Of a stretch of 47,447 bases of DNA, positions 1 through 47,447 are shown piece after piece (within the stretch, counting starts at the first letter, position 1; each line of letters starts with the position of its first letter). Both the position numbers and the translations under genes were made by a program. This stretch comes from a virus, in IMG/VR virus record IMGVR_UViG_3300003635_000006, positions 1 to 47,447 of that record, one strand, 5' to 3'. The notes under the pieces were generated by a model. The model searched no databases, was not told where the DNA came from, and saw only the letters and a list, made by a program, of their open reading frames with translations.

Positions 1-99
1 CGTCCAGGCAAAAATCCCGATGAACACCACGCTGGCGTCGACCATCGAAAGCGGGGGTGAAAACGAAATCGACGTGTCTGGCCTGTCTGGCGACCTTTC
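1..99. repeat. Terminal direct repeat, left copy (circular joint)
   Basis: Bases 1-99 are identical to 47349-47447. The tail-fibre gene that starts at 47182 continues in the same frame after the joint. The repeat is therefore best read as an overlap of a circular or circularly permuted genome and not as a biological long terminal repeat. An exact length of 99 is typical of an assembler k-mer overlap (inference). Confidence 0.95.
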
Positions 100-691
100 A
101 GACCCACAGAATCCAAAGAACCATGCGGCGGTCCATACGCAGGGCGGGGCCGACGCGCTGACGTTGGAAGACCTGCCGACATCTGGCGCGGCCGACACCG
201 TGGCCAGGTCAGACGGTAGTGGCGGGATCATCATGGAAGCCATCGCTGGCATACCGACCGGGACGATCACCATGTGGTCGGGGGCCATCGGTGACATCCC
301 TGGCGGATGGGTTCTGTGCGATGGAAACAACGGAACTCCGGACCTTCAGGACAAATTCATCGCCGGGGCCGGCGTAGATTATACCCCTGGCGCGACTGGC
401 GGCCAAAACCTGAACGCCCTGTCTACCAGCCAACTACCCAGCCACGACCATCCAGGATCGACGAACACAACGGGCGACCACCAACACGACCTGCCGTATC
501 ACAATTCCGGGACGGACGACGGGATAAGCATCAGTACGTTCGGCGGCGGGACAAGCGACTATACCCGCGGGAACCCGACAGACACCCGCGGAAACCACTC
601 ACACAGCGTTAGCACAGATTCCATCGGCGGAAACGGTTCCGTCGAAAACCGCCCGCCGTACCATGCGCTGGCGTACATGATGAAGGTGTAA
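2..691 (+). CDS. Tail fibre protein with phage collar-type domain (3' part; 5' part at 47182-47447)
   Basis: Joined with the right end of the window this gives a 285-aa protein whose start codon is at 47182. Residues about 140-185 read GTITMWSG...PGGWVLCDGNNGTPDL, the signature of the phage tail-collar domain found near the ends of fibres. The C-terminal third is rich in His, Gly, Ser, Thr and Asn (SHDHPGS, GDHQHDL, GNHSHS) and ends ENRPPYHALAYMMKV, as expected for a trimeric fibre tip whose His residues may bind metal. It probably contacts the host surface. It follows a baseplate-like gene and precedes a small zinc-ribbon gene and the hub-like protein. The first ATG in the left piece, at 20, is internal and is not the real start. 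Confidence 0.9.
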   Translation, partial: VQAKIPMNTTLASTIESGGENEIDVSGLSGDLSDPQNPKNHAAVHTQGGADALTLEDLPTSGAADTVARSDGSGGIIMEAIAGIPTGTITMWSGAIGDIPGGWVLCDGNNGTPDLQDKFIAGAGVDYTPGATGGQNLNALSTSQLPSHDHPGSTNTTGDHQHDLPYHNSGTDDGISISTFGGGTSDYTRGNPTDTRGNHSHSVSTDSIGGNGSVENRPPYHALAYMMKV

Positions 692-693
692 AT

Positions 694-1146
694 ATGGAAC
701 AGAAATGTACCAGATGCGGCTTCGACAACTACGACGAACCAATAGAAAACAACGCGAATTACGTCCAGGGCGCGGACATGGTCGAATCCAGGCCGAATAC
801 GGTGATGTTCGCCCTGAAACACACAGAACTGACGCGAACGATCCGCGACCGCCTGGTCGACAACTGGTCGATGAACATCACGCAGGCGAACCGGGCGATG
901 GCGGCGAAAAACGACCAATACCTGAAGAAGACCACGGAATCAGACGACGGGACGGAACAGGTCATCTTCGACCACACAGACCTGTCTGATGACGACTTCG
1001 AACGTGTCGAAACGAACCGGCCGATCACGCCCGAAGAAGACGCTGAAATCGTCAAAACTGTCGAAGAAACCGCGCAGAAGGAAGTCCAGAAAACAGGAAT
1101 AGTATGTCCTGACTGCGTGAAGGATACCGACGTGGTGATTTGGTGA
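694..1146 (+). CDS. Putative zinc-ribbon protein of the tail module
   Basis: This 150-aa protein begins two bases after the fibre stop. It carries a CTRC pair at residues 5-8 and a CPDC pair near 137-140, so the two termini could form one split zinc ribbon around a central helical, acidic segment. I do not recognise a family. Its place between the tail fibre and the hub-like protein suggests a fibre-assembly or minor tail role (inference). The next gene starts immediately after its stop, so translation is probably coupled. Confidence 0.75.
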   Translation: MEQKCTRCGFDNYDEPIENNANYVQGADMVESRPNTVMFALKHTELTRTIRDRLVDNWSMNITQANRAMAAKNDQYLKKTTESDDGTEQVIFDHTDLSDDDFERVETNRPITPEEDAEIVKTVEETAQKEVQKTGIVCPDCVKDTDVVIW

Positions 1147-3132
1147 ATGGTTCTTCGTGTCGAAATCGGCCCGGCCGGAAACCCGTCGCGGACGTTCTAC
1201 CAGGACGGCCTGTTCGACACGAATCCGGTCTGGGTTCATACGGGCGTCAGCGACATGGACTTCACCGTCCCGTTCGACGCCAGCCTGCGCGACTTCTTCT
1301 TCGAAGATGTCCGCCTGTACGACAACGAACGGCTTCTGTTCCGGGGCGAAATCCACGGCTTCGACTGGTCGGATCGGGACGGCCGGACCCGTCTGTCCTG
1401 TAAGGGGATCGAAAACGACCTGTCGAATCAGTCCGTCGACCGGAAGTTCACGAACACGTTCACCCACAACGCGCTTCAGACCATCTTCGACCAGGACACC
1501 GACTTCGACATCACGGTGTTCGATCCGCCGATCAGCACGACCGTCACCGACGAAGAAGCCTGGTCGGCCGACACCGATGCGGAATTCAGCGACCGGCTGA
1601 CGATCCCGGACACCGTCCCGCTGACGATCCGGAACGGGGGCGTCGAAACCACGCCGACGGCGCTGTGGGACGAAGCCGAAAACCTGGACATTACCCTGGG
1701 GACGAACGGCGTGGACGCCGATCCGAACGCATCCGGCGGCGAAGCCGTGGGTCTGTTCGGTGTAGGTGACGAATTCGCGCTGGAATTCGAAGTCGAACAT
1801 ACGATCCCAGAAGAAGACCTGTATTACGGGTTTAGGTTCAGGAATGACGACGATGTCGACGGTGACGGGAACTTCGAAGGCCCGGCGTTCACCGTATCCG
1901 TCGACGGGACCGACATCAATTCCTTCGGGGGCGGGACCGCGCCGTACACGACCGGGGACGACACATATGAATGGTTCGTAACGACGCCTGACCAGGGCGA
2001 TTTCGAACCAGGGACCCATGAAATACGCTGGGTCGTCGACGACGATTCGTATGAAGACAGCAACGAAAACATCATCCAGACCGGGATCACGTACATCGAC
2101 GTGGCGCTGTTCATCGACAGCCGGTACGCGTCGACATCCCCCGACAACACCACAGATTCGAACGACGCGCTGGCGTCGCCCACAACCTACCCAGACGGCG
2201 TCCAGCAGGCGTTCGACCTGGTCAACGTGGACTATAACGTCACGTCCGTCAGCGCGAACACGACCTGGAACACGACCGCCAGAAGTCAGGCGCTGTCGGT
2301 GGCGACCACGTCGTCGAACTGGCAGACGACCGCGAACACGTCGACCATCGACAAACCGTTCAGTACGCCATCCGTCCAGGTGTATTTCCGGGCCACCTGG
2401 ACCTGGGACACCGACGACGCCACGACAACGCCATCCCAGGGCGACGCGCCCGGCAGACTGGACGCTGTCACCGTCCGCTTCGACGGGAACGGCCAGAACG
2501 TCCTGGACGACCAGGATGTCCAGGGCGACGCGCTGTCGGTCGCACAGCAGTTGTGTGAACGCGCAGGCTATCGCTTCGTGATCGACCACGCCGCGACGGA
2601 CGGGGCCGGGAACCTGATCAAAGCCGGCGAAGCGTTCGAACGCGGGTCCCAGACGAAGACCGCGGACTGGACGGTTCTGGATCGGAACCCGTCGGAATCT
2701 GCGGATCGGTACGCGAACCGGGTCCGCATCCGCGGGGCGCTTCAGGACGACGGGACACGTCCGACGGCCGTGATCCAGGAAGACAGCGAAGTGGCGAAGT
2801 ACGGCGTCCGGCTGTTCGAAGCCACGCGACCAGACATCAGTTCGGTCGACGCGGCCATCGGCCAGGCGCGTGGCGAACTGCTGGACCGTGTCCAGCGCGA
2901 AGTCGAAGGGACCCAGACGACGCCGCCCCAGTCGATCCTGCCGGGGTATCGGTACGAAGGGCTGGACTGGTTCGACGACGAAGAACTGCGGGCCACCGAC
3001 CTGGACCGGGTCGAACTAACCGAAGAATACCAGGACGCCCGAACGCGACTGGTCTTCGGGGCTGAACAGGACATCGTCGAAAAGGTGGTCGACACCGGCT
3101 ACCAAATCGCACAGACGAAACAGGGCGTCTGA
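1147..3132 (+). CDS. Baseplate hub / tail-associated structural protein
   Basis: This 661-aa protein is the last gene of the tail module. Its first 130 residues (FTVPFDASLRDFFFED, LLFRGEIHGFDW, TRLSCKGIENDL, ALQTIFDQ) resemble the beta-rich opening domains of siphovirus baseplate-hub proteins of the GpD/late-control kind, where small beta domains assemble into a ring at the tail tip. The middle (about 150-430) is rich in Asp, Thr and Asn and may be an inserted carbohydrate-binding-like jelly roll. The C-terminal part (about 440-661, VAQQLCERAGYRFVIDH, YANRVRIRGA) again looks hub-like. Family assignment is by residue pattern and genome position only. Palindromes that may terminate transcription follow it. 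Confidence 0.65.
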   Translation: MVLRVEIGPAGNPSRTFYQDGLFDTNPVWVHTGVSDMDFTVPFDASLRDFFFEDVRLYDNERLLFRGEIHGFDWSDRDGRTRLSCKGIENDLSNQSVDRKFTNTFTHNALQTIFDQDTDFDITVFDPPISTTVTDEEAWSADTDAEFSDRLTIPDTVPLTIRNGGVETTPTALWDEAENLDITLGTNGVDADPNASGGEAVGLFGVGDEFALEFEVEHTIPEEDLYYGFRFRNDDDVDGDGNFEGPAFTVSVDGTDINSFGGGTAPYTTGDDTYEWFVTTPDQGDFEPGTHEIRWVVDDDSYEDSNENIIQTGITYIDVALFIDSRYASTSPDNTTDSNDALASPTTYPDGVQQAFDLVNVDYNVTSVSANTTWNTTARSQALSVATTSSNWQTTANTSTIDKPFSTPSVQVYFRATWTWDTDDATTTPSQGDAPGRLDAVTVRFDGNGQNVLDDQDVQGDALSVAQQLCERAGYRFVIDHAATDGAGNLIKAGEAFERGSQTKTADWTVLDRNPSESADRYANRVRIRGALQDDGTRPTAVIQEDSEVAKYGVRLFEATRPDISSVDAAIGQARGELLDRVQREVEGTQTTPPQSILPGYRYEGLDWFDDEELRATDLDRVELTEEYQDARTRLVFGAEQDIVEKVVDTGYQIAQTKQGV

Positions 3133-3157
3133 AACTATCTGATCGTCGATACACTTC

Positions 3158-3171
3158 GACCTTCGAAGGTC
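3158..3171. terminator. 14-bp perfect palindrome GACCTTCGAAGGTC
   Basis: A perfect palindrome begins 26 bases after the hub gene's stop. The 12 bases CTTCGAAGGTCC recur at 3224-3235. It could be a terminator or processing hairpin for the tail transcript, or a dimeric protein-binding site. No T-run follows, so terminator is only one option. Confidence 0.4.
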
Positions 3172-3391
3172 CAGAATTGATCCGGATTCTAAGGCCGCTG
3201 ATGGCGTCGCACAGCCGGCGCATCTTCGAAGGTCCCAAACCCTTTACCGGACCCATAGTTCGGAAACGGCATTTCTCACGGCTGAAGTGCTTGAGAACAG
3301 CCGCGTTAGCGATTATGCGATAGGATAATAATTCAGGCCACGCTGGCGCGGAAGGATGCGTGTATCATGTTTCTGGTATGTGAAAAACCAA

Positions 3392-3441
3392 CCCGATCAG
3401 AAGATCGGGTTCGCCTGGCGGGGCGGTCGGCGGAAGCCGAC
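3392..3441 (+). promoter_or_regulatory. Degenerate copy of the repeated structured element
   Basis: A 7-bp hairpin CCCGATC/GATCGGG (3392-3409) is followed by CCTGGCGGGGCGGTCGG, the core shared with the six early-region elements, and then a perfect hairpin GTCGGC-GGAA-GCCGAC (3426-3441). It lacks the TCCGACAT loop, so the pseudoknot of the full copies becomes a simple hairpin here. No gene follows at the usual distance. Confidence 0.5.
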
Positions 3442-3646
3442 TGATGCGATGTCGCGGACGAACGATGGGTCGTCCGGCGGCGGAAGACCGCAGTCGAACC
3501 CAGGCGATGCTGGCGTAAATTACCATCGGACGCCCCCGCGCCGCCCGCGTGAGAAAGGCCAAACACGTCATACACATATAAACGACTTCGCGCTTCGACG
3601 GCCATACCCCGCCCCCGTACAGCGTTTTCGCCCGCGCTTCAGACGC

Positions 3647-3662
3647 ACTTAGCATATAAAGG
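3647..3662. promoter_or_regulatory. Candidate TATA-box promoter, control region
   Basis: GCATATAAAGGGGCC stands out in a G+C-rich surrounding, and another CATATAAACG lies at about 3573. Read on + it would start a transcript near 3680; read on - (TTTATATG) it would drive the other strand. No convincing gene follows in either direction, so a non-coding transcript is possible. Confidence 0.35.
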
Positions 3663-3761
3663 GGCCCGACAATACGGCCACCTGCGGACCACGCCGATCA
3701 CCCTACCCCCGCCCCGTCATGCGATTATACCTTCGAAGCCTTTATGTCCCTGGGGACGTAT

Positions 3762-3780
3762 GTTTCGCTTACAGCGAAAC
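3762..3780. repeat. Perfect 8-bp stem, 3-nt loop hairpin
   Basis: GTTTCGCT and AGCGAAAC are separated by TAC. It lies just after TATA-like stretches (TTATACC at about 3725, CTTTATG at about 3739), so it would be near the 5' end of any transcript starting there. It may be an operator or an RNA stem. Confidence 0.5.
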
Positions 3781-3833
3781 ACAGACGAAAGTTGTCAGCC
3801 CCCCCAGGCCCGGAGGGCCACAATATCCGGGCG

Positions 3834-3886
3834 GTGTCACCTGGCGGGGCGTCGCGGCGAACGAAGTCCGCGAATCTGGGTGACAC
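3834..3886 (+). ncRNA. Nested inverted repeats, candidate structured RNA
   Basis: The outer arms GTGTCACC (3834-3841) and GGTGACAC (3879-3886) enclose the inner arms TCGCGG (3852-3857) and CCGCGA (3868-3873). The left flank also contains CCTGGCGGGGC, the core word of the repeated early elements. Two nested perfect stems within 53 bases suggest a folded RNA or a protein-binding cruciform. There is no direct evidence of transcription. Confidence 0.35.
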
Positions 3887-4363
3887 GCTCTTTCCGGACG
3901 CCCCCGGACATCCTGGCCGCGACACGCGGTCGACCTGTCTGCCGCCCGCGCTTCGACCCAGCAGAACGGTCGGACGTGGGACGCACCGAAACCGTCCAGG
4001 GGATCGACCCAGCGACCTGGATGACCGCCGACGCGACACGGCCGCCCCCAGCGGCCCGACGTGGATGACGGCGACAGCAGGGGAACTTCTTCTGGACGGG
4101 GTTCGGGCTTCACGGTGTCACAGCCTACTGGCCCACAGATGCGCGGACCGACGGCAGGGGTTCGCATCTGGGTGTACGCGACACGGACGCTGACTGTCCG
4201 ATCACCGCAGGTTAGTCTGCCGGCCGCAGTTTCTGGTAAGACCTACTGATGACGGCCGGGGTGGTAAGGGATCGGGCGACCCAGCGACGTGTCGCACTTG
4301 GCCGGACGGGTCCCGCTGTCCGGAACTGATGACTGGTCGATCCTGCCTGAACTAAGACGTATT

Positions 4364-4440
4364 CCGTCTAACCGCCCGGATGATCACCTGATCAGCCTGG
4401 CGGGGCGGTCGGCCCGCGCCTGGCCGACATCGCAGGCGCA
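4364..4440 (+). promoter_or_regulatory. Structured pseudoknot element, copy 1
   Basis: It starts with CCGTCTAACCGCC, then an inner hairpin (GATCA/TGATC), then GGCGGGGCGGTCGG. After a 3-base linker comes the stem GCGCCTG/CAGGCGC (4416-4439), whose loop contains CCGACAT. Loop CCGAC is complementary to GTCGG just upstream, giving an H-type pseudoknot. The third hairpin of the other copies is absent. It ends 9 bases before the ATG at 4450. Confidence 0.75.
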
Positions 4441-4449
4441 GGTACACCC

Positions 4450-5028
4450 ATGATCGTTTCTGCCGCAGTCCACGACGACCTGATCGAACAGTTCCTGAAC
4501 CGCGTCGAACAGCATCCGGATGTCGAAAGCGCCTTCCAGAAGTCCGGACGGAAGGTCCACGTCATCCTGTCGAAGAACGATGACGGCGGCGTCGCCACGC
4601 CCTGGTCTGACTGGGACGACACCGAACTGGTCGACGGCCGCTGGCACAGCGATGACTTCATCGTCAGCCGCGTCGGCGGCGGCGGCCACCGGCCCGGTTC
4701 TGGATACGTCCGCGTGATCGGCATCAGCGCGTACTGCGATGTCTGTGGCGACGCGCCCCAGTCGAACGACCACGGTCTGTGTGGGTCCTGTAAGGTCCAG
4801 CGCGGCCTGCTGACGGGGCCGGCCGGATCGAAGGCCATCATCCAGGCTGTCCACGACGACGACAGCCGCGGGACGATCACCGACCCTGGACAGTTGTTCG
4901 AAGCCACGGCCGACGACGACGGCGTCCTTCGCGCCGACCTGGAATACGGGGATGACACCCGCGAACAGGTCCCGCTGAACGGCGACGCCCACAGCATCGT
5001 CCGCTGGGTCGACAGGGGCGACGACTGA
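4450..5028 (+). CDS. Early protein with treble-clef-like zinc motif, function unknown
   Basis: This 192-aa acidic protein is the first gene after the control region and the first preceded by a pseudoknot element. Residues about 98-115 hold CDVCG...GLCGSC, four Cys that can bind one zinc. The N-terminal part (VHDDLIEQFLNRVEQHPDVESAF) is helical. I do not recognise a family. Its final base overlaps the next ATG (TGATG), so the two genes are co-translated. Being first in the early region, it could be a regulator or host-interaction factor (inference). Confidence 0.75.
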   Translation: MIVSAAVHDDLIEQFLNRVEQHPDVESAFQKSGRKVHVILSKNDDGGVATPWSDWDDTELVDGRWHSDDFIVSRVGGGGHRPGSGYVRVIGISAYCDVCGDAPQSNDHGLCGSCKVQRGLLTGPAGSKAIIQAVHDDDSRGTITDPGQLFEATADDDGVLRADLEYGDDTREQVPLNGDAHSIVRWVDRGDD

Positions 5029-5198
5029 TGGGCTTCGTTCCTGATCGGGAACCTGGTCGGACGGCCGACCGGGTCGACGACGGGACCAGCGTGGCGACGC
5101 TGGGAATCCCGGCCCACGTCCCGACGCGAACGCCGGCCACGGACGACGGGTCCGACCGGCCGGTCCCGGCCCACGTCGATCCTGCTGACGACGACTGA
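5028..5198 (+). CDS. Small acidic protein, unknown
   Basis: This 56-aa ORF (MGFVPDREPG...HVDPADDD) starts on the last base of the preceding stop. Its length, acidic tail and GAA-only Glu codons match neighbouring genes. No domain is recognised. A hairpin GACGGG/CCCGTC overlaps its stop. Confidence 0.6.
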   Translation: MGFVPDREPGRTADRVDDGTSVATLGIPAHVPTRTPATDDGSDRPVPAHVDPADDD

Positions 5199-5213
5199 CG
5201 GGCGTAACCCGTC
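5197..5213. terminator. Hairpin at gene end
   Basis: GACGGG-CGTAA-CCCGTC forms a 6-bp stem overlapping the stop of the 56-aa gene, directly before structured element copy 2. There is no T-tract; it may be a terminator or part of the element's fold. Confidence 0.35.
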
Positions 5214-5214
5214 G

Positions 5215-5323
5215 CCGTCTAACCGCCTGGACGGGTCCGGTCCCGGACTTAGCCTGGCGGGGCGGTCGGCCCGACGCTGTCCGACATCAGCGTCCGTCAG
5301 CCACGCCCACGACAACGGCGTGG
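5215..5323 (+). promoter_or_regulatory. Structured pseudoknot element, copy 2
   Basis: It runs CCGTCTAACCGCC, inner hairpin GTCCGG/CCGGAC, GGCGGGGCGGTCGG, linker CCC, then stem GACGCTG/CAGCGTC (5273-5294) around the loop TCCGACAT. A third hairpin CCACGCC/GGCGTGG (5301-5323) has the loop CACGACAAC. Compared with other copies, all three stems change on both sides while loops and linker length stay fixed. The ATG of the Spo11-like gene is 13 bases later. Confidence 0.8.
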
Positions 5324-5335
5324 ACCTTCGAAGCC

Positions 5336-6616
5336 ATGACTGAATACGAACGCGAACCCCCGGCGACGCTGGCCGAAATGCAAAGCATGACCACCGACGA
5401 CTTCCACGGCGTCGACCGCTACCACTACCAGGGTAGCCTGTCGAAGAAGCGCGTCATCGAACACCTGGTCGAACTGGCCAGCGCCGAACTGTCCTGGCAG
5501 GGCCGCGAAGACGCTGGGTCCCTGCGCGACTTCTGGTACAATCCGGTGAAGTCGATCCTGGAAGCCGCCTTCCCTGACTGGGGCGACGGCGCAGGATCGT
5601 CCGACTGGAACCGGAACATGACGAAGCGCCTGTCCGGCGTCGTGTCTGAAAAAGTGAAGGAAGGGTCGATGACGTACCGCGACCTGAACATCCTGGACGA
5701 CAGCCGCGACCGGCGCATCGCCACGGACAGCATCGAAAACGACAAAATCCTGTTCGTGGAAAAGTCGGCGGCGTACCGGAAACTGAAGCCGCTGGCTGAA
5801 GTGTACGACATCACCCTGGTCGAAGGGTCCGGATGGCAGGCCACGGCCCTGATTGAAGACCTGGTCCAGCAGTTGGACACGTCCCAGACGTACACGTTCT
5901 GGGTTCTGGGTGACTTCGACCCGACCGGCTTCGGGATCGTCGAAGACTTCGTCGCACGGGCGAACCAGATGGGGCTGTCAGTCGACCGCGACGCGTCCCG
6001 CCGGATCGGCATCTGGCCCCGGCAGGTCGACGACGATATCCTTCAGGCGCAGAAGTTCACGCCTGCGTCGAACGGATCGGACGACGACTGGTTCCGTGAT
6101 CACGCCATCGACGGGAAGTACGGGCTGGAAATCGAAGCCGTCGGCGCGTCCCTGGAAGGGAAGGCCGAAGCCCTGCGCGAACTGGTCGTCGAAGAAATCA
6201 AAGACGACATCGACGCCGACGAACGGCGGTACAAAGACACCCAGCAGTCGGCCGCGAACGTCCCTGGACACGCGACGAACCGCGTGGTCAGCGACATCAC
6301 GGACGACCTGGAAGATGCCCTGCTGGAAGCCGCCTGCGACATATACGAAGACATCGACGGCGTCCAGAAGTGCGAACCGCTGGACTTCATGACTGGCGCA
6401 TCCGTCAGCCTGGACCGCGACATGGTCCTGAACGGCGGCGTCGACGGCGACTGGGTCCCCGACCCCTACCCGTCGTCCCGCCTTCACAGCGGCGCTGTGT
6501 CGGGTAACGAACCGAACGCCGAAGGTGGCCGGACGGCGAAGCGGAAGATGAAGGGCGAACTGAAGGATCGGATCAGGAACGGCGACATCGACGTTCAGGA
6601 ACTGCTGGACATCTGA
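5336..6616 (+). CDS. TopoVI-A/Spo11-like Toprim protein (Mini-A type), without a B subunit
   Basis: In this 426-aa protein, residues 62-70 read SLRDFWYNP, matching the winged-helix motif of Topo VI A/Spo11 in which Tyr (here Y68) attacks DNA. A Toprim domain follows, with ILFVEK (E142) and GDFDPTG (D193, D195), the acidic residues that bind Mg. This is the order found in Spo11, TopoVIA and the lone Mini-A proteins of mobile elements. No GHKL ATPase partner is encoded here, so it is unlikely to be a complete topoisomerase. It may cut DNA for replication, recombination or host takeover, or recruit a host partner (inference). It has its own pseudoknot leader and ends in a hairpin that includes its stop codon. 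The basic C-terminal tail (TAKRKMKGELKDRIR) may bind DNA. Confidence 0.8.
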   Translation: MTEYEREPPATLAEMQSMTTDDFHGVDRYHYQGSLSKKRVIEHLVELASAELSWQGREDAGSLRDFWYNPVKSILEAAFPDWGDGAGSSDWNRNMTKRLSGVVSEKVKEGSMTYRDLNILDDSRDRRIATDSIENDKILFVEKSAAYRKLKPLAEVYDITLVEGSGWQATALIEDLVQQLDTSQTYTFWVLGDFDPTGFGIVEDFVARANQMGLSVDRDASRRIGIWPRQVDDDILQAQKFTPASNGSDDDWFRDHAIDGKYGLEIEAVGASLEGKAEALRELVVEEIKDDIDADERRYKDTQQSAANVPGHATNRVVSDITDDLEDALLEAACDIYEDIDGVQKCEPLDFMTGASVSLDRDMVLNGGVDGDWVPDPYPSSRLHSGAVSGNEPNAEGGRTAKRKMKGELKDRIRNGDIDVQELLDI

Positions 6617-6624
6617 TCCAGCAG
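6602..6624. terminator. 8-bp hairpin enclosing the stop codon of the Spo11-like gene
   Basis: CTGCTGGA and TCCAGCAG flank a 7-base loop that contains the TGA stop. The stem includes the last codons, so translation would melt it. It may terminate or stabilise the mRNA end ahead of element copy 3. Confidence 0.45.
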
Positions 6625-6631
6625 TCCCCCG

Positions 6632-6731
6632 CCGTCTAACCGCCTGGACGGCCCGCTGTGGGCCAGCCTGGCGGGGCGGTCGGCATCATCCCGTCCGACA
6701 TCGGGATGCGTCAGCGCCCGCGACAGCCGGC
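6632..6731 (+). promoter_or_regulatory. Structured pseudoknot element, copy 3
   Basis: It runs CCGTCTAACCGCC, inner hairpin GGCCC/GGGCC, GGCGGGGCGGTCGG, linker CAT, then stem CATCCCG/CGGGATG (6687-6708) around the loop TCCGACAT. The third hairpin is GCGCC/GGCGC. The stem sequence differs from copies 1, 2 and 4-6 with full pairing preserved. GTGATC, a possible ribosome-binding site, lies between the last hairpin and the ATG at 6743. Confidence 0.8.
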
Positions 6732-6742
6732 GCGTGATCGAT

Positions 6743-6988
6743 ATGACGACCCGAATCAGTAACCTGCGAACCTTCCTTCGGAAGCGTCCGCAGACGGCCG
6801 TGAAGACACAGCCACAGACGACCGGCGCGACGGTCTGGTACGCCTGGGACGACGACCAGGATCAGGTCGTGGCGTCGATCAACGGCGACACGTTCGACAT
6901 CGACCGCGACCGGGCGATGGCGAACATGGACCATCCAGACGTGACCACCGAACGCCACGACATCAGCGAATCACCCTTCGACGAATGA
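6743..6988 (+). CDS. Small protein with basic N-terminus, unknown
   Basis: This 81-aa protein (MTTRISNLRTFLRKRPQ...) is the first gene after element copy 3. The ATG at 6743 is chosen over an in-frame GTG at 6734 because the same distance from the last hairpin to ATG is kept in copy 5. The N-terminus is basic and the C-terminus acidic (VWYAWDDDQDQVVASINGD). No family is recognised. Its stop overlaps the next start (ATGA). Confidence 0.65.
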   Translation: MTTRISNLRTFLRKRPQTAVKTQPQTTGATVWYAWDDDQDQVVASINGDTFDIDRDRAMANMDHPDVTTERHDISESPFDE

Positions 6989-7116
6989 CCAGCGAACTGA
7001 ATGGCATCACGACCGGACGAACTGACCAGGACGGGTCCGCAGGGATCGGCTTCGACGCCCGCCGCGTCCTGAACCAGCGACAGCAGACCACCGACGACAC
7101 CCAGACCCATGACTGA
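6985..7116 (+). CDS. Small 43-aa protein, unknown
   Basis: MTSELNGITT...TTDDTQTHD fits exactly between two genes by an ATGA overlap at its start and an ATGACTGA overlap at its end. Such coupling supports it as a true gene despite its size. No function is visible. Confidence 0.55.
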   Translation: MTSELNGITTGRTDQDGSAGIGFDARRVLNQRQQTTDDTQTHD

Positions 7117-7606
7117 CGACACCGACATCACCGACTGGAAGGGCGACATCGAACGCTTCGAAACGACCGACCGCTACGGCGCGACGTGGGCGGTCTTCAG
7201 CCACGTCCCGGATCAGACGCCCCAGACGCGCTTCGACGGCTGGGTGATCGACTTCTGTAACGGCGACCGGCTGACGGGCGAACCGGCGAACGAAATCGCC
7301 CGCCGGCTGATGAACGCGGGCGACACCGACGGCTTCGAAGCCACCTTCGACCGCGACTTCCCGACGTTCGGCCGGGCGTCCGACCCGATGCTGGACAGCG
7401 TCGTGTACGATGACGATGGCCGGGCCTACCGGATCACCGTCCGGGGCGTCCGCGTCTGGTTCGAACACGCCGACCAGCAGGGTGACGACATCATCCTGTA
7501 CGACGGCGACCAGGATCGGGCGGGGATGATCGAAGACGCGCCGTTCGACCTGCCGGAACTGCGCGGCGAAATGGACCTGGCGCGACGGAAGGCCATCAAC
7601 GGATGA
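7109..7606 (+). CDS. Acidic early protein, unknown
   Basis: This 165-aa protein has a mixed alpha/beta pattern (ATWAVFSHVPD, FDGWVIDFCNG, YRITVRGVRVWFEHAD). It starts at the ATGACTGA overlap and ends with an ATGA overlap into the next gene. There are no recognised motifs. It belongs to the small operon begun by element copy 3. Confidence 0.75.
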   Translation: MTDDTDITDWKGDIERFETTDRYGATWAVFSHVPDQTPQTRFDGWVIDFCNGDRLTGEPANEIARRLMNAGDTDGFEATFDRDFPTFGRASDPMLDSVVYDDDGRAYRITVRGVRVWFEHADQQGDDIILYDGDQDRAGMIEDAPFDLPELRGEMDLARRKAING

Positions 7607-7980
7607 CGACCGCATCCTTCGACCTGTCCGGCGACGTTCGAAGTACCGTCCCCATCGGGGCCGTGACCGGCGTCGACCACGACGGCCACCTGTCCGAAGA
7701 CTTCGACGCGTGGCGAACGGCCACCTACGCGACCACGGACACCCTGGACCGACACGTCCACGACCTGCGTCCAGACGCGCCGATCAATACGAACATCCGA
7801 TGCGCCTGCGGCTGGCGCGGCGTCGAACTGCTGGACGATCCTGACCACCCGCCCGATCCGGATCGGTACGGGAACCGCCGATCCCGATGCCGCTGTCCGG
7901 ACTGCGGCGACACGGCGACGCTGATCACGGGCGGCCCGGAACCGCCGTCCATCGACGCCGACTGGGACCTGGTCGACTGA
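7603..7980 (+). CDS. Zinc-ribbon protein, unknown
   Basis: In this 125-aa protein, CACGW at residues about 67-71 and CRCPDCG at about 96-102 give the Cys pairs of a zinc ribbon. The segment between them is Asp/Pro-rich. It is the last gene before element copy 4 and overlaps the previous gene by four bases. It may bind nucleic acid or protein; no family is recognised. Confidence 0.75.
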   Translation: MTTASFDLSGDVRSTVPIGAVTGVDHDGHLSEDFDAWRTATYATTDTLDRHVHDLRPDAPINTNIRCACGWRGVELLDDPDHPPDPDRYGNRRSRCRCPDCGDTATLITGGPEPPSIDADWDLVD

Positions 7981-7995
7981 CCATCGGCCAGCCCA

Positions 7996-8099
7996 CCGTC
8001 TAACCGCCCTGCTGGCCGCAGACAGCGCCAGCATGGCGGGGCGGTCGGTTTGGATGCGTCCGACATCGCATCCCGTCAGCGCCCGCGACAGCCGGCGTA
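7996..8099 (+). promoter_or_regulatory. Structured pseudoknot element, copy 4
   Basis: It runs CCGTCTAACCGCC, inner hairpin TGCTGGC/GCCAGCA with a 10-base loop, GGCGGGGCGGTCGG, linker TTT, then stem GGATGCG/CGCATCC (8052-8073) around the loop TCCGACAT, and a third hairpin GCGCC/GGCGT whose closing pair is a G-U wobble. It precedes the longest early operon (8111-10681). Confidence 0.8.
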
Positions 8100-8110
8100 C
8101 AAGTGAAGCC

Positions 8111-8476
8111 ATGTCAGCCCACGAAACGAAGTCCGTCACCTGCCACGCTGACTTGGGTGACGGCGATGTCTGCGACGCTGAACTGACCTTCGAAGACCAC
8201 GCGACGTTCGTCCAGTCGCCCCGTGGCGAAGATCGACACGGGAACGACGTTCGGGACCGCTTCGAATCCAGCGCCATCCGGTTCGACTGTCCGGACTGCG
8301 GCGCTTCGAAGTGGGTCTGTCCAGTCTGTACGGATCACCTGCTGGAAGACCCGCCCGACCACGCGACGGCGACGCCCGGCTGGTTCGTCGGGGAATCCAC
8401 GGGCGACCGCATCGCCTGCCACAACTGTAACCAGGCCGAATCGGCCCGACAGATGCGCCAGGGCCGGGGGTTTTGA
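8111..8476 (+). CDS. Multi-zinc-finger early protein, unknown
   Basis: In this 121-aa protein, Cys pairs CPDC and CPVC lie at about 60-73, with CHNC near 105 and further Cys near the N-terminus (TCHADLG...VCDAEL), enough for two zinc sites. The start at 8111 is chosen because it lies 12-15 bases after the element's last hairpin, as in other copies. It overlaps the next gene by one base. A nucleic-acid-binding or adaptor role is likely but not provable. Confidence 0.75.
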   Translation: MSAHETKSVTCHADLGDGDVCDAELTFEDHATFVQSPRGEDRHGNDVRDRFESSAIRFDCPDCGASKWVCPVCTDHLLEDPPDHATATPGWFVGESTGDRIACHNCNQAESARQMRQGRGF

Positions 8477-8736
8477 TGACGCTGACGCCCGCGGACCTGT
8501 CCGACGGCCAGCGCGTCAGCCTGTCGAAGTACCTGAAGTCGCCCGTCCAGGTGGTCCAGAAGACGATCACCGCGGACGGCCCGTTCGTGATCGTCGAATC
8601 AACTGGCGGATCACGCTACCGCATCCGGGCCGTCGACGACGATGACGACCGGATGCTGATGGAAAAACCGGACGGCGACGGCTGGGAACCCTTCATCCGA
8701 CTGGACCTGACGACCACGACCCTGAACCATGACTGA
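8476..8736 (+). CDS. Small beta-rich protein, unknown
   Basis: This 86-aa protein starts on the last base of the previous stop (TGATG). The pattern DLSDGQRVSLSKYL...GPFVIVESTGGSRYRIRAV suggests a small beta barrel, perhaps SH3- or KOW-like (inference). It ends ...TTTLNHD, overlapping the next start by ATGACTGA. Confidence 0.7.
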   Translation: MTLTPADLSDGQRVSLSKYLKSPVQVVQKTITADGPFVIVESTGGSRYRIRAVDDDDDRMLMEKPDGDGWEPFIRLDLTTTTLNHD

Positions 8737-9106
8737 CGACACCGACGACACGACCGACGACAGCATCGATGACGACGAACACGTCCGCGACCTGTTCAGC
8801 CTGGACGATGGCGACGAAGTCACCCTGACGATGGCCGACGGATCGACCGTCGACGCCACGTTCGAAGGGAAGTCTGAACATCACGACGAATCAGGGCCGA
8901 ACATCGTCCATCAGACGACCGTGACGTTCGAACGGGACGACGGCGCATCCCTGTCCGCAGGGATCACAGACGGCCTGTCAGGCATCCCGGATTCCGATCC
9001 CTTCCCGTCATTCTTCCCGCTTCACGTCACCGACAACGTCGAACCCGGCCGGCAGGTCCCAGATGAAGACGTGATCGGCTTCGTCCACGAAGTCGAACAG
9101 CGATGA
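8729..9106 (+). CDS. Very acidic early protein, unknown
   Basis: This 125-aa protein begins MTDDTDDTTDDSIDDDEH. It then shows a beta-rich stretch (GDEVTLTMADGSTVDATFEG) compatible with a small barrel and resembling the preceding gene's fold pattern. It overlaps both neighbours. No recognised family. Confidence 0.7.
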   Translation: MTDDTDDTTDDSIDDDEHVRDLFSLDDGDEVTLTMADGSTVDATFEGKSEHHDESGPNIVHQTTVTFERDDGASLSAGITDGLSGIPDSDPFPSFFPLHVTDNVEPGRQVPDEDVIGFVHEVEQR

Positions 9107-9612
9107 TCGGACCGACATCACCTGGCGACATCGACGACCCAGTCGCGCAGTCGATCAGAAACGAACAGCGCCGTGATGCCGCCCCATCGGCCGCTGAAGC
9201 CCGCGAAGATCATCGACGACACCTGGCCAGCGAAGGCTGTGAAGTCTGCGACTGCGACGACCCTGACCGCCTGGAAGTCGTCCAGTACGAACGCTTCCAC
9301 GGCTGTCCGAACGGACAGCATCCAGACGACCCGTTCGACCGGACGATCCTATGCGACGAACACCGCCGGCCTGCTGGCGTCTTCGAACGCGCCAGGATGG
9401 TCCAGGATGGCCGGAACAGCCTGGCCGACTTCCTGGTCCGGTACGACTGCGGAAACGTCGTGTCCCTGGAACGCCCGGACCCTGATCCGGACGACTTCCC
9501 TGGACCGCATACGCCGCGCCCGGAACCGGCAGAAGGCCCGCTGACCTGTCCGGCCCGCGGCCGCTGTGACGCTGTGATCGTCGAAGTGATCCCGGCCGAC
9601 ACGCCGGACTGA
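9103..9612 (+). CDS. HNH-like zinc-binding protein, putative
   Basis: This 169-aa protein has CEVCDC (about 46-51), then LEVVQYERFHGCPNG, then LCDEH (about 84-88). This order, a Cys pair, a His-containing beta strand and a second Cys/His pair, resembles a beta-beta-alpha-metal (HNH) fold, although the catalytic His-Asn-His is not clearly intact. A further pair, CPARGRC, lies near the C-terminus. It may be a nuclease relative or simply a zinc-binding adaptor. The gene overlaps both neighbours. Confidence 0.6.
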   Translation: MIGPTSPGDIDDPVAQSIRNEQRRDAAPSAAEAREDHRRHLASEGCEVCDCDDPDRLEVVQYERFHGCPNGQHPDDPFDRTILCDEHRRPAGVFERARMVQDGRNSLADFLVRYDCGNVVSLERPDPDPDDFPGPHTPRPEPAEGPLTCPARGRCDAVIVEVIPADTPD

Positions 9613-9800
9613 TGGCCCGATCACGGTACGACGACCGAACCGACTTCTGGCGCGACATCGTCATCGTCACCTTCCACCCGATGTTCGAAGGCCAGTCGAT
9701 GACCGACGCGCTGGGGGACCTGTACGAACTGCGACGCGAACGCGACACCCGAAACCATGACAGACACGAAATCCGACGACACGACCGACGAACAGACTGA
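9612..9800 (+). CDS. Small basic protein, unknown
   Basis: This 62-aa ORF starts at a TGATG overlap and overlaps the next gene by 44 bases. The sequence MARSRYDDRTDFWRDIVIVTFHPMF...HDRHEIRRHDRRTD has a basic tail. The long overlap lowers confidence; the early stop placement and coupled start raise it. Confidence 0.5.
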   Translation: MARSRYDDRTDFWRDIVIVTFHPMFEGQSMTDALGDLYELRRERDTRNHDRHEIRRHDRRTD

Positions 9801-10020
9801 ACCGACCGACACCGTCGAACGCTTCGACACGGGCGCATCCGCGGAAGCGACCCTGAAACGCGGGACTGGGACCCGCGACGAAGACAAAATCAAACTGAAG
9901 GGGAAGGGCCGGAACGCGCAGGAAGCCATCGACGAATTCGAAGAACTGCTGGCGAAGTACGAAGACGACTGGGGCGACCGGATGCGGGCGATGGACCCGG
10001 ACGGTGATCGGGATGACTGA
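9757..10020 (+). CDS. Small acidic protein, unknown
   Basis: In this 87-aa protein the first 30 residues are Asp/Thr/Glu-rich and disordered. The rest, KIKLKGKGRNAQEAIDEFEELLAKYED, begins with a short basic strand followed by an amphipathic helix. It ends ...DGDRDD with GGTGATCGGG as ribosome-binding site for the next gene. Confidence 0.65.
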   Translation: MTDTKSDDTTDEQTEPTDTVERFDTGASAEATLKRGTGTRDEDKIKLKGKGRNAQEAIDEFEELLAKYEDDWGDRMRAMDPDGDRDD

Positions 10021-10204
10021 TACCGAACCCCGCGCCCCTGTCGCCTGCGACGACTGCGGAACCGTCCGCGACAGCGCCATCGTCGGCGGCTGTCCGAACT
10101 GCGACACCCGCGAACGGATCGAAGCCCTGACGACACGCGTCGAAGACCTGTTCGACATCGTCGACCGCATCCAGGCGACGATCCAGGGGGACACCGATGA
10201 CTAA
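10013..10204 (+). CDS. Small zinc-ribbon plus coiled-coil protein
   Basis: In this 63-aa protein CDDCG and CPNCD (about 12-30) form a rubredoxin-like zinc ribbon. The C-terminal half (RIEALTTRVEDLFDIVDRIQ) is a heptad-patterned helix that may dimerise. The ATG at 10013 is chosen over an upstream GTG (10004) because GGTGATC lies directly upstream and the ATGACTGA overlap matches other junctions. Confidence 0.7.
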   Translation: MTDTEPRAPVACDDCGTVRDSAIVGGCPNCDTRERIEALTTRVEDLFDIVDRIQATIQGDTDD

Positions 10205-10532
10205 CCTGACACGCTTCCAGTTGGACCTGCTGATCGACATCGCTGGCCACCCAGACACCCACGGCCTGGCCATCAAAGAGCGGCTGGAAGACCACTACGG
10301 CCATGACATCAATCACGGGCGGCTGTACCCGAACCTGGACAGCCTGGCCGAACAGGGCCTGATCACGAAGGGGACCCACGACGAACGGACAAACAAATAC
10401 GCGCTGAACCGGCGCGGGAAGCGCGAACTGGAAGACCGCTTCGCCTTCTTCAAACACAACGTCGAACGGACTCACGAAATCGTCGACAGGAAGGGCGACG
10501 CCGTCGCCTTCGTCCCGGACGGTGGGCGATAA
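10197..10532 (+). CDS. PadR-family winged-helix transcriptional regulator
   Basis: In this 111-aa protein residues 1-80 read LTRFQLDLLIDIAGHPDTHG...IKERLEDHYG...HGRLYPNLDSLAEQGLITKG...YALNRRGKREL, the PadR pattern of winged-helix DNA-binding proteins, common in haloarchaea and their viruses. The C-terminal helix probably dimerises. It lies inside the longest early operon and likely controls early-to-late switching or its own operon (inference). It contains one of the very rare GAG codons of this genome (near 10278). Confidence 0.88.
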   Translation: MTNLTRFQLDLLIDIAGHPDTHGLAIKERLEDHYGHDINHGRLYPNLDSLAEQGLITKGTHDERTNKYALNRRGKRELEDRFAFFKHNVERTHEIVDRKGDAVAFVPDGGR

Positions 10533-10555
10533 CCGACCAGACCGCCCTGCGGCTG

Positions 10556-10681
10556 ATGGGTGACGACGGCCGGCATACGGCCGTGACGATCACCGACATC
10601 GGGGACGACGGCTTCCACGACCAACTGGTCGACCTGATCGAAGACTGCTATGACTGCGACGACGTGATCATCGAACGCTGA
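10556..10681 (+). CDS. 41-aa acidic peptide, putative
   Basis: MGDDGRHTAV...LIEDCYDCDDVIIER fills the gap between the PadR gene and element copy 5. Codon use matches real genes (GAC, ATC, GTC, CTG). A CYDC pair is present. There is no clear ribosome-binding site and no overlap with the PadR stop, so it is tentative. Confidence 0.4.
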   Translation: MGDDGRHTAVTITDIGDDGFHDQLVDLIEDCYDCDDVIIER

Positions 10682-10698
10682 CGGTGATCACCCCCCTT

Positions 10699-10802
10699 CC
10701 GTCTAACCGCCCTGCTGGCCGCAGACAGCGCCAGCATGGCGGGGCGGTCGGTCTGGATGCGTCCGACATCGCATCCCGTCAGCGCCCGCGACAGCCGGCG
10801 CG
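10699..10802 (+). promoter_or_regulatory. Structured pseudoknot element, copy 5
   Basis: It is almost identical to copy 4: inner hairpin TGCTGGC/GCCAGCA, GGCGGGGCGGTCGG, linker TCT, stem GGATGCG/CGCATCC (10755-10776) around TCCGACAT, third hairpin GCGCC/GGCGC. GTGATC then lies 4 bases before the ATG at 10811, the same arrangement as copy 3. Confidence 0.8.
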
Positions 10803-10810
10803 TGATCGAA

Positions 10811-10909
10811 ATGACGAACGAACACCGACGACGGCGTCTTCAGCAGATGTTCATCATCCGCCGAAGACAGCGCCGTCGACACGACGAAGACGACCAGAAC
10901 GATGGCTGA
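10811..10909 (+). CDS. 32-aa arginine-rich peptide
   Basis: MTNEHRRRRLQQMF...RRRQRRRHDEDDQNDG has ten Arg in 32 residues, very unlike the acidic proteins around it. It is placed exactly where the first gene after each pseudoknot element starts, is preceded by GTGATC, and overlaps the next gene's ATG. It could be an RNA-binding peptide or a translated leader. Coding status rests on position only. Confidence 0.5.
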   Translation: MTNEHRRRRLQQMFIIRRRQRRRHDEDDQNDG

Positions 10910-11921
10910 ACGAACCCTTTCGAACGACGAACGTGGCTGTGGCCACCTGAAAAGAGACAAAGCGTACATCCGCGGCGTGATCGGATCACCCGATGGCGTC
11001 CTGCCGTCCTTCACGACCGCCGAACCCTTCGTGAAGTTCCGCGAACACGGGCTGGACGGCGGCTTCACGCGGGGCTTCCAGCGGTTCGACGGGCTGACCG
11101 CGCAGTTAGCCTTCGAAGACATCGCTGACTTCATCCCGCACTACCCAGGCGAATCCACCGACGCCGAAGCCGTGGAAAACCTGGTCAAAGCCGGGGTGTA
11201 CGACGACGAAGACGCCGTCCCGGACATCCAGACCCAGCGTCACGTCGACCGCATCCGGTCGATGGACACCGACGGGGATCACTTCGGGGAAGTCGGGGCG
11301 CCCCGCCAGTCCGACCTGCTGATGCGGGCCGGGAAGACGCATTACCCTGACCCGCAGGACTTCATCGACGAAGCCATCGAACGCGGGATCAGCAAAGCCA
11401 TCCCGCTGTCCCAGCGCCAGGAACCGCCCGTGGTCGAACCGGGCGTCACCCGATGCTGGATCGTCCATCCCGACACCGACCGCGGATGGGCCGTCATCGG
11501 GTACGCCTACCTTCAGGAAGTCGTCTATACCGAACCCGCGGACGGCGCAGTCCCGCAGTACGTCCAGGAATACGCCGCCGCTGACCGCCTGGACATCGTC
11601 GACATCGAACCCGCACCCGACGCCGACGATCAGGGACCAGACGCCCAACTGGACCAGTTCGACGAATACCCTGACGACGACGCCGACGGCGGGGACACCG
11701 TCGTCCCGGCAGAAGGCGGTTCAGGCGACGTTCAGCAGTTGTCGAACGCGCTTCAGGATGCATTCAGTTACAACGAACTGAAACGCATCTGCGCCGCCGC
11801 TGACGATGTCGATGTCGGCGCACGACCATCGGAAGAACACATGGCCGACGCGCTGGAACTGGCCGGGATCACGCTGGCGAACGCCCGCGCCCTGCTGGAC
11901 CAGGGTGATCAGGATGACTGA
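10902..11921 (+). CDS. Early protein of unknown function, upstream of PCNA
   Basis: This 339-aa protein has an N-terminal domain (CGHLKRDKAYIRGVIG...GFQRFDGLTAQLAFEDIADFI), a central beta-rich part (TRCWIVHPDTDRGWAVIGYAYLQEVVY), an acidic linker, and a helical C-terminus (SYNELKRICAAADDVDVG...LELAGITLANARALLD) resembling a SAP- or HeH-like helical pair. I recognise no enzyme motif. Directly coupled to PCNA through GGTGATCAGG and an ATGACTGA overlap, it may act in viral DNA replication (inference). Confidence 0.75.
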   Translation: MAERTLSNDERGCGHLKRDKAYIRGVIGSPDGVLPSFTTAEPFVKFREHGLDGGFTRGFQRFDGLTAQLAFEDIADFIPHYPGESTDAEAVENLVKAGVYDDEDAVPDIQTQRHVDRIRSMDTDGDHFGEVGAPRQSDLLMRAGKTHYPDPQDFIDEAIERGISKAIPLSQRQEPPVVEPGVTRCWIVHPDTDRGWAVIGYAYLQEVVYTEPADGAVPQYVQEYAAADRLDIVDIEPAPDADDQGPDAQLDQFDEYPDDDADGGDTVVPAEGGSGDVQQLSNALQDAFSYNELKRICAAADDVDVGARPSEEHMADALELAGITLANARALLDQGDQDD

Positions 11922-12849
11922 CGCCGACACGGACGGGTCCGGGGACGACACGCCGGTCGAAGACACCGATGAAAAACTGCGGTTCGACGCCCCAGACGAC
12001 GCCGACGTGTCGATCCTGACCCACGGCGAACCGATCCGCGAATTCGTCCGGCTTCAGACGCCGCTGGTCGACGAAGCCCGCTGGCAGTTCACCGATGACG
12101 GGATCGTCGTCCAGGCGGTCGACCCGGCGAACGTCGGCATGATCGACCTGGACGCCTACGACGGCGGCTTCGATCAGTACCGGAAGCGAACCGACGACCT
12201 GGAAGTCGGGATGCCGCTGACGACCGGCGGGAACCTGAAGAACGCCCTGGCCTTCGCCCGGAAAGGCCGCGGATCGGACAACGGCGACCCAGTCCGGATC
12301 GACATCCTGGACCGCGGGAAGCGCGTCCGCATCGCCATCCTGCGGCCGGATCAGAACACGAAGCGCGTCAGCGAATTCTACGCCATCGACCCTGATTCGA
12401 TGCGCCAGAAGCCGGACATCCCGGACCTGAACCTGACGTATCGGGCCGCCCCAGGGATCGAACCCCTGACCGACGGCATCCGCGACCTGGATCGGTCCCA
12501 CGACCACGTCTGGTTCACCGCCATCGACCGGACGCTGGTCATCGGATCACAGCCGACGCGGAACCCGACGATGGCCGGGAACGCAGGCGCGGAATCAGTC
12601 GACACGGTCGAATTCCCGAACGCCGCCTGGTCGACGACCACCGACGACGGGGCCGTCGAACACGCCCACGGATCGATGTTCAGCGCGAACTTCCTTCGGG
12701 ACTTCACGAAGGCCATCGACGCGACGAAGATGGACCGCGTGACCCTGAAGTTCGGGGACGAATTCCCGACGATCATGGCGTTCGAACACGACGACTGGGG
12801 CTTCGACGGCCAGTATATGCTGGCCCCGCGGATCAGTAACGACGACTGA
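11914..12849 (+). CDS. pcna: PCNA, DNA sliding clamp
   Basis: This 311-aa protein has DDGIVVQAVDPANVGMIDLD and, at the end, KFGDEFPTIMAFE...QYMLAPRI, matching the first-domain strands and the C-terminal strands of archaeal PCNA. About 60 residues longer than host clamps (usually near 250 aa), with an acidic N-terminal extension of about 25 residues and inserted loops. It would form a trimeric ring that tethers polymerase and other factors. No polymerase is encoded here, so it probably recruits the host replisome. The ATG at 11914 is supported by GGTGATCAGG just upstream and the common ATGACTGA overlap. Confidence 0.9.
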   Translation: MTDADTDGSGDDTPVEDTDEKLRFDAPDDADVSILTHGEPIREFVRLQTPLVDEARWQFTDDGIVVQAVDPANVGMIDLDAYDGGFDQYRKRTDDLEVGMPLTTGGNLKNALAFARKGRGSDNGDPVRIDILDRGKRVRIAILRPDQNTKRVSEFYAIDPDSMRQKPDIPDLNLTYRAAPGIEPLTDGIRDLDRSHDHVWFTAIDRTLVIGSQPTRNPTMAGNAGAESVDTVEFPNAAWSTTTDDGAVEHAHGSMFSANFLRDFTKAIDATKMDRVTLKFGDEFPTIMAFEHDDWGFDGQYMLAPRISNDD

Positions 12850-12854
12850 CTGCG

Positions 12855-13004
12855 ATGGCCCGACCGATGCTGAACGCGGCTGGCCTGACCCTGATCGGGA
12901 TCGGCTGGTTCGCCCTGATGAACAGTTTCCTGCGTCCGTCCGATCCGTGGATGTTCCTGCTGGGGATCGTCCTGCTGATCGGCGGCGCGGTGATCCGACC
13001 ATAG
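12855..13004 (+). CDS. Small two-helix membrane protein
   Basis: In this 49-aa protein residues about 8-25 (AAGLTLIGIGWFALMNSF) and 32-48 (WMFLLGIVLLIGGAVI) are hydrophobic helices joined by a short loop. It lies five bases after the PCNA stop and before element copy 6. It is probably inserted in the host membrane; a role in host-membrane modification or lysis is possible but unproved. Confidence 0.65.
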   Translation: MARPMLNAAGLTLIGIGWFALMNSFLRPSDPWMFLLGIVLLIGGAVIRP

Positions 13005-13020
13005 GCCCCGCCAGGCCCTT

Positions 13021-13122
13021 CCGTCAGACCGCCCTGCTGGCCACGACACGGCCGGCATGGCGGGGCGGTCGGTCTGGATGCGTCCGACATCGCATCCCGT
13101 CAGCGCCCACGTCAGCCGGCGC
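13021..13122 (+). promoter_or_regulatory. Structured pseudoknot element, copy 6
   Basis: It begins CCGTCAGACCGCC. The inner stem TGCTGGCC/GGCCGGCA keeps pairing through one G-U wobble, which favours RNA over DNA as the folded form. Next come GGCGGGGCGGTCGG, linker TCT, stem GGATGCG/CGCATCC (13076-13097) around TCCGACAT, and a third hairpin GCGCC/GGCGC. The ATG at 13134 follows after about 12 bases. Confidence 0.8.
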
Positions 13123-13133
13123 AAAATCGAACC

Positions 13134-13490
13134 ATGTCCGAAGACGAAGACCCAGCGACCATCGTCGACAGCGACGCCGTCGACGTGGAAGTCGCAGACG
13201 ACCCAGACGAATCACGCCTGATCGTCACCGGACTGACCGTCAGCGCCAGCGAAAAGGCCAGCACCGGCGATTATGAGAACTACGAACCCTTCCAGCAGGT
13301 CCGCGCATCGATCAGCCCGCCCATCGACGCTTCGAACCCGGCCGGACGGGTCCGCGTCCGCCAGATGGCGATGACGCTTCACCGTGATGTCCAGGCTGAC
13401 ATCCAGCGGGCCGTCGACGCCCGCCTGTCCAGCCCCGACTTCGAAGACTGGCCGGACGGCGTCGACGCCGCCGACCTGGGGGACCGATGA
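13134..13490 (+). CDS. Early protein, unknown
   Basis: In this 118-aa protein an acidic N-terminus leads to SRLIVTGLTVSASEKASTGDYENYEPFQQVRASISPP, a beta-rich part, then a long helix (RVRQMAMTLHRDVQADIQRAVDARL). It is the first gene of the last early operon (13134-17851) and contains a rare GAG at about 13273. No family is recognised. It overlaps the next gene by four bases. Confidence 0.7.
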   Translation: MSEDEDPATIVDSDAVDVEVADDPDESRLIVTGLTVSASEKASTGDYENYEPFQQVRASISPPIDASNPAGRVRVRQMAMTLHRDVQADIQRAVDARLSSPDFEDWPDGVDAADLGDR

Positions 13491-13762
13491 CCAACTTCGA
13501 TCCCCAGAAGGTCCGCCGGGCCGACCGGGACCGCTTCACCGACGCCAGCCTGCTGAACCGGCGGGAACTACTGGCCGCGCTGTTCGAAGCGACCGACATC
13601 GACTGGGACGCTGACGACCTGCGGATGCGGGCCAGACCTGTCCGGGCCGACGACCTGCGGGCCATCCTGACCGCCATCTGGATCGACCAGCAGGACCTGG
13701 CCGAACCCGAAGAACGTGAACTGCGCGAACTGATCGACATCTGGACGACCGACGACACCTAA
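13487..13762 (+). CDS. Small helical protein, unknown
   Basis: This 91-aa protein is mostly helical (DRFTDASLLNRRELLAALFEATD, DLRAILTAIWIDQQDLAEPEERELRELIDIW). Helix-turn-helix is possible but not clear. It overlaps the previous stop by four bases. Confidence 0.7.
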   Translation: MTNFDPQKVRRADRDRFTDASLLNRRELLAALFEATDIDWDADDLRMRARPVRADDLRAILTAIWIDQQDLAEPEERELRELIDIWTTDDT

Positions 13763-13764
13763 CC

Positions 13765-14079
13765 ATGACCAAATACGCCGACGTGAAGGTCAGTCCCATC
13801 CTGCGGGACCTGGCCAAAGACATCGCAGAACAGCAGTACGGAACCGAACACCGCGCCATCAGCCGCATGGGCCACGAAGCCCTGATCACCTGGATGATCG
13901 TCCGCGCCGATGACGACATCGTCCAGTCGATCCTGTCCGACGAAGGCTTCGAAACCATCCAGGACCTGATCGACGCCGTGGCCGACGCCGACGGCGCTGA
14001 CGGCCGCTTCAGTAACGACCCGCAGTTCGATCCGATGGCCGCCATCGAAACGCCGCGAACGCTGGACACCGACGAATGA
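13765..14079 (+). CDS. Small protein, possible ribbon-helix-helix
   Basis: In this 104-aa protein the N-terminus YADVKVSPILRDLAKDIAEQQYG has one strand followed by a helix, and GHEALITWMIVRADDDIVQSILSDEGF two further helices. This could be a ribbon-helix-helix DNA-binding fold but the signature is weak. Ends with ATGA overlap into the next gene. Confidence 0.65.
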   Translation: MTKYADVKVSPILRDLAKDIAEQQYGTEHRAISRMGHEALITWMIVRADDDIVQSILSDEGFETIQDLIDAVADADGADGRFSNDPQFDPMAAIETPRTLDTDE

Positions 14080-14552
14080 GTCACTATCACAACGCCGACG
14101 GGAAGCCGCCGAAATCCGGCGAACTGCCGAACGGGAAGTCCATCGACGACATCGACGAATCAGTCCGGCCGATCATCATCGACCGACACCTGACCCGCGA
14201 ACACCTGATCACGCGGATCATCGACGCGACCGGGATCGACCGCGAACGCGGGACGAACCAGGACCTGCTGAACCACGTCGAAATGGTCCGCCTTTACCGG
14301 GACTGTACGGACGACGACCGCGACGAAGCGACCATCCTTCACGACATGGACAAAGAAGACGTGAAGGAAGCCATCGCAGACGCCTACGGCGTCGACGCCG
14401 ACATGGACATGGGCAAAGCGAAGTTCGGGAAGATGGGCCTGATCAGCCTGCTGGTAGCCATCCAGACCGACGGCGGCCAGCCCCGGACCGCCCTGCTGGA
14501 AAACCCCGGCGACAGCGACCCTGTCCCCCACCGATCAACGAACGACATCTGA
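14076..14552 (+). CDS. Early protein, unknown
   Basis: This 158-aa, mostly helical protein (TREHLITRIIDATGIDRERGTNQDLLNHVEMV, KEDVKEAIADAYGVD, GKMGLISLLVAIQ). The repeated short helices could form a DNA- or protein-binding bundle. No recognised motif. Confidence 0.7.
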   Translation: MSHYHNADGKPPKSGELPNGKSIDDIDESVRPIIIDRHLTREHLITRIIDATGIDRERGTNQDLLNHVEMVRLYRDCTDDDRDEATILHDMDKEDVKEAIADAYGVDADMDMGKAKFGKMGLISLLVAIQTDGGQPRTALLENPGDSDPVPHRSTNDI

Positions 14553-14554
14553 TC

Positions 14555-14782
14555 ATGACTGCGAACGCACAACTGACCTGCGAAAACGGCTGTTTCGAAG
14601 TAACGTACACCGGATCGACCGACACCGACGAAGACGACCGCGACTTCGTCGACCGCATCGGCCTACCGTCCGGCGTGGCCGACGGCGACTGTCCGAACTG
14701 CGGCGCTGATGTCGACCTGACCTGGGACGACGGGATGCGCCCGAAAGGGGCCGCCATCGGCCACGGGGATGACGATGACTGA
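14555..14782 (+). CDS. Small zinc-ribbon protein
   Basis: In this 75-aa protein CENGC (about 9-13) and CPNCG (about 47-51) form a zinc ribbon around beta strands (CFEVTYTG). The C-terminus is GDDDD, generated by the common junction sequence. Function unknown. Confidence 0.7.
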   Translation: MTANAQLTCENGCFEVTYTGSTDTDEDDRDFVDRIGLPSGVADGDCPNCGADVDLTWDDGMRPKGAAIGHGDDDD

Positions 14783-15029
14783 TCCAGACGATCACGACGG
14801 GACAGAACCGACCAGCGGGATCGAAATCCGCGTCGGTCTGGTCGACTATTCCGACCGAAACGAAGACGGCGAACCGCGGTACTGGGAAACGACCCAGCGG
14901 TACGGCGACTTCGAAATCGGCCGGATGTCGACCCGCGAAGTCGTCGAAGACGTGACGCAGATGGCCATCCAGAAGGTGATCAGTACCTGGCGCGAACGCT
15001 GGTCCCAGGACGGTGATCAGGATGACTGA
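14775..15029 (+). CDS. Small protein, unknown
   Basis: This 84-aa protein has strands GIEIRVGLVDYSD and RYGDFEIGRM, then the helix REVVEDVTQMAIQKVISTWRERW. An ATG at 14769 is also possible; 14775 is preferred because it gives the ATGACTGA overlap seen at many junctions. It ends DGDQDD. Confidence 0.7.
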   Translation: MTDPDDHDGTEPTSGIEIRVGLVDYSDRNEDGEPRYWETTQRYGDFEIGRMSTREVVEDVTQMAIQKVISTWRERWSQDGDQDD

Positions 15030-15435
15030 TCCCACGCGCCGATGGCGCGACCAGGCCAGCGCGAACATGGCGACCTGGGGGAACCAGAACCCGTCGACAG
15101 TCCTTCTGGCCGCCATCGAAGAACTGGGGGAAGTGGCGATGGCGCTGGACGACCAGGCCGATCCCCCCGCCGACATCCCGCCCGGACACCGGGAAGACGT
15201 GACCTACGCCCTGGGTCTGATCCATCGGATGGCCGCCCTGGGGCGCGACACGCGGCGCTTCCTGGAACAGACGTACACCCAGCCGGCCGGCGAAGACGGC
15301 CCGAACCGCGTCGACGACCTGCCGATCAGGGGCGACATCCGGGACGCCGACCCGATCCAGAACGAAATCGACGACCTGGGGCCGCTACTGATCCAGATGG
15401 GACACGCGCTTCAGGACGGTGATGACGATGACTGA
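15022..15435 (+). CDS. MazG-like nucleotide pyrophosphohydrolase
   Basis: In this 137-aa protein, helix STVLLAAIEELGEVAMAL contains E33-E34-x-x-E37, the EExxE metal-binding motif of MazG/dUTPase-like all-alpha NTP pyrophosphatases. A second acidic helix follows (REDVTYALGLIHRM). Such viral enzymes hydrolyse non-canonical NTPs or lower alarmone signals to keep the host active. The single domain length is usual for phage MazG. The start at 15022 follows GGTGATCAGG. Confidence 0.7.
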   Translation: MTDPTRRWRDQASANMATWGNQNPSTVLLAAIEELGEVAMALDDQADPPADIPPGHREDVTYALGLIHRMAALGRDTRRFLEQTYTQPAGEDGPNRVDDLPIRGDIRDADPIQNEIDDLGPLLIQMGHALQDGDDDD

Positions 15436-15646
15436 TACTGGCCACGACCTACTGACCATCGACGACGCTGAACAGGACCTGTCCGACCACGGGACGATCC
15501 CCGTCAGACACCGCGAACTGAACGCCATCTACCACGCCACGCCGGACGACGACGGCATCCTGCGGACCGGCGACGGCGAAGCCTTCAGCGCGGGGGCCTA
15601 CGAAATCGCAGACATCGACACGGGGGAACTGGACACATGGGGCTGA
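15428..15646 (+). CDS. Small acidic protein, unknown
   Basis: This 72-aa protein (MTDTGHDLLTIDDAEQDLSDHG...). Alternative starts GTG 15419 and ATG 15422 exist; 15428 matches the repeated ATGACTGA junction after GGTGATGACG. No domain recognised. Confidence 0.65.
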   Translation: MTDTGHDLLTIDDAEQDLSDHGTIPVRHRELNAIYHATPDDDGILRTGDGEAFSAGAYEIADIDTGELDTWG

Positions 15647-16089
15647 TGCGCCACGCGATGGACTGGTTCAAGTCCCGCGACACCCGCATCCGCGCCCTGT
15701 ACGACGACGACAACGGCCAGTATGCCTTCGCCGTCCGCGCCGAAGGCCAGTATTTCGTCGTCACCGCGAAGAAGTACCTGAACGACGGCGACGCGTCCTT
15801 CATGGAACGGAAGATCATCGACCGGGCCTGCGACATGGACGCCCTGGTCCTGCTGTTCACCGGGGACGACCGACGCCTGGTCTTCGATCCCCAGACCGTG
15901 AAGACCCACGGAACCAGCGACGCGACCGAAGTGAACGAACGACGGAAGCGGGGTGAAGCCTGGATCGACATCGACGCGGACGTGTCCATCCCCTTCGAAG
16001 CCTGGGTCCGTGGCGACGAACCCGACCACCCTGACGACCTGGACAGCAGTCCCGACGGGATTACCGACTGGGGGGCTGACGATGTCTGA
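15637..16089 (+). CDS. Early protein, alpha/beta, unknown
   Basis: This 150-aa protein starts MGLMRHAMDWFKSRDTRIRALYDD. Strands QYAFAVRAEGQYFVVTAKK and DALVLLFTGDDRRLVFDP with a central helix resemble a small alpha/beta nuclease-like or binding fold, but no catalytic signature is clear enough to call. It overlaps both neighbours. Confidence 0.7.
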   Translation: MGLMRHAMDWFKSRDTRIRALYDDDNGQYAFAVRAEGQYFVVTAKKYLNDGDASFMERKIIDRACDMDALVLLFTGDDRRLVFDPQTVKTHGTSDATEVNERRKRGEAWIDIDADVSIPFEAWVRGDEPDHPDDLDSSPDGITDWGADDV

Positions 16090-16429
16090 CAGCCGCCCCT
16101 TCCCATCGTCCCGGAAACCCGACGATGTCGACGCGAACGAACAGACCTTCCAGGACGAACTGATGACCGTGACGAAGCGACACGCCCATGCCATGTCCTA
16201 CGGCGAACTGGCGTACCTGACGATCATGCACGCCGACGCCTGTATGGCCGCGAACGGGATCGAACGGCGCGTCGAACCGCTGGACGACGACGCCGACATC
16301 CCTGGGGCCGACCAGGAAATCATCATCGAAGACCCAGCCGACGAATACGACCAGCGCCGCATCCCGCTGTTCGCAGAACTGGACGACGACCGCGTCGCCG
16401 GCCATAGGAGTGACGATGGTCGACGCTGA
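16082..16429 (+). CDS. Early protein, unknown
   Basis: This 115-aa protein has a helical core (QTFQDELMTVTKRHAHAMSYGELAYLTIMHADACMAANGIERRV), followed by an acidic strand-rich tail. The ATG at 16082 is preferred to upstream in-frame starts that would run deep into the previous gene. Confidence 0.65.
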   Translation: MSDSRPFPSSRKPDDVDANEQTFQDELMTVTKRHAHAMSYGELAYLTIMHADACMAANGIERRVEPLDDDADIPGADQEIIIEDPADEYDQRRIPLFAELDDDRVAGHRSDDGRR

Positions 16430-16712
16430 CGATCCCGATCACGACATCGCATGGGCCGACAGCCCGACCGGGAAGAAGTCCCACGTCGTCGACTTCAGCC
16501 GCGAATCCATGCTGGCGCTGGGGACCGACAACGACCAGCATTACGCCAGCGTCTGCGGCCGCGTCCCGGAATACTGGAACCGGCGGGCCACCGCCCCAGA
16601 ACGGGCCGCCGATGTCTGCGCGAACTGCGCGAAGGCCATCCTGGACGGGAACCCTGGGGACATCGACGAAGACCTGCTGTCCAGGGCCACCGGGAGACCC
16701 ATCGATGGGTAA
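16416..16712 (+). CDS. Small protein with CxxC, unknown
   Basis: In this 98-aa protein residues about 40-75 include SVCGRVPEYW...DVCANCAKAIL, possibly a three- or four-Cys zinc site. Its ATG is preceded by AGGAGTGACG, one of the very few GGAG-type ribosome-binding sites in this genome, six bases upstream. Confidence 0.65.
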   Translation: MVDADDPDHDIAWADSPTGKKSHVVDFSRESMLALGTDNDQHYASVCGRVPEYWNRRATAPERAADVCANCAKAILDGNPGDIDEDLLSRATGRPIDG

Positions 16713-16869
16713 GAACCGCCTGGCCTGCCGCGAATGTGGCTTCGAAGCCGACGCGAAACAGTTCGACCGCCACGGGCTGAAATGGCGCTGTCCCGACTGC
16801 GGCCACCTGCGCGTCGACCGGGCCGACCTGGTCGACACCGACGATCAGGACGGTGATCAGGATGGATGA
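16705..16869 (+). CDS. 54-aa zinc-ribbon protein
   Basis: CRECGF and CPDCGH (residues about 8-32) form a short zinc ribbon, with basic residues between them. The tail is VDTDDQDGDQDG. GGTGATCAGG for the next gene lies within its last codons. Confidence 0.65.
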   Translation: MGKNRLACRECGFEADAKQFDRHGLKWRCPDCGHLRVDRADLVDTDDQDGDQDG

Positions 16870-17107
16870 CATCGGGAACGCGTTCTGGAAAGGGATCGGC
16901 CTGTCAGCCCGCGGCTGGCGCGTCGAAATCCGCATCCGACGGAAGGGCCACCGCGCCGGATACCGCCGCTGGATGAAGATCGACGTGTTCAACTACGATT
17001 ATCAGTCGACACCGTCCGACACCGACCCACCCATGCCGAACGAACCGACGACCTGCGGCCGCTGTCACAACTGCGGCCGGGACTGGGAAGGTGATCAGGA
17101 TGCCTGA
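16862..17107 (+). CDS. Small basic/zinc protein, unknown
   Basis: In this 81-aa protein a basic segment (WRVEIRIRRKGHRAGYRRWMKID) precedes CGRCHNCGRDW, a CxxCxxC motif. The basic patch suggests nucleic-acid binding. The start at 16862 follows GGTGATCAGG. Confidence 0.65.
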   Translation: MDDIGNAFWKGIGLSARGWRVEIRIRRKGHRAGYRRWMKIDVFNYDYQSTPSDTDPPMPNEPTTCGRCHNCGRDWEGDQDA

Positions 17108-17282
17108 CGGGCCGCTGATCGGGATCGACATCGAAGCCATCCAGACCGCCGTCGAAGCCCTGGACGACGCAGGGATCGACGTACAGGATGTCGACGACAT
17201 CCGGAACGAAGACGGGAAGGTCCGCTGGACCATGACCGCCGAAGCCGAAACACGCACGGCCGACCTGGACGACTTCAAGTGA
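17100..17282 (+). CDS. Small acidic protein, unknown
   Basis: In this 60-aa protein a helix (IDIEAIQTAVEALDDAG) is followed by strand-rich sequence (KVRWTMTAEAETRTAD). Starts after GGTGATCAGG as at other junctions. No family recognised. Confidence 0.6.
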   Translation: MPDGPLIGIDIEAIQTAVEALDDAGIDVQDVDDIRNEDGKVRWTMTAEAETRTADLDDFK

Positions 17283-17291
17283 CCCAGACCC

Positions 17292-17675
17292 ATGATCATC
17301 GACCCACCTGACGACTTCGACCCTGACGACCTGGACGCCGTGATCGACGACATCCAGGTGGACGTACAGACCCGCGCAGACGCCGCCATCGACGCCGCCG
17401 TCGACCAGTACCTGCGACGCATCGAACGCGAACTGTACGCCGCCTGGATGGCTGGCATGGACGCTGTCGACGTACTGGAACCCCGTTTCGGAAGCCCACA
17501 CCCTGGGGAAGACGTGTTCGACCCGGCCGCGCAGATGCGGTACAAAGCCGTCCCGCGGCAGTCGACCGACACCGAACCCGTCACCGCCGACGGCTTCCAA
17601 ACCACCCGGTACTTCCTGGACGACATCGACGCCGACACCGCCCACGAACTGCGTGATCGATGCCGCCCACGCTGA
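17292..17675 (+). CDS. Helical early protein, unknown
   Basis: In this 127-aa protein a central amphipathic helix of about 60 residues (DDIQVDVQTRADAAIDAAVDQ, IERELYAAWMAGMDAV) dominates. It overlaps the next gene by 16 bases. No function can be inferred. Confidence 0.65.
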   Translation: MIIDPPDDFDPDDLDAVIDDIQVDVQTRADAAIDAAVDQYLRRIERELYAAWMAGMDAVDVLEPRFGSPHPGEDVFDPAAQMRYKAVPRQSTDTEPVTADGFQTTRYFLDDIDADTAHELRDRCRPR

Positions 17676-17851
17676 ACGGGACCGACATCAGCGACGGCCA
17701 TCCCTACCTGGCCAGCGCCTGGCCGAACTGGTCGTCATCGATGTCCGCAGTCCAGAACCAGGGCGGACCCTGGCGCTGTAAGACCTGCGACAGCGCGTCC
17801 CTGCTGTGCTACCGCTGTTCGAAGTGCGGGAAGGACCTGACCGGCGACTGA
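17660..17851 (+). CDS. Small zinc-ribbon protein
   Basis: In this 63-aa protein CKTCDSASLLCYRCSKCG at residues about 39-56 holds two CxxC pairs, a compact zinc ribbon like ribosomal-type zinc knuckles. It is the last gene of the early block. Confidence 0.65.
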   Translation: MPPTLNGTDISDGHPYLASAWPNWSSSMSAVQNQGGPWRCKTCDSASLLCYRCSKCGKDLTGD

Positions 17852-17882
17852 TCACGACGCCGATCACGGCCTGCTGACGACC

Positions 17883-17901
17883 GCGTCGTGGTCGCTTATA
17901 C
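17883..17901 (+). promoter_or_regulatory. Late-type promoter GCGTC-N7-CTTATAC (variant)
   Basis: GCGTC, seven bases, CTTATAC: same spacing as five other late promoters, although the ACG after GCGTC is GTG here. A GTG codon lies 24 bases after the TATA box, a leaderless distance. Confidence 0.5.
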
Positions 17902-17924
17902 CATCCCGTCCCAGACGACCAGAC

Positions 17925-18278
17925 GTGAACCGGGGTGTCGAACACTCATACGCTGACCACCCGAACGCGGCTGTCCTGACCAGACAGACCCGCGTCCCGA
18001 CCAGAACAGACGCCGATACACCGACCCACCGCGCCCACCCGACGCCGACCACCGCCTGCCGACGCGACCGTGATGACGCAGGCCGTGGCGACCTGGTCGA
18101 CGCCCGGCCACGGATCGGGCGCGGAAGGACGACCACGACGACCATGCCGACCATCCCCCGCCGGCCGACAGCCCTGCCAGGGCGAAGGCCGACGGGGGTT
18201 GTTCGACGTTTCAGCCGCAGTCGTCCGACCACATTCCCCCGTCCCACGACGGAACTGACACCGTCGACATCGACATGA
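17925..18278 (+). CDS. Doubtful Arg/Thr/Pro-rich ORF
   Basis: This 117-codon frame starts with GTG at the leaderless distance from the promoter at 17895. Third positions are mostly G or C. Against it: the protein is basic and Pro/Thr/Arg-rich, unlike any other here, with AGA and AGG codons and no domain. It may equally be untranslated leader. Included because of the promoter geometry. Confidence 0.25.
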   Translation: MNRGVEHSYADHPNAAVLTRQTRVPTRTDADTPTHRAHPTPTTACRRDRDDAGRGDLVDARPRIGRGRTTTTTMPTIPRRPTALPGRRPTGVVRRFSRSRPTTFPRPTTELTPSTST

Positions 18279-18376
18279 CACCGACGCTTTCCCCCCGACT
18301 GGCGACCGTGCTAATCGGTCCCATGGCGGGGGGATGATGCTGGTTTCCGACGCCCCGACCGCGACAGCGCCGACTT

Positions 18377-18386
18377 CATTTAATTT
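18377..18386 (+). promoter_or_regulatory. TATA-like box upstream of the small-terminase-like gene
   Basis: CATTTAATTT, very unusual for this G+C-rich genome, lies 20-29 bases before the ATG at 18406. This supports a leaderless transcript and that start codon instead of the ATG at 18334. Confidence 0.5.
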
Positions 18387-18405
18387 CAGTTCATTACAGC
18401 CACGT

Positions 18406-19185
18406 ATGTCAGCGGATGATGCCGACGATGGCGGCGGATACGTCTGCGGGGCGGAAACCGACACGACCGACCAGCCGTGTCAGATGCCGGTGTCTGGACC
18501 CGACGAACGGTGTCACGCCCACCCGGCGGACGGGTCCGGGCCGCCAGACGGCCACGGATCAGGATCACCTGATCACCGGATGGGCGACGGGGACGGGAAG
18601 ATTCAGGAACGCCTGCCGGACAACGCGAAGCCGAATATGCGCCACGCGGTCCACGCCGTCCAGGACGATCCCCACGGGACCCTGAAATGGCTGGCCGACA
18701 ACGATCCCCGCGGACACGACTGGGTGATGCGGAAGTTCGAATCCTACCTGGTCGACGCCCCCTTCCCGTCAGACAGTTCGAAGGCCGACGACATCCTTCA
18801 CGCCTGTCTGATGCTGTACGCCGTCCGATCAGCCCGTCATCGACAGGTGACGCAGGGGCTGACCCAGCGACGGCCGCTGACCGACGAAAACGGCGACCCT
18901 GTCGTGAACCCAGCCACGGGGGAAGTCGTCGAAGTCGAAGACGAACAGCCGATGAACCTGCCGGCGAACCGGATGGCCAGGGAAGCCCGATCCATCCTGA
19001 AGTCCTACGGCCTGCTGGACGACCCCGAATCAAAGAAGGCCGAAGCGATGGGCTGGTCCCAGGCCGCGAAGGAAGTGGCGATGGAAGTCGACGAACAGGT
19101 CGAACAGGACCGGATCGAATCTAAGGCCGCTGACGGCCGCGTACAGGACGCCGACTTCCGCGAAGCCGATGACACAGACACATGA
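18406..19185 (+). CDS. Terminase small subunit-like protein
   Basis: This 259-aa protein starts with a Cys/His motif (VCGAETD...PCQM...RCHAHP, about 11-40) like the zinc knuckles at the start of many haloarchaeal virus small-terminase-like proteins. Helical central part (ILHACLMLYAVRSARHRQVTQGL, NRMAREARSILKSYGLLDDPE) and an acidic C-terminus. It opens the packaging module 1.7 kb before TerL. Role by position: recognises viral DNA for packaging. The ATG at 18406 is preferred over 18334 because of the TATA-like box. Confidence 0.6.
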   Translation: MSADDADDGGGYVCGAETDTTDQPCQMPVSGPDERCHAHPADGSGPPDGHGSGSPDHRMGDGDGKIQERLPDNAKPNMRHAVHAVQDDPHGTLKWLADNDPRGHDWVMRKFESYLVDAPFPSDSSKADDILHACLMLYAVRSARHRQVTQGLTQRRPLTDENGDPVVNPATGEVVEVEDEQPMNLPANRMAREARSILKSYGLLDDPESKKAEAMGWSQAAKEVAMEVDEQVEQDRIESKAADGRVQDADFREADDTDT

Positions 19186-19286
19186 ACTGGAACCGACTGG
19201 GGCGGCTGTACGGACGCATCCGCGCCGCCCTGACTGACACGGACGCATCGAACCCACGAACGGGAAACACGCAGGGGGCCGCATGA
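19182..19286 (+). CDS. 34-aa peptide, putative
   Basis: MNWNRLGRLYGRIRAALTDTD... overlaps the preceding stop and the following start by ATGA on both sides. Tight fit suggests a translated coupling peptide. No function visible. Confidence 0.45.
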   Translation: MNWNRLGRLYGRIRAALTDTDASNPRTGNTQGAA

Positions 19287-19825
19287 ACGGCGACGACCAG
19301 GAACGTGACCTGATGGCCGTCTTCCGTGGCCACGGCTACATCCCCATGCGGTCCCCCGGATCGGGAACTGGCGACTGGGAACAGCCCGACGTGATGGCCG
19401 CCCGCCAGGGGATCGTCACCGTCAGCGAACTGAAGTCCGGCGGCCCGCCATCGAACGTCGAAGATCACGAAGTCGACGCGCTGAACCGCTTCGCGTCGGC
19501 GTATTGGGCCGCCGCCCTGATCGTCATCCGGTACAAAGGCGACCGGACGTTCTACCTGGTCAGACCCGACCAACTGGACCGGACGCCGTCGGGCCACTAT
19601 TCGATCCCATCGACGCAGGACGACCTTCCCTGGGACGTGGCCCTGCCGTACACGGTCGACGACGACGAAGGGACGATCCCCAGGAAGGAAGTCGGGGACG
19701 ACGGCGTCGTCTTCGCCGGGGACGATCAGCCCCCACGCCTGTCCGACTGGTTCGACGCCATCGCCGCCGATCAGCAGGGCTTCGATGTCCGTCGGGGCGT
19801 GATCGACCAGTCTGGCGGCGACTGA
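19283..19825 (+). CDS. hjc: Holliday-junction resolvase, archaeal Hjc type
   Basis: This 180-aa protein's first 55 residues carry the Hjc nuclease core: E7-R8, RSPGSG (23-28), D36 in QPDV, and E49-L-K51, the PD-(D/E)xK residues that bind Mg. The archaeal enzyme is about 120-140 aa; this one has an acidic C-terminal extension of about 50 residues. It would cut branched DNA arising in replication or clean DNA before packaging. It lies between the small-terminase-like gene and TerL, as junction resolvases often do in tailed viruses. Confidence 0.9.
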   Translation: MNGDDQERDLMAVFRGHGYIPMRSPGSGTGDWEQPDVMAARQGIVTVSELKSGGPPSNVEDHEVDALNRFASAYWAAALIVIRYKGDRTFYLVRPDQLDRTPSGHYSIPSTQDDLPWDVALPYTVDDDEGTIPRKEVGDDGVVFAGDDQPPRLSDWFDAIAADQQGFDVRRGVIDQSGGD

Positions 19826-19915
19826 CCACCCACAGATGAAACGTCGAACAGTTACCACCTGGAACGAAGCCCCAGGGGATCATCGAACTGCGAAACCGAA
19901 CACGCTTACATCGAC

Positions 19916-20155
19916 ATGACGACAACGACTGATGCGCCTGACCTGGGAATAGACGACCAAATCGACACCGACGACTGGCCGGACCCGTCCGCCCTGGGGA
20001 CGACCGACTGCCATCGCTGTGGCGGCGGGATCGTATCGTCGCCGTTCACGTCCGTCAGCGCCCGCCAGAAGGCGTACTGCGATACCTGCTGGTGGGACCT
20101 GCCGGGGCGGGTTCGGAAGAAGCGGGCCGAAGCCCTGGGGGAACAGCGCCGATGA
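19916..20155 (+). CDS. Small zinc-finger protein
   Basis: In this 79-aa protein CHRCGGG and YCDTCW (about 30-60) form a zinc site resembling a treble clef, followed by a basic tail (GRVRKKRAEAL). It is the first gene after a 90-bp gap and may bind nucleic acid. It overlaps the next gene by four bases. Confidence 0.65.
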   Translation: MTTTTDAPDLGIDDQIDTDDWPDPSALGTTDCHRCGGGIVSSPFTSVSARQKAYCDTCWWDLPGRVRKKRAEALGEQRR

Positions 20156-20445
20156 CGGTGATCACCGCACCCCAGCATCAGCGGGACCTGGACGACCTGG
20201 ACGATGACGGCGTCGTTGTCGAAGGCGTCCGGTACAGCCCGCTGAAGATCATCCACCTGTCCAGCGGGTACGACGACGACACACCCGTCTTCTGCGAAGT
20301 CTGCGACTGGACGACGACCGTCGGGGACCTGCCGGACAGCGACCACGGCGGGACGATCCAGCCCGACCTATGCCCGGACTGCGCGAAGGACGGCGACCTG
20401 GGGTTCGTCCGGAAGAAGACGATGGGTTCGAACGTGATGAAGTGA
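20152..20445 (+). CDS. Small zinc-ribbon protein
   Basis: In this 97-aa protein CEVC and CPDC (about 48-76) are separated by an acidic loop, a zinc ribbon. The N-terminus has an acidic helix. The ATG at 20152 gives the four-base overlap; upstream in-frame starts lie inside the previous gene. Confidence 0.65.
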   Translation: MTVITAPQHQRDLDDLDDDGVVVEGVRYSPLKIIHLSSGYDDDTPVFCEVCDWTTTVGDLPDSDHGGTIQPDLCPDCAKDGDLGFVRKKTMGSNVMK

Positions 20446-20579
20446 TGATCGACGACGACATCCCCGACGCCTGTCCTGCCTGCGGCGGTGATCCCGAACG
20501 CCGGGCGATGGGCTGGGTCTGCGCCGACTGCGGCGACATCCTGTCGACCATCGACACGCGGGGGGCTGGCGGCGGATGA
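20445..20579 (+). CDS. 44-aa zinc-ribbon protein
   Basis: CPACGG and CADCG (residues about 10-30) make a minimal zinc ribbon with a Gly-rich tail. One-base TGATG overlap at its start and ATGA overlap at its end support it as a gene. Confidence 0.6.
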   Translation: MIDDDIPDACPACGGDPERRAMGWVCADCGDILSTIDTRGAGGG

Positions 20580-20731
20580 CCTGGACGAAGCGCGACCCTG
20601 AAGGCGGCCACCTGCTGAAGCGCCAGGTCTGCCGGATCAAAGGCCACGACTGGACCAGCGGACAGATGTATTCCGACGGGTACACAGACACCTGCGACCG
20701 ATGCGGGGCGACCAGGACGGTGGACTTCTAA
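20576..20731 (+). CDS. 51-aa zinc-binding protein
   Basis: MTWTKRDPEGGHLLKRQVCR...KGHDW...TCDRCGATRTVDF: a Cys, a His and a CDRC pair as in the short treble-clef proteins often found in phages (CxxxGHDW...CxRCG). Basic overall. Ends with TAATG overlap into the next gene. Confidence 0.6.
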   Translation: MTWTKRDPEGGHLLKRQVCRIKGHDWTSGQMYSDGYTDTCDRCGATRTVDF

Positions 20732-20931
20732 TGATCGACTGGCTTCGAAGACGACACCCGTCAGAACGGCTGACATCGATCCTGTACGGCGCGGCGGCTG
20801 GCGTGGGTCTGACGTTATGGATTCCCATCGACAGCCTGTACGTCGGCCCTGCCATCCTGCTGGCCGGCCTGACGACAGAACTGTTACGCGGCTGGGGCGA
20901 CGACCCTACTGACGACGATGTCGACACCTGA
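20731..20931 (+). CDS. Small membrane protein
   Basis: In this 66-aa protein two hydrophobic segments (SILYGAAAGVGLTLWIPI and YVGPAILLAGLTTELL) follow a basic N-terminus, so the N-terminus probably faces the cytoplasm. It overlaps TerL by 14 bases. Role unknown. Confidence 0.65.
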   Translation: MIDWLRRRHPSERLTSILYGAAAGVGLTLWIPIDSLYVGPAILLAGLTTELLRGWGDDPTDDDVDT

Positions 20932-22543
20932 TCACGCTGACCAGGACGCCGACGGCTGGGAACCGTCGCAGGAAGGGCTGAAGGCCATCATCAGGCACTA
21001 CCGGAACCGTCCGGTCGAAATGATGGAAGACCTGGGATATACGCTGTCAGACACGCAGAAGGGAATCCTGCGGGCCTGTCTGGAACACGACCGCATCCTG
21101 GTCTGGTCCGGGAACGGGACCGGGAAGACGGCGGGCGTGATGATGGCGGCCTACTGGTTCACGACCACCCGGTACAACACCGTGGGACTGGTCACGTCGG
21201 GGAACTTCCCGGTCCTAAACGACACGTCCGCCCCCTTCCTGGAAGCCATCCATAAGCGGGCCATCGACCGTATGCCGGCGCTGGCGGCGGCGGCCACCTG
21301 GAAGAACAGCCCGGCCCAAATCGACTTCGATGACGCCCCCGAATGGTTCCTGCGCTTCCGATCACCCAGGAACGCCCGGAACCTGGAAGGCCGACACGGG
21401 CGGCGGGCGTTCGTCGTGATCGACGAATCCGACAAAGACGACGTGACGGAAGCCCACTTCAGTTCGGCCACGTCGACCGCGTCTGGGGACACGGACATCG
21501 TCGTCGCCATCGCTAATCCGCCCCAGGATAAGGGATCGGTCGCATACCAGAAATGGAAGTCTGACCGCTGGCATACCATCGAATTCAGCAGTTTCGACAG
21601 CCACAACGTGAAGCGGGAAATCGGGGAACTGCCGGCTGGCGACGACCGGGGCCATATCCCCGGCCTGGTCGAACTGGACCTGATCATCGACGATTATGAA
21701 GCCTGGAACGGCTTCGACTGGCCGGGCGTCGACGAAGCGCGGTCAGCCGTCGGCAGGGACGAACAGGGCCGCCGTGTCGCCCTGGACGATCACGACCGGG
21801 AACTGGACCCACGCTGGTATCGGAAGCGCCTGGGTGTCCTGCCGCCGTCTGGATCGGGCGTCCTGCGCCCCTTCTACGAACGGAACATCGACGACGCCGT
21901 CGACCGCTACCGGACGGCCGTCCAGCGGGGCCGCCTGCCGATCCGGCCTGGCGAACTACCGGTCCAGCAGTTGGGGAACGACATCGCCAGGGACGGCGGG
22001 GACCGGACGATCCTGATCGGGCGGTACAGCGAACCGAAGGTCCTGGACATCCTGGTCGATCAGCGCCCCGGTGATCACGAACGGAACTTCGACATCCTGA
22101 TCGACGCGGAAGGGAAGATCGACCGGCCTGGTCCCTGGGTGATCGACGCCGTGGGCGAAGGGTCCGCCCTGGCCGACCGCATCCGCGCCCAACGGCCACG
22201 GGTGGCCCGCTTCGACGGGTCCGAAAACGCCGACGAAGAAGACGAATACTACAACCGGGCGACGGAAGCGTATGTCCACCTGGGTCAGTTCCTGAAGGGC
22301 GGCGGCATGATCCCGCCGAACACCGACCTGGAACGCGAACTGCGGATGGCGGCCCGCGTGATGACGCTGGACGAACGGAAACTGCGGTCCGGGACGACGC
22401 TGAAGGCGAACGGGAAGGACACGCTGAAGAAGGACGATTATCTGGGTCGATCCCCGGACCTGCTGGATGCGGCCGCGCTGGCCTGCTATACGGGCTTCCA
22501 GACGCAGGCCGAAATCCCGTCCGTTACAGGTGTCGTCGGCTGA
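20918..22543 (+). CDS. terL: Terminase large subunit
   Basis: This 541-aa protein has Walker A SGNGTGKT (64-71) in LVWSGNGTGKTAG, Walker B AFVVIDESDK (D169, E170), and a coupling motif TDIVVAIANPPQ. The C-terminal nuclease half has acidic residues in NDIARDGGDRTILIG and WVIDAVGEGSALADRIR. It drives DNA into proheads with ATP and cuts the concatemer. Length is usual for TerL. It is followed by a late promoter. Confidence 0.93.
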   Translation: MSTPDHADQDADGWEPSQEGLKAIIRHYRNRPVEMMEDLGYTLSDTQKGILRACLEHDRILVWSGNGTGKTAGVMMAAYWFTTTRYNTVGLVTSGNFPVLNDTSAPFLEAIHKRAIDRMPALAAAATWKNSPAQIDFDDAPEWFLRFRSPRNARNLEGRHGRRAFVVIDESDKDDVTEAHFSSATSTASGDTDIVVAIANPPQDKGSVAYQKWKSDRWHTIEFSSFDSHNVKREIGELPAGDDRGHIPGLVELDLIIDDYEAWNGFDWPGVDEARSAVGRDEQGRRVALDDHDRELDPRWYRKRLGVLPPSGSGVLRPFYERNIDDAVDRYRTAVQRGRLPIRPGELPVQQLGNDIARDGGDRTILIGRYSEPKVLDILVDQRPGDHERNFDILIDAEGKIDRPGPWVIDAVGEGSALADRIRAQRPRVARFDGSENADEEDEYYNRATEAYVHLGQFLKGGGMIPPNTDLERELRMAARVMTLDERKLRSGTTLKANGKDTLKKDDYLGRSPDLLDAAALACYTGFQTQAEIPSVTGVVG

Positions 22544-22549
22544 TCCAGC

Positions 22550-22568
22550 GCGTCACGCCCACTTATCC
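22550..22568 (+). promoter_or_regulatory. Late promoter GCGTCACG + CTTATCC
   Basis: GCGTC, seven bases, CTTATCC, with the following ATG at 22592 about 23 bases after the box: a leaderless arrangement. The ACG after GCGTC is shared with four other copies. Confidence 0.7.
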
Positions 22569-22591
22569 GACGCCTGTCCGTCTGTCCGCGC

Positions 22592-23341
22592 ATGACTGAC
22601 TATATGCGCGGCGAATCCCAGGACGCCGATGTCGGGGTTCGTGGCTACTGGGGCCTGAATAACAGCATCATCACGCAGTCGATCCAGCCGGACTTCGCGC
22701 TGAATCCGGGGCCGGTCGACAACGAACGGGACGTGGACATCAACGGCGGGGCGCAGTACCTGTCGTCGACGGGCGGGTACGCCCTGTCAGGCCAGCAGTT
22801 CAGTTTCGAAACGGCCCGGATGATCCGCTACCGGGCGGGCGGCGTCGTCTACTGCGGATCGATGCTGGTCCTGCCAGACGATCCCCCAGCCGGCCACCTG
22901 GACTTCGGGATGGGGCGGGTCCCATTCGAAGCCTGGCGACAGTCAGGGACGTTCGAACCTGACCAGAACGAAACGCTTCTGCGGCTGACATCGAACGGCG
23001 ACTGGGGCTTCGTGATCAAACGGAACGGGACAGAAACGATCATCCCCCGCGACGGGTCGGCCGCATCCTGGTCCGGACCGGCGACTGATCGATCCTGGGA
23101 CCCAGGTGATTCGAAGGGGACCGGGTCCGTGATCGACGATCAGAACGGTGATCGGTCGGGGAAATACTGGGGCTTCGACCGCGTGGACGGGTCCGGCCCG
23201 GACGAAGCGAACCGTTCGGGGATCGACCTGGACCAGCGCCCCATCGCCATCCTGCCGAAACTGATCGGGACCTGGTACGGGAAGGGACCCTGGTATCTGG
23301 TCTTCGAAACGGCCGGGCCGAACGGGTATCAGCGTCCCTGA
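22592..23341 (+). CDS. Structural protein, lectin-like pattern, unknown
   Basis: This 249-aa, beta-rich protein (FSFETARMIRYRAGGVVYCGSMLVLP, LLRLTSNGDWGFVIKRNGTE, GTWYGKGPWYLVFETAGP). The alternating pattern resembles LamG/concanavalin-like jelly rolls found in virion decoration or fibre proteins. Located between TerL and the portal with a late promoter, it is probably part of the head surface. Assignment by pattern only. Confidence 0.6.
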   Translation: MTDYMRGESQDADVGVRGYWGLNNSIITQSIQPDFALNPGPVDNERDVDINGGAQYLSSTGGYALSGQQFSFETARMIRYRAGGVVYCGSMLVLPDDPPAGHLDFGMGRVPFEAWRQSGTFEPDQNETLLRLTSNGDWGFVIKRNGTETIIPRDGSAASWSGPATDRSWDPGDSKGTGSVIDDQNGDRSGKYWGFDRVDGSGPDEANRSGIDLDQRPIAILPKLIGTWYGKGPWYLVFETAGPNGYQRP

Positions 23342-23344
23342 CCC

Positions 23345-24004
23345 GTGGCGGCCTTCGAATCCGTCGGCCAGTCCGTCACCGCACAGCCGACCCAGCCGCT
23401 GATGGTCAGGTACGACGACGGCGGCGCTGGCCAGTCCTACGATATGAGCGTGTACGGCCGGCAGGGATCGGGCGCTGGCGAAGTCGGCAGTCAGCCTGAA
23501 ACGCCCTGGCACTTGAAGGACGGCTTCAGTTATCCGACCGGGTTTTCGAACGCCGAACTGGCGGTAGCCTACCGACGCGCCCCAGAAGACAGCGTCGCCG
23601 CCGACGTGAACTTCCGCGGGACCATCTTCGGCCTGCTGAACCTGTCGCTGGGTCAGAACCCCCGGTCGGTCGTCTTCACGGCGCTGGACCCTGACTTCGG
23701 CGGCCAGACGCCGGACTGGGGGCCGCCGACATCCGAAGCGGACCCTGAAGACACGGTGATCCAGGTCGCAGACCAGGACACGGGTGGGGCTGACCTGACG
23801 GCCGATCCCACGGCCGGGACCATCCAGTCGGGGCGGGTCGTCCCGGCGAACCAACCTGGGGAGACGAAAGGCGGGATCACGTCCCTGTCGCCGGTCGATC
23901 AGGCGACGCCACGGACGAAGCCGCTGGGTGTCTTCGTCTTCAGCCTGGACGGCGCGGCGTCGGGTGCGGAACTGTTCACCCAGTTCAACGAATCCGGGGC
24001 CTGA
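23345..24004 (+). CDS. Structural protein, unknown (GTG start)
   Basis: This 219-aa protein begins with GTG four bases after the previous stop; no ATG is suitably placed. Beta-rich (QPLMVRYDDGGAGQSYDMSVYG, ADVNFRGTIFGLLNLSLG) with a Pro/Thr/Gly-rich C-terminal half. Co-transcribed with 22592 and probably a partner in the virion. One of few GAG words occurs at about 23862. Confidence 0.65.
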   Translation: MAAFESVGQSVTAQPTQPLMVRYDDGGAGQSYDMSVYGRQGSGAGEVGSQPETPWHLKDGFSYPTGFSNAELAVAYRRAPEDSVAADVNFRGTIFGLLNLSLGQNPRSVVFTALDPDFGGQTPDWGPPTSEADPEDTVIQVADQDTGGADLTADPTAGTIQSGRVVPANQPGETKGGITSLSPVDQATPRTKPLGVFVFSLDGAASGAELFTQFNESGA

Positions 24005-24023
24005 TCACGGCCACCGGGCCAGC

Positions 24024-24042
24024 GCGTCACGCCCCCTTATAC
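24024..24042 (+). promoter_or_regulatory. Late promoter GCGTCACG + CTTATAC
   Basis: This is the best copy of the motif: GCGTCACG at 24024, CTTATAC at 24036-24042, ATG at 24065. It drives the portal gene as a leaderless or nearly leaderless mRNA. Confidence 0.75.
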
Positions 24043-24064
24043 GTCGCGCTGAATACCGTGTCGT

Positions 24065-27000
24065 ATGGACACGGACGACGGCATCGACATCGATGGTCGG
24101 ACAGACGGCGTGTATGCCGGACAGGTCCAGGGACCAGATGGGTCGACGATCCCCGTCCACCTGGACGACGAACTGGTCGAACAGGCCCGCGCCGAAGGCG
24201 TCGACCTGGACCGGCTTCGAAGCGCCGCAGTTCCGGCCGACACGACAGTCGACCTACGGGCGCAGACGAACGGCGACGCCACGTCGACGATCCCCGTACA
24301 GGATCACCGGCGCACAGACCTGACATCACGCCGGGATGCGGATCGGGACTTCACGTTCATCCAGGACGACCAGATTCAGCGCCTGATCCGGAATTCGGTC
24401 AACTACACCGAACGGATCGGCCGCTTCCTGCTGGAACGTGACGACCTGATCCCGACGATCAAAGAGCGCCTGAAGGCGCTGATCACCGGGGAAGACGGGA
24501 TCGAAGTCCGCCCCGATGACCCAGACACAGACGCCGATCAGCGCCTGGCCGATCACATGGACGACATTCACGAAGATGATGTCCGACCGACGGACGTGAT
24601 CGACCGCATCCTGCGGGAAAACCTGATGAACGCCCGCGCAGTCCTTCGGGCGACCGACCTGAAGGAACTGGACCTGAAGGAACTGGATTACCTGCGCGAC
24701 GGCATCAGCGGGGAAGAAATCTATGTCCAGGATCGGACGACCGTGTACGAATTCGACGTGGACGACGGCCGGGACGACGACGTGATCGACGGGATCGACC
24801 TGGAACGGACGACCGTCGACGCACAGCCGCTGATCATCGGGGACCACGTCTTCGACATCAGCCTGTACGACGAACCGCCGCTGGAAGCCGTCGTCGACAC
24901 GGCAGTCAATAAGATGGTTCTTCAGCGGCTGAAGGCCAGGAAGGCCGAAATCACGGCCTACGGGGCCGTCTATGCGACGGTCGAACCCCCGGAATACCTG
25001 CCGGAAGACCAGTATTTCGACCGGGTCAGCGACGACGACTGGGACGGCGAAGGCCAGCCCCCGACGAAACTGGAACGGGCGCTGGAAAACAACATCCAGA
25101 ACGCGTTCGACACCCTCAAAGACTTCCAGTCGGGGACCGTGATGTCGGTCCCGTCGTTCTGGAATCTGGAACAGTTGGACATCCCCGAAACGGACGATCC
25201 CATCGACGACCAGATTCGCGGGTATAACCGCGACATCAGCCGCCGCCTGCTGGTCCCGCTGGACCTGATCGAACTTCAGTCCGGATCGGAACTGTCCAGG
25301 GAAACGATGTTCGCCACGCTGATGACGACCATCGCCGGCTGGCGGCGGGAAATCATCCGCGTCTTCGAACAGTTCGCAGAAGCGGAAGCCGACATCCAGG
25401 GCATCAGCGGGTCTGTCACCTACGAATTCCCGCCGCTGAAGGACGCGAACGCGAAACAGGTGATCAGCGCCCTTCAGTACGCTGGCGTCGCCGGCCTGTC
25501 CGAACAGGAAGTCCGCCAGATGATCAACACCGTCCAGGGCGTCGACCTGGACACGGATCGGGACACGGCCGATATGCCGCCCGAAGGCGGCCCGCAGGAT
25601 GGCGAACAGCGCCAGGAACAGATGCGCCAGTTCATCGACGAACAGCGCCGTGGCGACGACCAGGACGGGTCCGACGGACAGCCCGACAGCCCATCGCCGC
25701 CACAGCCGCCCCAGGCGACTGCGCAGGCTGTCCGGTTCGGAAACGTGGGCGGTGATCCCTTCGGGGATGAAGACACGCTGTCGGCGTTCGTGGACGCCCT
25801 GCGCGACGCTGGCGCTGATCAGGTCCGCCTGGGGAACGAAGACTGGGGCGACCACAGCGGCATCCACGACCGGCCTGTCGTCGCGGATGGGATCACGGTC
25901 GACGACGCCGAATCCGTCTGGTCGTCCTTCGAAGCCGACGCATACGGGCTGATGGGGCCACGGACGGCCGAAGCGGCCGAAGGGGGTGGTTCGGGAAATC
26001 CGAACCGGGGGGCTGGACCCGGTGGGCGTAACCAGCCCCCCTTCCCGCTGGCCGACCTGCCGGGGGTCACCGATCCCTGGAACCTGACCAGGGACGACAT
26101 CGCCCGGCTGATCCTGGCGTCCTACGATCCAGACCTGTCTGCCGCCTGGAACCCGGCGCTTCACCCGCGGGGACCGGACGGGAAGTTCGTCGAACGGCCG
26201 TATGACATCCCGTCCGATGCGATGGCGGTCGTGAACGACGACACGTTCGACAGCGCCGACCTGCTGGAATTCATGGCAGACGACCCGTCCAGCGGCGTCG
26301 ATGTCGAATCCATCCTGGCGGACGACCGGATCAGCATCGACGGCGTCCCGGACGATGTCGACAGCGTCAGCGGCCTGAAGGACGCCATCAGCGACGGGCG
26401 GGCTGGCGACGGGACGACGACCACGACTGACGCCGACTTCCGCGCTGACATCCCGGACCTGCCGACTGGGGCGGCGGCCCACGGGACGGTCGAACCCGAA
26501 GTCGTCGACCCTGAACACGACGACGCCGCCATCGACGCGCTGTTCGAACAGGCCAGCCGCGGCGAAGTCGAACTGGACACGTCCTGGGGCGGACAGGGAC
26601 CTGGCGGCCTGGACCGGGGGATGGGCGCGTTCGTGGCTGATGCGACGAATTCGGGCGTCCCGACAGCCTTCGGGAACCTGGCGTCGTCTGGGAAACTGAA
26701 TTCGCCCCAGCCGCACATGGTCTTCGAAGACCTGACTGATGACCAGATGGACGCCGCCCGTGATGCGGTGAACGACCGCCTGCCGGACGGCTTCTATGCG
26801 ACAGCGACGCCGGGATCGGAATCCGAATCCGGGAACGACGTGATCCGCGTGAAACGGTCGGGCGAATCCCTGACCAGGGCGTCCGGCCGGATGTTCGACG
26901 ATATGCGCGACGCTGACGTGGACACGAACGACCGCATCGAAGTCCAGGAATTCGCGGCGGGGAAGGACCTTCAGTCCGAATACAACCTGCCGACGACCGA

Positions 27001-28267
27001 AACGCGGGCGGCCCTGGACAGGGCGATGCTGACGGGTCTACGCGACGCGCTGATCGACGACCCTGTCGACCGGACGCCTGGGGCGGGCGACGCCGTCGCC
27101 GGCCGCATCCGCGCCGGGACGGACCTGTCTGGGTACGATGACGGCGGCTTCCGCGACGAAGTCGTCCAGCAGTACGCCGACTGGATGGCCGGCTACCAGG
27201 ACGACACCCTGGACCGCTGGGTCGAACACTTCCAGGAAGCCGGTCCTGGACGATCCGAAGCCGAAACCCTGGGGCCACGGGCCTTCAGGCTTCAGGCGCA
27301 GAACCGATCCGCGGAAGTTCAGGCCCACGAAGCCGCCCACGGCGTCGGGTTCGCTTACGGCCTTCAGACCGGCCTGCGCCCTGATGACGACAAAGGGAAG
27401 CCGACGTTCAAGTGGGACGAACACGCCGTCGAAGAACGGTCGGCCCTACGCCAGTCCTTCAGCGTGAAGGACGGCATCTTCGAACCGAACGAAGTCCCTG
27501 GTCTGGACGAATACGTCGATCAGGTCGAAGGCGAATACGCCCGCGCCGATCCGGGCGACTTCGAAGGTGTCGACGGCGACAGTACCATGTCGGCGTGGCT
27601 GTCGAACGACGCCGAAGAAGGCGACATGATCAGGGCGGCCGAACCCCTACCGGATGACGAACGGTTCGGGAACTTCGATCCTGATCCGAAACAGTACCGG
27701 ATCACGAACATCGAACAGCAGTCGCCCGACACGGCCGGGTCCCAGCCGGCCATCACGGTCGAAGACTTCGGCGGGAACGAATACCGGATCACGCCCGGCT
27801 TCGATAAGGTCGAACCAGTCGACGAACAGACCTTCCTTCCGGACATCACCGGGAAGCGGGACGGGTCCCCGGACGGCTGGGGCGCACCTGATCCCGATCC
27901 CGATGACCACCTGGGGGCGATGGACCTGGATGGCGATGACGCCGCCAGGGAATTCTTCGAATCCCTGAACGAAGCGTGGTACAGACAGGCCGCGCTGATC
28001 CGGGATGGCGACGAACAGACGGCCGAACAGGCGACCATCGGCCAGGGCTGGTATTCAGCCGGGAACGCTGGGGAAACCCAGGCGCGGCTGGACGAAGCGA
28101 TGACAGGGACATCGAACCACAGCCCGGCGGCGGCCCATGCCCTGGTCAACTTCCACCCGCGACTGCTGGAAGCGGCCCGGCAGATGCGGGACATCCCGCC
28201 CCAGTTCGCGGCCCTGCTGAACGACGAACTGGAACGCGCTGACGCCGATTTCAGATTCGAATCATGA
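24065..28267 (+). CDS. Portal protein fused to a C-terminal zincin-like module
   Basis: In this 1400-aa protein residues about 60-500 are portal-like (LLERDDLIPTIKERLKAL, VIDRILRENLMNARAV, GTVMSVPSFWNLEQL, RGYNRDISRRLLVPLDLIELQ), the 12-mer ring through which DNA enters. An Asp/Gln-rich linker follows, then LSAAWNPALHPRGPDGKF (about 690), a boundary motif seen in phage MuF-type proteins. The remainder contains HEAAHGVGF (about 1088-1096), a zinc-protease HExxH motif, and an AWYRQA helical end domain (about 1303). Normal portals are 400-600 aa, so about 800 residues are extra. Both the LHPRG and AWYRQA parts recur in the next gene. The extension might be injected or processed (inference). Confidence 0.8.
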   Translation: MDTDDGIDIDGRTDGVYAGQVQGPDGSTIPVHLDDELVEQARAEGVDLDRLRSAAVPADTTVDLRAQTNGDATSTIPVQDHRRTDLTSRRDADRDFTFIQDDQIQRLIRNSVNYTERIGRFLLERDDLIPTIKERLKALITGEDGIEVRPDDPDTDADQRLADHMDDIHEDDVRPTDVIDRILRENLMNARAVLRATDLKELDLKELDYLRDGISGEEIYVQDRTTVYEFDVDDGRDDDVIDGIDLERTTVDAQPLIIGDHVFDISLYDEPPLEAVVDTAVNKMVLQRLKARKAEITAYGAVYATVEPPEYLPEDQYFDRVSDDDWDGEGQPPTKLERALENNIQNAFDTLKDFQSGTVMSVPSFWNLEQLDIPETDDPIDDQIRGYNRDISRRLLVPLDLIELQSGSELSRETMFATLMTTIAGWRREIIRVFEQFAEAEADIQGISGSVTYEFPPLKDANAKQVISALQYAGVAGLSEQEVRQMINTVQGVDLDTDRDTADMPPEGGPQDGEQRQEQMRQFIDEQRRGDDQDGSDGQPDSPSPPQPPQATAQAVRFGNVGGDPFGDEDTLSAFVDALRDAGADQVRLGNEDWGDHSGIHDRPVVADGITVDDAESVWSSFEADAYGLMGPRTAEAAEGGGSGNPNRGAGPGGRNQPPFPLADLPGVTDPWNLTRDDIARLILASYDPDLSAAWNPALHPRGPDGKFVERPYDIPSDAMAVVNDDTFDSADLLEFMADDPSSGVDVESILADDRISIDGVPDDVDSVSGLKDAISDGRAGDGTTTTTDADFRADIPDLPTGAAAHGTVEPEVVDPEHDDAAIDALFEQASRGEVELDTSWGGQGPGGLDRGMGAFVADATNSGVPTAFGNLASSGKLNSPQPHMVFEDLTDDQMDAARDAVNDRLPDGFYATATPGSESESGNDVIRVKRSGESLTRASGRMFDDMRDADVDTNDRIEVQEFAAGKDLQSEYNLPTTETRAALDRAMLTGLRDALIDDPVDRTPGAGDAVAGRIRAGTDLSGYDDGGFRDEVVQQYADWMAGYQDDTLDRWVEHFQEAGPGRSEAETLGPRAFRLQAQNRSAEVQAHEAAHGVGFAYGLQTGLRPDDDKGKPTFKWDEHAVEERSALRQSFSVKDGIFEPNEVPGLDEYVDQVEGEYARADPGDFEGVDGDSTMSAWLSNDAEEGDMIRAAEPLPDDERFGNFDPDPKQYRITNIEQQSPDTAGSQPAITVEDFGGNEYRITPGFDKVEPVDEQTFLPDITGKRDGSPDGWGAPDPDPDDHLGAMDLDGDDAAREFFESLNEAWYRQAALIRDGDEQTAEQATIGQGWYSAGNAGETQARLDEAMTGTSNHSPAAAHALVNFHPRLLEAARQMRDIPPQFAALLNDELERADADFRFES
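26132..26199 (+). repeat. 68-bp direct repeat, copy A (LHPRGPDGKF module)
   Basis: It matches 28669-28736 at 65 of 68 bases; all three differences are third-codon changes. It encodes LSAAWNPALHPRGPDGKF followed by VERP in both proteins. High DNA identity inside otherwise diverged paralogues suggests gene conversion or strong constraint. Confidence 0.85.
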
Positions 28268-31200
28268 AATACGACATCATCGATCCCGACGACGACAGTA
28301 CGGTCGGAACGATCCAGACAGCGCCGTTCATGATCAACGCGACCGACGACCTGCCGGCGGCCCTGCGGACGGTCGACGCCGACAGTACGATCAGCGACCA
28401 GCCTGACGACGGGTCCGCGACGACCGAAGACTGGGTCGATCCTGACGAAGAAGTCATCGCCAGACGCATCCGGGCGATGGCGGCGGCCTACGGACTGGAA
28501 GTCCAGGGCCGGGGAACGAAGACGCGGACGACGGCGGCTGAACCCAGCGGAACAGCGGCGAAGATACTTCGAAGCGTCCCCTTCCTTCCGAACCCCGATG
28601 GCGGCGACGTGACGATCAGTCAGGACGCCCTGAAGAACTGGGTGGCATGGGTCCGCGCCGGCCGGCCGGACCTGTCTGCCGCCTGGAATCCGGCCCTTCA
28701 CCCGCGGGGACCGGACGGAAAGTTCGTCGAACGGCCCTGGGACCTGCCGGACAGCGTGATCGACGACATCGATGCGTCCAGTTCCGGCCAACTGATGCGC
28801 GAACTGTCGACCAGCGGCGAACTGTCCGACGCCGACCTGGAATCACTACTTCAGGACGACGGCATCCACGTCGACGGCCTGCCGGACGACATCGACACGG
28901 TCGACGAACTGGACCAGGCCATCGAAGAAGGTCGGACTGGGATCGGGGACGACGATGGCGGCGACGGCGTGGCGCTGGAAGACATCGATCCGACTGATGC
29001 GACGCAGTTCGTCGACCCGCCGGCTGAACCGGACGAATACGACGAAGGCGACATCGTCCAGGTCCAGCGGGACGGGTCCTTCGAAGTCGCCCGCGTCGTC
29101 GAACCGGGGATGGAATCCGACTTCGAACCGCTGGTCGAAAACGCCGATGGCGAACAGTACCGGGCCATCGATGGCGGCGCGTTCGTCGACGGCGACATCC
29201 ACGGCGTGTACGATCCGACCGACGACAGCGGCGCATCGACGCTTCAGGATGTCCCGCTAAACGACGCCCGCTTCCGGGAACAGGACCTGAACCCGAACGA
29301 CATGGAAGAAGGGGACGTGGTCCGGGTCCTGGACGACGCCGGGAACCCGTCGGTCGGCCAAATCACCGACCGACCGCCGCGCCATAACCGCGACATGGGC
29401 GTCACGCTGAAGGACGGATCGACTGTCAGCGCCGACGCGTTCGGACAGGGTGACACGCTGGAATTCGACGGGGCGTTCAGGCCCCAGGAAGGCTTCGAAG
29501 GTCCTGCTGGGGCAACTGGCGTCGGCGTCGCAGACTTCCCAGACGTGGACGATGTCGGCCCCGACGATCCCCGGTTCGCGCTGGACACGCGGAAGGAAGT
29601 CAGCGAAGGCGACATCGTCAAAATCAGCGACGAAAACGACGACATGGTCGTGGGGGAAATCACGGACACGCGCTTCGAAGGCGCAGAACACACCGTCCAG
29701 ATGAACGACGGCCGCGAACTGGAAATGTCGCTGAATAACCGGGACCAGGACATCGTCGAAGCCATCCCGACCGACAGCCCGCTGTTCGAAATCGATCCCG
29801 ATGATGACGACGCCGCCGACTGGGTCCAGTCGCCGTTCAGCGCCGACGATGGCGAATTCGTCCGCTTCCGAACGCCCGGTGATCCCTGGCGGATGGGACT
29901 GGTCGACGAACCACGGAATGAAGAAGCCACGCTGGTCACGCCAGACGGCGAAACGGTCCCGCAGTCGGACGTGGCGGCGATGGAAAAGTTCCAGACGAAG
30001 GTGTCGGACATCGATCCGGAATCCTTCTTCACGGGGGACGACCGCGACGCTGTCGACCTGACGGCGCAGTCAGGCGACCCAGCGGACCGGCGCGAAGGCG
30101 TCGACATGGGTGAACCTGTCGGGGACGAACTGCCGGGGGAAGTCGTCAGCGCCAAAGCCGTCCCGGAAGGGGCGCTGTTAGTGAAGGACACGGGGAACGT
30201 GTACCGCGTGACCGGGTACAGCGAAGACTTCCGCGGGAACACGAAGATGGACGCAGTCACCGAACACGGCCGCGAACGGTCGATGGACGCAGATGATTTC
30301 GAACGCCGGAACCTGAAGCGATACCGGCCGCGGTCTGAAGCCACCGTGACCATCGACGGCTGGGGTGGGGAAGACGACAGCCTGTCCCAGCGCGTCGACG
30401 CCGTCCGCGACACGCTGGACGACGTTCTGCCGAAGGTCGAAGATCACCGCGAAGCGATGTCCATCGACGGCGACCTGCCGATCACGGACGACGAATTCGA
30501 CCGCGTGAAGAACGAAATCGCCGGCCACCTGGCCCGATCACGGTCGAAGGAACACGCCGAAACGGTCATCGCCCGTATGCAGGCCATCGGTGACGAAAAG
30601 TCGCGGGCGTCGGCATCGCCCGACCTATCCCCGGCCGAAGGCTTCCGATCCCGGTTCCAAATCGGGGAAGACGACAACGACGATACGATCATCCACGAAC
30701 TGGGACACGCCGTCGGGTACACCTACGGCTTCGCCGGGACTTCGAACGACATGGACGGGTCCACCTACCCCATGCCTGAACACAAATGGCGGTCCCCAGA
30801 CTTCGACGCGCCCGAAAAGTACGGTCTGGCGGCCCCGCCAGGCGAACGGACTGACGAAGATGGGACGGCAGTCGCCTACGACGAATCCTTCTTCCAGTTG
30901 GACGACTGGACCGATCAGGTCGAACAGGAAGTCGGGTCGGGGCTGGACGGCCGGAACTTCACCGACATCGACGAAGACCTGGGGGCGGCAGACGGGAAGT
31001 CGATGTCCGAAGTCGGCATGATCAGGCTGAAGGACCCGCCGACGCGTAACGGCCCGCAGAACTGGGAAGTCGTCGACGTGGAAGACGCGTCTGACATCCC
31101 CGACGACGACCTGGAAGACGAATTCGGCCTGCGTGGCCCCCGTGGGAACGAAGTCGTCACGCTTCGATCCCGCGACGGCCAGGAAGTCAGGGCGTCGGTG

Positions 31201-31755
31201 AACGAACGGCTGGAAGGCCCGACGCTGTTCTGGGAAGACGACGGCCCGTTCATCGGCGGCCACCGCGTCGATGCGTCCCGGCAGTCAGTCCCTGACGACT
31301 GGCGCGAATCACCGCCGGATGCGGACGACTGGATCGGTGAACAGTCCTTCGACGATCACGAAGAAGCGGCCCGGAACCTGGCGGATAAGGTGAATAAGGC
31401 GTGGTATCGCCAGGCGGCGGCCACGCGGGAACACGGGCCGAAGGAAGCGAAGAAGTTCCGGATCAAATCCGGGTACAGCGCGAAGAACGCCCACGAAACG
31501 ATGTCCCGCGTTCACGAAGTGATGCGGCGGGCCACCGGCCCGGAAGAACAGGCGAAGAACCTGAAGACGCTGGTCCGATACCACCCGGACCTGCTGGAAG
31601 CGTACCGAAACGTGTACGAACTGTCTGGCAGTCAGAAGGCCCTGCTGAACGGCATCCTGGACCGGGAAGGCCGCGACACCCGGATCGGTGATCAGATGCC
31701 GATAGGGCCACAGACCGACCTGCTGGACGACCTGTACGCAGAAGGTGATGACTGA
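28264..31755 (+). CDS. Large head-module protein with zincin (HELGH) motif, paralogue of the portal extension
   Basis: This 1163-aa protein overlaps the portal stop by four bases. Order: an N-terminal domain MKYDIIDPDDDS...TIQTAPF (also in the next protein), LSAAWNPALHPRGPDGKF at about 140, several SH3/KOW-like barrels (EEGDVVRVLDDAGNPSVGQI, SEGDIVKISDENDDMVVGEI, FVRFRTPGDPWRMGLV), HELGHAVGYTYGF (811-823) and AWYRQA at about 1045 with a helical end. HELGH is the metal site of zinc metalloproteases. It could be a processing enzyme or an injected effector. The protease call rests on the motif. Confidence 0.7.
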   Translation: MKYDIIDPDDDSTVGTIQTAPFMINATDDLPAALRTVDADSTISDQPDDGSATTEDWVDPDEEVIARRIRAMAAAYGLEVQGRGTKTRTTAAEPSGTAAKILRSVPFLPNPDGGDVTISQDALKNWVAWVRAGRPDLSAAWNPALHPRGPDGKFVERPWDLPDSVIDDIDASSSGQLMRELSTSGELSDADLESLLQDDGIHVDGLPDDIDTVDELDQAIEEGRTGIGDDDGGDGVALEDIDPTDATQFVDPPAEPDEYDEGDIVQVQRDGSFEVARVVEPGMESDFEPLVENADGEQYRAIDGGAFVDGDIHGVYDPTDDSGASTLQDVPLNDARFREQDLNPNDMEEGDVVRVLDDAGNPSVGQITDRPPRHNRDMGVTLKDGSTVSADAFGQGDTLEFDGAFRPQEGFEGPAGATGVGVADFPDVDDVGPDDPRFALDTRKEVSEGDIVKISDENDDMVVGEITDTRFEGAEHTVQMNDGRELEMSLNNRDQDIVEAIPTDSPLFEIDPDDDDAADWVQSPFSADDGEFVRFRTPGDPWRMGLVDEPRNEEATLVTPDGETVPQSDVAAMEKFQTKVSDIDPESFFTGDDRDAVDLTAQSGDPADRREGVDMGEPVGDELPGEVVSAKAVPEGALLVKDTGNVYRVTGYSEDFRGNTKMDAVTEHGRERSMDADDFERRNLKRYRPRSEATVTIDGWGGEDDSLSQRVDAVRDTLDDVLPKVEDHREAMSIDGDLPITDDEFDRVKNEIAGHLARSRSKEHAETVIARMQAIGDEKSRASASPDLSPAEGFRSRFQIGEDDNDDTIIHELGHAVGYTYGFAGTSNDMDGSTYPMPEHKWRSPDFDAPEKYGLAAPPGERTDEDGTAVAYDESFFQLDDWTDQVEQEVGSGLDGRNFTDIDEDLGAADGKSMSEVGMIRLKDPPTRNGPQNWEVVDVEDASDIPDDDLEDEFGLRGPRGNEVVTLRSRDGQEVRASVNERLEGPTLFWEDDGPFIGGHRVDASRQSVPDDWRESPPDADDWIGEQSFDDHEEAARNLADKVNKAWYRQAAATREHGPKEAKKFRIKSGYSAKNAHETMSRVHEVMRRATGPEEQAKNLKTLVRYHPDLLEAYRNVYELSGSQKALLNGILDREGRDTRIGDQMPIGPQTDLLDDLYAEGDD
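28669..28736 (+). repeat. 68-bp direct repeat, copy B
   Basis: Partner of 26132-26199, in the second zincin gene. Flanking DNA on both sides is clearly less similar, so the repeat is sharply bounded. Confidence 0.85.
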
Positions 31756-32603
31756 TGTACGAAATTTACCACACAGACACGCACGAACGGGCGGCCATCG
31801 TCCAGATGATCCCGTTCACGTTCACGAAGACAGCGGCGGCAGGCCCGGCGGTCGACGCCGCGCTGGACATGGCCGAAGACGTACAGCAGATGAACCGGAC
31901 GAAGACGAACGAACAGCCGGCCTTCCCGGCCGCTGAAGGCCCGACAGGGAACACGCCGTCGTCGATGGAAGGCTACCAGGACCCGTCCGCCGACTTCCGC
32001 GCCGACTTCATCCAGGAAGCGGTCGAACCAGGCTACCAGATGCGCGAAGTGACTGGCCAGGATCGGGCCGAAGCGATGCGCCGGCTGGCGGCGGCCGCAG
32101 ACTTCAGCGAAGGTTCGAAGGTCGAAGTCGATGGCCAGGAAGGCGTCGTCGTCGAAGTCTGGACCAGCGGCGAACGCGAAGGGCCTGATGGCGAAACGTA
32201 CCAGGCCAGCGACGACGATCCCGTGTATATCGTCGCCACGCAGGACGGCGCTGTGGCCGTCCAGGGCGACGCGCTGACGGATTCCGACTGGGGGGCCGGC
32301 GTGGACAGTCCTGAAGGGGACCTGTCCGACAGCGTCGAAGCCCGCGTCCCTGACGGCGACGCTGACCTGGAAGCGTCCGTCACCGACTGGGATTACCCGG
32401 ATTCCTGGGACGAATCCGACACGCCGAACCGTCTGATCCTGCTGGACGCCTGGTCGTCGATGGGCGGTCAGTTCGACTGCGGCGGGTCCTGCTGTAAGGG
32501 GACGATGATGTCCGGCGGGATGTCCGAAGGCGCGGCGAACCGCTTCTGCGCGTCGATGAAGGACAGGGTCCTGCTGTGGGAAGGCTGGCGGCAGGGGGGC
32601 TGA
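31755..32603 (+). CDS. Head-module protein with C-terminal Cys cluster
   Basis: In this 282-aa protein the start (MYEIYHTDTHERAAIVQMIPF) is related to the start of the 1163-aa protein (I-x-Q-x-x-PF), so the two share an N-terminal domain. A middle SH3-like segment (GSKVEVDGQEGVVVEVWTSGE) precedes a C-terminal part, FDCGGSCCKGTMMSGGMSE followed by GAANRFCASMKDRVL, with a Cys cluster and an ANRFCASMKD motif that I associate with phage head proteins. It may be a minor head protein. It overlaps the previous stop by one base. Confidence 0.65.
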   Translation: MYEIYHTDTHERAAIVQMIPFTFTKTAAAGPAVDAALDMAEDVQQMNRTKTNEQPAFPAAEGPTGNTPSSMEGYQDPSADFRADFIQEAVEPGYQMREVTGQDRAEAMRRLAAAADFSEGSKVEVDGQEGVVVEVWTSGEREGPDGETYQASDDDPVYIVATQDGAVAVQGDALTDSDWGAGVDSPEGDLSDSVEARVPDGDADLEASVTDWDYPDSWDESDTPNRLILLDAWSSMGGQFDCGGSCCKGTMMSGGMSEGAANRFCASMKDRVLLWEGWRQGG

Positions 32604-32606
32604 TCG

Positions 32607-32870
32607 ATGCGACAGCCGTCCACCGTCCTGGACCACCTGTTCAGCCGTGGCGTCCTGGGATCGATCCTGGTCGGGACAGCCTGCGGGAAGACGGTGGAAT
32701 ACGGCATCCTGATCCTGACGCCGACCGTCCAGGTGGCCCGCCTGGCGGCGTGGCTGACGGCCACGTTCGGCTTCGTCATCCTGTACGTCTATTGGGCCGA
32801 CTTCGAACAGGCCGCTTCAGACGCCGCTGACAGCGCCGCTGATGCCGTCCAGGGTGACACCGATGACTGA
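32607..32870 (+). CDS. Small membrane protein
   Basis: In this 87-aa protein hydrophobic segments about 15-35 (GVLGSILVGTACGKTVEYGI) and 47-63 (AAWLTATFGFVILYVYW) suggest two membrane helices, followed by an acidic, Ala-rich tail. It lies inside the head module; could be a holin-like or membrane-anchoring factor (inference). Confidence 0.6.
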   Translation: MRQPSTVLDHLFSRGVLGSILVGTACGKTVEYGILILTPTVQVARLAAWLTATFGFVILYVYWADFEQAASDAADSAADAVQGDTDD

Positions 32871-33909
32871 CTCATCCGACGGGCTGGGATGCGGCCACGC
32901 CCACGACGCCCGCCTGCTGGCAGAAGATGAACGGATCACGCGGGACGATGCGGCCACGTCGAACGTCACGGACCTTCGAAGGGCGCGGCAGAAGGCCCGC
33001 GGCGTGGTCCGCGGGATCGTCGACGCCATCCAGGCGTACCTGGCGACGCGTGGGATCAGTTCGATGCTGTCGTCGCCGGCCGGGGCGCGGCAGGCGAACC
33101 GCGCCATCACCGAACTGGCCAGCGAACGCTTCCGCGACGAACTGGTCAATTGGCTGGTTCAGCGGAATAAAACGACGATGGGGCGTTCAGCCCGCGACGC
33201 GTTCGATAAGATGACCCAGGGCGACCGCTTCCCTGACGATGACGAACTGACGGGCGTCCCGCAGTACGACGGGAATCTGGATCGGGAAGTCCTGCGGCAG
33301 ATTCGTCAAATCGATGCGGGCCTGCTGTACGACACGGAACTGGCCGAACAGTACGGCCTGGACGAACCGCTGGCCGAAAAACTGGGTGATCGGATCACGC
33401 GGACGCTTCGCCAGGGCGTCGCGCAGGACGCCAGTCCCGACGAACTGGCCCGTAGGGTGGAATACGTCCTGACGGACGGCCAGGCCGACGGACGGCAGGA
33501 ATCCGGCGTCAGCGGCCAGACGATCCAGTCGAAGGCCGAACTAATCGCCCACGACAGCGTCCAGGATGCGTACAATCAGGCCGCACGGGGGCGCTACCTG
33601 CGGAACGGCTTCCGCTATGGCGTGTACGACGCAGTCGTCGACACCGTGACGACGGACATCTGTCTGCGGATGAACGAACACGTCATCGACCTGCGGGATG
33701 ATCCGTACCTGGTCCCGCCCCTTCACCCGTACTGTCGGTCGGGGATCAGGCCGATCCTGGACCTGGGTGATCGATCCGTCCTGTCCAGGGATGACATCGC
33801 TGACGGCTTCCTGTCGACGATCATGTCGACGAAGTCGTACCGCCCGCCTGCGAACGTCGCCGGTCAGTTCCGGCCGACATCGCTGACACGGGAACGCGGA
33901 CAGGTCTGA
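32863..33909 (+). CDS. MuF-like minor head protein
   Basis: This 348-aa protein's C-terminal region, ELIAHDSVQDAYNQAARGRYL...VDTVTTDICLRMNEHVI...VPPLHPYCRSGIRPI, is the Mu F-like domain (conserved C...HPxCR), a minor capsid protein near the portal needed for head morphogenesis. The N-terminal helical part is typical. The ATG at 32863 follows GGGTGACACCG and overlaps the previous stop by ATGACTGA. Confidence 0.85.
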   Translation: MTDSSDGLGCGHAHDARLLAEDERITRDDAATSNVTDLRRARQKARGVVRGIVDAIQAYLATRGISSMLSSPAGARQANRAITELASERFRDELVNWLVQRNKTTMGRSARDAFDKMTQGDRFPDDDELTGVPQYDGNLDREVLRQIRQIDAGLLYDTELAEQYGLDEPLAEKLGDRITRTLRQGVAQDASPDELARRVEYVLTDGQADGRQESGVSGQTIQSKAELIAHDSVQDAYNQAARGRYLRNGFRYGVYDAVVDTVTTDICLRMNEHVIDLRDDPYLVPPLHPYCRSGIRPILDLGDRSVLSRDDIADGFLSTIMSTKSYRPPANVAGQFRPTSLTRERGQV

Positions 33910-33955
33910 CTGGGTGAACGAACAGTTTTCAAGTATCGTTCATAATACCGCGACG

Positions 33956-34432
33956 ATGTCAGGGACAGGTTCTGGCGGATCGTCGCCCGATGCGAAACTG
34001 TTCGGGCGGCGGCCGTGGGCGGATAAGGAAGCGCGTGAACTGCTGAACGACATCAGTCGCTGGATTCAGATGAACCAGCCGGACGCGGTCGACGACCCGG
34101 CCGATCCGTCGCTGGCCGACGTGATCACCTGCGCCGACGCGGCGATGGATCACGCGGATGATGCTGATCCGAAGGTGACGACGCTGTCGGGCCTGATGCG
34201 TGATGGGCTGAACTACCAGGAAGCCGTGACCTGGTACTGGTATCGGTTCTGCGACTTCACGCTGGCCGAAATCGTCTTCGCCATCGAAGGGCGGGACACG
34301 GGCGGCGACCCGGAAGAACGGCGGAACCAGGTCCGATCCGTCCTTCGGACCCTGACGGACGCGGCGGGGAAGATTCCGGACGCGGACCCGTCCGAAGTGC
34401 CTGACATCAGCGACATCCATGATCCCAACTGA
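33956..34432 (+). CDS. Helix-turn-helix-like protein in head module
   Basis: This 158-aa protein's C-terminal half, NYQEAVTWYWYRFCDFTLAEIVFAIEGRD..EERRNQVRSVLRTLTDAAG, resembles a sigma-like or terminase-like helix-turn-helix. A GTG at 33914 would add 14 residues, but the A+T-rich stretch 33925-33949 looks like a promoter, so ATG 33956 is preferred. It may be a late regulator embedded in the structural operon, or a misplaced packaging protein. Overlaps the next gene by 14 bases. Confidence 0.55.
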   Translation: MSGTGSGGSSPDAKLFGRRPWADKEARELLNDISRWIQMNQPDAVDDPADPSLADVITCADAAMDHADDADPKVTTLSGLMRDGLNYQEAVTWYWYRFCDFTLAEIVFAIEGRDTGGDPEERRNQVRSVLRTLTDAAGKIPDADPSEVPDISDIHDPN

Positions 34433-35255
34433 CCTACTGCCGATCATCCGACTGATCGAACAGAACCCCGAACCGCTGGCGGGCGGCATCGTCACGGTCT
34501 TCGGGCTGATTTACCGGCGGTATATGGGCCGCCGGCTGTCGTCCCGGACGATGATGTTCCTGAAGACCTTCCTGATCCACCTGATCCGGCGCGTGATCAC
34601 CCGCGTCGATCCGGCGAAGACGAAGGCGTCCAGGAACAGGAACACGCTGGAATCCGACGGCGACCCTGAAACACGGAAGCCGCCGCAGAAGGCCGAACGA
34701 AACCGCGAAACGCTGGAATCCGACGGCGAAGCGGCGAAGTACGACGTGACGATCCATACCAGTAAGTCCCTGGCGAAGTCGCGGGGACGGACGGCTGAAC
34801 GCGTCATCGCGCAGGCCCTGGCCCGGAACCTGGACCGGGCGGGCGTCGGCTATCGCATCGCCTACGGGTTCGAACGGACGCCAGACACGTCCGAAGTCCA
34901 GACGGACGACGGCGTCGTCAGTACGGACGTTCTGAATTGGTGGAAGGACGAACCCCGCGAATACACGGCCGCAGATTCGAATCTTCTGCTGGTCGACAAT
35001 AACGGCGGCGGCTGGGGCGCACAGACTGGGAAGTTCGCCATCAGCGGCGCGAACCGGATCGACCGCTTCGTGAACATCCCGGAATCCCTGGACTGTCCGA
35101 AGACGCTGACGAACTACGGCGTGGCGAACATCCGCGCCGGCATCCACGAATTCGGCCACAACGTCGGCGGCAGTCACGACACGCCGATGCTGAACCCATC
35201 GCCGTCGATCCGGTACACCCAGGCGATGATCGACATCCTGCGCGGCGACGCCTGA
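34419..35255 (+). CDS. Membrane-anchored metzincin-motif protease, putative
   Basis: In this 278-aa protein residues about 17-50 include a hydrophobic segment (AGGIVTVFGLIYRRY) and MMFLKTFLIHLI, probably a membrane anchor. After a repeat-like basic region (two NRxTLESDG copies), the C-terminal domain ends with HEFGHNVGGSHD (243-254), an HExxHxxGxxH/D zinc site of the metzincin clan. A downstream Met-turn is plausible at TPMLNPS. It may process capsid proteins, cut host surface proteins, or act in entry. Protease activity is inferred from the motif. Confidence 0.7.
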   Translation: MIPTDLLPIIRLIEQNPEPLAGGIVTVFGLIYRRYMGRRLSSRTMMFLKTFLIHLIRRVITRVDPAKTKASRNRNTLESDGDPETRKPPQKAERNRETLESDGEAAKYDVTIHTSKSLAKSRGRTAERVIAQALARNLDRAGVGYRIAYGFERTPDTSEVQTDDGVVSTDVLNWWKDEPREYTAADSNLLLVDNNGGGWGAQTGKFAISGANRIDRFVNIPESLDCPKTLTNYGVANIRAGIHEFGHNVGGSHDTPMLNPSPSIRYTQAMIDILRGDA

Positions 35256-35265
35256 AACGGCCAGC

Positions 35266-35284
35266 GCGTCACGGTTCTTTATAC
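35266..35284 (+). promoter_or_regulatory. Late promoter GCGTCACG + TTTATAC
   Basis: GCGTC, seven bases, TTTATAC; the ATG at 35314 is about 30 bases downstream. It starts the capsid operon (protease/scaffold, decoration, major capsid). Confidence 0.75.
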
Positions 35285-35313
35285 GCGACGACCGGGAACC
35301 GACAGGTGTACCC

Positions 35314-36759
35314 ATGACTTCGAACCGACGCCAGGCCGTGGTCAGATTCCGCGCCCTGGCGGCCGCTTTGGGCCAGGATGGGGCGTACCGTCTGTCGGCC
35401 CGAAACGGGTACACAGACGACGACATCCCCGACCCGCCGGACCCGGTCACAGCCACGTCCGAAGCCGACAGCGTCGATCCGGACGATCCGATCACGCTGT
35501 CCGCGGAAGACGGGGACGTGTCCCTGGGTGGGATCATCTGGGGCGCAGGTGATCACGACCTGGCGCTGGGTGGCGAACCCACGCCGGTCAGGGTCCCTGA
35601 AGATTCGATCCAGCCGACCTTCGAAGCCCTGATGGAAGACGTACAGCGGGGCGACGTGACGCTGGGGTTCGATCACCCTGGCCAGAACAGCGTCGCCGCG
35701 CAGACAGGGATCGTCGACATCGGCGTCGCTGACGAAGTGGCGCTGGACGCCGACGGCCGGAACATCGTCCTGACGGATTCAGAACTGACGAACGACAACG
35801 CCCTTCAGGCGGCCGCGGACGGGGCGTTCGACGACCTGGACTGGTCAATTGTGGCCGACGTGGCCGTCCGACGCGACCAGAACGGCGACATCGTCACGGA
35901 AGACGGGCGCGTCATGATCGACGCCGCCCGCATCCGTCGGATCGACGCGGTGAACACCGGGGCCGTGGATGCGGCCAGCATCGAACGAACGCGTGACGCC
36001 CTGCCAGAACTTCAGAACGGCAGTCAGACTGTCCGGCAGGCCGCCAGCGCGTCGAACCCAACCGAAGCCGTCCAGGCGCTAAGAGCGTCCGCGACGGCGA
36101 TTTCTGAACACATGAACGGAACCAACATCGACCCGAACGTCGATGACCTGGACGAAGCCCGCGACCAGTTGGAAGCGGCGGCGTCCATCATCGACGACCA
36201 GGAAGACGAACTGGAAACGGCCAAAGCGAAGGCGACAGGCTTCCAGCGGCTGATCGAAGCCCACGACATCGACGTGGACGACTTCGAAACCGCGGAAGCC
36301 GCCGCGCAGGCCGTGATCGACGAACAGACTGACGACATCCGCCAGGACATCGCTGAACTGGAAGCGGACCTGGCGCAGTACGACACGGACGACGCTGACA
36401 GCCGCGCTGACGACCTGGCCGGGAACAGCCCGGCCGAACTGACGGCGATGCTGAACGAACGCAAAGCGACCGCGTTCGACGTTCAGCAGAACCGCCAGCA
36501 GAAGGGTCGGGCGGCCGCGAAGGACGACCAGACCGGCCGCGTGAACGGATCGGGCGGCTTCAAGTCCGGGAACACGGACGAAGACGCCGACGACCTGGCC
36601 CTGTCTGCGATGGACGGGAAGGACCGGATCGAAGCCGAAGCGTCCGGGAAGTCGCCGGCCGAATACGTCCGGGATCGATACGGCGTCGAAGCCGGCCAGC
36701 ACGACAGCGCCGACAGCATCCGCCAGGAAATCATGGACGCCATCGGGGGTGACGCCTGA
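35314..36759 (+). CDS. Prohead protease and scaffold fusion (Mu gpI-like)
   Basis: In this 481-aa protein residues about 60-220 (TLSAEDGDVSLGGIIWGAG, RGDVTLGFDHPGQ, DDLDWSIVADVAVRRDQNGD, RIRRIDAVNTGAVDAASI) follow the Mu-I-type prohead protease pattern, with a candidate catalytic His at FDHP (about 120). The rest is an acidic coiled coil (QLEAAASIIDDQEDELETAKAK, IAELEADLAQYD), typical of scaffolding that is digested in maturation. It overlaps the decoration gene by one base, and the major capsid gene follows, the usual order. Confidence 0.8.
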   Translation: MTSNRRQAVVRFRALAAALGQDGAYRLSARNGYTDDDIPDPPDPVTATSEADSVDPDDPITLSAEDGDVSLGGIIWGAGDHDLALGGEPTPVRVPEDSIQPTFEALMEDVQRGDVTLGFDHPGQNSVAAQTGIVDIGVADEVALDADGRNIVLTDSELTNDNALQAAADGAFDDLDWSIVADVAVRRDQNGDIVTEDGRVMIDAARIRRIDAVNTGAVDAASIERTRDALPELQNGSQTVRQAASASNPTEAVQALRASATAISEHMNGTNIDPNVDDLDEARDQLEAAASIIDDQEDELETAKAKATGFQRLIEAHDIDVDDFETAEAAAQAVIDEQTDDIRQDIAELEADLAQYDTDDADSRADDLAGNSPAELTAMLNERKATAFDVQQNRQQKGRAAAKDDQTGRVNGSGGFKSGNTDEDADDLALSAMDGKDRIEAEASGKSPAEYVRDRYGVEAGQHDSADSIRQEIMDAIGGDA

Positions 36760-37199
36760 TGTCTGGGGACACCCTGCTGTTCATGCCTGGCGACGAAGTC
36801 CCGGTCGACATCCAGGACCAGGGGAACGGCCTTCCGTCCCGCCGTGACGTGGTCGAAATCACCGGGGAAGGGACGCACCTGACGGAAGTCGGGATCGTCA
36901 ATTCCCAGGGTGACGAAGGGATCGGGATCGTCACCGATGTCGCGTCTGACGAAGACGGGAACGCGGTCGCTGGACCGGGGACGATCCTGATCACGAAGCC
37001 CGTCGCCATCCTGGAAGAATCCACGGATGGATCGACGGCGGCAGGCGACGAAGTCCAGGAAGACGCAGGGGGTGGGCTGGTCGGGTTCGACGGCGCGACG
37101 ACCCAGACCAGTACCCCGCTGGGTCAGGTCTTCGCGGCGAACGCCGGGAAGTACGGCTTCGGGAAAGGTAACACGGTCGCAGTCGCGCTTTACAGGTAG
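36759..37199 (+). CDS. Head decoration protein
   Basis: This 146-aa protein, small and beta-rich with Gly/Asp loops (LLFMPGDEVPVDIQ, GTILITKPVAILEE, GLVGFDGATTQT), matches lambda gpD-like decoration proteins in size and in its position between scaffold and capsid genes. It should stabilise the expanded capsid. Identification is by context and pattern. Confidence 0.7.
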   Translation: MSGDTLLFMPGDEVPVDIQDQGNGLPSRRDVVEITGEGTHLTEVGIVNSQGDEGIGIVTDVASDEDGNAVAGPGTILITKPVAILEESTDGSTAAGDEVQEDAGGGLVGFDGATTQTSTPLGQVFAANAGKYGFGKGNTVAVALYR

Positions 37200-37204
37200 A
37201 ATCC

Positions 37205-38302
37205 ATGCCATTCACACTTCAGGACGCGAATCTCCATTCGCCCGAAGCGGTGATGAACCGTATCGTCCGCCAAATCGACCAGATGGACGACGAAGGTCGT
37301 CTGATCACGAACGACATCTTCCCGCTGGTCGAACTGTCGGACAGTCATGAAAAACACTTCACCCACGTCGGCATCCGGCCGGGGATGCGGCAGACTTCCC
37401 TGGCGTCGGAATCCCCCATCGGTGACATCGAAGGGCTGGGTGAACGGGACGTGTCGGTGGAAACGTTCAAGAAGAAGATTCAGCCCGAAAAGGGGGTGGA
37501 CACCGAACTGAACAGTCAGATGGAAATCCTGAACCTGTTCAACGCGGTGTCTGACGCCCTGATGGGAGACATCCTGCTGACGCGGGCGGAAATCGCCTGG
37601 CGCGGCCTGGGGCCGCTGGAAGGGATGATCGGCCAGAACGGCGACGACACCCACAGCGAAATCGACAGTTCGCACGTCGCCACGCCGGGGACGGCGTACA
37701 GCGACACGGCGAACAGTACGCCGATCACCGACTTCATCGACGCCGAATTCCGGATCAACGAAGACGGATCGGCGCTGGGTCGGGCGGGCCAGATGACCGG
37801 CTACCTGACGCCGTCGATCCTGCGCGACCTGAAACTGAACGACGACATCCAGTCCGAATACGACAAAGTTCGGGCGCTGTCGCAGACCCAACTGACCGAC
37901 GCCTTCCAGATCGACCGACTGCGCGTCGTCCGGACGCAGATCGTCCGGCGGAACGCGAACGGCGAACCCATCGACGAAGCCGGGAACACGGTCGACAACC
38001 TGGAAGACGCGGCGCGTGACAACGTTCTGGAACCCTACGATCCGGGCGCTGACACCCAGCGCCGGAACATCGTCGTCGGCGCACCGGGCCAGGTCAGCGC
38101 CTTCATGCCGTGGTTCATGGACCGCCTGGCCGAACGCGGCGACGCGGCCCCCGACGGGGACGTGTCCGTCGACGCGACGAACGGCTGGATGACGCAGACC
38201 TGGACCGACAACGACCCGCTGGCGACGTGGTTCAAAGCCGCGCAGGAAGTCGGCTTCCACGTCACCCGCGGCGACAACTGGTACGTGATCCAGGACATCT
38301 GA
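37205..38302 (+). CDS. Major capsid protein (HK97 fold)
   Basis: This 365-aa protein has a helical N-arm (HSPEAVMNRIVRQIDQMDDEGRL), central strands with VETFKKKIQPEKGVDTELNSQ, a long helix (LNLFNAVSDALMGDILL) and a C-terminal ATWFKAAQEVGFHVTRGDNWYVIQDI, the usual closing pattern of HK97-like capsid proteins. Its place after the scaffold/protease and decoration genes fits. Expected about 40 kDa, cut at the N-arm during maturation if the protease acts on it. Confidence 0.85.
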   Translation: MPFTLQDANLHSPEAVMNRIVRQIDQMDDEGRLITNDIFPLVELSDSHEKHFTHVGIRPGMRQTSLASESPIGDIEGLGERDVSVETFKKKIQPEKGVDTELNSQMEILNLFNAVSDALMGDILLTRAEIAWRGLGPLEGMIGQNGDDTHSEIDSSHVATPGTAYSDTANSTPITDFIDAEFRINEDGSALGRAGQMTGYLTPSILRDLKLNDDIQSEYDKVRALSQTQLTDAFQIDRLRVVRTQIVRRNANGEPIDEAGNTVDNLEDAARDNVLEPYDPGADTQRRNIVVGAPGQVSAFMPWFMDRLAERGDAAPDGDVSVDATNGWMTQTWTDNDPLATWFKAAQEVGFHVTRGDNWYVIQDI

Positions 38303-38304
38303 TC

Positions 38305-38727
38305 ATGGCTGAACTGCGATGGCCTGATCACCGCGGCCGGTTCGTCGATCACGACCCAGACCGGGTCCAGGCGGTCGACGGCGACGACGCCAGCCCGCCG
38401 ATGGTCGTCCGTCCGGGCGACGTGATCAGCGCCGACGACAGCGAAGTCGTCGACCACTACATCGGCAGGGGCTTCGACCGCGTCGACGACGACAGCGACG
38501 ACGCTGGCGGCCCTGACGGCGACGCTGACACAGACGACGAACAGGCCGACACGGACAGCGGCTTCGACGCCGAAACGTTCGTCGACCGGACGCCCGTGGC
38601 GGACGTGGTCGACGACATCGAAGCCGGAAAGGCCGACGGCCATCTGGACGCCGTGGCAGACGCGGACGGCCGCGCCACGACCCAGAAGGCGGTCGAAGAC
38701 AGGAAGGCCGAAATTGGGGGCGACTGA
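38305..38727 (+). CDS. Acidic head-associated protein
   Basis: This 140-aa, very acidic protein has a central stretch almost without hydrophobic residues. The C-terminal VDRTPVADVVDDIEAGKADGH...TTQKAVEDRKAEI is a small helical domain resembling HeH/LEM-type or Rho-N-like pairs seen in phage head proteins. It follows the capsid gene directly. The exact role is unknown. Confidence 0.65.
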   Translation: MAELRWPDHRGRFVDHDPDRVQAVDGDDASPPMVVRPGDVISADDSEVVDHYIGRGFDRVDDDSDDAGGPDGDADTDDEQADTDSGFDAETFVDRTPVADVVDDIEAGKADGHLDAVADADGRATTQKAVEDRKAEIGGD

Positions 38728-38732
38728 TCCCG

Positions 38733-39149
38733 ATGGTCGGGCTGTCTGACGCCATCTGGATTTACCAGAACAGCGGCCCGGCCCTGCTGGTCATCCTTAT
38801 CCTGGGTGGCGGGTACGTCTGGAAACACGAAGTCCAGCCCCGCCTGAACGACCTGGAACGGACGCAGGAAGAACGCGGGGATCGGTGGGAAGATCACCGG
38901 GTCGACGCCCGCGAACGCATCCTGCTGATCGACGACGCGCATGAACGCGTCGACCAGGTCGAAGACGCCATCCAGCGGCTTCAGGACCGTCTGCGCGACA
39001 TCGAACAGGCGTATGCGCGGGATCACGGCGAAGCCGTCCCCGACCGCTTCACGGACCTGGACGACTTCGCCCGCGGCGACGGCGAACAGCAGGAAGACTT
39101 CGTCCGCGGCGGCGGCAGTTCTGATCAGGGTGATCCAGCCGATGACTGA
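38733..39149 (+). CDS. Single-span membrane protein with coiled coil
   Basis: In this 138-aa protein residues about 15-31 (GPALLVILILGGGYVW) form a membrane helix, followed by a long heptad helix (NDLERTQEERGDRWEDHR, IDDAHERVDQVEDAIQRL). The layout resembles phage spanin or holin-like accessory proteins but haloarchaeal lysis genes are not known, so the role stays open. GGTGATCCAG near its end serves the next gene. Confidence 0.65.
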   Translation: MVGLSDAIWIYQNSGPALLVILILGGGYVWKHEVQPRLNDLERTQEERGDRWEDHRVDARERILLIDDAHERVDQVEDAIQRLQDRLRDIEQAYARDHGEAVPDRFTDLDDFARGDGEQQEDFVRGGGSSDQGDPADD

Positions 39150-39606
39150 AGTCACAGACGCCGACCTGGGGAAAGAAAAGTGGTGTACGACCGAACAGGT
39201 TCGGGACCGTTTCCAGTTGGAAATCGGGAACCAGGAACCCGACTTCGAAGGTCGGATCGTCGAAGCCACAGACGCCATCCAGGCTGATTGGGCTGAAGCG
39301 ACCGGGAAGGCCATCCCGGACGACCTGCCGGCTGATGTCCCGGACCTACTTCAGTACGCCACAGCCTACGAAGCGGCCAGTCAGGCCCACCTTCACTTCG
39401 CGCAGAACATCAGCGGCGACAACGACGGGGACCAGCGCCACGTCTTCCTGTCGCGGAAGTCCGAATCCATGTTCGACCGCTGGAAGAAACAGGCCGACCT
39501 GGACCCTGGATCGGAACAGTCGGGCGATGCGTCCGACACCGTGACAGGCCAGTCCGGCGTGATCGGCGGCGAAGACCGATCACCCATCGATAGGGGTGGG
39601 TTCTGA
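39142..39606 (+). CDS. Head-tail connector (adaptor) protein
   Basis: In this 154-aa protein helices (CTTEQVRDRFQLEIGN, FEGRIVEATDAIQADWAEATG, VPDLLQYATAYEAASQAHLHF) match the all-helical HK97 gp6-like adaptor that docks under the portal. Position after the capsid and before the gp10-like protein agrees. The start at 39142 uses the ATGACTGA overlap. Confidence 0.75.
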   Translation: MTEVTDADLGKEKWCTTEQVRDRFQLEIGNQEPDFEGRIVEATDAIQADWAEATGKAIPDDLPADVPDLLQYATAYEAASQAHLHFAQNISGDNDGDQRHVFLSRKSESMFDRWKKQADLDPGSEQSGDASDTVTGQSGVIGGEDRSPIDRGGF

Positions 39607-40136
39607 TGGCGAAGAACCGCCTGTCCCTGGGGATCGACGTGGACAGCGCGGTCCGCCAGATGGACGGCGCGGAAGACGCCATCGACGACGGCGCATCGTC
39701 AGCCGTCCGTCAGTTGGCTGTCCTGGCCGAAGCGTCGATGAAGGACGAAGTCCCCGAAGGATCGGGCGACACGCGTGACAGCATCGACACGCGCTTCAGA
39801 CGGGGCGGGAAGACCGCGAACGTCGGGGCGCGGAAGCGGACCCAGGACGGCGACCTGCTGGCCGAAATCATCGTCGAAGGGACCGACGGATCGTCTTACG
39901 ACCCGTCCGTCGGCCTGGCCCGCTTCCTGGGGAAGCGGATGGAAGACTGGGCGCGGACGAAGACCGGCGACGCACAGAACGCGTACCCCATCGCCTGGTC
40001 GATCATCAGGGACGGCCACGCGACCCTGCCGAACCCGTTCGTCGACCGATCCCTGGACGACTGGGAAGACCGCGTCGATGACGTGGCTGGGACTGAAATC
40101 CGGCAGGCGCTGTACGACCTGATGGGTGGTCGCTGA
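39606..40136 (+). CDS. HK97 gp10-like head closure/tail-completion protein
   Basis: This 176-aa protein (DDGASSAVRQLAVLAEASMKDEVPEGSGDTRDSI...GLARFLGKRM...LPNPFVDRSLDDW) has the pattern of HK97 gp10 proteins: helix, then loops with SGxTRxSI and a C-terminal NPF motif. It joins head and tail. One-base overlaps on both sides. Confidence 0.8.
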   Translation: MAKNRLSLGIDVDSAVRQMDGAEDAIDDGASSAVRQLAVLAEASMKDEVPEGSGDTRDSIDTRFRRGGKTANVGARKRTQDGDLLAEIIVEGTDGSSYDPSVGLARFLGKRMEDWARTKTGDAQNAYPIAWSIIRDGHATLPNPFVDRSLDDWEDRVDDVAGTEIRQALYDLMGGR

Positions 40137-40633
40137 TGCCGATGGACCTGTCCAGCCCGCAGGGCTTTAACCAGTTCTGGGAAGACACGGTCGAACAGTT
40201 CCGGGCTGAAGCCATCGATGATCACCTGAACGGCGGGAACCTGGATGTCGTGAACGATCACGTCACCGGCCCCGTCGATCAGAACACCCTGGCGGCGCAT
40301 TACGCGTATCCAGTCATCTGGACCATCGCCCTGAACCACAGCCCGAACTATGCGACCACAGCGACCGATCAGGGCGTCCTGTCCGTCCGCGCCGTGGCGT
40401 TCGCATCCGACACCGACGCCGAAACGGCGCTGTCGAAGGCGCGAACCCTGGGTGGGCGGATGGTAAACAACGTCGAAGGGTCAGCCCTGGTCGACGATCA
40501 GGGCGACGCCCACGCGGCGAACGTCCGCCTGATCGACTTTCAACTGGACAGCCGCCCTGTCACCGGCCAGGGGGCGCAGGTGAAGTTCTGCGAAATCCAG
40601 TTCGGGATCGATGTCGAACGCCGGTATCCGTAA
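40136..40633 (+). CDS. Tail terminator-like protein
   Basis: This 165-aa protein, with alternating strands and helices (YAYPVIWTIALNH, DQGVLSVRAVAFASDTDAETAL, VRLIDFQLDSR), follows the gp10-like gene and precedes the tail tube, where the tail terminator usually lies. Identified by position and size; no strict signature. Confidence 0.65.
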   Translation: MPMDLSSPQGFNQFWEDTVEQFRAEAIDDHLNGGNLDVVNDHVTGPVDQNTLAAHYAYPVIWTIALNHSPNYATTATDQGVLSVRAVAFASDTDAETALSKARTLGGRMVNNVEGSALVDDQGDAHAANVRLIDFQLDSRPVTGQGAQVKFCEIQFGIDVERRYP

Positions 40634-40643
40634 CCTTCGAACC

Positions 40644-40979
40644 ATGCCACGAAACCTTCCGACCGACGACGCGGACGCCCACGACTTCATCCAGTTCCGG
40701 GGGCCGCAGACATCGGTCACGCACGACGACACCGGCATCCGCTTCACGACTGTCGAACGCGGCGGGCTGATGGCGCACGAAGCCGTCCCCGTCGTCGATG
40801 ACGATGTCGATCCGGCCGACGCGCCGGACGACGCCGTCCTTCGAAGCGTGGCGGAAGCCCTGGTCGAACAGAACCCCCTGGTCTGCTGGGGCGTCGCCTG
40901 CGAAGTCTGCGGCGACGTTTTCGACAGCCCCCAGGCGGCGAACAGCCATCTGTCGTCCCACGCGGACGACGGGGGCTGA
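40644..40979 (+). CDS. C2H2 zinc-finger protein
   Basis: In this 111-aa protein the C-terminus has CEVCGDVFDSPQAANSHLSSH (positions split here only by description): C-x2-C-x12-H-x3-H, a classical C2H2 finger. The N-terminus IQFRGPQTSVTHDDTGIRFTTVE is beta-like. It lies between tail terminator and tail tube. It may bind nucleic acid or be structural. The ATG at 40644 avoids a long overlap with the previous gene. Confidence 0.7.
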   Translation: MPRNLPTDDADAHDFIQFRGPQTSVTHDDTGIRFTTVERGGLMAHEAVPVVDDDVDPADAPDDAVLRSVAEALVEQNPLVCWGVACEVCGDVFDSPQAANSHLSSHADDGG

Positions 40980-40985
40980 CCACCA

Positions 40986-41003
40986 CGTCACGGCCGCTTT
41001 AGA
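40986..41003 (+). promoter_or_regulatory. Late promoter ACGTCACG + CTTTAGA
   Basis: CGTCACG with CTTTAGA at the same spacing as other copies; ATG of the tail tube at 41027, 23 bases after the box. Confidence 0.65.
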
Positions 41004-41026
41004 ACCCACGACACACAGACAACATC

Positions 41027-42055
41027 ATGTCCATCGGACAACTTCCCCAGTCCTTCCGCGGTTACGTGGGACTGGCCATCGAAACGACGTATGGAACAGG
41101 CGTCGCCCCGCAGGTCTTCGTCGACGCGACCAGCGACGGCTTCAGCCTGGACAACCAGCCCGACTTCCAGAACACGACCCGGTCGCAGGCGACGCACAAA
41201 GGCGAAGCCGGCGCGTTCAACGACGAAGGATCGGTCGACCTACCAGCGAACCCTGAAAACGGCCTGGGGTATCTCCTGGCCGCTGTGATGGGATCGGAAT
41301 CCTTCACCACGCAGGACCCGGACGGAGACAGTACCGACGAAGTCGGGGAACACGTCTTCACGCCATCCGACACCCTGCCATCGCTGTCGGTCGAAGTCGA
41401 CCGCGACACCGATGTCCTGCGCCACGTCGGCGGCGGCGTCGACACCTTCGAACTGTCCCACACAGCCGAAGAAATGCTGACGGCGTCGGCCGACATCATC
41501 GCCAAAGAACCTGACCCGAAGCCCTACGAATCCAGTTCGCAGGCCACGCCCACGTACAGCGACCTGCGGAACTTCCGCTGGAACGACATCGACCTGACGG
41601 TGAACGGAAACAACCGGGACACAGACGTTCAGGAAGCCACGTTCAGCATCGAACGGAACCTGGCGCAGAACTTCCGGGGCGAACGGACGCTGTCGAAGAT
41701 CGAACAGGGCGAACGCGTCTTCACCGCGACGGTCACGCTGGACTTCGAAGACCGGGACCTGTTCAATCAGTTCCTGGGGGCCGCCGACGCCAGCGGCGTC
41801 CAGGACCAACTGGCGAACATCGGGATCGACGCGACCTGGTCGTCCCCCGAAACCATCGCGGACACGTCCACGCCGTTCAGCCTGCGCTGGAATATGCCGA
41901 CCTGTACGGTCAACACCCACGAAGCGAACATCGACCAGAACAGCGCCGTGGCCGAAGACGTGGAACTGCGCGGGCTGTTCGATCCGTCGATCAGCGGCGA
42001 AGCGGAAATCACCCTGATCAACGGGATCACCGAACAGTACCAGGCCGCCCCGTGA
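41027..42055 (+). CDS. Major tail tube protein
   Basis: In this 342-aa protein the N-terminus FRGYVGLAIETTYGTG and repeated strands (SLSVEVDRDTDVLRHVGGGVDTFEL, FRWNDIDLTVNGN, RVFTATVTLDFEDRDLFNQFL) match tube proteins of long-tailed viruses that start by describing an AxETxYGT motif. Two related halves suggest a tandem tube domain. No sheath gene follows, so the tail is non-contractile. The gene has its own promoter, as expected for an abundant product. Confidence 0.85.
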   Translation: MSIGQLPQSFRGYVGLAIETTYGTGVAPQVFVDATSDGFSLDNQPDFQNTTRSQATHKGEAGAFNDEGSVDLPANPENGLGYLLAAVMGSESFTTQDPDGDSTDEVGEHVFTPSDTLPSLSVEVDRDTDVLRHVGGGVDTFELSHTAEEMLTASADIIAKEPDPKPYESSSQATPTYSDLRNFRWNDIDLTVNGNNRDTDVQEATFSIERNLAQNFRGERTLSKIEQGERVFTATVTLDFEDRDLFNQFLGAADASGVQDQLANIGIDATWSSPETIADTSTPFSLRWNMPTCTVNTHEANIDQNSAVAEDVELRGLFDPSISGEAEITLINGITEQYQAAP

Positions 42056-42090
42056 TCACGTCGGCCACCCACCGCTGACGCTGTTCCTTT

Positions 42091-42113
42091 CGGTCTGTGT
42101 GTGTGTGTGTGCG
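42091..42113. repeat. TG repeat, left arm of inverted repeat
   Basis: CGGTCTG followed by alternating TG (about eight TG units in total) and CG. The reverse complement, shortened by four bases, occurs at 42569-42587. Alternating purine-pyrimidine DNA may adopt Z-form. Confidence 0.8.
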
Positions 42114-42225
42114 CAGTCACGGGACCGCCCCCCTGACGGCGAAACGCTGATCGGACGCTTCAGACGCCGACACGCCGGTCCAGGGATCGACGGATCGTCT
42201 TCACGAGGGTATGTATGTATTGGAA

Positions 42226-42303
42226 GGAACCTTAGTATAACATAACTCGGGTGAGAGGGAACCTTAGCGAACCTTTTTGAAACTAAAGGAACATTACTGG
42301 AAC
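42226..42303. promoter_or_regulatory. Phased operator repeats and promoter of the RHH gene
   Basis: GGAACCTTAG starts at 42226 and 42258, CGAACCTTTT at 42268, GGAACATTAC at 42288 and GGAAC at 42299: spacings 32, 10, 20 and 11 bases, close to whole helical turns. The A+T-rich CCTTTTTGAAA stretch lies about 30 bases before the ATG. Phased short direct repeats are typical operators of ribbon-helix-helix repressors, so autoregulation by the next gene is likely. Confidence 0.65.
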
Positions 42304-42304
42304 G

Positions 42305-42832
42305 ATGTCTGGTAAGAAAAAGATCGGAACCCGTGTCGATGAAGACGTATGGGAACGGTTCCGGCAGTTCGTGAAGGACCGCCACGGCGGGACGCGTGGG
42401 CTTCTGTCGTGGGAACTTGAAAAGGCGCTTCAGGAACGTATGGCGTCCGAACGCGGCCCGGACCGTATGCAACGGATCGAAGATGAACTGGCCCGGCTGA
42501 ATACGATGCTGGCCGAATCTAAAGCCGACGGGGCGGGGGTTCCCACCCCCGCCCCCGCCGCTGACGGTCGCACACACACACAGACCGCCGACGGTGATCA
42601 CGACCCTGACGACCCGCCCCACGCGAAGGCGTCGACGCAGGAAAAGCGGGACTGGTTGGTGGCAGAAGTCCGGCGGCGGGCGACGGACCAGACGTTCAGC
42701 GAACCGGCCATCCGGAAGGTGATCGACGACACCTGGGGCTTCGACGACCGGACGGCTGGACCGATGGTCGACGCTGTGATCGAACGCCTGGGGGCTGGGT
42801 TCGACGACGAAGGCCGGCTGGTCTGGGACTGA
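42305..42832 (+). CDS. Ribbon-helix-helix DNA-binding regulator
   Basis: In this 175-aa protein the N-terminus KKIGTRVDEDVWERFRQFVKD...TRGLLSWELEKALQERM is a ribbon-helix-helix domain of the CopG/Arc kind. A short coiled coil (RIEDELARLNTMLAES), a Pro/Ala/Thr linker encoded partly by a CA repeat, and a C-terminal helical domain (EKRDWLVAEVRRRAT...ATFSEPAIRKVID-like) follow. It interrupts the tail operon between tube and chaperone genes and has its own A+T-rich promoter with GAG-containing DNA, suggesting a later insertion (moron). It probably represses itself or late genes. Confidence 0.75.
   Translation: MSGKKKIGTRVDEDVWERFRQFVKDRHGGTRGLLSWELEKALQERMASERGPDRMQRIEDELARLNTMLAESKADGAGVPTPAPAADGRTHTQTADGDHDPDDPPHAKASTQEKRDWLVAEVRRRATDQTFSEPAIRKVIDDTWGFDDRTAGPMVDAVIERLGAGFDDEGRLVWD
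42569..42587. repeat. CA repeat, right arm of inverted repeat
   Basis: CGCACACACACACAGACCG inside the RHH gene is the reverse complement of the arm at 42091-42113 apart from repeat number. It encodes THTQT in the linker. Confidence 0.8.
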
Positions 42833-42848
42833 CGGCCCCCCGTCCACC

Positions 42849-42867
42849 GCGTCACGCTTCCTTTTAC
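42849..42867 (+). promoter_or_regulatory. Late promoter GCGTCACG + CTTTTAC
   Basis: GCGTC, seven bases, CTTTTAC, ATG at 42891 after 23 bases. It restarts transcription of the tail genes after the RHH insert. Confidence 0.7.
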
Positions 42868-42890
42868 GTCGCAGGTTCGTCCTGACAGCC

Positions 42891-43325
42891 ATGTCCACCG
42901 ATACCGACGGTGATCACCGCGTACCATCGCAGGACGAATACGAACAGGACGTGTCCGACACGCGCTGGGTCCCGCTGGTCGACGGCGACGGGTCCTTCGA
43001 AGTCCGCGAAGTCCCGCCGCTGAAACTACTGCGCGACCTTCAGCAGTACGACGTGGAAGCCCTGCTGGATGCGGGCGACGGCGGCCAGGATCAACTGGCC
43101 GAAGCCCTTCAGAACGGCAGTTTCGCGGCCTTCCTGGAAAACACGGTCCTGCCGAACATCGTCCAGCCGACCTGTTACTGGACGGTCGACGACGAAGAAA
43201 TCGGGGACGGCGACTTCGACCTGGCCGCCCTGTCGCCGGACGACTTCATGGCCGTCGTGGCCGGCCTGACGGGCCAGTCGCCGGACGAACTGGACGAACA
43301 GATGGACGAAAAATTTCGCGGATAA
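42891..43325 (+). CDS. Tail assembly chaperone, G-like
   Basis: This 144-aa acidic, helical protein (VREVPPLKLLRDLQQYDVEALLDAG, DFDLAALSPDDFMAVVAGLTGQ) has the size and place of lambda gpG, between tail tube and tape measure. It binds the tape measure during tail assembly. Near its end the codons GAA AAA TTT CGC precede the stop; a +1 shift at TTT-C would extend it into the downstream frame (see the GT entry). Confidence 0.8.
   Translation: MSTDTDGDHRVPSQDEYEQDVSDTRWVPLVDGDGSFEVREVPPLKLLRDLQQYDVEALLDAGDGGQDQLAEALQNGSFAAFLENTVLPNIVQPTCYWTVDDEEIGDGDFDLAALSPDDFMAVVAGLTGQSPDELDEQMDEKFRG
43309..43318 (+). other. Probable +1 ribosomal frameshift site
   Basis: AAAAATTTCG, the most A/T-rich run in these genes, spans the end of the overlap between the G frame (stop at 43323) and the T frame. 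Reading TTT then skipping C gives ...DEKF-ADNPIA.... A -1 shift would enter a third frame and not the T frame. Confidence 0.65.
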
Positions 43326-43620
43326 CCCCATCGCCATCCAGGCGCATCTGATGGGGAAGACCTACGGAAAAACACCGACAGAAGTCATGAACACGCCAGC
43401 ATGGAAGTTCTGGATGAACGCCGAAATCAGGGCCGCTGGAACGGTCTTCGAACAGGAACAGCGCGACCGACAGCGCCAGAACCAGACCCGCGCCGGGGCC
43501 GCATCACCTGGCGAAAAGGAAGACCTGGTCGACGCGCAGGAAGCCCGCGCCGATCAGCGCGAACGGCAGAACGGACAGCCATCCCTGGGTGAACAGATGG
43601 ATGCGATGGGGGCGTCCTGA
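43318..43620 (+). CDS. GT extension of tail assembly chaperone (made by +1 frameshift)
   Basis: In the +1 frame from 43318, without any stop, the codons read ADNPIAIQAHLMGKTYGKTP and continue to 43620. The full fusion would be 242 aa (142 from G, 100 from T). The first in-frame ATG is 43351, which would lose the segment that best resembles chaperone T parts (NPIAIQAHLMGKTY). The slip site is GAA AAA TTT C: the Phe tRNA on TTT can move to TTC. AAA and TTT are rare codons in this genome. The gene overlaps the tape measure start by one base. Confidence 0.75.
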   Translation, partial: ADNPIAIQAHLMGKTYGKTPTEVMNTPAWKFWMNAEIRAAGTVFEQEQRDRQRQNQTRAGAASPGEKEDLVDAQEARADQRERQNGQPSLGEQMDAMGAS

Positions 43621-45860
43621 TGGCCGAAACTGCGAACGTCGAAATCCTGATCAACGCGTTCACCGACGCCGCCGAAGAAGCCCTGGACGACGTGTCCGAC
43701 CAACTGCTGGACCTGTCCGTGTCCGGCCAGCCGGCGCAGTCGATCATGGACGAAGTCGCTGACGAACTGGACGACGCGACCACGTCAGCCGTGGCGATGG
43801 GCGCGGCCTTCGAAGCCGCCGACGGGAAGGTGAACGGGCTGACAGCGGCGATGGCGCTACTGGCGAACCGGGCCGACGAAGCCGGCGACGAAATCCTGTC
43901 CGCAGGCGGGAAGGCCGGCGCATCGACAGGGCTGTTCAGCGCCCTGACGCTGTCGACAGAAGGTCTTAGCCTAAGCATGGGTTCGCTGTCGACGAAGATC
44001 ATGATCGTCTTACTGCCGGCGCTGGCGGCCCTGCTGACGACGCTGTTCCCGCTGGCCGCCATCCTGGGGACCGTGGCCGCCGCCGCGGCCGGGCTGGCCG
44101 GGGCCTTCGGGGCGGTGATCGGGACCGGCATCCTGGCGTTCGGGGACAAACTGGCCGAACAGAACCAGGAACGCCTGGAACAGATCAACGACGAAATCCA
44201 GGCGCTGAAGGAACTGGAACAGACCCGCGCCGGGCTGACCGAACAGGAAGCCACGCGGCTGGAACAGGCGAAGGAAACGATCAGCCAACTGGAACAGAAG
44301 CGGGAAGCGACCGACACGCTGACCGACGCACAGCAGGCCCAACTGGACCGCCTGAAGGAAACACGCGACGCCCTGCTGGAACAGTCCCGCGCAGAAGACG
44401 GGCTGTCACGCCGCCAGCAGGCCCGCTTACAGGCGACGCGGTCGTCCATCGAATCCATCCGATCCCTTCAGCAGTCCACGGGTAGCCTGACCGCCGAAGA
44501 ACGCCGTCGGCTGGATCAGGCCCGCCAGACCGTCCAGGCCCTTCAGGAACAGAAATCGGAAGAAGGGTCCCTGACCGAACAGGAACAGAAGCGCCTGGAC
44601 CAACTGAAGGAAAAGCGGGACGAACTGAAGGAACAGACCAGCGTCACCGGGGCGCTGGCGGACCGCATGGCGGAACTGAAGAAGGAACTGGCCCCGATCC
44701 TGATCCAGTTCGGCCAGCAGTTCATCCCGCTGATCGAAGACGCCATCGGGGCCATCCCGACGCTGATCACGCGGATCATCGATGCGATGGGTGGCATGGA
44801 CGGCTTCGCGTCAGCCCTTCGTGACGCCGGCCAGGCGGCCATGACGGCCCTGCCGGCCCTGGTATCGGTGCTGATGGGCCTGGCGCGGGACGCCCTGCCG
44901 GTCCTGATGGACCTGGGGGCGTGGCTGATCCAGAACGGTGGCCGCATCTTCGAACAGATGGTCGCTACCACCCGCCGGCTGGCCCCACACATGATGTCGC
45001 TGATCGACGCCGCCATTCAGGCGACGCCCGCGCTGAACCGGATCGGGACGGTCGTCCTGGAACAGTTGATCCCGGCGCTGGACGCCTTCCTGCGCGTGAT
45101 CACCGGGCTGGTCGGCGGCGACTGGTCTGTCCTGAAGTCCCAACTGGGGGCGACGGACGAAGGGATGCGGGCGCTGAAGGCCGGTGTCCGGTCGCTGATG
45201 CGGGGGATCGATGCGATGATGCCGACGTTCAGGGCGCTGGCGGCGGCCTTCCAGAAGTATATCGTCCCGGCCATCGGGGCGGCGCTGAACATCGTCGGGA
45301 AACTGGCGCAGGCGTTCGGTGAACTGCCGCTGTGGGCGCAGAAGGCCGCTCTGGCGGCCATCGCCGGGACCATCGCCCTACTGGTCGGCGGCCCGATCAC
45401 GGCTCTTATCGCCGGGCTGGCGGCCGCGGCCCTGGTCATCGACCTGCTGATCCAGGGGTTCAACGTGGCGAAGAAGGCCATCGCCGGCTTCGTCGACTTC
45501 CTGGCGATGGCGCTGATCACATGGCTGAACGACAGCATCGTCAAACTGAACGAATTCCTGGAAGGGATCGGGAAGGTCGCAGACGAACTGTCGAAGATAC
45601 CCGGCATCGACCTACCAGACATCGAAACGCTGGACACCCTGCCGGGCGGCGCAGGCGAAGAACGGCGTCGGCAGGCCGCCAGGGACGCCCGCCGGGCTGG
45701 AACCGGACAGAACGGCGAACAGCGGATGACGCTGGACGTGAAGGGCGACAGCCCGCTGGCCGACCTGATCCGGCGCTTCACGTCGGAAGAACAGGACCGC
45801 CGGGAACGGAATCAGAACCGTCGCGCTGAACGGCAGAACGCGACAGGGGTGGGCCGATGA
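43620..45860 (+). CDS. Tape measure protein
   Basis: In this 746-aa protein there is a hydrophobic block at about 126-175 (IMIVLLPALAALLTTLFPLAA...), a long Gln/Glu-rich coiled coil at about 180-350 with repeated TEQExxRLEQ/TDAQQAQLDRL units, and a second hydrophobic region (GTIALLVGGPITALIAGLAAAALVIDLL, near 580-610). This is the layout of siphovirus tape measures, which set tail length; at about 1.5 angstrom per residue the tail would be about 110 nm. The C-terminus is basic and disordered. Confidence 0.9.
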   Translation: MAETANVEILINAFTDAAEEALDDVSDQLLDLSVSGQPAQSIMDEVADELDDATTSAVAMGAAFEAADGKVNGLTAAMALLANRADEAGDEILSAGGKAGASTGLFSALTLSTEGLSLSMGSLSTKIMIVLLPALAALLTTLFPLAAILGTVAAAAAGLAGAFGAVIGTGILAFGDKLAEQNQERLEQINDEIQALKELEQTRAGLTEQEATRLEQAKETISQLEQKREATDTLTDAQQAQLDRLKETRDALLEQSRAEDGLSRRQQARLQATRSSIESIRSLQQSTGSLTAEERRRLDQARQTVQALQEQKSEEGSLTEQEQKRLDQLKEKRDELKEQTSVTGALADRMAELKKELAPILIQFGQQFIPLIEDAIGAIPTLITRIIDAMGGMDGFASALRDAGQAAMTALPALVSVLMGLARDALPVLMDLGAWLIQNGGRIFEQMVATTRRLAPHMMSLIDAAIQATPALNRIGTVVLEQLIPALDAFLRVITGLVGGDWSVLKSQLGATDEGMRALKAGVRSLMRGIDAMMPTFRALAAAFQKYIVPAIGAALNIVGKLAQAFGELPLWAQKAALAAIAGTIALLVGGPITALIAGLAAAALVIDLLIQGFNVAKKAIAGFVDFLAMALITWLNDSIVKLNEFLEGIGKVADELSKIPGIDLPDIETLDTLPGGAGEERRRQAARDARRAGTGQNGEQRMTLDVKGDSPLADLIRRFTSEEQDRRERNQNRRAERQNATGVGR

Positions 45861-46423
45861 CCCGCGTCGAATGGCGGTTCGCGGCCACGCGGGACGATGG
45901 CGGAATACTTGTAAACGCCATCAACGCGGATATGCCGGAGCTGTATCCTGGCGCGTCCATGACGCTGGAACTGGAATACTGGGATGACCGGAACACCGAC
46001 GCGGTCGATGAACCAGGGATGACGTTCGGCGGCGCGTCTGGGGGGACCTTCGGGGGTGATGACGGCGGGACGTATGGCGGGGCCACGGGACACCTTCGGG
46101 GCCATCGCATCCGATACCGCGAAACCCGTGAATACTGCCGGTACGCCGGGCGGGCGGCCACGAACCAGACCATCGACGGGACCGTGAAATACCGCGAACG
46201 CCTGCCGGACGACGCGACAGTCCCGTCCATCGTCGTGGCCCTGAAACCCAGCGGATACCTATCCGCCCGGCAGACGCCGGGGCTGTGGGTCCTGCTGGAC
46301 AGTTACGACGATCCCACGGACAACATCCCAGACATCGCCCGGATCGAAGCCGAAGTGACCTTCCTGGCGACAACGCATCAGTATCCGACCAAAACCGCTC
46401 TCGAAGCCGAATTAGGAACATAA
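45857..46423 (+). CDS. Distal tail protein, putative
   Basis: This 188-aa protein follows the tape measure with an ATGA overlap, where distal tail (Dit-like) proteins lie. It contains a Gly-rich tandem repeat TFGGASGGTFGGDDGGTYGG (about 54-73) within a beta-rich sequence (MTLELEYWDDRN, GLWVLLDSYDD, IARIEAEVTFLATT). The repeat could be a flexible loop. GAG occurs at 45938 in the only AGCT I found. Identity by position. Confidence 0.6.
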   Translation: MTRVEWRFAATRDDGGILVNAINADMPELYPGASMTLELEYWDDRNTDAVDEPGMTFGGASGGTFGGDDGGTYGGATGHLRGHRIRYRETREYCRYAGRAATNQTIDGTVKYRERLPDDATVPSIVVALKPSGYLSARQTPGLWVLLDSYDDPTDNIPDIARIEAEVTFLATTHQYPTKTALEAELGT

Positions 46424-46424
46424 C

Positions 46425-47180
46425 ATGACAGCAGAAGAAGTTCAGAACGAACAGTCGGTCCAGGCGCTGTACCTGAACCAGAACGCAAAGTCACACCGGG
46501 GATATGGTGTCGACAACGGCTGTACCGTATCGGTCAATTCGGGCGACCTGGACGCGCCAGACACCCTTCAGGTGGCGGCAGGCCAGGCGTGGGCTGACTG
46601 GGTCCCTGTCGATGTCAGTCAGCAGGACATCCGCATCGACGCCGCAGACCCGTCCGACCCGCGGCGTGATGTCGTCTATTTGGACGACAGCGGTTCCGCA
46701 GGTGTCGAAAAGGGGACGCCCGGACCTGTCCCGGACGATCAGCCAACTGCCGACACGTTTCAGTTTTACCAGCCCCCGCCGCCTGATATGGATGGGCAGG
46801 ATGTCGTGATTCTGGCCGAACTGTTCGTCGGCGCGGCCGCGACAGAAGTCCTTCCTGGCCATCTGGAACAGCGGCGACCGAACACACCGCCCCAGCGGAT
46901 CATCGAAACAACCGATTTCACCGCATCCGGCGGCGGCGACCCTGCGGCCGAACCGACCATCGACAACGTCGGGCGGTCACAGACCCAGGCGCTGTCGGTG
47001 ATCGTCGCCCCTGCTGACCCGGCGACCTTCAACGCGAATTACGGATGGAACACGCAGGTTTCGAAGACGTGGGACTGGGACCAGGGGGCCTTCGACATCA
47101 CGCTGACGCTGACATGGGACGCTGACCCAGGGCCTGGAAACGACGTTCAGATGACCGCATACACAATCGCACATACGTAA
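46425..47180 (+). CDS. Baseplate or fibre-base protein, putative
   Basis: In this 251-aa protein the N-terminal half (NQNAKSHRGYGVDNGCTVSVNSG, TLQVAAGQAWADW, RRDVVYLDDSGS, DVVILAELFVGA) resembles baseplate/fibre-attachment proteins in which short strands assemble at the tail tip (as in phage BppU- or gp53-like layouts). The C-terminal half is a beta-rich domain (ALSVIVAPADPATFN, FDITLTLTWDAD). It is followed two bases later by the fibre gene. Confidence 0.6.
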   Translation: MTAEEVQNEQSVQALYLNQNAKSHRGYGVDNGCTVSVNSGDLDAPDTLQVAAGQAWADWVPVDVSQQDIRIDAADPSDPRRDVVYLDDSGSAGVEKGTPGPVPDDQPTADTFQFYQPPPPDMDGQDVVILAELFVGAAATEVLPGHLEQRRPNTPPQRIIETTDFTASGGGDPAAEPTIDNVGRSQTQALSVIVAPADPATFNANYGWNTQVSKTWDWDQGAFDITLTLTWDADPGPGNDVQMTAYTIAHT

Positions 47181-47181
47181 C

Positions 47182-47447
47182 ATGGCTACCAGAAAATACC
47201 TGAAGGAAACGATCATCGACAGCCTGACGCGAATCACAGACGGCGCGAAAACCGTCTTCGGTGATGAAGGCGCTGACCAGGTGTCGATGCGGATCGACAC
47301 GACGCCGGACCCGTCCGCCCTGCTGATCGAAGACGAATCGAACGGGATCGTCCAGGCAAAAATCCCGATGAACACCACGCTGGCGTCGACCATCGAAAGC
47401 GGGGGTGAAAACGAAATCGACGTGTCTGGCCTGTCTGGCGACCTTTC
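47182..47447 (+). CDS. Tail fibre protein, 5' part (continues at 2-691)
   Basis: The start MATRKYLKETIIDSLTRITD is helical and probably anchors the fibre to the baseplate. The reading frame is open to the window end and continues in frame at base 2, giving 285 aa with a collar-type tip. It is intact in the circular molecule. Confidence 0.9.
   Translation, partial: MATRKYLKETIIDSLTRITDGAKTVFGDEGADQVSMRIDTTPDPSALLIEDESNGIVQAKIPMNTTLASTIESGGENEIDVSGLSGDL
47349..47447. repeat. Terminal direct repeat, right copy
   Basis: Identical to bases 1-99; see the left copy. Confidence 0.95.

Follow-up and report, generated by a model that had tools for sequence, protein, structure and literature searches.

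A repeated RNA element with a predicted pseudoknot precedes early gene blocks in haloarchaeal viruses

INTRODUCTION

Why would a virus place one folded RNA shape ahead of one early gene block after another? This question is raised by a 47,447-nt stretch of viral DNA (IMG/VR record IMGVR_UViG_3300003635_000006, positions 1 to 47,447; hereafter, the window), in which six copies of a repeat lie in the early region. An initial annotation, made from the sequence alone, described these copies as a covarying RNA element with an H-type pseudoknot ahead of early gene clusters, unlike any described element, and proposed that it may be a viral riboregulator or autogenous protein-binding site. Here, we asked whether the copies are real, whether the fold is supported by related viruses, and what the element most likely does.

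RESULTS

All six copies are present, and each lies in the sense orientation just before a start codon, ending 9–12 nt upstream of it (Table 1). The exact 14-mer GGCGGGGCGGTCGG occurs seven times, all on the plus strand, against 0.02 expected. The seventh occurrence, which the initial annotation missed, is a 3' half-copy lacking the CCGUC..CCGCC arm. The four 7-bp stems and their complements are as originally described. Other details required correction. The 3-base linker, reported as constant, is not (CCC, CCC, CAT, TTT, TCT, TCT); copy 6 begins CCGTCAGACCGCC; and copy 1 has no separate L2 base and a 5-nt L3, with S1 extended by one C-G pair.

Table 1. Coordinates of the element copies (W1 to W6) and associated features in the window
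Feature	Position	Strand	Description	Basis
Partial seventh copy	3417..3430	+	GGCGGGGCGGTCGG only; in the 1.2-kb gap without long genes upstream of W1	Exact 14-mer search
TATAAA boxes	3577..3660	+	Two boxes (3577, 3655), the only ones on + in the whole window; candidate early promoters about 700 nt before W1	Motif search
W1 core	4364..4439	+	Stem A 5' CCGUC, bulge UAA, stem B CCGCC, variable hairpin, GGCGG-GGCGG, S1 UCGGC:GCCGA, S2 GCGCCUG:CAGGCGC; no third hairpin; start codon 10 nt downstream	Sequence and hand structural alignment, pairing-only descriptor, minimum-energy fold of domain 1
W2 core	5215..5294	+	S2 GACGCUG:CAGCGUC	Alignment, descriptor, minimum-energy fold
W2 third hairpin	5301..5323	+	CCACGCC[CACGACAAC]GGCGUGG, 12 nt before ATG 5336	Sequence, minimum-energy fold
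W3 core	6632..6708	+	S2 CAUCCCG:CGGGAUG	Alignment, descriptor, minimum-energy fold
W3 third hairpin	6714..6733	+	GCGCC[CGCGACAGCC]GGCGC	Sequence, minimum-energy fold
W4 core	7996..8073	+	S2 GGAUGCG:CGCAUCC	Alignment, descriptor, minimum-energy fold
W4 third hairpin	8079..8098	+		Sequence, minimum-energy fold
W5 core	10699..10776	+	Same S2 as W4	Alignment, descriptor
W5 third hairpin	10782..10801	+		Sequence
W6 core	13021..13097	+	Bulge AGA; variable hairpin UGCUGGCC:GGCCGGCA with a U-G pair	Alignment, descriptor, minimum-energy fold
W6 third hairpin	13103..13122	+	Loop CACGUCAGC	Sequence, minimum-energy fold

We next refined the fold. The initial annotation had suggested that ACCGCC could also pair with the second GGCGGT, giving two alternative states. 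This idea is not supported. The sequence is better read as two stacked helices formed at once, with CCGUC pairing with the second GGCGG (stem A, one U-G pair), CCGCC pairing with the first GGCGG (stem B), and a 3-nt bulge between them. The ViennaRNA minimum-energy fold gives this arrangement for W1, W2, W3, W4 and W6, and the equivalent in the isolate HHTV-1 (Madisaviridae). Stems A and B carry the variable hairpin, and an H-type pseudoknot follows, abutting stem A (S1 4–6 bp, L1 1–3 nt, S2 6–7 bp). Often there is then a third hairpin, with a loop close to RCGWNAC, which ends about 10 nt before the start codon.

Within the window alone, S1 never varies and hence had no covariation support. That support comes from the relatives. 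Megablast of the region against phages gave nothing, and neither did searches with the single protein of gene 52 in viral contigs, genome contigs or plasmids, although alignment queries of the viral contigs were successful. The same architecture occurs, in much the same gene positions, in six related viruses, including HHTV-1, where the stems have different sequences. A clade-1 pattern gave 47 hits in genome contigs, all in bacteria and none in haloarchaea, which we take as chance; two further matches (L002 and L021) are chance matches in unrelated contigs.

Because MAFFT on whole copies lost structural register, copies were aligned by segment, each segment was verified in its source, and a stems-only gapless alignment was used for pair counts. 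On 20 distinct copies from 7 viruses, 96.5% of stem cells pair (shuffled, 65.7%), and 18 of 20 pairs change on both sides. The covariation score is 0.843, compared to 0.262 for shuffled and 0.09–0.16 for slid partners. S1 alone scores 0.545, compared to 0.196 and 0.06–0.15. Permuting only the loop bases gives a combined p = 5e-14. Orthologous copies in close relatives illustrate the point, with S1 being GUCGGC:GCCGAC in virus B (L012:4324) versus GUCAGC:GCUGAU in virus A (L013:8664). Homologues whose stems stop pairing would count against the element; this test mostly went the other way, the exceptions being the clearly remodelled 'b' copies of viruses A and B, which lack the pseudoknot.

As a further test, we built a descriptor that uses pairing only, replacing a looser one that gave many chance hits. 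It finds exactly the six window copies and the four HHTV-1 copies, none in shuffles, and only 0–2 unrelated singletons per region in five haloviruses of other families. G-U pairs are tolerated (16 in stem A), which suits RNA rather than duplex DNA. Stem A/B sequence is nearly uniform within a clade and differs between clades, as expected if one factor reads all copies. One caveat here is that uniformity within a genome could instead come from recombination between copies, which did occur in virus C, where it deleted a 3.0-kb module.

The element is always in sense and always immediately upstream of a start codon. In the window, it starts 15–17 nt after the upstream stop codon for W2–W6, and every inter-gene gap above 12 nt from 5028 to 14552 holds an element, whereas other genes overlap or nearly touch. 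Placement is kept across clades, with copies W5/W6 and HHTV-1 copies c/d flanking the gene 52-PCNA block.

We then asked whether the element belongs to a described family. The whole window gives no hit to Rfam 15 at the gathering score, and searches up to E=5, made on window positions 4340–8120 and the HHTV-1 region, gave only weak hits outside the elements. It is not a kink-turn (L7Ae site), as the bulge is followed by C-G/C-G (clade 1) or U-A/U-A (clade 2) pairs in place of tandem G-A, A-G pairs. It is not the archaeal bulge-helix-bulge splice motif, which has two 3-nt bulges on opposite strands, 4 bp apart; here there is one bulge only, and a helix of 5–7 bp. Small self-cleaving ribozymes (HDV, twister, pistol, etc.) are also rejected, given the absence of an Rfam match in these searches and of an invariant unpaired core across clades.

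DISCUSSION

These data indicate that the element is almost certainly a functional RNA structure, and that it very probably acts in cis, as a leader module at the head of each block of early genes inside a long early transcript of Madisaviridae-like haloarchaeal viruses. Most likely it is a shared control site for translation or stability of each block, although this function is inferred, in the absence of transcript, binding or reporter data. That translation is the controlled step is about as likely as not. In this view, which we hold with no more than even confidence, all copies in a genome are read by one shared factor (a viral or host RNA-binding protein, or the initiating ribosome), which uses the stacked A/B-pseudoknot rod beside the start codon to set de novo translation initiation of each block, probably as an early-gene operator in the manner of the T4 gene 32 pseudoknot. 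Within a block, genes overlap and can be translated by termination-reinitiation; each element would mark where a fresh start is needed. Several facts fit this view less well. The start codon is not itself sequestered, and hence this is not a classic occlusion switch. No candidate regulator protein was identified, and some copies lack hairpin 3. Three 'a' copies carry a TATA-like box about 25 nt upstream, so some copies may simply sit at a transcript's 5' end. The suggestion of a viral riboregulator or autogenous protein-binding site remains plausible.

An alternative that is less likely is an mRNA processing or stability element. The long early transcript would be cut in the 15-nt spacer before each copy (or start there), and the stacked hairpin-pseudoknot would become a tight 5' end that blocks 5'-to-3' decay (archaeal RNase J / aCPSF enzymes), giving each block its own lifetime. 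The regular spacing from the upstream stop codon in W2–W6 fits this model, as do the U- or pyrimidine-rich bases that precede many copies and the TATA box of some 'a' copies, placed such that transcripts would start at the first base of stem A. Moreover, mainly the shape is conserved, as for a mechanical roadblock. On the other hand, there is no conserved cleavage-site sequence, the single bulge does not match the motif of the archaeal splicing endonuclease, and the element abuts the start codon, which suggests translation.

A second alternative, which we consider unlikely, is a ribosome-recruiting leader, in which the RNA itself binds the small subunit or an initiation factor and drives SD-independent internal initiation at the first gene of each block, with no repressor involved. 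Start codons follow at about 10 nt without a consistent SD, Haloferax is reported not to use SD on leadered mRNAs (Kramer et al. 2014, cited in PMC8707807), and the hairpin 3 loop RCGWNAC is shared between clades. However, by inspection, no conserved sequence complementary to rRNA was seen across clades, and there appears to be no known archaeal IRES.

A DNA-level element (promoter, recombination or replication site) is very unlikely. Halovirus intergenic repeats can be promoters (PMC8707807), and recombination between copies has occurred in virus C. But there is no TATA motif near W1–W6, G-U tolerance and pseudoknot covariation have no role in duplex DNA, and the copies have one orientation only and are always tied to start codons. 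For promoters, this explanation is largely refuted. Least likely is a dispersed mobile or selfish repeat without function for the virus since, although the element is multi-copy, with W4 and W5 99% identical and W6 close, copies diverge with compensatory changes and are kept in the same gene context across viruses whose major capsid protein is about 50% identical, and no target duplications were seen.

Among known systems, the translational operator of gene 32 in T4/T2/RB69 is also an H-type pseudoknot in a viral mRNA leader, with two coaxial stems, upstream of a replication-type gene, and a related structure is kept in a diverged phage (PMC3014915). That operator is single, lies 67 nt upstream of the start, and has an A+U-rich cooperative binding tract. 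Here there are 2–6 copies per virus record, about 10 nt from the start, GC-rich and preceded by a bulged hairpin, with a GC-rich third hairpin or short spacer in place of the A+U-rich tract; no repressor is known, and the host is archaeal. The class I and II intergenic repeats of the tailed halovirus HF2 are likewise repeated between genes, but they are promoters with BRE/TATA and a mapped start site inside (PMC8707807), whereas here there is no TATA and a covarying RNA fold. The HGTV-1 TATA-plus-inverted-repeat motif and T4 PeSLs are repeated stem-loop elements ahead of genes, linked to module shuffling (as summarised in PMC3950731). These are promoter-linked, and the HGTV-1 gaps that we read show a TTAAGTA-type AT box and no such fold. 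In the rpsO (S15) operator (mentioned in PMC3014915), an mRNA pseudoknot next to a start codon controls initiation; that system is bacterial, concerns a single gene, and its pseudoknot seems to include the ribosome entry site, while here the start codon is outside the fold. VIPR vrRNAs are intergenic and GG-rich, with a pseudoknot reported in some tails, and are found in archaeal viruses too (PMC13142463). They have 9–16 YNNGG repeats, whereas inspection of the six copies shows only GGC GG GGC GG and no tandem tract.

A more far-reaching possibility, which is tentative, is a family-wide viral 'operon header' in archaea. One pseudoknotted RNA structure, repeated 2–6 times per virus record, would make a post-transcriptional regulon of early gene blocks read by a single co-evolving factor, and would double as the recombination joint by which blocks are gained and lost.

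We found no described structured mRNA element in archaeal tailed viruses in the literature searched, in which the terms 'pseudoknot' and 'HHTV-1' never occur together. The element occurs in an isolate, HHTV-1, whose host Haloarcula hispanica grows in the laboratory. How leadered haloarchaeal mRNAs without SD sequences start translation, and how halovirus early genes are timed, become directly testable. The T4 gene 32 operator was described in 2010 as possibly the only viral pseudoknot used in translational autoregulation (PMC3014915). If the translational reading is right, this is a second viral case, repeated through the early region and held across viruses whose capsid protein is about 50% identical.

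Genome organization and the repeated element

The record has an exact 99-nt terminal repeat, so it is probably a complete circular assembly of a tailed virus. The nearest isolate is Haloarcula hispanica tailed virus 1 (HHTV-1, Madisaviridae, Clampvirus), in which the capsid protein is 50.5% identical and gene 52 is 39% identical, while the TerL of the window finds no match in HHTV-1. The principal genes and the other loci discussed here are listed in the table below.

All six copies of the element (W1 to W6) were confirmed at the positions assigned in the initial annotation, and the 14-mer GGCGGGGCGGTCGG occurs seven times against 0.02 expected. The seventh occurrence is a half-copy, lying in a 1.2-kb gap without long genes that also contains an 8-bp GUGUCACC:GGUGACAC hairpin around UGGCGGGGCGUCGC; viruses A–C, relatives described below, have a related CACCUGGCGGGGCGGACC stretch there. 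To refine the structure, we calculated minimum-energy folds. Those of W1, W2, W3, W4 and W6 show CCGUC paired to the second GGCGG (stem A) and CCGCC paired to the first (stem B), with a 3-nt bulge (UAA or AGA) between. The two helices coexist, and hence the two alternative states proposed initially are not needed. The variable hairpin caps stem B. Directly after stem A come the first strand of pseudoknot stem S1 (UCGG), loop L1 (3 nt) and stem S2 (7 bp), the loop of which contains CCGA and thereby completes an H-type pseudoknot. The L1 bases, initially described as constant, are not.

Positions of genes, repeats and related elements in the window and in other viruses. L numbers designate the sequences in which the loci lie.
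Feature	Sequence	Position
Exact 99-nt terminal repeat	window	1-99 and 47349-47447
Gap without long genes	window	3133-4363
Half-copy of the element	window	3417
TATAAA boxes (+)	window	3577, 3655
TopoVI-A-like Toprim protein	window	5336-6616
PCNA	window	11917-12849
TerL	window	20918-22543
Major head protein	window	37205-38302
Tail tube protein	window	41027-42055
Second covarying hairpin, upstream of element a	HHTV-1 and viruses D and E	L014 about 9935-9997 (HHTV-1 record about 34934-34996); L018 about 6755-6818; L028 minus strand (rc position 11756)
Element a and start of gene 43	HHTV-1	L014:10070-10160; probable real start near 10151
Chimeric element	virus C	L011:6600-6686, versus L009:9706 and L009:12704
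Remodeled b copies	viruses A and B	L009:11300-11420; L032 minus strand near 1279
Different repeated intergenic element	HRTV-25	L015 gaps at 8540, 16300, 17160, 18855, 22770

Related viruses carry elements of the same architecture

An exact pattern and protein-alignment searches identified three close relatives, designated A (IMGVR 3300046026_000015), B (3300046061_000023) and C (3300021446_000180). Gene 52 also found a more distant relative, D (3300046059_000011), and a stem-B pattern found E (3300046059_000016). HHTV-1 proved to have four elements (a to d) with the same architecture and different letters, although we cannot exclude that the repeats are mentioned in the original HHTV-1 genome paper (Sencilo et al. 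2013). In these elements, stem A is CCG:CGG extended to 4–5 bp, the bulge is GAA (GAA or GAU in D and E) and stem B is UUCCACC:GGUGGAA, followed by pseudoknots AUCCC:GGGAU, UGGC:GCCA, UCGGC:GCCGA and CUGCC:GGCAG. They stand before genes 43, 45, 52 and 55, and the pair c and d encloses the gene 52-PCNA block, as W5 and W6 do in the window. The annotated start of gene 43 lies inside element a; the real start is probably an ATG just after hairpin 3, the third hairpin of the element.

Upstream of element a in HHTV-1 and viruses D and E there is a second covarying hairpin, with stems ACGGGAUCGC:GCGAUCCCGU, ACUGCUGUUCGA:UCGAACGGCAGU and ACUGCUGGCUGA:UCAGUCGGCAGU around a conserved loop (AGGCAC..CACGCUUUGA), flanked by CCUUAC and GUGCUACGGAAA. 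The remodeled b copies partly keep the A/B arm but have lost the pseudoknot, and show a new complementarity, GGCGGGGC:GCCCCGCC.

Covariation in the predicted pseudoknot

Within the window S1 is invariant and hence uninformative. To test whether the pseudoknot is real, we turned to the relatives. In orthologous copies, S1 is GUCGGC:GCCGAC in virus B (L012:4324) and GUCAGC:GCUGAU in virus A (L013:8664). We aligned 25 copies by segment, with each segment verified in its source. For 20 distinct pseudoknots, S1 forms 75 of 80 pairs (shuffled mean 55.7, maximum 70, with 0 of 20,000 shuffles reaching the observed value) and S2 forms 125 of 127 (mean 79.8, maximum 101). Because segment ends were placed by hand, two further tests were made. 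Permuting only the loop bases gave a combined P = 5e-14, or 2e-7 for eight copies with distinct S1. On a stems-only gapless alignment, an automated count gave 96.5% paired cells and 18 of 20 pairs with double changes, with a covariation score of 0.843 against 0.262 for shuffled sequences and at most 0.16 for slid partners. For S1 alone, the score was 0.545 against 0.196 and at most 0.15, respectively. The copies are related, and hence these are not independent events, but the slid-partner control and the full change of sequence between clades guard against this. One caveat is that the structure was derived from these same copies.

To assess specificity, we used a descriptor based on pairing and spacing only. 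It finds exactly six hits in the window on both strands, four in 24 kb of HHTV-1, and 3, 2, 3 and 3 in the searched parts of viruses A, B, D and E, respectively. One of the three hits in virus E (3754) is not in register with the aligned copy, and W6 is found in a neighboring register. Shuffled sequences gave 0 hits, and CGphi46, HRTV-25, HGTV-1, ChaoS9 and HATV-3 gave 0–2 unrelated singletons per region. As the descriptor was tuned on the known copies, it measures specificity rather than discovery. Rfam has no match for the window, and the element stretches searched to E=5 give only weak hits that lie outside the elements. A pattern for clade 1, to which the window belongs, was searched over 84,980 bacterial and archaeal species and hit only bacteria, none of them haloarchaea, so we see no sign of the element in host genomes.

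Genomic setting

In the window, each copy sits in a gap of an otherwise overlapping gene chain, and every gap above 12 nt from 5028 to 14552 holds an element. The core starts 15–17 nt after the upstream stop (W2–W6), and the fold ends 9–12 nt before the next start, leaving, we infer, just about a ribosome's width on each side. On the + strand TATAAA occurs only at the two sites in the table, upstream of W1, so the copies most likely lie inside a long early transcript. In viruses A–C, however, copy a does have a TATA-like box about 25 nt before stem A.

Virus C carries a chimeric copy with the 5′ flank of a (97%) and the 3′ flank of c (97%); the 3.0 kb between them, with the Toprim gene, was deleted by recombination between the two. 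The copies therefore also act as recombination joints between gene modules.

Comparison with known elements and probable mode of action

In its mode of action the element is likened to the T4 gene 32 operator, a viral leader pseudoknot (PMC3014915). It is not a member of that type, as the A+U tract is absent and the protein is unknown. It differs from the HF2 repeats, which are promoters (PMC8707807), and from the HGTV-1 motif (PMC3950731). Assignment as a kink-turn, a bulge-helix-bulge, a ribozyme or a vrRNA fails in each case on features that were tested. A different repeated intergenic element is seen in Hafunaviridae (HRTV-25), namely CUUCCCGAGUYUGAAA..AUGAAACCG..CGGCGGGAAG with a variable inner hairpin.

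The pseudoknotted structure is conserved, sense-oriented and start-proximal; that it is transcribed through, acts in cis on the downstream block and is read by a shared factor is inferred. The letters of stems A and B are nearly uniform within a clade and change together between clades, whereas S2 and the cap vary freely. This pattern suits a factor reading the A/B region and bulge, though homogenization by recombination would also account for it. The third hairpin has a loop near RCGWNAC in both clades, and in HHTV-1 copy d the motif UCGAUAC survives without its hairpin just before the start. We therefore favor control of translation initiation, although we consider this only about as likely as not, over mRNA processing or 5′ protection, which seems unlikely, and direct ribosome recruitment, which is more doubtful still.
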